DNA of 64,000 bases, taken from NCBI RefSeq assembly GCF_041260155.1, contig NC_091932.1:8771304-8835303 (forward strand), in the 5' to 3' direction. This document shows, in pieces, positions 1-64,000 of the stretch. Under the pieces are notes generated by a model. It searched no databases, had not been told where the DNA came from, and was given only the letters and a program-made list of their open reading frames with translations. How positions within the stretch are numbered: the stretch's first letter is position 1; the number at the start of each line of letters is the position of its first letter. Origin of the DNA: Ptychodera flava (lineage: Eukaryota > Hemichordata > Enteropneusta > Ptychoderidae). Made by a program: the position numbers and the translations under genes.

Positions 1-286
1 TACTGATATGAACAGGATGTGCATTACCAAAGAATTGGACAGAATACAGAACCTATTACCATCTCAGACGTCCGAAAACGGCAGACTACTTTTATATTAG
101 CACGATTGGAACTAATTTTGCAGAATATGATCTTTTTAAATTTATCAAAATTACTAGGTGCTCTATAGCTCAGTTTAGGAAAAACAACAACAAAACACGA
201 AAAATAGACAAGCTTAAATTTGTTGGTTAAACCAATATTACTACAATATCTTGTTCTCCTAAATTAGTTCCAATCATTCACAGGCG

Positions 287-471
287 ATATAATATAGAAA
301 TAACGGGCGACGCGCTGACCATTAACGTTTATTTATGGGCAAGGAAGAGAGGAAAACCAAAAGTTAACGGGCGAGGCTTACCGAGCACGTTAATTTTGAC
401 TTTCCTCGAGCCCGCGTTCATAAATAAACGTTAATGGTCAGCGCGGAGTCTGTTATTTCCATTATATTATC
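287..471. repeat. Foldback hairpin
   Basis: Two arms of about 70 bases pair with each other. The left arm has GCGCTGACCATTAACGTTTA and the right arm TAAACGTTAATGGTCAGCGC. Outer parts read ATAATATAGAAATAACG on the left and GTTATTTCCATTATATTA on the right. The loop lies around 355-395. The same hairpin recurs at 5532-5712, so it is part of a repeat family. Confidence 0.8.
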
Positions 472-716
472 AACGAACCCCCGAAACCGTCAAAATTTAC
501 AAACATTTCCAACGCTAACGACAACGGGGCCCCAGAACTTGTCAGTGAGTAGTGCGCACTCAGTGAAAGTCTGCATATCAGGAGATTGTTTCAAAAAAGG
601 TGTCTAAACCTGGTCCACAACTTGCACAAGTGTTCCATTTTATTTTGTGATTGATTATGATCTTTGTACAATTACAATTTACGTTTTAGCTGAAAAGTTG
701 CTAAGTTTGCGAAAGT

Positions 717-1090
717 GATAAATTTGTCATACCCCAACCAGTGCGTGCTTTTTCAAAGTAGATATTTTGTCGATAATTTATTGTTTGTATTATATACAGA
801 TAGCCCTATATTGAATCGAACTGTATCTGGAAGTTTCACAGTCTGTACACATAATAAAATTGATTTAAGATTAGAATTAAATTCAACGCTGGACGATTGA
901 AGTTGTCACTACCGATATATGTTTTGACTCTTCGTTGACAGTAACATTTTAGCAAAATAGAAATTTCCCAACTGCCCATCTTCCAGACCTAGCATGTACA
1001 GTGTACTCTGTTTCAGTCAAGTATGCTTCCAACAATTTCTCTATCTAAGGTAACACGCGCCTTGAAAGTGTAAGTATACCTAAACGTTTG
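717..1090 (+). repeat. Dispersed repeat segment (copy 1)
   Basis: This segment matches 5948-6315 almost base for base, from GTGATAAATTTGTCATACCCC through ATTTCTCTATCTAAGG. A shorter match lies at 17.2-17.3 kb. The short open frames in it are not conserved between copies, so it is read as non-coding repeat. Confidence 0.75.
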
Positions 1091-1179
1091 CCCACTAAGC
1101 GCACAGAACGAAATTTCAACCCGCGCTGCGCAGTGCGCGTGGTAGAAATTTTGCGTCAGCAGTATAATTTCACTTTGGC

Positions 1180-2535
1180 TGGTCCCGCCTCAGTGACAAG
1201 CACTGAGAGGCAGGTAAGAAACCGCAGGCGGCAGAAGTTGCAACTGAAAAATGACCTGAGGGCAGCGCTGCCCCAAGGGCAGCTCAGAGTGGAGGAAACA
1301 TGTGCACAACATTCAATGAGGTCAGTGATGAACTGTATATCTGCCCTGAGGGCAGCTCAGATATATTGCTGCCCTCAGGGCAGATTGGCAGATAGGATAT
1401 ATAGGAAATGTATGTCTGCCCTGAGGACAGCTCAGATGAACTGTATATCTGCCCTGAGGGCAGCTCAGATATATTGCTGCCCTCAGGGCAGATTGGCAGA
1501 TAGGATATATAGGAAATGTATGTCTGCCCTGAGGACAGCTCAGATATGTTGCTGCCCTCAGGGCAGATTGGTAGATGGGATAGGAAATGTATGTCTGCCC
1601 TGAGGGCAGCTCTGATATATTGCTGCCCTCAGGGCAGATTAATAGATATACAATTATGCAATGATGTGTGAGCATAGCAAATGTGTGTCTGCCCTGAGGG
1701 CAGCTCAGATATATTGCTGCCCTCGGGGCAGATTGTAGATAGTATAGGAAATGTATGTCTGCCCTCAGGGCAGATTGATAGATATACAATTATGCAATGA
1801 TGTGTGGGCATAGGAAATGTATGTCTGCCCTGAGGGCAGCTCAGATATATTGCTGCCCTCAGAGCAGATTGGTAGATATACCCTATGCAATACTTTCAGG
1901 ATAGGAAATGTATGTCTGCCCTGAGGGCAGCTCAGACATATTGCTGCCCTCAGGGCAGACATATTTATATATCCTATCCTTAAAGTATTGCATAGTGTAA
2001 TCTACCAATCTGGATTTAGAGCAGCAATAAGTTTTGCATAGTGTATATCTACCTATCAGCAATATATTAGAGCTGCCCTTAGGGCAGACATACATTTCCT
2101 ATCCTTAAAGTATTACATAGTGTATATCTACCGATCTGCCCTGAGGGCAGCAATTTATTAGAGCTGCCCTCAGGGCAGACATACATTTCCTATCCTATCT
2201 GCCAATCTGCCCTGAGGACAGCAATATATTAGAGCTGCCCTTAGGGCAGACATACATTTCCTATCCTTAAAGTATTACATAGTGTATATCTACCGATCTG
2301 CCCTGAGGGCAGCAATATATTAGAGCTGCCCTAAGGGCAGACATATATTTCCTATCCTATCTGCCAATCTGCCCTGAGGGCAGCAATGTCTGAGCTGCCC
2401 TCAGGGCAGACATACAGTTCCTCAGTGACGTCATTGGAGGTTGTGCACATGTTTCCTCCACTCTGAACTGCCCTAAGGGCAGTGCTGCCCTGAGGTCATT
2501 TTTCAGTTGCAACTTCTGCCGCCTGCCGAAACCGC
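1180..2535. repeat. Palindromic array of CTGCCCTGAGGGCAG units
   Basis: The 15-base near-palindrome CTGCCCTGAGGGCAG (or CTGCCCTCAGGGCAG) occurs more than 25 times, joined by spacers such as ATTGGCAGATAGGATATATA and CTCAGATATATTG. Units run forward up to about 1938, then the whole pattern inverts. The outer flanks also pair: CTGAAAAATGACCTGAGGGC near 1246 matches its reverse complement near 2500. The result is a giant cruciform-prone repeat with a hierarchy of short palindromes inside a long one. Open frames across it, on both strands, are by-products of the repeat. Confidence 0.9.
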
Positions 2536-3242
2536 CATGTATCGAATTACGAAATCTGATTGGTTGAATCATGGGACGCTGTCATTGGCTGTTCAATTTT
2601 ACTTGGAAGTAAAGCTAAAATTATCACAGTTTCATGATGCCGCCGAACGTGGCTAGAATTTTAACCTAGGATTTAATTACCATTCTTACAAGTTTTGAAA
2701 TATTGGCAGCCACCAGATTAGACTAAAAAGCATGCCACAAAAAATGATACACTATGTGCGGGCATGCACAATTAACAACTTCCGGGAGACCAAAAACTGT
2801 CTCATTTCAAAATGGCGGTTTGCCTGTATCTGCGTCTTAAAAACTATCTACTGTTGATTGACCAATCAGAGTGCTCAATTCAGGGTGTTTTATCTACTCA
2901 TAAAGCCTTGGTCACCAAATTCCAGAAACGAATGACAGCGCCGTAGTAAAGTACTGTCCAATCAAAAGTGAACATGTCATATTCTGTAGACATCTGGTAC
3001 GTTTTAATATTCAATTTTGGTAACACAGCGGAAACCAGCTGCAACACAAAATCTGCTGTGCCCCAGGGCATTTATATAATGTGCCCTAGGGCATTTATAG
3101 GATGTTCCATTACATTGGAAGGCTATTTCACAAATAAAAGTTTTAATTCATATCCTAAACATGTTACATTGACAAAGGGGACGGTTGACGTAAACACATT
3201 GAAAACGAAAATATATCAGTTAGGGGCGATAGTTTTTAAGTC

Positions 3243-3391
3243 GGATAAAACCCTCGTACTCGGGCTCTTCTTGTATATAAAGTCCAACCCTACGATAAAA
3301 TGTCTCGGCCTGCGGCCTCGACATTTTATCGTTGGGTTGGACTTTATATACCAGAAGAGCCCTCGTACTCGGGCTTTATCCTATACTTACT
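3243..3391. repeat. Foldback hairpin with short loop
   Basis: The left arm, from GGATAAAACCCTCGTACTCGG through TATATAAAGTCCAACCC, is the near-perfect reverse complement of the right arm, which ends GAGTACGAGGG/TTTATCC in complement. The centre is near 3315 at GGCCTGCGGCC. It lies just inside the right arm of the 1-3.6 kb block and differs in sequence from the hairpin at 287-471. Confidence 0.8.
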
Positions 3392-3598
3392 ACGTGCTGC
3401 GTCTAGTCACAGTCCCTGGAAAACTGAGCTATAGAGCACCTAGTAATTTTGATAAATTTAAAAAGATCATATTCTGCAAAATTAGTTCCAATCGTGCTAA
3501 TATTAAAAGTAGTCTGCCGTTTTCGGACGTCTGAGATGGTAATAGGTTCTGTCCCCTGTCCAATTCTTTGGTAATGCACATCCTGTTCATATCAGTAA

Positions 3599-5185
3599 AT
3601 TCTTCCGTATCTAATGGTTCTGAGGCATATGAGGGACTGTGGTCTAGTCAAGTCACGTGAGACGCAGTGATCAGCGAAAATTTCACTCAAATTCACCGGT
3701 TTTGGACTGACCATGATTTGCTTTGTGAAGTACTGAATGTTAAGAAGTATATATTGTTGTAAAAATGTGAAATATTCTCTTCTTTTTCCTCGCGTTGACG
3801 TAAAGGTGTTTTGAGGTCAAAGGTCAAATAGCGTCCAATAACACCTAAAGTTATTGTACTCCGCGTCAAAGTTATTGGACTCCGCGTCCTCTGATACCGA
3901 AACTTACTGTACGACGAAACTCCACGGGTTACAGGCGTAGGTGTTATTTCTTGACGGTCCCAGCATAAAATTTATCATCGATCCATTACAAAAAAAATTG
4001 TCCAAGTGCCGCCAGAAATGCACTGAAGACACGATGCTATACCTTGAATCCGTGTAGTGAGCACTACATAGTTATTGTACTGAAGTGATTTTTGTTACAG
4101 CAATGATATAAAAAGCGCATTGTGATTTCTTTTGGATTGAAGTTGTTGAGTCGGAGTTACCTCGCGGCCCCTGCTTATTTGGAATGCCAAACATTTGATA
4201 CAGTGTTCCTGATACATCTCACCTGATATCAACAGCCCAGTGCACCAAATCCAGTGCAACGCCATATTGGTAAAATGCCTATTTGGACATTTGAGTACAG
4301 CGATCACGTGACTAATCTGTTTTTGGGGCAGCTAGGTGGTCGTTGGAAACAACCATTGTTGATACGGTATTTAGCTATCATAAATTCAGCTATCATAAAT
4401 AACCAACACATTCCATGCCGGGCAGTAACTAACCTACGGTATCGGGCGGTACCAGGGTAATGCACAATACTGGTAAAACCAACCCACGCCTATAAATGAA
4501 TGGAAAGCGTACAACCCAATGGTAACATTTGAGGAAAGCGAACAAAGGTTTCATTCTGCTTCTTGCTTTTAGACATAGTCATCACGCTATGTCAGTGCCT
4601 AGCTATAGATTCCTCCACGGCAACGGCATAGACATATTCCCCAAGATTGCTCGGCATTTTATATATGTACATTTAATGAAGTACAGTCAACTCCATTCCT
4701 GAAGCGAAATATAGCCAACAAGAGAATAATTCTGAGAATTGAATAAATTAAAAGACATACCACAGTTGCTTGTGGTTACTATTCAGGCCATTCTCCGGCA
4801 ATTCTTCGCATTCAGGATGCCAGATCGCCGATGAGATTATTCAATTATACAAAGGATTACGGGAGTGAAAATACACATCTCAATGGTTGAATGGCAACGT
4901 TATGCGAGAATGTAGTATGTATCGGTCAAATGCAGTTACTTGAGTAAAGATTTAACTTTTGATTGTATTTTCGACCGTCTGATGTTACTTTTGTGAGGGC
5001 AGATGTTTTATTGTTTTGGTTTTGGACTTCTCGCCGATTTAACATGCCATACCTTCTATTCTTTACATTAATGGCAAATCTTGGCCTTCGGTCTCACACT
5101 TCGATTCCCGGGCCTTCCATCTACTATCCAAGCAACACTGCACGCACCTGTGCCCCGAATTTCCTCTAGCTGTCCATGCCTTAGA
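3599..5185. other. Intergenic, no gene seen
   Basis: Only short open frames of up to about 70 codons occur, with no family signature. There is a small direct repeat of AAAGTTATTG.ACTCCGCGTC near 3848-3890 and a doubled ATTCAGCTATCATAAAT near 4371-4402. No RNA gene or transposon end was recognised. Confidence 0.5.
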
Positions 5186-6320
5186 AACATTAGATATGGA
5201 AGAATTTGTTGATATTGACATCAAACTTGACGATATGCATTACCAAAGAGTGGGGCAGGGGACAGAACCTAGTGCTCTCTCAGACGTCCGAAAACGGCAG
5301 ACTACTTTTTATATTAGCACGATTGCAACTAATTTTTCAGAATATGATCTTTTAATTGATTACATTTATCAAAATTAGTATGAGCTCTATAGCTCAGTTT
5401 TGGAAAAAAGAAAAAAACCCCAAAAAAAACCAACAACAATAAATCACGAAAAATAGACAAGCCTAAATTTGTTGAGTAAACCAATATTACCACAATATCC
5501 TGTTCTCCCAAATTCTAATCATTCACAGACGATATAATATAGAAATAACGGGCGACGCACTGACCATTAACGTTTATTTATGGGCAAGGGCGAGAGGAAA
5601 ACCAAAACTTAACGGCTTACCGAGCCCGTTAATTTTGGCTTTCCTCGAGCCCGCGCCCATAAATAAACGTTAATGGTCGGCGCAGAATCTGTTATTTCCA
5701 TTATATTAGCAACGAACCCCCAAAACCATCTAAATTTATGAAAATTTCCCACGCTAACTACAACGGGCCCCCAGAACTTGTCAGTGAGTAGTGCGCACCC
5801 TGTGAAAAGTTTGCAAATCTGACGTCACCAGTAAATAAAAGCGCCTTATAATAAATATGGTTGAGTTATGGCCGGCAGATCATTTTTGTGCTTTTATCAA
5901 ACTTAATAAATCCAACACCAAATTAAAACACTTGATGATCTCCTTAGAAAGTGATAAATTTGTCATACCCCAACCAGTGCGTGCTTTTTCAAAGTAGATT
6001 TTGTCGATATTGTATTTTTTGTATTATATACAGATAGCCCTATATTGAAATGAACTGTATCTGGAAGTTTCACAGTCTGTATATGTCATATAAAATCGAC
6101 TTATATCTAAAATTATATTCAACGCTGGACGATTGCAGCTTTCACTACCGATACATGTTTTCACTCTTTGTTGAAAGTAACATTTTAGCAAAATATAAAT
6201 TTCAACTGCCCTTCTTCCAGATCTAGCATGTACAGTGTACTCTGTTTTAGTCAAGTATGCTTCCAACAATTTCTCTATCTAAGGTGACACGCACCTTGAA
6301 ATTGAAAGTCTACCTAAACT
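5186..6320 (+). repeat. Dispersed repeat (copy 2)
   Basis: This copy corresponds to 1-1090 in the same orientation, including the hairpin at 5532-5712 and the block 5948-6315. It extends further left than copy 1: the stretch TTAGATATGGAAGAATTTG at 5191 matches the reverse complement of sequence just beyond 3598. A 60-codon frame, 5196-5378 (MEEFVDIDIKLDD...), sits in its left part. The corresponding frame is not maintained in the other copies, so coding is unproven. Confidence 0.7.
5532..5712. repeat. Foldback hairpin (second copy)
   Basis: Same hairpin as at 287-471: GACCATTAACGTTTATTTATG on the left, CATAAATAAACGTTAATGGTC on the right, with an intervening loop around 5600-5630. It lies at the same place within repeat copy 2. 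Confidence 0.75.
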
Positions 6321-6985
6321 TTTGCCCAAACTTTCCTCAATTTAACTTTCAAGGATTCTCTATACCAAGTCAAGATTACATATCAGAACTTCTCGTGCAC
6401 TTTTGACACTAGACAAATTAAACTCACCTATCTTTTACCGACATTGAAATTCAAAATGGCCGCCATTCCTGTGTTTACTCTGTGAGTATAAAACTTGCAA
6501 TTTTCTAAGACGTCGACAATAACTTTTTTCTTACTCCAATAGCTTTGATTAACCACCACAAGTAGAATATCAGTAAAGAGTTATAAAGATTGAGAGTTAG
6601 AATATCTGTAGTTGCGGCATATTCTATCGAAAGACGTGTTCGGTTGCCAATTACATTGATCGTGATAAAATCATTATTGTTACGGTGTATATCACTGGCT
6701 CTGATGCGTCAGCATCACACTGTTTCATACAGTTTCGCAACGATGAGTATGTTAAGGTAGAATGCACGTGGGCGACAGAGAGTCAGACTTCCAAACTTTC
6801 AAAATCCTTTTCTGATCTAACGATTGTGAGGACTCATTTTAAAGCTCTTTGTGTAAGAAAAATTCTACTGTCTAAGATTTTCGAAAATCCGAAACCTTTA
6901 TTTTTCTCCATTAAGCTAATATAGGGATGATAACAGTTTTGAATCATTCGGTTCGTTGTACCACAATTTGCATAGTGATCCCCGA
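6321..6985. other. Intergenic, no gene seen
   Basis: An open frame of 79 codons at 6685-6924 starts at a non-ATG codon and resembles nothing known. No repeat or RNA gene was recognised. Confidence 0.4.
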
Positions 6986-7020
6986 TTTTTAGCTCACGTG
7001 TTCACACACGTGAGCTAATG

Positions 7021-7055
7021 TCATAGCGATGTCTGTCTGTCTGTCCGTGTGTGTG

Positions 7056-7092
<37 letters not shown>

Positions 7093-7113
7093 AGTCTGTC
7101 TATCTGTCTGTCT
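7021..7113 (+). repeat. (GTCT)n microsatellite
   Basis: Imperfect run of GTCT repeats just inside the left end of the 6986-11455 element; mirrored by the GACA run near 11349. Confidence 0.9.
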
Positions 7114-7369
7114 GACTGTTTACACCATAACTCAAAAACGTCTTAACAGATTGTCAGATTTCGTAGACAGGTACCATATGCTACTTGCAAGAACCGATTA
7201 GATTTGGGTTAGTGTGGCTTGCATATTAATGAAGTTATGTTATATCATTCTTTTATATAATGGTTTGGAGACAGTAATGACAGTGTCGACATATGTCAAG
7301 AAATACTACACAAAATTTCATAAAACGTTTCACAGATGACAATCTCAGACCATTATGATGATATTGTGA

Positions 7370-7900
7370 GTGCATATCAATTATCTGCTCATTTGCATAT
7401 TTAATGAACTTTTGTAATTAGTGAATTCGAAATAACTCTGATAATAGTCAAATAACTCGAAAATAACTGCACTAAATGTGATGAAATCTGCTGCAGATAC
7501 TGATCCGACAGATATCTGACTGTGTTGTAAAGCATTTAGTAGTGTGAAGTTAGTTAAGGGTTCATTTACATATTAATGAACTTTGTAATTAGGTATCTAA
7601 CTCTAAAATTACAACACCAAATTTGATGAAATGTGATACAGATATTGATCTGATAAATATGTAATTGTGCTATGAAACATTGAGCAGTGTCAAGTTAATT
7701 AAGAGTTCATTTGCATATTTAATGAACTTTGTAATTAGTGATATTACTCCAAAATTACAGCATTAAATTTTATGAAATGTGCTACATATCTTATCTGATA
7801 GATATCTTATTGTCCCATGAAGCATTAAGCAGTGTCAGGTTAATAAAGACCTCGTTTGTATATTAAATTAAGTGTTGTAATTTTACGCTGAGAGTACTGT
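7370..7900 (+). repeat. Left tandem array of ~147-bp units
   Basis: The core TTCATTTGCATATTTAATGAACTTTGTAATTAG or variants recurs near 7388, 7562, 7709 and 7855, with an associated AAATTTGATGAAATGTG.TAC motif. Spacing is about 147-175 bases. Units are diverged, suggesting an old array. Confidence 0.75.
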
Positions 7901-8854
7901 GCGAAAGTTGATGAAACCTGCTACATATAATGAAATAACAGATATTTGATTGTTCTGTGAAGCGTACTACTATTAATGAATCTGTTGTAAAACACGTGAG
8001 CACATTCAGTTCACATCTGGTTATCCTTGAATTTGAAATAAACTGGTCAAAGATTCCTTCAGGAAAGTTTGAGCAAAAGTTTAAAGACCCAAGAGCTGCG
8101 AATTTTATGCATTATTTTCATGATTTTATTTTCAAACCAAAGTTTGTTCGTGTAAATGTGCTAACTGAAGGATATGTATGGAAGTATCACCCCTCGCTGA
8201 TTTGGACCATGCCTACACGCTTTATCACGTTAAACGGATGCTGCACTCATAAAATGCACGGAAAAGCATAAAAATGCATTGCCTGCACATACACATCTTG
8301 ATCATAAGGGAAAGAAACATGATGCCATTTACTTGAATGCACAACACACGATGTCCAACATTTTGTTGTTGTAATCTTTACTTACTCTGTCACATGATTA
8401 GTTTTTGAAAAAGGCCGGAAATCTAAAATGATCATGTTAAAAAGTTTGATTTTACATGCCACTCTCCACACATATGACATTGTTATACCCTTTTTTTAGT
8501 CTTTAATAGGTCTTATTCAAAAGAAACGCTAGGAAAACTGAGGATATTTTGAGATCGGTTTATTGCACATTCGCAGCTATTGGGGCTTTAAGTCTTTAAC
8601 TTTCGAGGCGCATACTACCTTAAATGGGACACTAAAATAGAGGATCGTCGTGGCCTTGCGTTACCAGAAACGGCCTCCGGGAATAGCGATGTGTTTCTGG
8701 TAACATCCGTGATGTTTAATGAGATCAAGTACCTTATTGGTCTGGCCTGATTTTGCACAGTTATGATTTATTATTCACATGTATTCGACAAAAGGAATTA
8801 CAATGACTCTGTACCAAATAGTTAACTGATAGCATTGCATGTTATTCGCAGGAA

Positions 8855-9050
8855 TTTAAATTTCTTATTCGCACCGCAGCGGTGCAGATAAGGAATCTAA
8901 ATTTTTTATTCGAAACGAAGCGGTGCGAATAAGAAATCTTAATTTCTCATTCACACTGCAGCGGCGCGGATAGGGAATTTCGTATAACGAATATTCGCAC
9001 CGCAGCGGTGCTAATAAGGAATCTAAATTTCTTATTCGCACCGCGGCCTG
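8855..9050. repeat. Short tandem repeat of palindromic ATTCGCACCGCAGCGGTGC units
   Basis: Four to five units of about 45-50 bases contain GCACCGCAGCGGTGC, which is self-complementary, separated by TAAGGAATCTAAATTTCTTATTC. Some units are mutated. It sits in the spacer between the two inverted arrays. Function unknown. Confidence 0.7.
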
Positions 9051-9869
9051 TGGCTTGTCAATTGCTGTTAATCCTGGTCCGAAAGTTCCATCTTTTCCCG
9101 ATCCATACTGCGTATTTGAGACGTAAAACTGCTTGTAAGTGTAACAGGACGCACATTTGTACCTCTGTTTGCGTCATGTAGCCGAGATAAAATTTGAATA
9201 TTCCATTTTATTATGAAAATGTTCTGAAGGCAGGCTCAACCCAGAGTAACCGGGGCCAAAATTCTTTTTGTCAGCGTCGCTGCCAGCATCGCATCACATG
9301 TCACAGTAGTACAGTTGACGTCTCTACACGTAGAGACGATATGCTTTTTCTACTACTCTTGTTTTCCCGACTTCCGGACTAAACCCTGAGTGAAAGGTGG
9401 GATCTAGGCGATGTAAAGTTTAAAGGCTTTCGAACAGAGATTGAGCAGCTGCAATATTATTTTGTAAGCCCACGGGCCGTGTGCCGGCTTATTGCATTTG
9501 CACTTGTAGTTATTCTGTCGTGTTGGCTGAGTGCGAGTAGCGCCGGTCTGTTGGGGTGGGAAATGGGGCTGGGGCCTGAGCGAAGAGGGAAAGAAGGGAA
9601 GAGGGCAGGTAAAAAAGAACCAGATATGAACTGAAAATGCTCACGTGTTTCATATATTGCGGTTATGTGTAAATTTGAAACTTTGCCATATGTTTGCAAC
9701 TTCATTGAAAGTATTATGATGAACACAATGAACATTATTCACCACAGATTAATTCTTAACGGTCATTCAGTATACAAATATGTAATTAGCTGAAATAAAA
9801 ATACTAAATTTCTGTGACTGCTGTCATTCAATCACCACTTTATATAGCAACTGTAATTGCCTTTGGTCA

Positions 9870-11250
9870 AGTCCTTCAAGCTATATATGCCGAACTCTGA
9901 AAGCTCATTAGATATGCAAATTATAAATTAGTTGACACGAAAATACGAAATGACTTTCAATATTGTTTTAACCAGGTATAATCACAAATGTACATAGCAT
10001 GTTTTGCCGACTTTGAAGGAAATCCCGGTATATATCCCTAATTAGGAAAGTTCATTAAATAAGCAAATTAGGAATTGCCTGAAGTAAAAAAGTTCAATGA
10101 CTTTCAATAGTGTTGTATTATAGTATCTTTAATGTACATAGAAAATTTCGTCAACTTTGGTCTAGTCAATTCAGATAAATATCCCTAATTAGAAAAGTTT
10201 ATTAAATATGCACACAGGATTGGCTGAAGTTAAAATTGTTAATGACTTTAAATAATGTTGTATCATATTATCTTAAATGTACATATCACGTTTCGTCAAC
10301 TTTGGTCGAGTTAATTCAGATATATATCCCTAATTAGGAAAAAATCATTAAATATGCAAATTAGGAATGAGCTGAAGTGAAAATGCATAATGACTTTCAA
10401 TAATATTGTATCATAGTATCTTTAATGTACATACCAAGTTTCATCAACTTTGGTCGTCAATTCAAATATATAGCTCTAATTTCAAAAGTTCATTAAATAT
10501 ACAAATAAGGAATTGGCTGAAGTGAAAATGCATAATGACTTTCAATAATATTGTACCATAGTATCTTTAATGTACATAACAAGTTTCATCAACCTTGGTC
10601 AAGTCAATTCAGATATATATCCCTAATTAGGAAAATTCATTAAATATGTAAAAAAAAAGAATTGGCTGAAGTAAAAATGCCTTTTGACTTTCAATAATGT
10701 TATATCATCGTATCTTTGATGAACATACCAAGTTTCATCAACTTTGGTCGTAAATTCAAATATACAGCTCTAATTTCAAAAGTTCATTAAATATACAAAT
10801 AAGGAATTGGCTGAAGTGAAAATGCCTAAAGACTTTCAAGAATATTGTATCATAGTATCTTCAATATATGTAGCAAGTTTCGTCAACTTTGCTCAATTCA
10901 ATTCATATATATCCCTAATTAGGAAAGTTCATTAAATATGAAAATATGGAATTGGCTGAAGTTAAAATGCTTAATGACTTTCAATAATGTTAAATTATAG
11001 TATATTTAATATACATGCCAAGTTTTGTCAATTTTGATCAAGTCAAATCAGATATATATCCCTAATTTGGAAAGTTCATTAAATATGCAGATCAGCAACT
11101 TTCTTTTATGTCACCGCATAATATCTTTCACGGCTAATATATCTGGATGTGATCAACATTTGTAGCAAAGCTCATCAAATTCTATGCAGTCATTTTCAAT
11201 GTATATCCGTTTTTTTCTAAAATCATTAATTATGCAAATGAGCAAAAAGT
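9870..11250 (+). repeat. Right tandem array of ~147-bp units
   Basis: The motif AAAGTTCATTAAATATGCAAAT recurs about ten times at close to 147-base spacing (near 10048, 10197, 10347, 10491, 10638, 10783, 10929, 11078 and 11225). Each unit also has GACTTTCAATAATATTGTATCATAGTATCTTTAATGTACAT-like sequence (motif positions about 40 bases after the core) and TTTCATCAACTTTGGTC. Units are the reverse complement of those at 7.4-7.9 kb. Confidence 0.85.
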
Positions 11251-11347
11251 AAGCAAACCGCACCCACCAAAAACTAATCAGTTCTTGCCATTTGCACACT
11301 GAATCTATGTACCAGATTTGATTCTGATCTGAGATATCGGGCGCACG

Positions 11348-11348
<1 letters not shown>

Positions 11349-11403
<55 letters not shown>

Positions 11404-11410
11404 CACAGAC
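11349..11410 (+). repeat. (GACA)n microsatellite
   Basis: Run of GACA repeats at the inner side of the right end of the 6986-11455 element. It generates spurious Cys/Leu/Ser/Val-rich frames on the minus strand. Confidence 0.9.
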
Positions 11411-11563
11411 ATCGCCGCGACAGTAGCCCGAGTGTGTGAGCACGTGAGCTAAAAAGAGAGAGAGGAACAAACAGAGGGGCAGGGAGAAAAGAAATTATAA
11501 TTCGCGGAAGCGAACGTGGCACCAAACAAATCGCTACTGCGGCAATTTCTATACATTACAACT

Positions 11564-12767
11564 GTAACCTCCATAAATGTAATAATCTCCACAAATGTAA
11601 TATCAACCACAATTGTAATAAAATCAACCACAATGTAATAAAACAGTCAACCATTAATGTAACAACCCGTAACCACAAATGTAATAAACAAATTAACCAT
11701 AAATGTAATAAAACTCAACCATAAATGTAATAAACTTGAACTTGCATATGTGATCATTTGTTTATCAATGCCCTGAGTAAATAATAACTTAAATAAGACT
11801 AGTGTAATGAAATTGTATACTTTCCTGAAACTAGGTTTCCTTGCCGAAACACAGAATAGAATACTTTGAGAACACTATCAGAAAACGGCAAGGTACCGAT
11901 AAAACCGTTAGATAATGGAAGTGGAACAGCAGTTCTAGACACTGATAATTACATAATAAGGAAGCGTCAAAATAACTCGTCAACCAGTGATACCACACAA
12001 AGTTTATGACTGATGACTCAGAACAAATAACAGAGAAATATACAACCTTATAATAGAAACTTACGACACAAAACATGTTAACGAGAACATGTATCCATAT
12101 TTAAATCTAGTAAAAACAATACGAACACTACCTTGAACACTGTAGAACAAAATTAGACATCCTTACATCCTCAGTGAAGGAACAATAAACATCAAGTGGG
12201 ACAACATAGGAATACGGAAAATCTATCGATTATTCAACACAATTTTTCCACTGAAGATGAATTTGAGGCGACTGATTACGGCAAATTTCAAAAAAAAAAT
12301 GGCGTTAAAGGATCGTAGCGTTATACAGTCTCCTTCACTCTGGAGTAGAGACTGCACTGACATTCAGATTACAGCTGTGTCGCGCCATGGCCAATCAGTT
12401 TTGTACACAAAATAGGGAAACGTAAAATGCACTTTCAAATATACAAAAATCACTAAACGCAAACAATAAGATATGAATAATGTGTTGAGTTGCTTTCCTT
12501 ATTACAAAGATAAATATTTAAGAGCTAATTACTCAATTGCACCGACAAATTAAAATTATTACATTTATGGTTGACAAGTATTACATTTATGGGTGATTTT
12601 TTTATTACATTTATGGTTACCATTTATTACAATTGTGGTTGATGTTTTTATTACATTTATGGTTGATTTTTGTTACATTTATGGGCGATATTACATTTAT
12701 GGTTTATTTTTATTACATTTATGGTTGATATTACATTTATGGAGATTATTACATTTGTAGAGGTTAC
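11564..12767. mobile_element. Foldback element with arms of ATTACATTTATGGTTGA iterons
   Basis: The left end GTAACCTCCATAAATGTAAT is mirrored at the right end by ATTACATTTGTAGAGGTTAC. Each arm, about 170-210 bases, is a string of 17-22-base iterons: ACCATAAATGTAATA on the left (11.56-11.74 kb), TATTACATTTATGGT on the right (12.55-12.77 kb). The 0.8-kb middle has no recognisable gene. It repeats on a smaller scale the design of the element just to its left. Family unknown; no target duplication seen. Confidence 0.7.
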
Positions 12768-14850
12768 AACAACTTCGCCGATGCTGTTAATCGCTTGCGA
12801 AAAGCGCCACCAGAGGGACTGTCACGATGATATTAATTTAATCGATACCGGTTTTGGCCCTGCAAGAGGACATTGGCACTTGACCATTTGTACCTAGACG
12901 TGTATATATCATCAGCTGCATATACAAAGTATCGGTGTAAGCATGGAGCCAGATCTGTGTCTCGCTCCGTGGTGTAAGACTTCGACTTTATTTTTGACTG
13001 ACTGCGCCAGCGATGGTCCGGATCAAACAGCACTACCGTAGAAAATTTACACGACATATTTCCATGGAATTTCCCCATTCTTTTGAACTATACTTGCACC
13101 TATCGTGAAGGCACACGTTCCAGCCGTAAAACATTAGTAAAAGCTATGTTTTCATATGAGTGACGTGTGCATGTGCGCAAGTTTACTGTTGCTAAAGAGT
13201 GTCGATCGACCCTGTTCTGTTGTGAATGCTAAAACACTTCTCTGACTCTGAGCCATAGACCCTCGAGGGTCCATGTCCGAGCATAGTAACTTGCATTGCA
13301 GTGAAGTAACATCCCCGGAAGATTTTATTTGCTGGCATTTTGATGATGCACACCCTCTGCTTTTAAAAACAAGGGGCACTGTTCTTTTCTTTTTGACTTC
13401 ATCGTCGGTTACGCCATGGCAGATTATTTGCAACTTTCGTGGAGTGTTGACAAGCGATGAAGCGAACGAACGTACTACTGTTCAGCATATTGTTGCCCCG
13501 AAATTTCCATGGGAGCACGAGAAAATGGATGCAATCAATATTTCAGATAATTTCCCGGAACTACGAGGCGATAATCACATGACCCAATCATTACCCGTTT
13601 TCCGAACGATCTCATGAGAGTGTGTCATGATCAAAGTTTCACTTTATTATAAATAAAGATAGATTATTTTTACCGTGTGTACACGCCAACGACATGCTGA
13701 TGTTTAGCAGGAGCGGAGACTTAAACTCAGTGGGTCATGAATGCGTTCTGATCTGAATAAAACATTGTGTATCTTCAGAACGGCAGTGTTTCACACAAGC
13801 GGAGTCGTCTTTGTCTCCAGACTAGACGTACCGGAAGTTGACCGGGTAATAATTCATTTCGCTTTCCAGTTTCTTCCAGTGATTGTCATTCCGAGTGTTT
13901 TTTTCACAAAGGAACGAACTATAAAACTTCTCGACCAGTATTTGCAATTTGCATGATTCGAAATATAGCATTAGATAAACAGACAGGTCTAGACAAAGTA
14001 GTAGATGGATAGATCATCTCCGTGGATAGATAGATTCTTTGTGTGACAGCATGGACGTATGGTGACAGCGACTGTGTATGTAGAGATATAGACAGAGAAG
14101 ATAGAGGGACAAAGAGACGAAGAGAAACAGGGAGAAAGGAAGCGATCATTGTTCGCTGCGTTCGTTCAGTGAAATTTAAAATCGACGGAGGCGACGCTAC
14201 ACCAACAGAACTAAAATACCAACGTTGAAGTGGAAATGAAAATTGGAACTGTATGTTCACTGTTTTGGCCATGAAATGATGTGATTTTAAAGTGACATAT
14301 ATCCTTTAAAAAAATTCAGCGATGGTACGTCAAAAAACTGTTTCAGTTGAGTCATTTTGAAGGCACGTCTGCAATTACATAATATGGGGATTACGATATT
14401 GGCGTTGGTTGCCTTTTTAACTACAGCTCGCAGTGAGAGATATCCTTCAGTGACTGTCACTCTCACTGTGTTTTTAACTTAAAAGGACTTATCAAAAATA
14501 ATGTGTACCATCGGCAAATTGTAGTTTGTAAGCTATGTTCAAAACAGAACGCAGTCCTCGCTTCAAACGTTTATGCTGGCATAAACGTAATCGAATTTGA
14601 AGAGAAAAGGCTAACAACGTAAAAGAGAGCTCTGTATAAAGCATGCGAATCACTACCAGAGGAATAATTTCGACACTTTTTCATGATCCATGAATCCATG
14701 AATGTCCATCAAATGTTGTTTCAACACATTTTGCGATATTTGATCGCATTAATTAGACAAAACATGATCTAACCTTTCGCCAAAGGAGATAAGCAGCATG
14801 GACCACTGATCCACTGCCGTCCGAAAAGGTAGTACATTCCCGCCGACAAT
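12768..14850. other. Intergenic, no gene recognised
   Basis: Several frames of 70-117 codons occur. The longest, 13273-13617 (+) and 13919-14272 (-), show no domain signature or splice support. They could hide exons, but I cannot support any. A GA-rich stretch at 14.08-14.15 kb resembles the one at 11.45-11.5 kb. Confidence 0.4.
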
Positions 14851-14852
14851 CC

Positions 14853-16075
14853 TTGAAGGCTTTCCGTTCAACTGACAACAGTACCTGTCGTGACCTGGCA
14901 AAATGTCATATCTCGCGATCGTCGGAGGAAAATGTTCAACTCGCTATGGACGAGTTACAAAAACACTTACTTCCGGATACAGCGTTTGTACACTTGACAC
15001 AAAACTGTACACACTTTGCAAACGAAGGTGGATATGCAAATAAACCAGTCACCAAGGAAGAAGAAGATTTTCCTCTAGCGTTTGGTATCCTTATGTATAA
15101 ATCAGCGCACCAAGTTGAACAGTTACTTCGAACAATTTACAGACCTCATCATATTTATTGCATTCATGTTGATAGCAAATCGTCAGCAGAACTTCACGAA
15201 GCTATGCAAGCTATAAGTTCCTGCTTTGATAATGTGTTCATAGCTTCCAAATCAGAGAGAACTTAACTGTGTGGGGAACAATGAGTATAGTACAGGCAGA
15301 TATGCATTGTCAAGAAGATGCCCTGGAGCGGAATAAAAAATGGAAATATTTCATCAACTTAACTGGCCAAGAATTCCCTTTGAAACCGAATCTGGAAATC
15401 GTGCAGATTTTGAAGACATTCAATGGACAGAATGATATCCAAACTGGGGATGAACCACCCTTCGTGAGGGACAAGTTTAAACACAGCGTCTTATTCGATA
15501 CCATTGTGATGACCCCACTTTTAAAAACAGAACCCATTCCTGGCAACATTAACCTTCGCAAAGGTGAATTGCATTGCGCCCTCACACGAGACTTCATCGA
15601 GTATCTGCATTCAGACGAGCTTGCCATAAAATTCTATGATTGGGTACGCGACACAAGAACTCCAGACGAAATGTTTTATCACAGCCTTTCCTATCTCCGC
15701 GAAGCACCGGGTGGACCTGGTCCAAGGAAAATCTTCGGACTCGTTTCGAGAGCAAAGACTCGGAACACGCCTGGCCAGATATGCCATGGTAAACATGTGA
15801 GAACCGTTTGTGTATTTTCCTGGAAAGATCTACCTTGGCTTGAGAGTCGTCCACACCTCTTTGCCAATAAGTTCCACATCGATTATGATGCACTGATTTT
15901 ACAATGTTTGGAAGAAGAAATTAACAACAGGACATTGCATCCAGTAAAGCTGAACTTGGAATTCTATGAACATTTCGTTGAGAATCGTCACTGGCCTGAT
16001 GTAGTGAATCAATGTTTACTGACATTGACATTGACATTGACATTGGTACTCCAATGGGCATTAAAGTTACAGTAA
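14853..16075 (+). CDS. Core-2/I-branching beta-1,6-GlcNAc transferase-like (GT14), frameshifted
   Basis: The product resembles the GCNT family of Golgi enzymes, which add beta-1,6-linked GlcNAc to form mucin core-2 or I branches. Family landmarks in order are DFPLAFGILMYKS, YCIHVDSKS, SCFDNVFIASKSE, VQADMHCQED, KYFINLTGQEFPLK, RDTRTPDEMFYHSL, HVRTVCVFSWKDLPWL and HLFANKFHIDYD. The catalytic domain is close to full length at about 400 residues. Two oddities appear. The frame shifts inside AAATCAGAGAGAACTTAAC near 15256-15262: a two-base (AG) excess separates 14853-15266 from the frame continuing to 16075, and removing it in reading gives the family-like SENLTVWGTMS. No in-frame ATG or N-terminal membrane anchor precedes 14853, which is a TTG, so the 5' exon is missing or upstream. 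A TTGACA hexamer repeat near the 3' end alters the tail. It may be a recent pseudogene, an allele or a sequence error. Confidence 0.85.
16018..16048 (+). repeat. TTGACA hexamer repeat in the GT14 3' end
   Basis: Four to five copies of (CAT)TGACAT give a terminal LTLTLTL stretch not expected in the family. It lies after the conserved HLFANKF region, so it probably does not affect catalysis. Confidence 0.7.
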
Positions 16076-16079
16076 AACG

Positions 16080-17155
16080 ACAAGTTTTGATAACGATATT
16101 GTTATGTCAGTTTAATCAACGTTTGATTAACTTTGGAATGAAAGAGTACCTCAAACATATATAATCAAATTCCGGCTCCACATATCTTGACCATGCAACG
16201 TTAGTAACTGTGATTTTTAGCAGTCGGCACTTTATGTTGTAAATTATCATAGTAGAGACAAAATATGCTATTTTACACGCTATCAATCCCACGGTTTGGA
16301 TATCTCACATCTAGCTGTGGGTCCATAGCTGTGGTGTTTTCAGACGGGATTCCTGCCTTTTACGGGCTGGTTTTGACTTTTACGATTTTAACGCCACCAC
16401 CACATGTAGCTATGGGAAAATGCGTAGAATAGCGTCCACGTTACGCCCGACAGCACCCTTGTCGCAACTTTGTTCGGCGATATTTCGAAAAGTTTCCATC
16501 CAAATTACAAATTGCCAACACTCATCGACAACTTGGTTATTAGGGACTCACCACGACCAGAAATCCGCTTAAAATTCACTGAAATATCGCCTTTTTTCTA
16601 GCTTCAACCGACATGACTACCCGGAGACCGCCATTTTGCTGGCGTAAAACTGTTGTTCGAGGCTCTCTGCAGAACGTCACTACAGTGACGTAGCGGTGAC
16701 CTCTCAACTTATAAAAAACAAACTGAGTAATTCATCGTGTGATATCGATGACCATCGTTCGTCCTATGGACATTGCCAGTCTCACATAACTGAAATCAAA
16801 CTTTAACTTGGGAAAAAAATAGTTCAGTCCTGGGATCTGTGATTGTTGCCGGCCGTAATCTCTCATCGCATTTCTTCAAATAGTTGTTTTTATTCACAAA
16901 ACTTGGGAAATATATAAACTTATGTAAAATGTATGCATAGAACACAGATAACTTTGTTTAAAACGTCTGTATTGACAGCTCCTGTTTACATTTCAATGAT
17001 CGGTGTTTTACTAACAATCCTTGTACTTGGAACTTGAATTGCCTTAGCCTAATTTGACAAATTAGCACAAATCATGAACTTTACCTTCTATCTCTTTCAT
17101 GAGCTTAGATCAACAATCACTTCCTTAAGGTGTTACCATCACTAGTATATAAAAT
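16080..17155. other. Intergenic, no gene seen
   Basis: No open frame with a family signature and no transposon ends recognised. 16.08-16.2 kb is the likely 3' flank of the GT14 gene. Confidence 0.4.
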
Positions 17156-17157
17156 GA

Positions 17158-17325
17158 CTTTCAATAATTATTGTTGAGTTTTGGCTGATAGATTATTTGT
17201 GCTTTAATGTAACTTAATATATCCGCCACCAAATTAAATCACTTGATGATCGCCTTAGAAAGTGGTAAATTGTCATTACCCCAACCAATGCGTGCTTTTT
17301 ATGTAGATTTTGTCGATAAAGTACG
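17158..17325 (+). repeat. Fragment of the 5.2-6.3 kb dispersed repeat
   Basis: Matches about 5850-6015 in the same orientation, including AAATTAAA.CACTTGATGATC, CCTTAGAAAGTG.TAAAT and CCCCAACCA.TGCGTGC. Confidence 0.7.
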
Positions 17326-17586
17326 AGGAAATCGTTGACAGGGTAGCCTCTTGATTATCATCATTGAAGAGCCATAATGGCCGAATCGATTTCAAACATC
17401 GGTCGCCAATTGAACTCTGTTGAGGTCCTTGCTTGACCATTGTCAGTGCATAATCATGCTGTCTAGCGCCACCGCGTTGTGTAGCAAGGAGTAGCAAATA
17501 TGTGAAAACTGCAGTTTCTAAAGAAAGGCAGATGATTTTGCTGATTTCACGAGCAGAACAATATGTTTACCTTATACAAGGTTTTG

Positions 17587-19310
17587 AGGATGTACGATCG
17601 GAAAAATATTAGCGTACTGCGCAGATTTCCGCGCAGAAATGTATCCATAGTAATCACGCGCGCATAGTGACGTTCCGAACGTTTTTGCGTTGTACAAAAT
17701 GTCGTCTGCAGGTAAGGGGAAATTTCTATCTCGCGGAGAAAAATCGCGACGAGAAAATGTACAGCGTGCCCTCAAAACATACTGGAAGGTACGAGAATTC
17801 AGCCCCAGTGGTGGCAGTCCCCGGGTTGGTAGGTACCCATGCGCGTTAACTTACCAATTCACGGAAAAGGGGGTGTTTTTCTTCAGTCATCTCGGAGATT
17901 CTAGGTCCGTGAAATCGAGAAAAAGGGGTACTTTTTCAGAGTAACCTCCGAGATTAGAGGTAGTCCTTTCATAATCTCCCCAGGACACTAAATCTGGTCT
18001 AGTCTCACTCACAAAGAAAATGGAAAACAGTACCGTACGTTTGTATGTACATATGACGTATACATGCCCATCACTTAGGGTCCATCCCCCCTGTGATGTA
18101 TGTACATGTATACAAAGTCAACCTCCAGGGTCAACCCGGGAAGTCAACATACTAACCTCCTAGATTTCGAAAATAAGGGTATGTTTTTTACAGCTAATTT
18201 CTCCCAGATTTGCCACAAATAGGGGGTGTTTTTCTCAGAAATATTCTAGGAAAGGGGGTACTTTTCAAACTTGGGTAACAAGCATGGGTACCCACCAACC
18301 CGGGGACTGCCACCGCCGGGAATTCAGCGAAGAGATTAAAAAAAATGCAACATGACCATAGCCTGTACAGCGTAAGTCAGAAGTGTGACGTCCGATTCGC
18401 TAAACAAGAGGAGTGAAAGACGAATATTATAATCCTAATGATAGTGTCGCTAGAAGATCTACCGGAGAATGGAGAAATGACCATCGCATTGTCGATTTGA
18501 GTGTACTAGGCGAAAATCTTGACACTTGTCTCAGTTGTGGGCTTGCCTTACGATTGTCATCGTCACGGCAATAAATATTACGTAATTTTTTGTATGCTGT
18601 ATTAGTATACAGACTCTAAAAAGTAGAACCTGAAAGTCTTTGCTTTGTTTTTTTCATTTCCTGCTCATTAAAGTTTACAGGTAGGATAGGCCTGAATCAT
18701 GACCATGCCGGGACAAGGCCACTAGAGGTCAGCAGCATTTGAAGAGCGCCCTCGTGCGCCGAATCCGGGAGAGCATGGTTGATCGCAAGAACCTATGAAT
18801 CCTAGTTACATTTTGCAAAAATGTGGTTTTGAAAAATTCACAAAAAGAGCTATTATTTAGCAGAGTTTGAGAAAATTTACATTAGTAGAAACTATCAATA
18901 ATTAATAAATTATCCTCTCCCATCCCTAAAATTTGGAGCATATTTGTTGCAATTTTGGTTAAAAAATAAATATCGTGACTTTTAAACTCAATTTTAATGT
19001 AAGTAAAATCTTTAAACTCAATTTTAATATAAGTAAAATCTTCGAAGTAGCTTAAATTTATAATTTGTATGTTCTTTTACAGTGTAAACTTGAAAAATTC
19101 AATCATGATATAAATATGAAAATGATGACCTGTTTTATTGATTTTTAGTGATTTTGTGAAAAATCGTGAATTCTTAATGTCATTTTGTAAAAAAACAAGC
19201 TAGGTGACCTCATCTTTTTTCCAGTTTTGGACTACTCTCATATGTAAGTATTCAAAAAACCCCATTTGAAAAAATTGACATTACTTTTAACTTTTTCCGA
19301 TCGTACATCC
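17587..19310. mobile_element. DNA-transposon-like element with AGGATGTACGATCGGAAAAA ends
   Basis: The left end AGGATGTACGATCGGAAAAA (17587-17606) is exactly inverted at 19291-19310. The interior, about 1.2 kb after removing the nested MITE, has one short frame from ATG 17699 (MSSAGKGKFLSRGEKS...), about 35 codons, that runs into the nested element. No transposase was recognised, so it is non-autonomous or decayed. No clear target duplication was found. Confidence 0.65.
17804..18320. mobile_element. hAT-like MITE nested in the 17.6-19.3 kb element
   Basis: Terminal inverted repeats of about 38 bases start CCCAGTGGTGGCAGTCCCCG on the left and CCCGGCGGTGGCAGTCCCCG (in complement) on the right. 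Both run through GGTACCCATGC. The element is flanked by an 8-bp duplication, AATTCAGC, at 17796-17803 and 18321-18328. An 8-bp duplication fits the hAT superfamily. The 517-bp interior has no coding capacity. It interrupts the short frame of the host element. Confidence 0.85.
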
Positions 19311-22300
19311 TTAAACCATCATTGGCTTAAAATTAAAACTTAATTTCACTGAAAGCGTCAGTCGCTGTACGGGGTTACAGGTTCTCAGTCGAAATCTCCA
19401 TAATACGACCATTCTCGTAGCTAACTAGGTGAGGTGTATTGTTAATTGTGTCCCTATATGTAGTAGATACATGTCTCTCTCTGTTCTTAGGATATATTGA
19501 TGATGAGCAATGTTCAGATGACGAGTTCACTGAAAATCAGAGTGTCGCTATACGAACACAAGTCTCAGAAGCGTCAATTTTAATTATAACTGAAAGTAGT
19601 TTTTTTCAGGAAATTGGTCATGGCTTTATTAAGTAGGATAGTTCATTTGGCTGGCACACCGTGTCAGTAAATAATTAGACCGTCAGTCTCTGGAGAGGAA
19701 GTATGTATACCATTGCAGTTGATCTAGAATCTTACAGACAATGACGGTTCATCTGTGTTTTTACACGTGGTCAGCTTATTTTCCCAGCATTTTGTCAGGT
19801 AAAACGACAATCATGACACAACTTTAATTCGTATCCATTTTAGTGTTGAATCCACAGACCTAGTTATACGTATGCCATCTCAATACAGATCCTTCGAAAC
19901 TGATTTTTTTCTGGACGCAAACCGTCTCTACTGTACCACGCACAGTGCTAGGGTTCCGATTTACAGCCATAGGAGCACACTTATTTCAAATTTGGTTAAT
20001 TATTGGTCAGAATACACATATCTCTGTCAATCTTCTCGATCTGTTACACGAGAACTTACAAAGACTTTGATTTTACGAAGTGCATGGTTGTAGCAACTTA
20101 GATCCTGCCACATTCACACATGAAGAATCGTTGAAATGTTTACAAATCATGTTCATTTAATGCCTGATATTATACAAGAAACATTGATTGCTTGTTTGTT
20201 TGTCTGTCTGTCAGTCTATCTGCCTGCCTGCCTGTGTGTCTGTCTGTCTGTTGGAATACGGCCCGAAATGTTTTTTGGTTTTTTTCCACAATGAACCTGT
20301 CGACTACACTGCTGCGGGATTTTAATATGGCGCGCCCTCATGAGGCGCACTCGTCTTGCATTGCAGATCTAGACTTTGAGGGACGATACCAATTGGACAC
20401 TGCTGCAATGTCCTTCATACAATGAAATATTACAAGCTCGCTGTCTAGCAAAGTTGCGAAATCTTCAAAGCGCAACAAGCAAGACTCACGGACCCTGTTT
20501 TATATTCAGAAAAATCCTTTAATTTTCATATGCATGTATATACCACAGTAAAAATAGGCCGACCAGCGGGAGATACAATACTTGTTAAAAAGCAGAGAAT
20601 AAAAACTGCAATAGTAAAAACAAATACAGTAAAATACTGACCGACCAGTGGGAATTAAAACACTTGCAAATCGCAGAGACTAAAACACATAGACGTTTCG
20701 GGTTCAACCCTTCGTCAGTACTAAAAAACGCACTGGAGGACGTGGAGACACAAGAAATTAAAACAACCAATCAGACGACAGAACGATCGAACGCATTAAA
20801 ATATGTATTCAATCCGGCTGGCGCCAGAGTGCCAAGTTTACAAATTGTGGCCTGTCGGGTAGAGTCAGTGGTGGAAATAATAGCAGACACTGCCATGTCA
20901 TTGCATTATACAGTAGAACATCACTGTTCTAATTTGCTATTGACTATCACCGGATAAAATTACCATAATAGTGTTTTAAAATAAGGTAAACGGCACTAGA
21001 TATTTTACCACAACATATAGTCTCTTTGAAGCTGATAACATACTGGTTGGCTGCATATATTCAAAATATTATAATTCGGAGAGAGAAGAACAATGTCTTG
21101 TCGTTGGCATTGAAATTGTATATATCTGAATAAGTTTGCTTTAACAACTGAACAAAGTGAACATCTCTTCGTTGTATCTAGCTACCAAAAATTTTACGTG
21201 TAGTGTGCCATCACCTAGAGCAATTCACATAGACTAGCGTTGTTGTCCTGGCTATGACATCTCGAATTTAAATACGTGAACAATATGCTTGCAAAAACCG
21301 TAAATTATTAGAAGAGAATAAAACATAACTTGTTGACTCACCAAATTATAAAAAAAACCCAAAAAATTCAATAGTTTATTACTAGTTAAAACTATTTATT
21401 TTTTCGATCTTTTCTTGGACAGGTTTCAAATTGATCAAGAAATTACAATATTACGAATTCAATGCTCAAGATTTTCCATCCATTATTTTTCCACTCGATC
21501 ACTTCATTTTGTCAGTCTCTTTCGAGAATGTCTGAGAATAGTTCTGCTTGGTATATTAATTAAGATACAGCAAAAAAAAAGGACAAATAAGGGTGACGCT
21601 ACTTTGAAAACGCTGAAAACGTTTCCAAAGAAAAACTTTGCATATAAATTTCGCCAAACGTGTTGGTCTTGAAGACTATTGTGTCTGAGATATATTATAC
21701 CTCCTCAAGGAAGAGCAATTTGCAAACCAAAAGAATACCTGTAATCAATTCTACTCTGAAGGCGCCTTTCATGATGAAATGTATAGGTGTAATAGATATG
21801 TATTCTTAGAATAATGTTTAATTGTTTTGTGGCTTGACATCGACGCATGTTTCTTCATCCAACCTGTTAATTTAAAGGCGAAATGTAAAACCGACTAATG
21901 AATTTTCAACTTTGATCCCGGATGACAATTTTTAGAAATTAGTTTCAGTGATATGAGAAAGCGGTAAGTATGTGCTGAAAATTTATGAAAGTAAGTATTG
22001 CCTTTGAGTGGTGACAAATGAAAGCTATGGTGTACAAATTATTCATGATTTTGAATTATAGGTTTCAGCCATTTGTTTGACATCTTCTATACCTTTGAAT
22101 ATTTTAATTTGTTAATCTTCCATCTGTATGGAAGAATATTATCAGGTGACTTGCATCGTTGGCTGTAAAACATGCGAAGCACAACGAAATGTATTTCGCA
22201 AGTGTTAGATATATGTAGACAGAACGAATGCCTGTAATAGGCTGTTGTCTATTCTAGGTATGTTCGTTTCTGTCATAATATTCTTGGCAAAATGAGCGTT

Positions 22301-22545
22301 TTATATATAAGATCTGACTTGGACATACATGTAATTTACGCTGGCGACGACAGGCCAATTTTGAAATGAAGAGACTTTCATAACAAATCGATGCTACTCT
22401 GTGCAAAATATTGCCACATCAGCAGAATTTTAGACAGGTATATACAGTATTTTTCAAACAAAGTTCGCTCGCTAAAATGCATTCCATTGTGTGTAAGCAT
22501 TTCATAAAATTAAACCTTGTCTTTCATAGTAGAAAAAGTATTTTC
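19311..22545. other. Intergenic, no gene recognised
   Basis: Short frames only. A GTCTGTCTG-type microsatellite lies at 20197-20252. The stretch ACGTTTCGGGTTCAACCCTTCGTCAGTACT (20693-20722) resembles a motif commonly seen in invertebrate retroelement remnants, but no reverse transcriptase can be read beside it. AT-rich otherwise. Confidence 0.4.
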
Positions 22546-22765
22546 TCACTGGCTGATTGAGAGCATTCAATTTCTCGCAGATGCTGAGCGAGAAAATTAA
22601 TTTATCTCTGGTTGATTGCGAGAATTCAATTTCTCGCAGATGCAGAGCGAGAAAGCGCAGTTCTTGCCGCTTGGTTGCGAGAAAGTAGGTATTCTCGCTT
22701 GTATTCTCGCTTAATTCTCGCAATAAAGCGAGAAAGTGTCCATTTCTCGCACATTTCTGTACTAG
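22546..22765. repeat. Cluster of TTCTCGC / GCGAGAA motifs
   Basis: The heptamer TTCTCGC or its complement GCGAGAA occurs about a dozen times in 200 bases, in both orientations, at irregular spacing. It looks like a degenerate simple or palindromic repeat; a regulatory role is only a possibility. Confidence 0.6.
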
Positions 22766-22916
22766 TGAGAAGTGTCTGCAGCTTGTTACCTTTATAATGT
22801 AGAAAATTTTAATATTAATAAAGTTCACTTGTGGAGTTCCTAATAATGATAATTAAAGAATGGGATACGCCGCCAGATTGATCACAAACTGTCATGGAGT
22901 AGCTTAGCATGCTCGC

Positions 22917-23135
22917 CTACGGCCACTCAAGAAAGCGTTCGACTTCCTTGTGACCATTATCTGAAATTTTAAACAACTCTACGAGAATACTTGGGCCGTA
23001 AAATGTTACGGGTCGTTCACCAAAGTTCTTCATGTGGTATCTTTCACCACTACGTATTACTATTTCCTTTGAAGCAGCATTAATTGCAACCATCAGAAAT
23101 GAAAGGCTGGTACTTGTATTAACTAAAATCTGCAT
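22917..23135 (-). CDS. Short open frame in the duplicated region, function unknown
   Basis: A 72-codon frame (start MQILVNTSTSLSFLM, end EVERFLEWP) lies near the outer limit of arm A. The mirrored sequence at about 59.47-59.65 kb is clearly homologous, for example AATACAAGTACCAGCCTTT, but carries stops and small gaps, so at least one copy is not coding. The ATG is not preceded by an obvious splice site. It could be an exon fragment of an unrelated gene caught at the edge of the duplication, or chance. No family recognised. Confidence 0.25.
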   Translation of the reverse strand: MQILVNTSTSLSFLMVAINAASKEIVIRSGERYHMKNFGERPVTFYGPSILVELFKISDNGHKEVERFLEWP

Positions 23136-23159
23136 TTTCCGAACCAGGCAGTTTTAAAA

Positions 23160-25000
23160 GATATTCCGTATGATTCAATGACTATTGTTAATATATTCTT
23201 TCAACGTACCAGCAATCTTTAATTGTTTTACATACATAGGAGAATAACCAAGGAATTCTGCTTCAACCGATATTCAAAGGCCGGAATATTATAATTATTC
23301 ATTTGTATTAAGAGCACAAACGACCAGATGGTCCAATAATTCTTTGAATCGATCATCATACACATCTCAGAATCAGGTGATACTGCCATCAGAAGAAGCG
23401 CAGCCAGCTATTAGAGTTTGAAAAGGTCTTAACCATCGGGTTGGATCAGTATTTCCTTTGCTTTATTATTCTCCACTGTATTCAAAGCCATCGTAAAAAT
23501 TGGAAAATTTTGTTTGCAGTGGCCGGTGGTTCGCCTTAACGCAATTTAGAGAAACAGAGTTGACCTGTTTGAAAGATATGGTATCAGGTACACATGTAAA
23601 AACTTATACCAGGCTTATGGTAGCTTTCAAAATTTACAGGGGTATTTTATGTCGAAAACACGAAAATTTGTTTTTTCCCTGAAAAGCATTCCTGTAATAT
23701 TGATCTTCAAATGTAAAGAATATCTCGGTCTGAAAGTTTCTGTTTCTGGCTGAAATTTTGTGATAAATATTTACAAGAGGAACAGATGCACGTTTTTGCG
23801 TTTTGAGAATACCGTTAAGCCTTGATTGGCAAAGGATTTAGCTAAGTGGCAGCGCCACTGTATTGTCACATGCACTTGGACCACATCCACTGTGAAAAAT
23901 CCCATTGACAACTACCGTAACTGCGTGTGTCCAGACCATCATTTGTATGCGTTGCGATCAGGCGCAGAAAGGTAGATCGTACGTTTTTCTCATAGGGGTT
24001 GCCGCTCTCAAAAGATGGAAACTCCTATGTATTAGCAACACAATGAGGACAGTCGTAAATTTTTTGTCAATTTCAGGTAAGTATGGATCACAAATAGCAG
24101 CATATATCGAGTGTTACAATCTACAGCATGAGTTATGGCAGGAACTGTAGCCGTTATCACTTTTTGAATGCAGGTCTTTAGAGTCGTATTATCGCTGCTT
24201 AATTAGACGGCATTGTAAGACTGTTTGGTTGAGAATATTTAGCGCACACGCCACAGGGTCCAATTTACAACATACGGTAGTCAGTCACTTTGCGGAGAAG
24301 CAACAGACAGAACCACTTAACTAAACCCCTACTCTCAAAAAAGGAGTGGTTCAATAACCGAGCTAAGGTGTCAAATTTTTTCTAGCTACGACCACTCCAC
24401 GCTGCTGTAGAGTTCATGGAGCACTCGCACTTCCATAATTGCTATCACACGTCGCACACAAACAATATCAAAGCGATTTACACATCCCTTAAACTGGGCG
24501 AAAGGCAGCCTCGGGGACAATTCTGTCCACCTGCAGATATATCTACCCAGGGTTGAAAACATGGTGTTTTAACATCAAATGGAGATGCGAGTTAAAGTAG
24601 CTTTCCACCTTTGCGACGACTTCTTTTCAAACTTGAATTTTACCATCAAGTTGTGTATTTCTTCCGAAGTATTACATATCACCTGAAAGCTAATGGACGA
24701 TAAATTTTCGTGAAGATTTTAATGAAAGTGCAAAGAAATTGGGTAAACTGACGTAAAAAAGTTAAATTCAGAGCGGAAGGGGGCTATTGTCTAGATGTCA
24801 ACGAGTAATTGCACTTCAGAATACTGGCTACAAAACCGTGTCTCAGATTTTTGAAAAAAAGGCTTAGTTTTTTTTTCACAGTGCTGAATCAAAGTTTATG
24901 ATTGTAAGCACGAAGGCCAATTTTGATGCAAGCAGCATTGACATTTATTCTTTGGCAAGTATAGTCGATATCATTTATTTGTGCTCTGTGAAGCAGAACT
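23160..25000. other. Outer flank of arm A, no gene recognised
   Basis: Apart from the SINE-like copy at 24235-24428, no element or exon can be supported. 23.2-23.35 kb matches 59.25-59.4 kb inverted, and more weakly 63.02-63.15 kb in direct orientation. Confidence 0.4.
24235..24428 (-). repeat. SINE-like repeat (minus strand)
   Basis: The reverse complement reads CTCCATGAACTCTACAGC, then TTATTGAACCACTCCTTTTT, then a decayed tRNA-like head (GGTTTAGTTAAGTGGTTCTG) and CCGTATGTTGTAAATTGGACC. It matches 60206-60410 and parts of 44160-44257 and 45232-45356. Here the A- and B-box-like parts are mutated. Family name unknown. Confidence 0.7.
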
Positions 25001-25725
25001 GCGATAACTCTTGTAATATATACACCAAATGTTTTGAAGAATCCGGCAAATCTTCTGGGATATAAAGCTCAATACTTATTGGAAGCTTATTATTTTTATA
25101 TAAACCGACACGGAAACAAAAATATTTACAGCCTTACTGATTGTACATGAGTCAACAGCAGTACGTTTACATATTTCGCAGTTTCTTAGTCCGTCCAGAC
25201 GTTATTAACAAGCGGTTAAGGACAGCTCGTCGATATTTCTTCTATGATTGTTTTGCTTGATAAAGCTATCTTTTCATCTTCGCCTGCGCAAAGCTCTTTA
25301 AAGATTTGACGAACATTCCTATTTCAGTAGTGACATGTGCTTTGTTCAATAGTTAAATGCTAACAAATAATAAAGCAAAACAAAACTGGCATATTATTTT
25401 GCAAACACACAGAGCGATCTGCAGTCTAAACAAACTATCCATGTGCCTGCGCAGTTGGCAGTAAAACAATTTAACGCATAATAGGGTGATCAATAACAAT
25501 AGTCATTGGTAAGATAGCATGCAGTTAAACCTTATAAGTTGTTCAACTCATTTCAGATTTCCATATTCATGACACCTATAAATTTTCTTACTTCATTCAC
25601 ATCTTATGTTTAAAAATAGAGGCAGTTTTTTTCTCATGGTACTGTACATTGAATCTAGAATAATGAATCTGAGATCAATGTGTTTGAAAATATTTAGCAA
25701 AATAAATATAAAAAGCTGTCTGAGA

Positions 25726-25812
25726 ATGAGTCACTTTGCACAGGTTTTGTGTATGTGGTTGACCATGGTATTATTTGTGCTCATAATATTTGGGCTTCTT
25801 CCCCTATCACAG
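25726..25812 (+). CDS. Copy A exon 1: signal peptide
   Basis: Encodes a hydrophobic leader, MVLFVLIIFGLLPLSQ preceded by up to 13 residues, ending exactly at a CAG|GTAAAA donor. It aligns with copy B's MLLSVLSLFGHLVLSQ. A one-base difference upstream, in a run of A residues, puts the N-terminal extensions in different frames, so only the inner part is shared. Confidence 0.7.
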
Positions 25813-28800
25813 GTAAAAACAGAGTAGTAAGAGGTTGCACGGTCTAGTCGAATTCCGGTGATATTCGAAATACTCTGGTTTTCTCTTCTTGGTGCTAAAA
25901 CGCTATGCAAAGCAAGCAAAATACAATGTTTTATCACTCTGCATTTGAGTACTATGGTCAACTTCATGTAACGTCAAGAGAAAATAACGGGAGACCCTGC
26001 ACTTAGGGTTGTGTGCAGTGAGAATAGGACAATCTGTTCCCTATCAACGCTTAAAATGCGTGTCGAATGACAAATTGTCTTCTGAATTCACAGGGCGGTA
26101 TTCTTCACTGGGGAGATTGTGAGCTTAAATATATCCCAGAACTGGACGACCATCGTAGAGGTAAGTTGATACAGTGTGGTGCTTTTGTAATTAGGCTCAT
26201 TCTTCGAACTATATCTTTTAAAACATAATAAGAGAAAGCTAAGAAAATAATCCAGGAGGGACCTGTTTAGGGTACCATGTTGTTCGCTGCTTCGTCATTT
26301 TCGATTACACGAGCAAAACATCGGCAGAAATGACCGAATTCGAGTAGTGTCTGTATACACATGCATTGCCTATAAGTTGCATTTCTCATATCCGCGAATG
26401 CCAATCTATTCTAGCCACAGTAGACTGTATATTTAATGTTCGTTCAAAAACCCCTTAATGCAAGTGAGGAAAATATACTGTCAAAGGAGTTTTTAAAAGT
26501 GAACTTATTTTTGTTTTCCTTCTGAGTGCTTGCGCGTAAACGGAAACGCATTTTGGTCTTTTGTTTTCTTGTCTGTAAGCGGATCATGTAACAAGTCAAA
26601 AAAAATAATAACCCACGAAAAACACTGTGCGGTCACATTATCGAAAGATATCTGAAACGGTACATGTATAAATTGTTCCGACCTCAAGTAAATTTTAGAG
26701 CCTATAGTCATATTAGCTGTTATATGAAAGGCGTGTTTAATTGAATATTAAGAAACATATATAACATGCGAGAAATCGTGATGCAAAAATATTGTGTATA
26801 TGTCATATTTTAATTATTTTTATCCAAAATAAGCCAAAACAGTCTGTTATTTTTCAAATTTATCGAGTACCAAAATGTTGAAATATTTTCGTTTTGTCAT
26901 ATGTTGATATATCCCTGGGCACCAAGAAATTTTATAGCATTCCATAAAGCGCGTTTCAATGCTCGGTAATTTTATGATAACTTTGTTTCCTTAAAGCCCC
27001 AGTATTTGTAACTTTTAACCTTGTTTTATGTTCGAAATTACATATTATTCTCTTACATCCATCGTGAAATGTTGTTCAGTAAAGAAATAAGCCAAATTTG
27101 TGCTCCTGTAGTGACATACAAACGCTAAATATTGCCCGATCGAGTTGGATTGCCGCGCGGGTTTGTTGACAAGTTGCAGGCTGTGCACGTGATCGAGAAC
27201 GCCGATACTGATGACATCATCGAGCCTGCAACATTCCTGGGGCCTTGCCATGCCACGCCACACTGCCTGGGTAATCGCCCATGGTCGCCGACTGAATGAC
27301 CTGCGAATGGTTTTATTTTGTTCTTCTCCGTTCAAATACGTACTGCTACTGTGTTTCAGAGGATACAGAACTTTGGCAGAGGAGGCTGACATTCTATTCT
27401 GGTACAGTGTGCGTTATATACGGATTATTCAAACTGCAGTCGGCAGTGCACCGATGCGCACCCTGCAGTTGGTCACTCAGAACTCCGGGTACCGATGTAA
27501 AATCAAGACGACACTATATACACTTGGCTCACTTCTGTAGGCAAATACCTATCAAAATTGAGTAACTTGAAGTAATAAATTTCAGCTGATTGTCGCTTTA
27601 GCGGCAAGGTGATTGCGAAATCGAAGCAACATAGTTTGGCAATGTATGGTAAGCAGTCGAATGCGGTGAATGCGATGGCCTTTGGCAGCAAGTAAGGGAA
27701 CCGTCAGTATTTACGACCTGGGGGGTCATTCAAAAATTGAAAGTTATAAGGGGGTGCTCAAAATGTTTTTTCTTTGTCTTACTCTGTCCTCAATGAAATA
27801 ATGATTAGTTGATTATATATATTTTACTCTGATACATATTAAATAAAAAGAAAAATACTCTAACATTACAAATAAATATCAACTAGATGAAGGAAGGAAA
27901 AAAACTACAAGTAGGTGCTACTACTACCAATACTTATTATGAAAGAGAAGATATAGTGACGATGAGAATGATATCGTTGTTCATGTACGCAATGGCACCA
28001 GCGACAGTAAAGATTAGGATCAACACTGGTGATGATGATGTCACACAGTAGTTTTCTGCAGTCGTTACCAGGGTTGGAAGAGAGGCTGGGTCATGGAGAA
28101 ATGTTCACGACAGATATCACTATAAGTGCACAGGATCTAGGACAAAACTGAACTGTTGTGAATTCATCCTTTATATTATCATAGAAATGTATATTTTATT
28201 TGACTTGAGCTCAACATCCATTTGGACATTTAACCATACCATAATGACATGCTACCCATCCAAATTTAGCAATACTATATGGTCGGAGACTGCTTATTAG
28301 GTGAGCTTTTACATCTACATATTGTTACATGGGCTCAGGTAAGCCAAACTTTCTGTTAGAGAGGGGTTACTCAAAGTCATCATGGTTGGCTGGGGTGTGA
28401 CTCAAAATTTCGGAGTTTCTAATGTAATTCCTCCGACCCCCAGATCGTAAATAATGACGGCTCCCTAAACAGCGATCGGGACCGGTATACGCACGGCTGT
28501 ATCTCAGCGAAAATTTAGAAAAAAACAATGGAGCTACTGCTAAGAAATTTACAGACTCTTGGCTCTTGATGCATCAATTACTGAGCTATTATACTTGTAA
28601 AAAGGCATTCTGAATACAGCGGTAAATTTCCTCCCAAACGAGAAAGGATAACACGCGGGCATTCTGCAATGGACGCTGTCAATTTTACCTTGCCGCAGGC
28701 CCCACACCAATCTCGGCCCGACCCCGCTGCACTTGTACAGTCTACTACCTCCATGTAGTACAGCCTTACAGGACTAGTAGCCGGCCAAACACACAAAAAA

Positions 28801-31800
28801 CAACGTCGCAGTGTAAATCCGTAGGTCAGAACCGTTGATCATAAATTTTCAGAACCGGTGATGTTTAAAAGTTTTGTATTGATCACTTCATTTAGGTTTA
28901 TGTGAATGACTTTCTCATCGAGCTGCGTCTATAATTGTCCCGGGCATTGTCCATGCGAATTTGGGGCCTGCCTTAGCTCCCTCCGATCGTCTGTATACTA
29001 CAGCCAAAATCACAGTCCTAAGCAAATTGTACAGTATTGAAAGTCAGATATATGTATCATGAACTTTATACAAAAATATATAAACAACACAGAATCAAAC
29101 GAAGAGGTTAGTTTGCTGTCGGGCCGGGTGCGCAGGGGACGACTTTGCAGTGAGGCCGGGATCTCTCTTGTGTTCGAACTTAAAGCTTACAATCATGACA
29201 ATGGCATGCCTGGAGCTCCATCGCATCGCAGCTAGCCGATAATTGTACTACTGTAGTCCTTGTGGGGATTAGATACCCGTTACGTTCGATATTATTTTGA
29301 AATACTTTTAAATTTAATAAGTAAGACTTTTGTACTGCATTCAAGATGTAATTTTCCTTTCTGAGCGTTTTCAATTACGCCGTACGGCAACGATATGCGA
29401 AGTTGATAGGCTGTGTTGCCTGCAGCGTAGCCTCGCCGTACACAAAATTCGTTTGAGTAGACGGAGCACAATCAGTCCTGTCATTTATTTTAAACGAAAT
29501 TTTCATTATACTCCATAATGGAAGAAACGACTAGTTCAATGATTACAATGGTGAAGTGTTGAATTTTTATTCGTATATGTTTTTCTCTCTCAATTCATTC
29601 AGCAAACTTGATCTCCGTACCATCGGTCACAACGTGCAGTGCCTTGTATGAAGCTTACAATCGACTGCCTCCGTCTTTAGTTTAGCTGTTCAAGACGTTT
29701 GTTTGCACGGCTCATTATAGTCGGAACAATCTGTAAACACTTACATATTTATATCTTTCCGGTATTTCACCCAACTTTCGCGCGTTTTTAGCTGAGTCTC
29801 TTTTCGATGGACCAGATCTTTTCGAAGAGCGTACGGTTTCTACGGACGCCACAGTAAAACTTGCGTAGATGTGGTTGAGCATGCGTGGTGGTGTGATTAC
29901 GTTTCGTTTCGTGTGTCAACAAAGCTGACTTCTGGTCCGGACAAGAAGTCATTTTTCACTCCTTTACTGTTAATCGTGAGGCGGGCTTGGCATGAAAACC
30001 ATGCGATTCAGTATTAATTATGGTCTACTTTCACATACTGAGGATGTCATTTTAATCAAAAATATGAAAAAAATTGTTTAAAGTTACAAATACTGGGGCT
30101 TTAAAAAATTGAGTTCAATGTTGCCTTACCGCGACGCTCGGTAATTTTCTTCTCCAGTTTGTGTATACCATATTGAAGTAAAAAATGACTATTGTATGAC
30201 GTTCAATGGGAGGGACATTGTAAGCGATTGCGAAGACCCAGATGGCAACACCGTGGAGTGTGTTGCCTGTTACAGTGACGATCCAGATTGTGCTGGCACT
30301 GGTACAGCTATACCATTCTGTAAGTATACAATGCACACACATTTTTAAAAGTTGAGAACACTAAAATAGATCGTAAATGCAATCCAAATGGAAACCGGAA
30401 CATAATGTCATCAACACATTCGCATATTCACATTTTGACACTTTCTCCTTTACAAACGTTTGCATATCATTTTTCTCTGCTGAATAACAAATGTTCACTT
30501 GAAACATGATGGGAAACATATGACATTGTGTGTCCAGTTATCAGATTTGATTGCCAATCTTGATCGAAGAGGGCGCAGAGTAGAGAAATACAACATTATC
30601 GTAGAAGTCCAATCTTCTGTATAAAGCGTAGGCATTTCTGAGATAATAATGGCTGACAGAATTGATCTGTACAACATGTTAGAACTCTAGTCCACAGCAA
30701 TTTCATGAGTTGCAATGCTCCATTTACATTTTGAAGTGAAAATGTAGAATCGATTTGCAAAGTTAAGGCAAGGAAAGACCCATTATTATAGTAATTACGG
30801 GGCAGGGGTCGGTGGAACTCATCAGCTACAAATGAAACATAAAAACGTCCCGGTCCAAATTAATTTTCTAAAATGCGACCCCTAAATTCATCAATTGTAA
30901 AATGTGACCCCTAAATTAATCTGATTTGATTCATTAAGCGTGTGGAGTCTAAGACCCTTGGTGGAAAATGACCCTTCCAAAGTGTTTGCAAGAAAAAAAA
31001 TGACCCTCCCTAATTTTCATGCCTAAAAGCACCAGTGACCCTCCCCAAGATGGCACAGTCCGTATCAATAATATCTTAATTGATGTATAATTTCTCATTT
31101 GACCTTTGAACTTTCAAAGACCCCTTTTTTGAACAGTACAAATAATCACTTGGGTGAAATTCTAATATGGTATTTGTTGTTTACATCTGCTCATTCAAAC
31201 ACACTATTTTCACCTCGCACATTTATATCAGTTTTCAAACATGTATAAAAGCACAGGTTAAGCTTATTTTGAATTGGGAAAAATATTCATACTTCCTCAT
31301 AGACTACAAAGTATGGTAAATCAAATTTCTTGCACTCAAATGCACTTGTAACCACCCTAGTCTAATTTAGTATATTAATATCAGTTATCAGGTGTTAAAA
31401 AATACACAGATTAAGCTTGTTTAATATATGAAAACATTGTTCAGAGTTTCCTCGTAGACTTTGTTGTCTGCAGTGAATCATCAAGTCAGTAAAATTCCAA
31501 CAAAAATTCTTGTTTAAATATAATTAGGTAATTTCAATGTCCAATCATCTTTGCAAAGACTTCATATAACTACATATTTTCAAATATTTTAGCTATTTTT
31601 CGCAGTATTCACAGTGTTGTAAAAGTAATGTCATGAACAATCATGACAGCTTTTCCAAAAACAGATGTAGACGTTGCTAGCTGTCGTTAACGCAGCCTAG
31701 AGAGACAACTTGCCAAGTCTATTACTATTTATTTATAAGTATACATTACTTCTCAGCTATCAAACTATGACACCTAAAAAGTCACCGTTTGGCCTTTACG

Positions 31801-34162
31801 TTAGATCGGTAAACGCCATATCTTTTAACTGACATGTTTTGAATAAATTTGTTGTCTTTTTAGGCTAATTATTTCAAAAAACGGACTTTCCTTTGCCAAG
31901 CATATTAAATTGCATCGTGAGTCTTCGTTAAAAGCCACGAGGTATACAGCTTGTCAGCAAAAGTTATGACGATCAAGTTTAGCGATAATGAAATTGAAAG
32001 CAATGGTGCAGTGAGAAATACGAACTTCGCTCTTTTTCTTCACCCTTTCACAGGCATTGTTTTTTTTCCCATCCGGCAATGCTACTAAAATATTACGCAA
32101 GATACTGCAAGCAACCAGATTTCTTGCGGTTAGCAATGGCTAGTGGTATCACGGCATTTAGACTTTATCAGAGTATGAGAATAAAAAATTATTTCGTGAA
32201 TACGATGTATGAGAGAAATTCTCAAATTCACTCAGAGTTTCAAACAAAAAATGTCATGACAATGCGTCATAAACTGCTGATGACTCCTTTCGTTCACAAG
32301 TTAACCTCACCAAGAGCCTCTACTGCAGAACCCGCTGAGAATGAACTTGCCATGGCGTTTCAAAGGAAACTTGTAGTTGTGTAAATGCATTTTTTGTTTA
32401 GAACTTATTTCTAGGCAACAGAATGTCTAACATTAACACCTGACCAGTACATAGGCCTAAGGGTCATTGCAAATGGTGAGAACAGCCATTGTACCCAATC
32501 ACGTACGCGTTTTGTGAAAGGTGTCAAAACATTCGGCTTACCTAACAGTTGCAGATAAACATGAAGAACAGTAGCATAAGTGGATGTGTTATAATGCGAA
32601 ACACGCCAGTTCTCTGAAGGCAAAAGTTTGAATGGACATGACACTTATTTCTCTTGGTCAAATTGATTTTTTTGTGTGAAAAAAGTGCTCTTTTCTGCTT
32701 GTTATCACCTGTTTAGAAAGAATGAAGCCATGTTCGTATTCTGTTGTATATGTATATTTTGGTCAATGCTGTTGATTTTTTGCCATAACTCCATAAAACA
32801 CTTCGTACAATTTGACCCCAAAATCATGGATAATTGATAACGGTTTGGTAAAAGTCAACACCGCAGTTTTCTATTGATCCCCCTACCCTTAAAAATGAAT
32901 GTTCCCTTATTTAATCACATACATAGTACAATATGATATCACAAATGATTCCAGTAAGTACTGTTCTATATTTTGAGTCAATAAGACTACATTCAAGCAG
33001 CAGGCCGGTTGAAATTATCGCTTCTGGTTATATTTCGAACGATGCCTCAAGAAATGTTTATCATATTATTCTAGACAATGTCTTGCTGTCATGTGATGGA
33101 GTAAAGCGTCCTGTTATTGCTCTGAATGGGGAAGAACCAGGACCTACAATCAGAGTGAGTATTCCGCTACCAAACCAGTTTTAGGTTACAGAACACTATT
33201 TATTTTTGTAATTACAAAGCAAGGTTTTGACATTTAAATGTGGATTTTCTATTGTTTGGGGGGATTTTCTTCGTTGATAATTTTTTTTATTGAATGAAAA
33301 TCAAAGAGATTTATTTTGCTTGCTTAAATTTTAACGCTTTTCTATACATTGAACTGTTATTGCTGTGCAGGTTAAGTATGGTACAATTGTCAATTTGACA
33401 TTGTATAACAACATGATTGAAGACTATACAACGATGCACTGGCACGGTATCTATCAGATAAGAACTCCCTGGTCAGATGGCGTACCATATATTACAGAAT
33501 GTCCAATCCCGCCGGGCGGAGTGTATGTATACACATTTGCCGCGATTCCGGCTGGTATGTTGCCCTGTCAAAAATTGTGCTGAGTAAAAATACCATTTGA
33601 ATATTTCTCTGTAAAAAAGACGTCATTCGCCTACTATTGTTCAATCGATTGAAGGCTCTTTCTTCGACTTCGTTTCGTTTAAACAGATTAGACCATTATA
33701 CAATCAATATTTTTTTCAAAGGGGATTCGAACACGCAACTCAAGCGAAGCATTAAACGAATACAACAGTTCGGCTACATTCAAACTTTCTCTTAAACTAA
33801 TTTATGTATGACTAAATAGTTAGAACCTTGTGAGAATCTAAAGAAACAAGGTTTAACCACGACCTTGCTACTGTACTGTGTAGTACTTAGTGGCAAATCC
33901 CGCAATAAAGTAAAATCGGTTATCATCACACTCCTTCAACATACGAATCCTGGCCTTTAAACATTACCAATATTATATTATTATGACAAAGGCCATGCCA
34001 CATACCTTACAGTGGAACTGTCACGGTTTATCATTGTGATGGATTTCAACGATTATTCTTGCCCTTGAGGCACCTTACTCCTAATTGTTTTATGGGGTAG
34101 CTGGTAATGGGTACCTCATCCTGTATGTTGGCAATGCCTGTTGGAAGATGGCTAATAACAAC

Positions 34163-34250
<88 letters not shown>

Positions 34251-37200
34251 TCTTCAAAACTAATTTCAATGTTTTTATAATTTCACAGGAACATTTTGGT
34301 ATCACTCCCACGTTAGTGACCAAATATCAGGTGGTATGGTTGGACCATTAATTGTGTATGAGGAAGACGAGCCAAACCAAAAATACTATGATTTTAATTT
34401 GCATGATATACGTAATGAGTATCATGAGCACCCTTTGCCTGAATACGATCAATTCATCATGTTATTAGCCGATTGGAGACATGAAGAAGCTATATTCGAA
34501 GATATTTCAGGATTCGAAGGCCCACGCCCGTTGGTCAGCCAAAGTCCCTCTACATCTGGTCTGGTTAATGGCCGTGGCCGATATTACCAAAACGACCCAA
34601 AGAAGCGGACTCCATATTTTTGCTATGCTGTGAAACCAGGTCACCGATATCGTTTCCGAGTTATTGGAGCTATGAGCGTTAACTCGTACCGCATATCGAT
34701 TGACGATCACAAGATGAAGGTAATCACTTCTGATGGTTTTGATCTCAACCCTGAAGATTTTGATTATGTCATCATATCAGCTGGCGAAAGGTACGACTTT
34801 ATACTTAAGACTCAAGATGATCCTGAATATACAACGTATAAGATTCGTGCCGATGTCGTACGTTTTGATGGTAAGGATGATGGCCCAATGGATGAAACCA
34901 ATGCCTCTGTGTTGCGCTATGGTGGCATCAGTACCATCTTTCTCAGTGATGATCTCCCACCAGATAGATGGCGTCATTGCAACGAGAGTAATCCTTGCTT
35001 TGCACTGAATTGTCCATTTGGTCAATATTCCCCTCCATCTTCACATCTTATGCACATCTATTGCTGATATGACCCGTTCTGCGAGAGAACTTGCCTTGGA
35101 TCCGACACTGAGCCATGTCACAAAAGAATCCCAAGTTTTTATGAACTTCGTTATTGCAGGCCGAGGTAGTAATGAACCAGGCACAAGCCCGAAGCCTGCC
35201 ATAAATGGCAAGTCGTTTGTCTACCCTACAGCACCACCTTTTGATCCTTCTTCTGAACTTACTAGTTGTGAACCAGAATGTGATGCTTCTAATCATCACA
35301 CTGTTTGCTTATGCACACATAATGTCACACTTGTTGACAATAATTACCAGTTTGTCTTCACAAGTATCGGATCAGGGGGCTCTAACAATGGCTCACATCA
35401 CCCGATCCACATCCATGGACACAGTGTCTTCTTAACGAAGATGGGGTTTCCAGAAAAAGATAAAGATGGTAATTATGTTAGAGCCAACCAGGATCTGTGC
35501 TGCCCTTGCCCGAACGATGATACTCAGTGTTGCTCTCTGGACGAGTAAGTTAATATCGAATGTAGATTTCAAACACCTAAATGGTGACATGCTTATATTG
35601 CTCACACCCAGGTATTTGATACGGTATCAACTTACGTTTCATAATTTGAAACCTCTATTTCGTTACTTCTAAACTCTCAACATGCACTTAGTAACTTTTA
35701 CAACCCTGTTCAACAGCTTCAGCTACAATACTCTAAAGTACCAATACTCCCTCATACCCTGCATCAGTTTCTACGCTGTCATTTGCTATATGCCAAATAG
35801 CTCAAAAAACCGCTTATTTTGTCAATTACAGCGCCAATTTGATCCCTATGAATTCATCATTTCGTTTTTGAGAAGAAATTTAGCTCCTGTGAGGACTCTT
35901 GCTATTAAGATGGCATATGAATCCCGAATCCACCGTCCAGTGCATATATTGTAAATTGGTTTTCACTGCCTTAAATCAGCCATGTTGAATACCAGGCAAC
36001 TTTTCCATGCCATTTTTTGCCAATCTTCTGATGAAACAGATTTTCACTGTTTTGGGTAAGACACTTGCTCTGTGCATACTAAGAGGCACATAGCTCATTC
36101 GCATATCTAGATCTCACAACTGCATATTCTCCGTGTTCAAGGTAAAATACTAGATTATCTTTATGCCTGCATGGCATGTGTACTACCAGTTTAAAATGTC
36201 CAATGCAGTGCACTATTCACTCCGATATTAATCGTATTTTTTTCGGCAAAAATTCTTTTGACAAATGCAATGGCAATTTTAGTATTGGGATATAATCATC
36301 ACCATTTCATACAGTGAAATGCTGGGATTTGCCTTTAACACGCCTTAACTTATCACAGTGTGACAGTGCCTTGTAATATGCCTCGTTGGAAAAATGATAC
36401 CTGGAATGAGAATCCTGACTCCATTCCAATGAACCTCTACAACCCACCTCGAAAAGATACAATTCTTCTCCCTGCCGGAGGATATGCTATTGTACGGCTA
36501 GAGGCTGACAATCCTGGTAAGTTATGTTATGGACTTTTGTCATACAATGCAAGCAAAGACAGATAGAAAAGGTTAACGAACTTGATGATAAGCATTTGAA
36601 GCAAAATTTCAGGAGTACATATGGACACTTTTTTGAGTAAGTTCCAGGTGTTCATGAACAATAGCAAGCAAAGTCGTAATTCGCCAAATAGGTATTAGCA
36701 GACCTCGTATTAGAAGATTAGACAGCAATGAACTGGTAAGTATTGGTGCACTTTCCACCGTTACATGAGTTTATCCAAATGACTTCTGAAAATAAATATA
36801 GATCGCCTCAAATCTAGGTTCCTTCTGTGTATTTTTCACAACTATGAGCAAATCAAAGAAACAAATTGAATTCTTTCAAACGAATTTAAAAACTATGATT
36901 AATGACTAATGTAGTCTTCAAACTTTGCCTTTGTAATTTTAGGTTGGTGGTTCTTACATTGTCATATTGAACCTCACTTGGATGGAGGTATGGTCCTTTA
37001 CTTGAATAGCAAACCTGATGATCAACCTGGACCACCGGAGGGATACCAAGGATGCGATCAATACTTCAGGCATGTTGAAGATTTCTATGACAAAGTCATG
37101 GAGCAGGGTGAGAAAATCTGTAACCGCTTAACCGCTCAGTTTCTAAGTTTCTGTAACTTTGTTTTTTTGTTCTCTAAAGTCTGATTCTCTGTGTCTTGTT

Positions 37201-40200
37201 TGATATTTCATTCACGAACTTAAAATGTTCTCTTAAATGGTTATACAAACTGACGATCAACTTTCAGTCCAATGATCTACGATGTTTTGAGCGATAAATG
37301 AGAGTTTACTAAAATCAGTCTAGAACTAACCCATGCAGTAGAAGTATACATGTCTTCATTACGAACAAAATGTCTTTTTAGAACCGGACCTGAAAAATGT
37401 TGCCTTGGGTGGAATGGCTTCTCTCAGTTTGGGTAGTGATGCTGAATATGGTAATGATGGTGATACACAAACCTGTGCCTTTTTGGCCGGTGAAGGCAGG
37501 ACCTGGTGGAAAGTTGACCTTGGTGACACCTATCAAGTACACAGGGTTATTTTGGAGAGCCCAAGTAAGCCAAATTAATGTATTCAGTGTGCGCATTTAA
37601 ATTTAAAGTTGGTAACTTCCGTTCAAACTTCCGTCGAGTATAGTTTCAACCAAAGACTTTCAAATAAATCAAGATTAAAAATTGGGGATCACAACGACCA
37701 TGTAGGCGCTGTGGAAACGGATCGCCACAAATTTACTGGTATTTGAAATTCAAAATTGCTGCTATCTTCACGTTAACTTTGTGGGAGAGTATGTTCTTTA
37801 TTTTCTCAAACTGTGGGAGTAAATAACTCTCACTAAGTCATATCACACCTTTGCTCTCAGCTCCCATTATTCTTTTACAATAGCTTTCAGGCAATTATTG
37901 ACAAACCTGCCAATTGACTCAAACCACGTACAATTTAAGAATGTTCTGCAAGAAAAATGATCGTTTGTTTCTTCTATGCAGGTGTTGGCCTTGTAAATTC
38001 AGTTATAAGAGTCGGTTCAGAAGAGAATATCGAATTTCACCATCAATGTGGTGAGGTCCTAGGAATCAGAAAGCTTGAGAGGGACTCGACAACAATCGAC
38101 TGCATAACACCTATTGTGGGTCGTTTTGTCAGCATCCAATCTGACCGTCGTAATTTCATTTCTCTCTGTGAAGTTCTTGTCATGGCAAACGGTGAGAAAT
38201 ATCTACATTGCCTATTTTCCTCAACAATTGCATGAACCTACGCATACACAATGACATAGCCATCAGTTTTGACGTCTTATGTCTTCCATTTTCTCCATTT
38301 CTTTGCCTACTTTAAGCATATTGAAATTAGAATGACGTAACTACCTTGGCATTTTTTCGTATTTAAATGCCACATGAATGAGATGAAGAATTTTCATTAT
38401 GGTTTTTTTTAGCTTCGATGAATTGTTCAATTATTACACTTGTATTCTGACACCGGAGGATACCCGTAGAGAGATTAATTCCCTCTCAGTACTACAGATA
38501 CTTCATTAGTAGGGGGGAGGGTGTTATAGCCCAATAAGAAAATAACACTGCCCTAAGAGACATAAGTAATATCAACATGTGTAGGTCTCTTTGAAGTTTT
38601 ATGTTGAGAAGGGACTTCTTTTCTTTACAAAATGGAATCTAAAGGAAAAAAACTGAATTACGTACATTCCATGACCTATTTTTCTCATCTACGTAAAGGT
38701 TTTTGACTTTCATTGTTAAAACAAACATCAGTAGAGAGAGGCTGTCAGAAGTAATCGTTTGCTTTATATAATAATTTGGACTACGAGTCCTCATTGGTTG
38801 ATATTGATAAACGAAAAGCACACAAAGGAGATATTTTCAACGTTTGTACCAAACCATTTTAGTGTCTTTAGTTTTATTAATACAAGTGAGGACATGACCA
38901 GTACAATGGGATCCAAAGGAAAATATCCGCTGATAACAAAGTCGATAAAAATCTCCAACTTCTTTTTATTAATCATAACATTGATCATTCTTGAAGCCAC
39001 AGGAAAATGGTGCAACAAACAGTGTGTCCCGCTATCTCTCCGGAAACCATAAACCATTCTGTGTAAACAAAATTATCTTTATATGGTATTGCTGCCGATA
39101 ATATAAACCATTTCAACAATTTTGTTCTGTGATCTACTTATAACTACTCATGGTTCCTGTGGGAGAAATGTGTTTGATCTTTCATTCAAACAGCTATCAG
39201 ACATAAAATAATTTATTCTTCGAGCAAATACCATTTTAAACGATATTTTCCTTTCTACAAGTGTCATCGGGAATTGCAACATTTAAAAAGAATTGATTAC
39301 CTGACAGCAATATTGCATTTCGCTATCACAGAAAATCCTGTTGACCAGCCCACCTTTGATTCCGGCTGTGGTATACCATACGACTTTTATGGCGACAGTG
39401 GAACTATCACATCAATGGGCTATGATGGGACAACTTTGTATGAGAATAATGCAAAGTGTGAGTTCCGCATCACTGCTAGCGAGGGAAAAGTGAGCATGGA
39501 AAATTTATACTTTGAACATTTAACATTAATTAAATTAATTAAATTTCTAAAAACGCAAATTCTACAATCAGGTATTCAATAGACGCTGTACATAACAGTT
39601 AAATGTTATAGCAAATAAAGTAAAAGCAGGGGGACATAAAAATTAAAGTAAAAAGTAAAAACGAACGAAAACAAAAGTCCTTACAACCGATAATATTCCT
39701 TAAAACGATATATTTTTGGGCTTTCGTTTGAATTGCTCAAATTACGCACAGATTTCAACTCTCCCGGCATTAAATTCCAAAGTTTAGGACCACAGAGAGC
39801 AAATGTGCTGTCGTTCGTCTAATTGAAGATCGTGGTGCTGTAAGATTATGGTTATTGTTTGTTCTTAAATTGAACTGATGTAGTAGGTTTTCTCAATCAT
39901 GTCTGTGAATCAGATGTAAAACGGAGCTTTGCCTTGAATTGCCTTAAAACCATTAAAATAACTTTAAAACTCTACTCTAGGTTTTACAAACAGCCAGTGC
40001 AACTCTTGCCTTGATTGTGACACAATGGCAAATTTCCCCAATCCCTTTACGATACTTTTTGCATGCCAAAATTTTGTAGATGTTCAATAAAATAACAATA
40101 AAAAAAGTAAAATAAAATAAAAAAATAGTCTACAATATATACTTTTATCGTCACAAAACTATTTGGTTAACTTTGATTTTGTAGACGGCAAAGTAGCAGT

Positions 40201-40722
40201 GACATTAAAATTAAAACAACAAATAAAACCATAGACAACATGAAATGCCAAGCATCAGAACGTCATAGTCCGCGATACAACACTAACCACCTTACAATAT
40301 ATTCTTACTGTCTGTGACATTGGTTACCTGCACGACACGACGTGTTAGCCAGATATCCAGTACTGATCGACTTCTTGATGGCATAACATTCACCAGTCAA
40401 AGTAAGACACTTTAACAAATGATAACTTTTGAGTTTATGCTATCGATCTGTTTTTACTGTTGTTTAAATCTAGGTTGTAATCACAATGGGTCATTTTCAA
40501 TGTTTTCTGCAGACAATAGTTCTGAACTTTGTGGCATTTGACTTGGAAGATGGAAGTGACTTTCTCTCTGTAAACGATATTGGAGGAAACCAAATTGCTG
40601 AATACACAGGTTCCTACATACCTGAACCACTTGCTACGAGCAGCAATCAGGTTATCGTGAATTTTAACACAAATCAAGGTGGCCAGGCCAGAGGATTTCA
40701 TGTCGACTGGGAGGCGGTATAA
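25726..40722 (+). CDS. Laccase-like multicopper oxidase with FTP and CUB domains, copy A (frameshifted)
   Basis: Secreted or surface oxidase expected to oxidise phenols or similar reductants and reduce O2 to water. Twelve exons: 25726-25812, 26094-26160, 30158-30319, 33075-33154, 33371-33554, 34289-35544, 36359-36516, 36943-37107, 37382-37564, 37982-38191, 39332-39489, 40513-40722. All introns are GT-AG and all phases fit. Reading across the frameshift gives about 972 residues. Copper sites are complete: HWHG, WYHSH, HPIHIHGH and HCHIEPHLDGGM (axial Met). Exon 6 has one base too many near 35041-35049 compared with copy B, giving a stop at 35067, before the last two copper motifs. All other exons are open. 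Start choice: ATG 25726; the Met at 25765 is conserved in copy B and is also plausible. Either the gene is a young pseudogene or polymorphic null, or the base is an error. Confidence 0.88.
26094..33154 (+). CDS. Copy A exons 2-4: Cys-rich N-terminal region
   Basis: Spans exons 26094-26160, 30158-30319 and 33075-33154. The peptide begins HWGDCE, continues VCVYHIEVKNDYC, SDCED, ECVACYSDDPDCAG, and ends LSCDGVKRPVIALNGEEPGP. This follows the Cys-rich pre-cupredoxin region of animal laccases (pattern C..C.Y...C..C...DC...DG..R...N...PGP). Introns 2 and 3 are swollen by transposon insertions not found in copy B. Confidence 0.8.
26995..30100. mobile_element. TTAA-flanked DNA transposon in intron 2 of copy A
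   Basis: Inverted ends AGCCCCAGTATTTGTAACTTT (26995-27015) and its exact complement at 30080-30100 are flanked by TTAA at 26991-26994 and 30101-30104. The equivalent intron in copy B (about 56.06 kb) has a single TTAA with matching flanks on both sides: GATAACTTTGTT on the left and GCCTTACCGCG on the right. It is therefore an empty site. TTAA duplication fits piggyBac or other TTAA-specific families. No transposase seen in 3.1 kb; one element is nested inside. Confidence 0.88.
27696..28465. mobile_element. Nested MITE with 29-bp TIRs and TAA duplication
   Basis: The left end starts GGGAACCGTCAGTATTTACG, the right end (complement) GGGAGCCGTCATTATTTACG; both continue to CTGGGGG. Flanking TAA occurs at 27693-27695 and 28466-28468. 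A 3-bp TAA duplication with G-rich ends fits PIF/Harbinger. The interior has GGGGTCA-like motifs and no gene. It lies inside the TTAA element, so it is younger than that insertion. Confidence 0.8.
30780..31072. mobile_element. Probable MITE related to the 27.7 kb element
   Basis: The left part GTAATTACGGGGCAGGGGTC resembles the start of the 27696-28465 element. Five TGACCCC/GACCCTCC-type motifs (complement GGGGTCA, GGAGGGTC) repeat across 290 bases, and the right side has ATGGCACAGTCCGTATCAATAATAT. Ends are diverged and no clean duplication is seen. It lies in intron 3 of copy A, about 2.1 kb longer than intron 3 of copy B. Confidence 0.45.
33371..37107 (+). CDS. Copy A exons 5-8: three-cupredoxin catalytic core
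   Basis: Exon 5 has TTMHWHGIYQ and YITECPIPPGG. Exon 5/6 junction encodes GTFWYHSHVSDQISGGM. Exon 6 (34289-35544) covers cupredoxin 2 (DGFDLNPEDFDYVIISAGE) and the start of cupredoxin 3 with HPIHIHGH. Exon 8 has WWFLHCHIEPHLDGGM. Together these supply the ten His and one Cys ligands of T1, T2 and T3 copper. Cys-rich loops (CCPCPNDDTQCC) follow the third motif. The frameshift lies between GQYSPPS and TSIADM. Confidence 0.88.
34148..34252 (+). repeat. (CAA)n(TAA)n microsatellite in intron 5 of copy A
   Basis: About 17 CAA units pass directly into about 15 TAA units. No equivalent run is in intron 5 of copy B. Confidence 0.95.
37382..38191 (+). CDS. Copy A exons 9-10: FTP (fucolectin/F5-8-like) domain
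   Basis: NVALGGMASLSLGSD, then TWWKVDLGDTYQVHRVIL, SVIRVGSEE, QCGEV, DCITPIVGRFVSIQS and SLCEVLVMANG match the order of motifs in the FTP family (eel fucolectin, tachylectin-4, pentraxin-like), a branch of F5/8-type lectin folds. The Cys-rich loop that usually follows the first strand pair and helps bind fucose is absent, so sugar binding is doubtful. Junction phase 1 on both sides makes it a shuffle-competent module. Confidence 0.8.
39332..40722 (+). CDS. Copy A exons 11-12: CUB domain and C-terminus
   Basis: Exon 39332-39489 encodes DSGCGIPYDFYGDSGTITSM...NNAKCEFRITASEGK; exon 40513-40722 encodes TIVLNFVAFDLEDGSDFLSV...GFHVDWEAV and the stop. The pattern fits CUB, but only the first Cys pair is present; the position of the second pair has Ser (GSDFLSV). 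The domain ends the protein. Confidence 0.8.
39569..40128 (+). mobile_element. Retroposon-like insertion in intron 11 of copy A
   Basis: The segment ends in an A-rich tail (AATAAAAAAAGTAAAATAAAATAAAAAAATAG, 40098-40128 region) and is flanked by TCTACAAT at 39561-39568 and 40129-40136. Copy B's intron 11 is only 239 bases, against 1023 here, and lacks this sequence. The interior, with CTCCCGGCATTAAATTCCAA, has no open frame, so it is a SINE or truncated LINE tail. Confidence 0.65.
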
Positions 40723-40803
40723 AAGAAGACCTTTACCAGTAAGTTATATTTGTAATTTTAATTGAGTCAGTTTTCCCTCATCACTTGTCTAGTTACATAT
40801 ATT

Positions 40804-41022
40804 ATCATAATTGTGTCAAGACTCAACAGGACAAGATGTACGGACAACAAGTGCCTGTATGTCGAAACTACCGTTTTGCTTAGGCTATTGGTAAGTAAAT
40901 CGAATTTATTGATCGAATATCGACCCCTAGATTACCAATCGACTATGCAAAACGGCAGTGTTGACATATAGACGCTTGATATCTCTACATCTTGTCCTGT
41001 TGATTCTTGACACAATTATGAT
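40804..41022. mobile_element. Perfect-type foldback MITE just 3' of copy A
   Basis: Arms of about 109 bases, ATCATAATTGTGTCAAGACTC on the left and its complement on the right, meet near 40913, giving a nearly full-length hairpin. It starts 82 bases after the stop codon and may lie in the 3' UTR. A related single arm occurs 3' of copy B at 47262-47345. Confidence 0.8.
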
Positions 41023-41549
41023 TTTCTTTTGTATAACTACGATTTAAACTAAACATTTTCATACAGGGAATATTGATGATTGCGAGATAAGAATGTTGAC
41101 TCATTCTTTGCAAAATAACATATTCTAATATTTGTTTGAACCTTTTCCTCAAGCCTTAACACAGCCAAAGCTTTTCCTTTCAAAAGTTCTAATTGTGCGA
41201 TTCGTTATTTATTTCAACCAAATTTTGATTTTAAACTACGAGGAAACACTACGACTTGTCTAAAACAAGCACCAAGTACAAAGTTATTAGACTTAAGTTT
41301 TGTTGCATCTAGTGGAAACGTTTCCTTGGGATTTCTCTCCCATTCCTACTGAACCATTAAGGCGGGGTTTGTATTCTATAAATAATATTTATTTTGATTG
41401 AGGCACTTTGAAACAATTCAGAGCGTTTGTTTAACAAATTAGATTTATCAGCACTGATTATGTGTAGACTGTCTGATAGAGACAGATTAAACCACTTACT
41501 TGTATTACTTCAAGTTATATATATAGTTCCATAATCCTTTCGTAGAGTC

Positions 41550-42600
41550 AATCAATTTGAAAATGAAAGGATACTGCTTTTCCCGAATGAAACGTTCTAA
41601 ACATCTTTCAAAACTAACAGTCATGAACGAATACTTAGATATGTCGGTTTTCCTTCTTGTTACAGATTATGTTTTCCCCGACAATGGCAGGAACATGGTC
41701 AATGACATTATGAACGTTCTTCTGGAACGTTTTCCCGATATTCTGATTCATTCTCTTGATAATTTATTTCATTTCAAAGTATGAGAATATTCTGGTTATG
41801 TGGGTTCATGATGGAAATAATATGTTGATCTTGTAAGACCACTGCTTTCGTAGAATAACTGAGATGTATTTCATATAGCAGCCAGAAAAAGATTATTAAT
41901 GGTCAGGCTTCTGTTAGTCGAAATGGTACATATATAACTTTTGTTTTCTTAGAGTGTTACATTTGTATTCTGATACATGAAATCTTACAATTTTCACCAA
42001 ATTGAACGTTCGACATTTTCAGAGTGTGTTAAATCAGGCCGAATTTTAAGGGAATTTAGATGTGTTATAATCTCAGAAAATCTCAAAACAGGAGATGAGC
42101 TTTGATTGCATATAGAAAAAAAGACGAGCAAATTAGCGGACGTGTATACCATGGCTTAGGGGAATTAAAGAACCCTGATGTTCAATATCGTTTACTAGAA
42201 TTATGGATTTAGCGCACAAAATATAAGACAAAATTCCTTTCGTAGCTGTTCATGTGAACTGAATTTAAGACAACATTTATTCGTCACTGTCTACAAACTT
42301 TTCTTAATGAAGAAATAAATCTTATTGAATGGCATAAATGAATATTTTAGTCAACGTTAATTGTTAATTCTTAATCCATTAAGCCTACGTGTATCATTCT
42401 ACTGTTTTATATTTTGCATTAAGTCTTTCGGTGTCGTGTCTGCTAAATAATGTGCCTCATGCTGTATCATGTCACGCTAAAGGATTTTTTGCTGTGATTA
42501 TGACAATATGGTCTAAGTAATACGGTGATGGCGGATGTCAATCAATAACGATAGGATCTCCATTTTGCATACTCAAATTAAACTCGTTATCACATTTTGC
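41550..42600 (+). other. Conserved 3' flank shared by both gene copies
   Basis: Matches 46830-45950 in reverse complement. The best-kept stretch, 41660-41790, has a frame reading DYVFPDNGRNMVNDIMNVL after a TTGTTACAG acceptor-like site. In arm B the corresponding sequence (about 46690-46830) reads DYVFTEDDKDKVND but then loses frame. It may be an untranslated or alternative 3' exon; nothing proves translation. Confidence 0.4.
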
Positions 42601-42919
42601 ATATAATTTCTCTGGTAAGGTTCGCTGCATGTATGATGTTAAGTGACACACAGTGTTGAAAGCCATTGCATTGCAAGCATTAGTGAATCGTCCGGCTCTG
42701 GGAAAATATTTCTGTAGTTTCGATCTATAAATTTCTACAGCACTGCGATGAACGAATAGATAACATGCACCCTATCGTTGATCATGAGTCAACATTTCTG
42801 TCCACAAAAACCCTTTTTAACAACGTCTTCTAGGTCGGACGCTCATTTCGTAAACAAATAAATAGACCTATTCAACAATATTACATAAAAAACGCACACG
42901 AATACTGACGTTTAATAGA

Positions 42920-42978
42920 TCTCTGTCTGTCTGTCTGTCTTTTTCTCTGTCTCTCCCTCCCTCCCCCCTCTCTCCTCT

Positions 42979-43028
<50 letters not shown>
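42920..43028 (+). repeat. (CT)n microsatellite
   Basis: A GTCT run followed by CT/CCCTCTCT and an uninterrupted CT tract. Confidence 0.95.
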
Positions 43029-43030
<2 letters not shown>

Positions 43031-44159
43031 ACAATCGTGATCCGATGGACTGCAGGTCTGTTTTATTTCAAGCATTAAAAGCATAGCTGCCAATTTGATG
43101 TACATATCATGAAATATTGGTAGTTTACATTTTTAAAGGTATATCAACACTTTCCCGTTTTGTTATTAACTAATATCAACCTACCTACCCACCTACCTAC
43201 TTACCCCGGTTTGGTCAATCATTGAAACAATCGGACACCCTTTACACCTATGGCAGATATAGACAAAGCATTTTTGTGTTTGTTAAATTGTATCACTATA
43301 ATCTGACAAAGTACCATTGGCTAAAGGAAATAAGTATATTCATTTGTTCAACCTTAATTATCGGTCACTATCTGACAGGCTTGGCTTTGTCTTCATATCT
43401 TGCTCTTTGGATTAGTAAGGATTAACAATTTGAATGCGTTCAAATTAATGATGTTAACAAGGCAATAAGGAAATCATGAACAATTGACGAACCAAGGGTA
43501 AAGAATCTCAATTCTTGTCAGACTGATAATATGAACATCAAAGGACATGATATTGCAGCATCGCATCCTAGCATGCATTCGATTTTTTTGATACCTAGTT
43601 AATGGATGGAGCTGTTTTTTAGCCAGCAGATTACCAATATGTTGACTAAAAGAGCAAAATCATGTTATATGCTAAAATTTCTTCTGAAAAAGAAACTTAC
43701 AAGAATAATATAAGGTATATGCATTTGCATTGAATCCAAAGCCAGGATCTTCATAGAACATGTCCGATGTTAAGACATAGGATACTAGACTTAGGAGTGT
43801 AATATCATCGAAATTGTCGGATAACATGAAGCTGATTGGTCATTATGCAGCAGTGACGCCCTTAGTTGGTAGCATAGTGTCACTGACAAAGTCATAGTAA
43901 CGTGACATAGGAACATTACATTATGCATGTGGCCATTATTATCAACATAAATCAAAGCACATGACATCAACCTGAATTTCATCTCCTGGAAATTAAGAGT
44001 CAGATTTCATAACTGATCTAGGTTTGTGTAAATAAATTCTACTTTGACCAGATAACCTCTTATCTTTCTTCTTTTCTTGAGCTCATTCCATCGATATTCG
44101 CCACGAACAAAGTCTCAGTGCAGCATACCAAAGAAATGAAATATTTTTGAACTAGACGA

Positions 44160-44257
44160 ATGATTCTGTCTGTTGCTTCAGATCTCTGCTAGGTGACTGG
44201 CTTCCGTATGTTGTGAGTTCGAACCGGATTAAAAAACACCGTATTTTCTTCCGTGGG
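44160..44257 (+). repeat. SINE-like fragment
   Basis: GATTCTGTCTGTTGCTTC, CTAGGTGACTGGCTTCCGTA and GTGAGTTCGAACCGGATTAAAAAAC match the tRNA-like part of the 60206-60410 copy. The B-box-like GAGTTCGAACC is kept; the 5' part is missing. Confidence 0.6.
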
Positions 44258-45231
44258 TTGATAGCTCAGGTGGTGTCCCCGAGACCAGTTTAACGGGAAA
44301 GTCGCTCTGTTTTGACCTGTTTTGACTTACATTGTTAAAACGAGCAGTTGCAGATGTTGTTCGACTTATTGAAAGATGTCTAAAAAGCGGTATACCACAG
44401 ACAACTCCCATCGCGTTTGCGTACCCTGTATAGAGAAACATCGGGAGAGGGGTTAAACCAGAGGGCTGGTTTCAACCTCAGAGTTGGCAAGTGTTGACCT
44501 GCAATCAGACCATAGTGCTAAGAGCTGTAAGCATCCGCGTGTGAAAAAAAACAAACACACAGTGAAAGATCATACTGTATAATTATATGGCTCTATATGG
44601 AGAATACAGTATTGCAGTTTCTGGATTCTCTAATACCGATGCCGTTTGCCACAGTAACATTTTGACGCTTGGCTTTGCATGAAGAGCTTGAGGACCAATC
44701 TTGTTCTCCGACATCACGTTCGTAATGGACATTTCAAATGCCTGCAAGATGTATCAGTCGAGGAGCCAACGACAGTGCCTAGCGAAGGGCATAATGCCAA
44801 TGGCGGAATTGTTTTCGTGTCGTTTGTACCTCCACATAGACTTGCCAAAAGCCTTTAGGCATTGAGAGTAAAATGAAGGAATAAACTACACCGTGCATTG
44901 TTCAGTTCGAGTGGCATGTTTCCAAGTTCAACAAGTGGTCATGCCGTGTTTGACATTTGTTATGTGTTTGGGTTCAAACATGGCGGTTGGTCCAAATCGC
45001 GAAGACGCCCTTACAAACATAGAACCTTGCCGTAAAGAGCAAGTAGGGGGTTTACGAATCCTTGATTGAAGCCGTGGTCACCATTTGGGTTACCTATTGA
45101 TTTGACCGGGGATTTAGTCATCGAAAAGGTGAAAAAGTCAAAAGATAACGACTTTGTCCCTTTAAGCGATGTATTTATTGCTTCGATAAAGTTTGTGTTC
45201 GATGTGCTATAGCGAGTATGAAAGTGTGAGT

Positions 45232-45356
45232 GCTCCATGAGCTCTACAGCCGTGTGGTGTAGTCGCAGTCAGAAATATTGTAACAACTTGCTAGAATATA
45301 GAATCACTGTCTTTGACTCCAAAGTAAGGATTTGACCGAGTGGTTCGTCAGAGGTT
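45232..45356 (+). repeat. SINE-like fragment (5' part)
   Basis: CTCCATGAGCTCTACAGCC, AGTCAGAAATATTGTAACAACTT and GGATTTGACCGAGTGGTTCGTC match the 5' half of the copies at 24.2 and 60.2 kb. It stops near the A-box-like region; a GA microsatellite follows. Confidence 0.6.
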
Positions 45357-45387
45357 TATCAATCACCCTATGTCAAAACGTTGTTAT

Positions 45388-45544
<157 letters not shown>

Positions 45545-47261
45545 AAGGCAAGATCAGGGTAACGTCGGTATCCATAAGCGTTTTCCTCATGTTTCATATG
45601 ACATCAATGGCTGACCTCAACTTAGGACATTGTTAAACATTGTTGTCGGACAAAAACGTCATTTGACTCTTTACTCATGATAGGATGCATTCTATGTACA
45701 TGTATGCGTTCCTAGCGATGCCGTCGAATTATATCAAAAGCAACTACGGAAAATATTCCCTTGATGGGACAGTACACCAACGTCTTGCCTGCGCCATGAC
45801 GTTCAGTCCCATAGCAACCTGCAGCAGTGTCACAATACATTCCGATCGGGTGATCTCACAATACTTGCAGCAAACTGTATCAGAGGTAAATTAAGCAGTT
45901 TCGTGTTTTCTTGTTCTTTTCTTTTTGTTACTTGGGAAATTATAAGCAAATTTTGAAAACGTCACTAGTTTTGAGTTGTTGATATCGACCATCAGTTGAC
46001 CATTTTTAAAACATCATCACAACAAAACACCTAAAGTGTGACATGATACTGCATAAGTTAGATTAATTAGTTGACAAGACACTGAAAAATTGAATGCACT
46101 ATAAAACGGCGATACGATACAAGAGTACCCTTATGGCATTTCAAATTATGCAAAGCAATTAATAAACGACGACTGGACTATTAATTCATGCTATTCCATA
46201 ATATTTATTTCTTCATGCAGAAAGCTTAAGATAGTGACAGTGTTGGATAAATGATTTGATTTTCAATTTATTTAAACATCTACGCGAGGAATTCGGTCGC
46301 ACTTTATGTAAACTACAGTGATTAAACCACTTCTAACATCGTGATCCTTTGATTCCCTTTTCTATGGTATTAATATGCCTCAGCTCCGTTTACTTTTCAG
46401 ATTTTCCAAGAGAATGTCACAATTCACAATTTCCTAAAAATACTGTCCTGATTTAACACTGTTTGAAAAAGTCGAACCTGCAGATTATTAAAATTGCGAA
46501 AGTCCGTAGATTAGAATACAACTGTAAAACTCTATTAAAGCAAAAGTTATATATTTATCTTTTAAACCAACAAACTCCTAAAGGTTGATATTTTTAAAAC
46601 TATCTGAATTACATATGAGTTATTCTACTAGAGCAGTAATCTTACAAGATCACTATGTAAATTCTACAGTAAACTCACATAACAAGCATATTCTCATACT
46701 TTCCAATGAAAAACTAAACCACAGAATGAAATCAGAGTATCGAGGAAAAAAAACAAACGTTTCAGAAAAACGTTCATATTGTCGTTGACCTTGTCCTTGT
46801 CATCTTCGGTGAAAACATAATCTGAAGCAGGAGAAAAAAAACGATATTTGTATTGGTTTGTTATGATAGTTTTTAAAGAGAAGAGCTATTTTGTGCAATT
46901 TCCAATAATCACATTTTGAAGATTTTCAGGTGAAAAAAAGAACTTGTGTAATTTAACTTAGCACTCAGTTACTTGTTGATGACTCAGTGCGTTATCTAAG
47001 AGATTTTGATCGCATAAAGTGATTTCCTCTTAGATTTATACAAATATCAGATTTATTATGTTGGAAGATATAATCTATTAAAACTTTCAAGAGGCAAACC
47101 TGTGACTGTGTGCATTACTTTAAGCAAAAGTCTTCAAGTAATATTTGTACGTGATGTTGTTACATCTGCGAATATAGGCATTCTAATCTCCCAGTTATCG
47201 ATTTTACCTGTGTTAAAATGATTACTATAAAACATAGTAGACAGAAATAAAGTGTTCATCA

Positions 47262-47345
47262 CAATTGTGTCAAGACGGAATAGGACACGCTGTATGGACC
47301 ACGAGCATCTGTATGTCGATAGTACCGGTTTGCAGAGTCGATCCG
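47262..47345. repeat. Single-arm relative of the 40804-41022 foldback element
   Basis: CACAATTGTGTCAAGAC, then ATAGGACACGCTGTATGGAC, TGTATGTCGATAGTACCG match the left arm at 40.8 kb with substitutions. It lies about 130-210 bases beyond the stop of copy B, close to the equivalent position in copy A. Confidence 0.6.
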
Positions 47346-47473
47346 TGATGGGGAGAGGGTAATATTCAAAATAAAACCTGGCTTTAACTCACCTTCTGCG
47401 ATTGAACTTGTGATGAGGGAAAAAACTAATTGTGTCACATTTACAAAATAAACTTACTGGTTAAGGTCTTCTT

Positions 47474-48080
47474 TTATACTGCCTCCCAGTCGGCATGAAA
47501 ACCTGTGGCCTGGCCACTTTCATTTGTGTTAAAATGCACAATAACTTGACTGCTGCTCGTAGCAAGTGGTCCAGGGATGTTGGAACCAGTGTATTCAGCA
47601 ATACTTTCTCCTCCGATACCATTCACGGAGAGAAAGTCACTTCCTTCTTCCAAGTCAAATGCCACAAAGTTCAGAACTATTTTCTGCAGAAAACAACGAA
47701 ATGTCAAATTCTTAATTCAAATTTGATTTGGACATTGATATAAAACAAGGAACAATATAAACACAAAAGTGCACATTTAAGCGCATTATTTTGACTGACA
47801 AATATTACACTCAAAACATGCTCCATCTCTACACTGGATATTTGGCTACCACGTCGTCCTAATCAAATATTCGGTGTTAAAGAGTTCATAAACTTGAACA
47901 TGTATAGGTTTTCCGTACTTACTTTTCCCTCGCTGGCGGTGATGCGGAACTCACACTTTGCATTATTCTCATACAAAGTTGTCCCATCATAGCCCATTGA
48001 TGTGATGGTTCCACTCTCGCCATAAAAGTCGTGTGGTATACCACAGCCGGAATCAAAGGTTGGCTGGTCAACAGGATTTT
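47474..48080 (-). CDS. Copy B exons 11-12: CUB domain and C-terminus
   Basis: Exon 48080-47923 gives FDSGCGIPHDFYGESGTITSM and NNAKCEFRITASEGK; exon 47683-47474 gives KIVLNFVAFDLEEGSDFLSV and ends GFHADWEAV-stop. One Cys pair only, as in A. The 239-base intron 11 is the uninterrupted form of A's 1023-base intron. Confidence 0.88.
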
Positions 48081-51000
48081 CTGTGATAGCGAAATGCAAT
48101 AATACTGCGTTACCTAATCGAATCTGTTTAAGATGTGCAAATGCATCCATAAAAAAGGATATTATTGTTTCAAATGGAAATTGCACAAAAAATAATTAAC
48201 ACCTTGTCAGCTTACTGTCTTGAATGAAGGTGCAAATTACTTACAAATTACTTGAACAGGGACCACGATTTATTATATATAAATCATATCGATAAATTAT
48301 AGAAATAAACTATATTCCGACGCAATACCTATTACTATAACAGTAATTTTGTCCACATTGAATAGAATGTGGCATCAAGAGAGATAGCGAGATACACACA
48401 ATTTGATGCATCATCATATTGTGGCTCGCAATTATAATAAATGAATAAATGAGGCTAGCGATTTTTAACAATCAAATTTATAATCTTTTTCATTGGTGCA
48501 CATTCTTCGTTTGGATTCATTGTACTTGTCATACTATCAACTGTATTATTAAAACCCAAGAATCAAAAATTGTTTGGTACAAACAATGAAAGACACGTCT
48601 TCTTATGTGCACCACTTTATCAATAACAATCAATGAGTCCAAAGCATGATCTAAAACAACGATTACTTCTGATTGCCTCCCACTGGTGTTCTTTGTTGTA
48701 GTAATGAGAGTTTCAAATCGTTACGTATATTTGAAAAAATAGGTCATGCAATTAACACAATTCGTTCTTTCTTTCAAGTTAGTCTTTTGTAAAGGAACGA
48801 CAGTCCCTTATTATCATAAGAATTAAAAAATATTCTACACATGCACATCACTCATGCCTCTCACTGCAGTGTTGTATTTTTCACATTGAGCAGTTTCCCG
48901 CCCCTACTAGTGAAGTACACGTATTAGTTAAGAGAAAACACTGTCTATGCTATTATTTACAAATATGTAAGAATATTTCCTGGTGCCTTAATGCAAGTGT
49001 CACTATTAAGTAATGCATCAAAGCTGAAAAAAGAATGAATATAAATTCTACGATTTATCTTTATGACATATAAAATTGAATACTCAAAATATAACGAGGC
49101 TGTGTGCGAATGCTGATTTTGGTGTTCTGAAAAGCGGCCAATTAATAAATGAAATGGACGAGATAAAACGTCAAAGCCGATGTTATGACTATTCGATGCA
49201 GCTATTTTTCACTGTTTACCATCACTAAAACGTCACAGAGAGAGACGGTAGTGCGGTTGTCAGATTGAATGCTGACGGAATAACCCGAAAAAGGTGTTAT
49301 ATGCAGTCGACTGTTGTGGAATCGCTCTCAAACTTTTAGATTGCCCAGACCTCGACGCATTGATGCTACAATTAATTTCAGTTTTCGGTTTAGATAGCTT
49401 TTTAAAGAAAGGAAATCCCTTCTGATGTATTATATAATACTTAAAGAGACTCTACACATATTGACACATCTTATATCTGAATCTAAGTGTCATAATTGAA
49501 CATTGCATTGAAGCTAAAAGAATCATATTAATTCTTCATCTCATTAACATGACATGTAAATAAGTACGCATTAAAGTCAAGGCTCTGAGCTAATTCACAT
49601 TTCAATGTACTTAAAGTCGGCCAATAAATCAATAAAACGGGAGAGATAAGACGTCAAAGCTGATGGTTATGTGAGTGTGTATTCTTAGCTTCATGCAATG
49701 TTTGAGGAAAATTGGCAATGTAGATATTTCTCACCGTTTGCCATGACAAGAACTTCACAGAGAGAAAGGAAATTGAGACGGTCAGATTGGATGCTGACAA
49801 AACGACCCACAATAGGTGTTATGCAGTCGACTGTTGTGGAGTTGCTCTTGAGCTTTTCGATTACCAAGACCTCACCGCATTGATGCTGAAATTCAATGTT
49901 CTCTTCTGAACCGACTCTTACAACCGAATTTACAAAACCAACATCTGTACAGATAGAAAAGGAGTAACTATTTGCTTGCAGAACATTCTTCCGTTTTACA
50001 TGATTTGAGTCAATATTCAGTTTTATCAATAATCACATGAAAAGTACCATGAAACATTATCCATGTTTACAGAGAAATTGAGTTCAAAAATAGAATTTGC
50101 CTCGGAGATAGCTATTTATGTACAAGACTCGTCTGATATACCACTAATGAGGACTCGTTTTTCACCTGTTTATGTAGAAAACATTTACACTGTTACATTT
50201 TTGTTAAAATAAGGTTAAAAGGGAGACAGCAGCAAATTTGAATTTCAACTGCCTGTAAAGTTGAGCAATTGTTTTCATAGTGCCAAGATATGGACGGCGA
50301 CCTCGATATTTCATATTGATTTTGAAAGTGAATGGTTGAAACAATTTCTACAGCTAAGTTTTAAAGAATGTTAGAGACTTTTAATTTAAAGAACCACACT
50401 ACCTTACGAGGGAATAAACACAGAATAAACTCATTTTGCTTACCTGAATTCTCTAAAATAACCCTGTATACTTTATAGGTGTCACCAAGGTCAACTTTCC
50501 ACCAAGACTTGCTTTTACCTTCCAAAATGGCACAGGTTTGTGTATCACCATCATTACCATATTCGGCGTCTCTACCGACACTTAGAGAAACTGCTCTATC
50601 CAAGGCAACATTTGTGAGGTCCGGTTCTACAAAGATATTTCTAATAAACATATGTTGTATTTCTGTTGCATGGGTCAATTCTGGACCAATCTAAGCAGCG
50701 TTTCATTTATCCCTCTAAAATATATCGCAGATCATTCTTCCTTACACTATCAGATAATTGCTAGTTTGCATTAAGTTTCAAGGAACATTTGAAGTTCGTG
50801 AACAAAATATCATACAATAAACAGACAAACAAGCATACGGGAACTAAGAACAAAGAAGTACAAACTGAGCGATTAGAGTAATTCTGACCCTGTTCCTTGA
50901 CTTTTTCGTAAAAATCTTCAACATCCCTGAAGTGTTGATCGCATCCTTGGTATCCCACTGGTGGTTCTGGTTGATCATCAGGCTTGCTGTTCAAGTATAG

Positions 51001-54000
51001 GACCATACCTCCATCCAAGTGAGGTTCAATATGACAATGTAAGAACCACCAACCTAAAATTACAAAGGCAATGTTTGGAGACTATAGTACTTATTTTTTA
51101 TCGGTTTTAATTAGATTTTATATTTTCATTTGTTTGTTTGGCTGCTGTTATTACATAATTCATAACGTCTTGTAGCCACACTAAATCTCATGACGGAATA
51201 TGCAGAAAGAGTCCAACAGTACTAAGGGACGGCGATCTAAATGATCTCATAAGGCGAAATATGCACTTAACTACTGCTTAACCTTCTTGTATATCAGCAA
51301 ATGCTGTTTGGAGAGTTACGACTTTGCTTTGGAAGGGAGTTACATATATTTGCAATGTAGCCAATCCACTTGTACTTATACACAAATCTAAAAGTGGGCA
51401 GCATAGCTTTCTATTCATAGAAACCGAGCCGTAGGGCGCTCTTTTGGACACCTTTTTAATGTGATTACTAGGCCTCTAGTTCAAACCCCTTTTAGCTTTC
51501 CCAAAGGTCAGTTTTCAGATTTCATTTCGTATAGATTATTACTGACACAACGTTATTAGCTGTTACTGTCAAGAATGAATTGCCTGAATGGAGCCCCAAG
51601 CACAGAACATATATATTGCCATATGTTTGAGGAAGTCAGCCTTGATCACGAGTCAAATATCTTCCTTTCTTTAATTGTTCTTTACCTTTGCCAGTCACCT
51701 CTGATATAGACGGACTCTATAGATTATATCGTGGCCATAATAGGTTACACAACAATATGAAAAAAATAATTTTGAAAAATAAAAAAAAAAAATCTCCAAT
51801 AAATAAAATATACTCTGTGTTGCTATCCTCGTGCAAATACTTATTTTAAAACTGGAGAAAATGGGCAATACAAAAAACGGATAAACGGTAACAGTTATTC
51901 TTATCTTGTTTTCCTTGTATTTCACCGCAAATCTTTATAACATAACTTACCAGGATTGTCAGCCTCTAGCCGTACAATAGCATATCCTCCGGCAGGGAGA
52001 AGTATGGTATCTTTTCGAGGTGGGTTGTATAGGTTCATTGGAATGGAGTCAGGGTTCTCATTCCAGGTATCGTTTTTCCAACGAGGCAAATTACAAGGCA
52101 CTGTCACACTGTGTGAAGTTAAGACGTGTTAAAAGCAAATCATATCACATGGTGATAATTATATCCTAATACAAACATTGCAAGTGAGTTTGTCAAAATA
52201 AATGATTATTTAGCTGAAATAATGACATCTTTGGGCTTGAATAATACAATGTATTGGATATCATATATTGGTCATATACATTGTATTAAATATTTTGTAA
52301 GATATGACTTAGAATTTTGAATTCTGTGAAAGCTAATTTTTTTTCTTTCATCTAAGATCTTGCTCGCAGTACATATTACGACTTGGATAGTTTTATCTCC
52401 ACCTTAGGCATACGTTACACATCTTCCAATTTTCGGATAAGTTTATTATATTATGATTTTGAATTGGCTATGTCCTACATAACATGAATAGAATAAGCTA
52501 CTTACCAACATAGTGAACTATCAATTCCACTATATTTACAAGAGAAGCATGGTATGGAAAAATCTTCTGATAGCGAAATGATTGTTTGGCTAGTTTAAGG
52601 TAGCCGAAACTTATTAATAACGGTATATATGCACAGGGTGAGTAAGGCATGAATAATATGCAATTTTATCAGCAAGCAGTCTGTACAGGAGCTAAATCTT
52701 TCCCCAAAGACGGAAAAAAGGGATTGAAGATAGTTCTAATTGGCGTTGTAAGAGACGAAATAAGTGGTATTTTAACTTTTTAACATGTCATACCAAATGA
52801 TAGCATATAGTTTGGGGTGTATGGGTGAATTAGTTAAAGCTGCTGAACACGGTAGAGAGAAAGTTACTCATGGCGGCTTGAGAATTTAGAATAAAAAGGA
52901 AAAGAAGTATAAAGGTATAAGCCTGAAGCAGATATTGAATGTAGCATATACAATTCCAAAATATGTGTGTCATAAAACGTTGTCAACATTTAGGTTTTTG
53001 AAATCTGCACTACTTATCAACTTACTCATCCAGAGAGCAACATTGTGTGTCATCATCCGGGCACGGGCAGCAAAGATCCTGGTTGGCTTGCAAGTAATCG
53101 CCTTCTGCATCTTTTTCAGGAAAACCCATCTTTGTCAAGAAGACACTGTGTCCATGAACATGGATTGGGTGATGTGAGCCATTGTTAGAGCCCCCTGATC
53201 CGATACTTGTGAAGACAAACTGGTAATTGTTCTCAACAAGAGTGACGTTATATGTGCATAAGCAAACAGTGTGATGATCAGAGGCATCACATTCTGGTTC
53301 ACAACTAGTGTGTTGAGAGGTAGGATCAAAAGGTGGTGCTGAAGGGTAGACAAACGACTTGCCATTTATGGCAGGCTTTGGGCTTGTACCCGGTTCATTA
53401 CCACCTCGGCCAGCAATAACGAAGTTCATAAAAACTTGGGCTTCTTTTGTGACATGGTTCAGTGTCGGATCCAAGGCTAGTTCCCTCGTGGAACGGGTCA
53501 TATCGGCAATAGATGTGCATACGGTGTTAGATGGAGGGGCGTATTGGCCAAATGGACAATTCAGTGCAAAGCAAGGATTGCTCTCGTTGCAATGACGCCA
53601 TCTATCTGGTGGTAGAGTATCACTGAGAAAGACACCACTGGTGCCACCATAGCGCAACACAGAGGCATTGGTTTCATCCATTTGGCCATCATCCTTACCA
53701 TCAAAACGTACGACATCGGCACGAATCTTATACGTTGTATATTCAGGATCATCTTGAGTCTTAAGTACAAAGTCGTACCTTTCGCCAGCTGATATGATGA
53801 CATAATCAAAATCTTCAGGGTTGAGATCAAAACCATCAGAAGTGATTACCTTCATCTTGTGATCGTCAATCGATATGCGATATGAGTTAACCCTCATAGC
53901 TCCAATGACACGGAAACGATATCGGTGACCTGGCTTTACGGCAAAGCCATAATATGGAGTCCGCTTTTGTGGGTCGTCTTGGTGATATCGCCCACGGCCA

Positions 54001-57000
54001 TTAACAAGGCCAGATGTAGAGGGAGTTTGACTGACCAATGGGCGTGGACCTTCGAATCTTGAAATAGATTTGACTATAGCTTCTTCATGTCTCCAATCGG
54101 CCAATAACATGATGAACTGATCGTATTCAGGCAGAGGGTGATACTCATTACGGATATCCTGCAAATTGAAGTCATAATACTTTTGGTTTGGCTCATCTTC
54201 CTCATACACGATTAATGGTCCAACCATACCACCTGATATTTGGTCACTAACGTGGGAGTGATACCAAAATGTTCCTGTTAAAATTTTAAAAAAAATTGGA
54301 ATAAGTCTTTGTAGATTTTTTGTTGATATACATCAGAATGATAAACCTTGACAGTTCATCAAAAAAGGCGTGTGATATAATCTCTGTCATGATGTTTTGT
54401 CGAACACTTTGTAATGTGTCAGGGCCATCAAGGATGCCATTCTTATGTTGTAACGATGACCGGAGGCATCAATCATCAACTTCATTGCCACAAAAGATTA
54501 CACAGTTCAGTAGATATATTACATATATTGAAATATGAACCCAGTATCTTAACGCCTACAGTCTAAGAAAGATTTAAGCATTTAGTCATCCATTAATTAG
54601 TTTGTTTAAATGTAGCCTAATGGTTTTGATCATTTTAATATTGAATGCTCCGATCTGTTCAAAACAAAACGAAGTCAAAGGAAGCGTTTAGAATCGATCA
54701 AACAATAAAAGACGAATGACGTATTTGCACATAGAAATGTTCAAACCATGTCTTCACTCAAGACAGATTTGACAAAACGACAACGTACCAGCCGGAATTG
54801 CGGCAAATGCGTAGACATACACTCCACCTGGCGGAATTGGACATTCGGTAATATATGGTACTCCATCTGACCAGGGAGTTCTTATCTGATAGATTCCGTG
54901 CCAGTGCATCGTTGTATAATCTTCAGCCATGTGGTTATATAGCGTTAAATTGACGATCGTACCATACTTAACCTGCACAGCAATAGCGGTAGTATTAGAA
55001 TGGATTAAAGTAGACGAAACAACTCTCGTCAATTTTTTATTACATAAGCCAAATAAAAATAAAAATACACGAATCCAGACGGAAATATCAAAACATGGCC
55101 ATGTAATGACAAAATCAATAATTTTGCTATAACCTGAAAACTGAATTGTTAGCAAAATACTTACTCTGATTTGTGGTCCTGGTTCAAGACCACTGACAGC
55201 AATAACAGGACGCTTTACTCCATCACATGACAGGGTGACTTTTTCTAAATATTATGATAAAAATATTTAAGAAGAATCGTTGAAAATATGACGGGAGGTC
55301 TAGTTAGTTGTCTAATTAAATTAAAAAAATACGAGTGTATGTAACTGGAATCACTTATATGACCTATATTGCATTCTTTTTGTGGTTAAGTAACATTAAT
55401 TACTCTTTTCTTGCCTTAGTATTAGCAAACCGATACCACATTATCACCTGAATATGTAAATAGAACATTGAAACCCATGAAATGGCTGTGGAATAGAGAA
55501 CTAACATTCTGTACAGATAAATTCTACCAGCCTTTATTATTTAAGACATCAAAGCAAATGTTTTATAGAAGATTGCACATCTAAGTTGTTCTTGTATTTC
55601 TCTACGCTTCGCCCTCTTTCATCAAAATAAGCAATAAAATCTGACAACTGGGAAAACAATGTCATATGTTTTCCGTCATGTTTCATGTGAACATTAGTAA
55701 TTCAGTTATTCAGTTATTCAACGCATGCTAACATTTGTAAAATAGATAACCAAAATGTAACGATGTGAAGTTGCTGATGACTTTATGTACCGATTTCCAA
55801 GTCCGTTGGATTCCTTTATGCATAAAACACAGCCGGATTGTATACTCACCGAATGATATAGCTGTCTCGGTGCCAGCACAATCTGGATCGTCTTTGTAAC
55901 AGGCAACACATTCCACGGTGTTGCCATCCTTGTCTTCGCAATCGCTTACAATGTCCTTGCCATTGAATGTCATACAATATTCATCTTTTACTACCATGTG
56001 GTACACACAAACTTAAAAAGAAAATAAACTTCGCGGTAAGGCACCTTTACACCAAATTCTTGTTAAGCAAAACAAAGTTATCACAAAAATTACCGAACGA
56101 TGAAATATTTTTCCTGAAACGATGCGAAACTTCTTGGTGCTATGGGCTACGTCAACTAATGACAAAAAAGCATTTTGCAATATCTTGTAAAGTGACTAAT
56201 TTGAGAAAGGAAATTGCTTACGCCCATGATGGATATCAAAATAATAAAATCCGGCAGTTACAGAATAGTTTTTGCTTCAAGCTTTCTCCAGTGTTTTATA
56301 TGTAAGTTACCGTTCAATAAAACACGCGCTTCATATAAAAGCTAACCTTAACATAGACTCTAATGCATTTATTTAAGGTAAATACAATTTAAGTAGTTAT
56401 ATACCATTTAAAATCTCTTTCAATTATATAATTTGACTGAGAGTGGGTTTGTGTGTTATTCTATTTCACTTTGTTATGTATCCTTACATCATCCACTTGC
56501 CGCGAATATCAGATCAAAGGGTAATTCTGACACATAGATGGATGGCAACAATGAATTCCGTGTCCAGAATTTTTTGTAGTAAATTTAGCTCACTGGTATT
56601 TTGATTTATTTAAGAAGACATGCGAAAGAAATTCCGACGCAGCCAGTACAGATATAAGAAATATCGGATATAAGAAACAAAACTTACAGGAAATGCATGG
56701 TTACACAGACGTGACTCGAATTCTGTCATACTGAAGGTTTCTGCTTGTGTCATCGATAGTTAGTAACTTAGGGTATATATTTTCGTGGCCTTCTCCTACT
56801 ACGCTGTTTATAAATAGTTAAAGAATGATTTTCACAACAAAAACACCATATTTATTTTATCAACTTACCTGTACGATGGTCGTTTAGTTCCGGGATATAT
56901 TCAAGTTCACAATCTCCCCAATGCAGAAAGGAGCCCTGCGAATTAAGAAAATAATTTGTTATTGAACACGCGCTGTAAGGAAATGAATTGTCATATTCGC

Positions 57001-57337
57001 ACCACACACGACCCTAAGTGCAGAGGTCACCGTTATTTCTTTTGACTTTACGTGGAAGTTGCCCTAGTACTCAAATGCAAAACGATAGAAAACTGTTTGT
57101 AGCTTGTTTTGCATAGTCTTTTTCGTCCTGAAGAAAGAACCAGATTATTTCCAATATCACCGGAATTCGTTTGAAACGTGTTACCAATTACTATACTGTT
57201 TGTACCTGTGATAGGACAAGATGCCCAAACAGGGAAAGCACAGATAATAACATGGTCAACCATGTACACAAATCTTGTATAGTGACTCGTTCCCAGACAG
57301 CTTTTTTATATTCTTTCCTTAATTCAGCAACTTTCAT
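47474..57337 (-). CDS. Laccase-like multicopper oxidase with FTP and CUB domains, copy B (intact)
   Basis: Twelve exons on the minus strand: 57337-57206, 56935-56869, 56011-55850, 55244-55165, 54972-54789, 54274-53026, 52108-51951, 51053-50889, 50626-50444, 49944-49735, 48080-47923, 47683-47474. All junctions are GT-AG and phases match copy A. The product is about 985 residues with no interruption. Landmarks with rough positions: signal region 1-44, Cys-rich 45-147, HWHG 169, WYHSH 213, HPIHVHGH 577, HCHIEPHLDGGM 682, FTP domain 733-863, CUB 865-985. All copper ligands are present with Met at the T1 axial place. Expected role: extracellular O2-dependent oxidation of phenolic or related substrates, with two C-terminal modules typical of extracellular adhesion. 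ATG 57337 gives a long n-region; the conserved inner Met at 57253 gives a 16-residue leader. Confidence 0.93.
49213..49380 (-). pseudogene. Decayed duplicate of copy B exon 10
   Basis: The sequence GCATTGATGCTAC, GCAGTCGACTGTTGTGGAAT, TCAGATTGAATGCTGACGGA and GTCACAGAGAGAGACGG, read on the + strand, mirrors exon 10 at 49735-49944. Read as coding, it has lost frame in several places. The donor-side GTGA is kept. Flanking intron sequence is duplicated too (for example GTCAAAGC.GATG.TTATG at about 49170 and 49650), so this is a tandem segment duplication of about 520 bases. Arm A has a single exon 10. Confidence 0.85.
49735..50626 (-). CDS. Copy B exons 9-10: FTP (fucolectin/F5-8-like) domain
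   Basis: Exon 50626-50444 encodes NVALDRAVSLSVGRDAEYG and SWWKVDLGDTYKVYRVIL; exon 49944-49735 encodes VGFVNSVVRVGSEENIEFQ, QCGEVLVIEKL, DCITPIVGRFVSIQS and SLCEVLVMANG. As in A, the fucose-binding Cys loop of the family is missing. Exon 10 has a decayed second copy 522 bases downstream. Confidence 0.85.
50889..54972 (-). CDS. Copy B exons 5-8: three-cupredoxin catalytic core
   Basis: Exon 54972-54789 has TTMHWHGIYQ; the 1249-base exon 54274-53026 starts GTFWYHSHVSDQISGGM and ends with HPIHVHGH and CCPCPDDDTQCC; exon 51053-50889 has WWFLHCHIEPHLDGGM (read from its start). Compared with A, exon 6 lacks two residues (NEYHPLP versus NEYHEHPLP) and the extra base. Two GC-poor introns of 0.9 kb flank exon 7. 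Confidence 0.92.
55165..56935 (-). CDS. Copy B exons 2-4: Cys-rich N-terminal region
   Basis: Exons 56935-56869, 56011-55850, 55244-55165. Peptide landmarks are HWGDCELEYIPEL, VCVYHMVVKDEYC, SDCEDKDGNTVECVACY, DDPDCAGTE and LSCDGVKRPVIAVSGLEPGP. Cys positions equal those of copy A. Introns are short and free of the insertions seen in A. Confidence 0.85.
57206..57337 (-). CDS. Copy B exon 1: signal peptide
   Basis: Forty-four codons from ATG 57337 (MKVAELRKEYKK...) end with CTWLTMLLSVLSLFGHLVLSQ-type hydrophobic leader at a CAG|GTACAA donor. The hydrophobic part aligns with copy A's exon 1; the first 13 residues do not share a frame with A, so translation may start at the inner Met (57253). 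Confidence 0.7.
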
Positions 57338-57989
57338 TCTATGTAAAGTACCATGCAAAAAGCACTGTTTCTAAATATTAGGTGTGAATGGAGTAAGACA
57401 CATCAGAATTTTTTGTTTCAATAATTGAAATCCGAAGAAAAGGAAAGGTTCAATTGAATAGTATTAACAATGATGTTTTATTCATCATCCGCATGGTTTT
57501 ACTGCTAACTGCGCAGGAACATAGATATTTTCGTATACTGCGAACTGGGCTGCGTGTTTGCGAAATGATAGGCAAGTGTTCCTTGATTTTTGCTGGTATT
57601 TAAATATTGAACAAAGCACATGTCCCTACAACAGGATGAGTATTCCTTAAATTTTGTAAAAGCTTTTACCACGGGGAAGAAGATAAGCAGATGGATCAAT
57701 CAAGCAAAGGAAACATTGAAGAAAACTCTACAAAGTCTTTACCAGTGCTATCAGTCAAATAGTGATTTTTAATAACATCCCACAGACTAAGAGACTACGA
57801 AAAATATGTAACCATACTGTTGTTTACTAATGTACAATTAGTAAGGCTGTTAATCTTTTTGTGTCCATGTCGGTTTATATCGAATAAACCAGCCTCTCAT
57901 TAGTATTAATATTTTTATCCAAGAAGATTGTCCCTATCAACTATACGAGGCACTGAGCAAAGCGCTTAATGTGCCATAATATATTCACA

Positions 57990-58814
57990 ATACTGATTCT
58001 GTAATTTTCCAAATATGTTAAGTGTACACATACGTAATAAAATACACAAGTACAGTGTACACTTGGTATGCAAAGATCTGCATTACGCATACTCTTGTTC
58101 TGCATAGATATACGCTACGTATATCGACGTATTGAAATGTCCCATATAAAACTTTAGAAGTATACGTTACGTATACCATTAATTTTATGTTAAATATACA
58201 TCAATATACGTAACTATATTGAACGTATATCAAGCATTTTGACCAGTGAGCTGAGCATTAAACTTGCTGAAGAAATGAATAACAATGCCAAAAATATCAA
58301 AATTGGCCTTCCATCTCAACAACAAAATATTTGGCACACATGCACTGGACAAAATGCTTGATATGCATTCAATGTATTTACGTATGTTGACTCACATGGA
58401 ATACAGTATTAATTGCATACGTAACGTATACCTTTGTATGTTGATATACATAGCGTAATATCTATGCAGATCAAAAGTATCACTGCATAAAAACCGTATA
58501 ATACTAATGTATTAACATGGATTATTGCCTGTATTTTAGCTGAAGAGTGCATATACAGATGAATACAGTCAAGAATCCATTTTTTGTATTCAGCGAGCCT
58601 GTATTCATGTGGATTCATGTGAATTGACGTGTATTATACTATAATACAGGCAACTCATTAATGTGAATTTATCTGAATTATCGGGTTTTCATGCAGATGT
58701 ATACATAATGCAGATCTTTGCTTACTTTGTTTACACTGTACCTAATACATTTTACATGTATAAGTATACGTACGTGTATATTAAACGTATTTGACAAATG
58801 TACAGAATCAGTAT
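57990..58814. mobile_element. Palindrome-rich TIR element near the outer end of arm B
   Basis: The left end ATACTGATTCTGTA (57990) and right end TACAGAATCAGTAT (58801-58814) begin imperfect inverted repeats of about 100 bases, both reaching GCAAAGATCTGCATTA. Inside are many TACGTATAC, ATACGTAACGTAT and GAATTCATGTGAATT-like small palindromes, arranged as further nested inverted repeats (for example AAAATGCTTGATAT at 58352 against ATATCAAGCATTTT at 58228). No coding capacity. No equivalent at the matching place in arm A. Confidence 0.7.
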
Positions 58815-59249
58815 ATGTGTATTGTCAAGCATTTTGCCCTCTGATGGCTGATAGCATCAAATGAAGATGAGAGTTAAGTCCGGTCTAAGTTTTTACATGT
58901 GTACTGGCTTGTACATCTTTGCTATACGTCAACCCTATGTGTTTGATTTTAAAGACTGTGCGATGTGACTGTCATCGGAAAAGTGTCTCCATAAATGTGC
59001 CTTAAATTCAGTAACAAGCTAGTTCTCGCGTAAGTACCTATTGACATTGAGATTTTACATTCTGTTAGTCATTCGTTTTCCATTGAATTTTTTATTAAAA
59101 TTGGTGAATTTACTTTTGGGTAAAACTGATAAACAGTCTGTCCACTTAAAGGAGTAGTTATTTTTCATCAGAATTGAGATAGGCGAGCCACTGTAACCCA
59201 AATTCTTCAACTTTTACAATCTCTTTGAGAGCAGGAGAATAACATATCG

Positions 59250-59690
59250 AAAGAAATATTGCATTAAACCTTTTTCATATCACCTGATTCTTAGAATTGT
59301 ATGACGATCGTTTCACAGAACGACTGAGCCATATGGTCATTAAGTTATTGATATACATCATTTGATGATCAAGTCTTTGTCGATTCTCCTATGTATGTAA
59401 AAAAGTGAAGGATTGCTGGCAGGTTGAAAGAATATGTTAACAATAGTCATTAAATCTCACGACACATCATTTAGACTGCCTCGCTCGGCAATAGCAATTT
59501 TCAGCCAATACAAGTACCAGCCTTTAATTTCCGTTGGTAGCGATTAAGGCCGCTTCAGAAAAATAAGCAATCAACAGTGATGAAAGATAGCACGTTAAGG
59601 ACGCGGATCAACAACGCTTTACATTTTATGGCCCTAGTTTTTTTGTAAAGCTTGTATACAGCTCAAGATAACAAGAAGGTAAGATAACAA
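59250..59690 (+). repeat. Outer tip of arm B
   Basis: Reverse complement of about 23360-22870: TATCACCTGATTCT, GATTCTCCTATGTATGTAAAA, TGAAAGAATATGTTAACAATAGTCATT, AATACAAGTACCAGCCTTT. Homology fades beyond about 59690, marking the limit of the inverted duplication on this side. Confidence 0.7.
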
Positions 59691-60205
59691 GCACTCCAGA
59701 TGCTTAGTTTATGAAAATTTAAATTTCTCAACTGTACTGATTAACAAGCTGCTGACACTTCATTTGCATGGATGTACCAACAGCAGACAGTTTCTTTGTC
59801 TAAAAAAGTACAAACAGCAAGTCATCCGGAAACTTGTTTGCAAAACAGGACTGACAACCGGGATTCTGAATAAATAAGAGACTTGCCTGGTAAATTTTGA
59901 ACTATCGAAAGTAAATAACATTGCGTCAAAGAATAGGGACGAGACAAAATGTAATACGATAAACTTTGCAATCAAACTCCATCTACTATGATTTTGATAT
60001 TGAATGAATGAATGTTTACATACTCCAATAAACTAAATAATATAGGATTTCCCTAGGTTAAGATATACTGTCAAAATAAAACAAGAATATGGTACATGGA
60101 TCTTTACACTTTCTACACTTTTTTCTCAGCCAATAAATTTCCCCTAAAAACAAAGAGGTTTGTTTCTTTAGTGTGTGTATGTGCGATGTATGATAGTGAG
60201 CATGC
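59691..60205. other. Intergenic, no gene seen
   Basis: AT-rich; frames up to 71 codons without signatures. No repeat ends recognised. Confidence 0.4.
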
Positions 60206-60410
60206 GTGCGTGAGTGCTTTACGAACTCTACAACGTGTTGAGCGGTCTCAGTCAGAAAAATGTAACAACTTAGCTGGCTATTGAACCACTCTTTTTTGGG
60301 AGTGGAGATTTAGCCGAGCGGTTCTGTCTGTGGCCTCTCAGCTAGGCGACTGATGCCGTATGTTGTGGGTTCGAATCCAATTGAAAACTAGCCGTATTTT
60401 CAATCTGTGC
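60206..60410 (+). repeat. tRNA-derived SINE-like copy (best preserved)
   Basis: Contains an A-box-like TTTAGCCGAGCGGTTCTGTC and a B-box-like GTGGGTTCGAATCC 45-50 bases apart, as in a Leu/Ser-type tRNA with a long variable arm (60307-60378). About 100 bases upstream of the tRNA-like part (GAACTCTACAACGTGTTGAG, CAGAAAAATGTAACAACTTAG, TTGAACCACTCTTTTTTGGGAG) are shared with the copies at 24.2 and 45.2 kb, so the repeat unit includes them. Ends with GTATTTTCAATC. Confidence 0.7.
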
Positions 60411-61665
60411 ATGACAATTTTTAAATTTTTAGGATGCATGCACGAACGTTACAGGCAAGAGCTTGTAATGTTGACCTCTTTTATTATCTTCTATATATTA
60501 ACATAAATTTACCCTTCACGCTTCAAGTAAGCATTGCTATACTCAAGCAACAAACATTTAGTCTTCACAGAAACTCGTTTGAAATAAACTAAATTTTGTA
60601 TTTACCTATACGCTAATAAACTGAATACTAACAATGTAACTACATTTTCGGTGTATAAAACGAAAGAATACATTCGTATCGAGTCAGATGTTATCAAAAG
60701 TGAAAGTTACGGAGTACCTTTGACGTTCACATTTATAAAAGATGACTTGACTGATTTTAGTTCTTCCGAATGCCTGCTTGTCCGTCACGTTCTGTCTGAG
60801 GGTTTACTTTTGACGTTTACGATTAATGGCTCATCTGGTATAAAACACTTCAAAATTTACACGTGAATATTTCTTCTTCCATGTCGATTTTATTTCGTAT
60901 GTCTAAAAATCGGTTTTAGGGCAATTCTTTATTTTGAAATATCAACAGTAATTCTGAAATTATAATATAACAGCCTGACACATCTTTGGAGTTTGTTAAA
61001 TGCCTTGCCTAAGTTAACTGTAACCTATAGATTTTTTTCTGCACGAGCACACCATGTGTTCATACGGTGAAATGATCGCGCGGCTTTGATGCATTACAGG
61101 ATAAAAAGGAGAAGTAAACGTGAACACAATGCGTTCAGTAATAAAATACTAACTTGCACACCCGCGTCAAAAGTAAATATTCAGGATTGTTTTTTAATCT
61201 TAAAACAATGGGTTTTTTTTCAAATTTTCTTTCAGATTCATATGTATTAACTTTTTTATAATCTTCAATAATGAGGGAAAACAAAGAACATATAGTAGGC
61301 ATTTTCAATCTATCTAGATTGCATGATATCACTGTAAGTGTGCCCTGCGTGCAGGACACAATCTGAAGGATAAAATGTAGCACTGTTAATGAAAAAATTA
61401 TTGTATAACTTTTTAACCAAGTTTTGCAAATTAATGCTCTTAAATATCAGAGAACTTTATGAAAAAATGCATACATATGTGAGAAAACATGCTGTGCAAT
61501 TAAATAAATGTATTTTATCAGAAAAGTAAAAGTGAATACATTTCAAGCCTTGCCAAAAAACAGACAAATCTGGTGACATACGTATTTTAAAGAGAAATGA
61601 GAATTTTACAGAAATTGCAACTTGAAATGCTGTGAATCTATCACATTTAATTTGCATTGACATTG
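60411..61665. other. Intergenic, no gene seen
   Basis: Only short frames; the 71-codon frame at 60651-60866 has no signature. AT-rich. Confidence 0.4.
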
Positions 61666-61670
61666 TCCGT

Positions 61671-61850
61671 ATGCTTTATGTTAGAATTATTTTCACTAAA
61701 GCACACATCTTCTGAATGTAAGTAGTAAGGCTTTGCATTAGAAGATTTTACTTTTATGCTAGACTTTAATTAATTTAGATTTTGCTTTATGTTAGAAGTA
61801 TTTAGACTAAAGCACACATCTTCTGTATGTAAACAGAAAGGTTTTACTAA
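61671..61850 (+). repeat. Two-copy tandem repeat, ~110-bp unit
   Basis: TGCTTTATGTTAGAA, then CTAAAGCACACATCTTCTG and ATGTAA occur at 61672 and again at 61782, with diverged sequence between. Confidence 0.8.
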
Positions 61851-61890
61851 AACCATTCTTACTTTCGCATTTTAAAATGCTTCATTTCGT

Positions 61891-62588
61891 CACAGAGTAA
61901 TATCAGACAGAGTGGCAACACTTGCATGCCTTTTGTTCCATGGTCGTCTCGGTAGACTATTGGCTTTTCATATAAAATGAGCTTCAAAGGTGTAAACTTT
62001 TGGAGGCTTGGTTTGTGGTTGATAATTACACGAGATTATGCGAAACATACGACGAGATGGCATCGTACTGCCAGTCGCGTAGCAACCATAGTTACTTTGT
62101 GAGCTCTCAGGCCAGAAACACTGCCTCACGCCAATCAAAACATAACACGCCAGCAGTTTCATAAACATGTCCTTTCTTGGCGGCCGTGTAAAAGACGGTG
62201 TGACTGACCGTAAACCATTGAGTAAAACCAGACAGTATCGATAAAAGACTTTCAAATTTGGTTCAAACACACTCATTATATATTCATGAAAATATGAGAG
62301 GAATTTTTAAAACGGTAAAACCCACTTTCCTGAAGCTCAAAACACTCGCGTTTTCGCCAGCACATCAATTCCGATCAGCACCACACGACAACTACAACAC
62401 AAGCTTTGTCGAACATACTTTCGCTTAACAATTGGTGAAAATCCGAAAATTACCGAAGGGTGCATGGTCGGCACTCTTCGGAAAAGAGAGCCAAGAGCTT
62501 CGTGAGGCGAGGCAAACATGGATTGCTTACGTAACCGCTTCACGCCTTAAACAATAGCTGTTGCCACTCTGTCTGATATTACTCTGTG
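61891..62588. mobile_element. 698-bp TIR element with ATTTCGT target duplication
   Basis: Perfect 30-base inverted ends begin CACAGAGTAATATCAGACAG (61891) and run to GGCAACA; the complement ends at 62588. ATTTCGT flanks both sides (61884-61890, 62589-62595). A 7-bp duplication does not clearly assign a superfamily; hAT-like is possible if one flanking base has changed. A 102-codon minus-strand frame inside (61968-62276) has no recognised domain. High identity of the ends suggests it is fairly young. Confidence 0.85.
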
Positions 62589-62599
62589 ATTTCGTTAAG

Positions 62600-64000
62600 G
62601 AATACTAGCGATGCCACAAATTGAGTGTATCATCGTAACTTGTAGAATGTCTGAAGGAAACTACGTTGCCAAATTGAACACACACTAGTGGCAGGCTTCT
62701 AAAGAGAATAGCATGATGTTCTACTGGCTCCTCTAAAAGCACTTTTTGACCAGTTTTATTACTCTTGCTATCCACCTCGTATAGAATTTTATGATAATAC
62801 CATGGCCACAATATTTGAAGAGTTTTGCAGCTATACTGTGCCATTCTTCATGTCGCAGTCACATACGATCACGGATTACTATCTAAAAATCTTAATTACT
62901 ACCATTAGGAATAGTAGGCGGCTAGTCTTATTGGTTAAAATCTTGATTGACCAAACCAGAGCGCTTGATCAGCATTTCCTATGATTCATCACTGTAACTG
63001 TGATCGTATTTCGTGTAACCTACCAGCAATCCTTGATTTTTTTGTTTATACGATAAAATACCCAACCTTAGCATCACATTTTTTTCAAAGGCCAATTGTC
63101 TTACAGCAATTTGTGTGACGAACTGCACGACCAGATGGCTCCTCCTGCAATGCATAGTAAATATTTCTTTCGAAAATTATTGTTTTTATGATTTTGAAGA
63201 GATCGTCTAAATTGAAAGGTTGGGTTTGAATTGGCGAATGACTATAACCGGAGATAAATTCGTTGTGCATTTATGACTTTCAATGTCCCTTAGCTTAGGA
63301 TTGTAACTGCTATTTTTATTTGCAACAGTATTTCCAACACTTTTTTGAGACAACTGGCAAATAAAAGTAACATCGCATTGTCTTTCAAATTTAATACGTA
63401 GATATAACCGATATGTTAACAATTTTGATCAAGTGTAACTCTCTCTTTCACCTAATGATACCAGACATATATTATGACCTCGAGGAGGAGGCCAATCCCC
63501 TAATGGATATATTTACATCATTATTGATTTCAACAGAAGGTTTGATTGTATCTTCGTGTTGTTGCATGAGGTCGGAAATATAACTACCAAATTCTCGAAA
63601 AATAACACTTAAGTGAAACTGTCCTATAGAAGCCCTTGTCTCGTCCGTCGACTTCGAAACTAAAAGATAATGCAATTTTGTTTATCGGTCACTAAACTCT
63701 TTTACCTTGCTTGGATTATTCTTGACTTGAATCTATAAAGAAAGCGTCTTTTCATAGGTTACAGAAGTTGGACTTTATGAAGTCTTCTTCTATGGTTGTT
63801 TTTTGTTTGAGCCACCCATGATGCTTGTGTGAATTTTAGAGTTGTGTTCTTTTTCCAGTGGTGCAATTCCCACAAACAAACGAGAAAAAGATAGAACATG
63901 TGATTTTGCAAAACGCAAGAAAAAGTTTCTAGAAACAGGCATTCTACTTTACAAACGACCTGGCAAATTTACAGTTGAGGAAATATATTTTTCTGGCTGG
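62600..64000. other. Right edge: weak third copy of the outer duplication sequence, no gene proven
   Basis: 63.02-63.15 kb resembles 23.2-23.34 kb in the same orientation (TACCAGCAATC.TT.ATT, TTCAAAGGCC, GACCAGATGG). Minus-strand frames at 62605-62844, 63085-63270 and 63472-63675 (60-80 codons) read like possible exons, for example ENDINGS such as NIYYALQEEPSGRAVRH, but no family or consistent splice chain could be established. Confidence 0.35.

Follow-up and report, generated by a model that had tools for sequence, protein, structure and literature searches.

The locus of the hemichordate Ptychodera flava described here poses the question whether a laccase-type oxidase and two C-terminal modules, an FTP (F-type-lectin/F5-8-like) module and a CUB module, are parts of one and the same protein, and what such a tail might contribute to the enzyme. 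The window, which is the whole stretch of 64,000 nucleotides that was analysed, contains two copies of the gene in question; they form the two arms of an inverted duplication, with matching pieces spread over about 22973-42502 on one side and 46012-59655 on the other. One of them, copy B, is intact as assembled: its 12 exons on the minus strand possess GT/AG borders and, when the splicing of both copies is compared, form a single open frame that runs to the stop codon at 47474. Exons 1 and 6 excepted, the exons of the paralogous copy A have the same lengths as those of copy B, the exon junctions are equivalent, and the synonymous divergence between the two copies amounts to about 0.27 across exons 2-12. 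The features are as follows.

57206..57337, minus strand: copy B exon 1, with the ATG (57337 or 57253) and a hydrophobic leader, ending at 57206
56869..56935, minus strand: copy B exon 2, N-terminal region
55850..56011, minus strand: copy B exon 3, N-terminal Cys-rich region
55165..55244, minus strand: copy B exon 4, beginning of the first cupredoxin
54789..54972, minus strand: copy B exon 5, copper motif HWHG
53026..54274, minus strand: copy B exon 6, HSH motif, second cupredoxin and HPIHVHGH
51951..52108, minus strand: copy B exon 7, third cupredoxin
50889..51053, minus strand: copy B exon 8, HCHIEPHLDGGM motif (T1 Cys, axial Met) and end of the laccase core
50444..50626, minus strand: copy B exon 9, first half of the FTP module
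49735..49944, minus strand: copy B exon 10, second half of the FTP module
49214..49373, minus strand: decayed duplicate of part of exon 10 in copy B intron 10 (77.5% identical over 160 columns)
47923..48080, minus strand: copy B exon 11, first half of the CUB module
47474..47683, minus strand: copy B exon 12, second half of the CUB module and stop codon
25726..40722, plus strand: copy A, inverted paralogue with 12 exons, exon 6 frameshifted
25726-25812, 26094-26160, 30158-30319, 33075-33154, 33371-33554 and 34289-35544, plus strand: copy A exons 1-6
36359-36516, 36943-37107, 37382-37564, 37982-38191, 39332-39489 and 40513-40722, plus strand: copy A exons 7-12

The decayed duplicate of exon 10 was rejected as an alternative exon on account of a frameshift and stops. 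Scans of the window for Rfam families (at the gathering threshold) and for tRNAs returned no matches.

Exon 6 of copy A contains seven extra bases relative to copy B, corresponding to two codons and one base, and according to the DNA alignment it is this one-base insertion that breaks the frame. Past the frameshift, each of exons 7-12 still reads through in the frame expected, and copy A is either a pseudogene of recent origin or misassembled at exon 6. An earlier, sequence-only reading of this DNA had not recorded the frameshift, and the end coordinate that it gave for copy B, 57337, corresponds to the upstream one of two in-frame ATG codons. These are located 28 codons apart, with an in-frame stop codon further upstream at 57371-57373; translation from ATG 57253, the start used in our model, yields a protein of 957 amino acids, and translation from ATG 57337 one of 985. 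Depending on the ATG chosen, the leader starts ambiguously, with 16 or 44 amino acids. With the upstream start, 28 further polar residues would precede the hydrophobic leader; this would make for a poorer fit to a signal peptide, so that a membrane-anchored form of the protein is possible. Past residue 40, the maximal mean hydropathy over 19 residues is 1.10, and hence no membrane anchor is evident there. The ATG used as the start of copy A is an ACG at the equivalent place in exon 1 of copy B, and copy A possesses further in-frame ATGs upstream of 25726.

The protein encoded by copy B begins with a Cys-rich N-terminus (exons 2-4; Cys positions 25-99), which is followed by the Pfam domains Cu-oxidase_3 (residues 94-206, 5.2e-34), Cu-oxidase (residues 233-391, 5.1e-26) and Cu-oxidase_2 (residues 613-675, 1.7e-28). 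This order (3, 1, 2) is the plan of three-domain multicopper oxidases. All ten expected copper-ligand His residues and one Cys are present, spread over the four motifs HWHG (142), HSH (186), HPIHVHGH (549) and HCHIEPHLDGGM (655), whose His and Cys residues we take to be the copper ligands; the axial residue at the type-1 copper is Met. In the PDB, the relatives of the core are laccases. The NCBIfam laccase equivalog TIGR03389 was the best of six models listed, yet the core scored 193.1 bits against a cut-off of 558.9 bits. As this score lies far under the cut-off, we use the term laccase for the family to which the protein belongs and not for a proven activity.

Downstream of the core, the FTP module matches the Pfam family F5_F8_type_C_2 (PF22633; residues 729-817, 1.6e-7) and the CUB module the Pfam family CUB (residues 854-953, 7.2e-16), with 58.9 bits in copy B and 66.7 bits in copy A against a cut-off of 21.4. 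Each of the five Pfam domains reported for copy B exceeds its curated cut-off; PF00754 (24.9 vs 28.2 bits) and PF23062 (30.1 vs 32) provide sub-threshold views of the FTP and CUB modules, and the FTP and CUB pieces of copy A match the same Pfam families as those of copy B. Collectively, these data bear out the claim of the sequence-only reading that a laccase core with four copper motifs and a Cys region is followed in the same 12-exon frame by FTP and CUB modules, and that splice phases are conserved in two gene copies. Copy B is a real gene with an unusual architecture.

Exons 9 and 10 each comprise a multiple of three nucleotides and are bounded by phase-1 introns at both ends, and the pair of CUB exons is entered via a phase-1 intron as well. 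Phase-1 exon borders are a common sign of exon shuffling in animals. The FTP part constitutes one exon cassette (exons 9-10, 393 nt) that could be removed with the frame kept. The explanation that we favour, and in which we place moderate confidence, is that the product of copy B is a secreted laccase of three cupredoxins, with copper ligands fit for catalysis, which gained its C-terminal FTP-fold and CUB modules through the shuffling of exons with phase-1 borders and is docked by this tail. At the type-1 copper with its axial Met, the core would oxidise phenols or diamines one electron at a time, and its trinuclear cluster would reduce oxygen to water. The tail, in turn, would most likely tether the enzyme to a surface (protein, matrix or cell) and thereby confine the formation of reactive quinones to that place, where they would serve to tan a secreted structure or act in immune melanisation. 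Copy B would probably represent a new domain architecture, arrived at by exon shuffling, within a known enzyme family, and its product is probably an enzyme that oxidises phenols in the ordinary way while attached to a surface; the component domains are common, and fusions of this type arise by a known route.

What the tail might bind can be approached from its structural relatives. The CUB part matches cubilin (4.8e-28 for a four-CUB chain, 8.7e-8 for the best single domain), and its other relatives in the PDB are CUB chains of the procollagen enhancer PCPE, of neuropilin and of complement proteases. The calcium-binding site of CUB domains consists of Glu, Asp and Asp. Judged by eye from the alignments, Glu and the first Asp are kept in both copies, and the second Asp is replaced by Asn. 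A ligand site was identified on neither the FTP nor the CUB module, which counts against the docking explanation. The matches to complement-protease CUB chains are also in keeping with a different role of the tail, in which the protein would be an immune phenoloxidase in circulation and the modules would serve its recognition or assembly. For molluscs, the accessible portions of two reports link laccase activity and transcripts to immunity: soluble laccase-like activity in snail haemolymph is raised by trypsin (PMC4722754), and snail laccase transcripts react to bacteria (PMC7919325). We regard such an immune function of the modules as possible, if rather doubtful.

That the FTP module is a working lectin, aiming the oxidase at fucosylated glycans or mucus, is suggested by its closest matches. 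These are the bass F-type lectin FBP32 (3cqo; 2.8e-10 for the whole chain, 1.5e-5 for the best single domain) and the eel lectin (1k12; 1.2e-4). In each of two PDB searches, F-type lectins accounted for two of the eight matches listed and were the sole ones at E <0.001; the weaker matches include non-lectins, and a factor C domain was absent among the eight matches listed (E up to 10) in both searches. The fucose motif of F-type lectins, HX24RXDX4(R/K), is given in the available text of a published survey, according to which some members deviate from it and may have a changed or lost sugar recognition (PMC5712786). Even in a relaxed form, this motif is absent from the FTP modules of copies A and B, whereas all three control lectin segments (the eel lectin and both FBP32 domains) matched it; in its strict form, it is likewise absent across the whole copy B protein. 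The His is replaced by Ile or Phe and the first Arg by Ser or Pro, and the loop is shorter. Since the fucose loop falls at the border between exons 9 and 10, we searched intron 9 for a micro-exon that could restore it, and found no conserved one within the limits set (9-60 nt, >80% identity). For the cation motif of F-type lectins (two small hydrophobic residues, DG, and a small hydrophilic residue), the FTP module contains DGD and lacks the hydrophobic pair, and the control segments, which lacked the motif region, gave no match.

We therefore consider it unlikely that the tail acts as a fucose lectin, and fucose targeting was rejected as a default reading after the motif test had failed in both copies. 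This disfavours the fucose-binding form of docking and leaves the earlier suggestion of a lectin without support; the proposal that the enzyme is targeted to matrix, mucus or glycans survives in its matrix or surface part as a reasonable inference, and its glycan part is left unsupported because both FTP copies lack the fucose motif. In view of the missing motif, docking to a protein, a matrix or a lipid surface is the better guess, and from the sequence, docking to protein, matrix or membrane would fit at least as well as glycan targeting. For annotation, the case advises caution: a lectin call at the level of the domain does not equal fucose binding.

A comparison of the two copies reveals a synonymous excess in all parts of the gene. 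The dN/dS ratio is 0.15 for the core (581 codons), 0.45 for the FTP module (129 codons) and 0.31 for the CUB module (121 codons), with one-sided Fisher tests on rounded counts supporting the excess in both modules (FTP p 0.006, CUB p 0.0025). The modules are thus under less constraint than the core, which counts against our favoured explanation. Among single exons, the ratio reaches 0.59 for exon 9 and 0.89 for exon 4, the start of the core. These calculations omit exon 1 (16 codons with few sites, ratio 1.4), codons interrupted by an intron and those containing gaps or stops; beyond the frameshift in exon 6, codons of copy A were assigned to the copy B frame via the alignment.

A fusion is supported by the constraint on the modules and by splice phases that match; moreover, exon 9 is not preceded by a leader, and intron 8 has no poly(A) signal. 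We are highly confident, as far as genomic DNA allows, that laccase core, FTP and CUB are fused in one gene. It is quite improbable that the locus instead gives rise to two proteins, one a plain laccase that stops with exon 8 and the other made up of FTP and CUB, be it from two genes or as two transcript forms. The weak donor 8 of copy B (GTCAGA) would suit such an arrangement; on a rough matrix it scores 0.69, in comparison with 4.46 in copy A. Read-through of exon 8 into intron 8, moreover, yields a hydrophobic tail in both copies, but these tails are unrelated in sequence, and both versions of intron 8 are free of AATAAA and ATTAAA. In copy A, no in-frame Met lies between exon 9 and the first stop ahead of it, and the single one in copy B is not followed by a leader. 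The junction is at an equivalent place in both copies, and introns of 262 and 274 nt presumably leave little room for a promoter. The two copies share 72% identity in intron 8 (251 aligned columns, 34 gap columns); exon 8 reaches 91.5% and exon 9 84.2%. As far as such signs in the DNA can tell, the absence of a leader and of a poly(A) signal speaks against the two outcomes that would have undone the earlier reading, a transcript ending after exon 8 and a separate one for exons 9-12.

On the same rough matrix, donor 1 of copy B is weaker still (0.43), and the two weak donors together with the ambiguous start weigh against our favoured explanation. That both copies are decaying pseudogenes, as the frameshift of copy A and the weak donors and ambiguous start of copy B might suggest, is very improbable given that copy B is open over 957 codons, that dN/dS over exons 2-12 is 0.231 (932 codons), and that copy A exons 7-12 are each still open in the expected frame.

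If docking is real, then phenol oxidation would be tied to a defined surface, with a bearing on the tanning of secreted structures and on melanisation, and the gene would offer a testable case for how animals could aim a laccase. The combination of laccase, FTP and CUB did not occur among the titles and abstract openings listed from the open-access literature by word matching, which is weak evidence of absence. In their accessible portions, none of eight publications (PMC4722754, PMC7919325, PMC9334734, PMC3600357, PMC8878817, PMC5712786, PMC4890752, PMC12313077) describes a laccase with an FTP and CUB tail. When the copy B protein alone served as query, a search suited to finding close relatives, five pattern-matching stretches were detected in GTDB genomes, none of which was confirmed by tblastn, and no match was obtained in IMG/VR.

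Among known systems, insect laccase 2 (MCO2) and the animal three-domain laccases resemble copy B in their Cys-rich region, three Cu-oxidase domains and multicopper-oxidase motifs, and probably in their leader. An insect protein of this type, as presented in the available part of its description, has a signal peptide, a Cys-rich region and three Cu-oxidase domains; unlike in copy B, neither FTP nor CUB, nor any further domain, is named past the third cupredoxin (PMC12313077). The earlier statement that known animal laccases mostly stop after the third cupredoxin or bear other additions can be checked via the literature only, and this description agrees with it. In the coral skeleton, multicopper oxidase and CUB proteins are found together in the mineral matrix, according to the accessible text; both domain types are therefore present as in copy B, yet on separate proteins, and the oxidase has six cupredoxins (PMC4890752). 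The F-type lectins (eel AAA, bass FBP32) are similar in sequence to exons 9-10, and copy B differs from them in its fusion to an oxidase and its missing fucose motif. Neuropilins, chains of which are among the PDB matches of the CUB part, combine CUB and F5/8-type modules in one protein, in an order and number unlike those of copy B, and differ from it by being devoid of an oxidase.

The combination of an oxidase with a putative docking tail parallels the build of the clotting cofactors. Factors V and VIII, like copy B, carry F5/8-type (discoidin-fold) domains behind a multicopper-oxidase body, and these domains dock the oxidase body to a surface. Both factors comprise six cupredoxins of the ceruloplasmin line and two C domains, and are devoid of a CUB domain. 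Copy B deviates from this plan (six cupredoxins + C1 + C2) with its three Cu-oxidase families and one F5/8-type region. Tentatively, and with considerable doubt, one may envisage that a three-domain laccase line independently reached, through exon shuffling, a plan like that of factors V and VIII with a CUB module added, and with an FTP module that lost fucose binding and was retuned to a protein or membrane ligand, so as to give a surface-docked cross-linking oxidase. Laccases belong to the three-domain and factors V and VIII to the six-domain group, as stated in the available text of PMC3600357. We regard these clotting factors as an analogue of copy B and no relative by descent.

Both laccase genes with FTP and CUB modules, copy A and its inverted paralogue copy B, are contained in a large inverted duplication, the matching pieces of which reach past the limits of the genes themselves. 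The features concerned are:

22973-42502 and 46012-59655, arms of the inverted duplication, arranged tail to tail
34289-35544, plus strand, exon 6 of copy A, with a single additional base relative to copy B
49214-49373, decayed and frameshifted duplicate covering part of exon 10, located in copy B within intron 10
45391-45543, AG microsatellite between copies A and B
7452-7882 and 10029-11089, satellite-like tandem arrays whose repeat unit is about 145 bp long
1327-2422, short-repeat arrays in which the core CTGCCCTGAGGGCAG occurs in both orientations
14793-16075, a pair of open frames that overlap and are similar to Core-2/I-branching glycosyltransferase (PF02485)

Comparison with copy B places the additional base roughly at 35020-35060, and the reading frame of copy A is consequently broken. 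Despite this break, exons 7-12 of copy A are each open when taken singly. A BLAST search of the window with exon 10 found in copy A no counterpart of the intron-10 duplicate.

The similarity to Core-2/I-branching glycosyltransferase is divided over the two frames, with PF02485 matches at E-values of 8.7e-12 and 2e-25.
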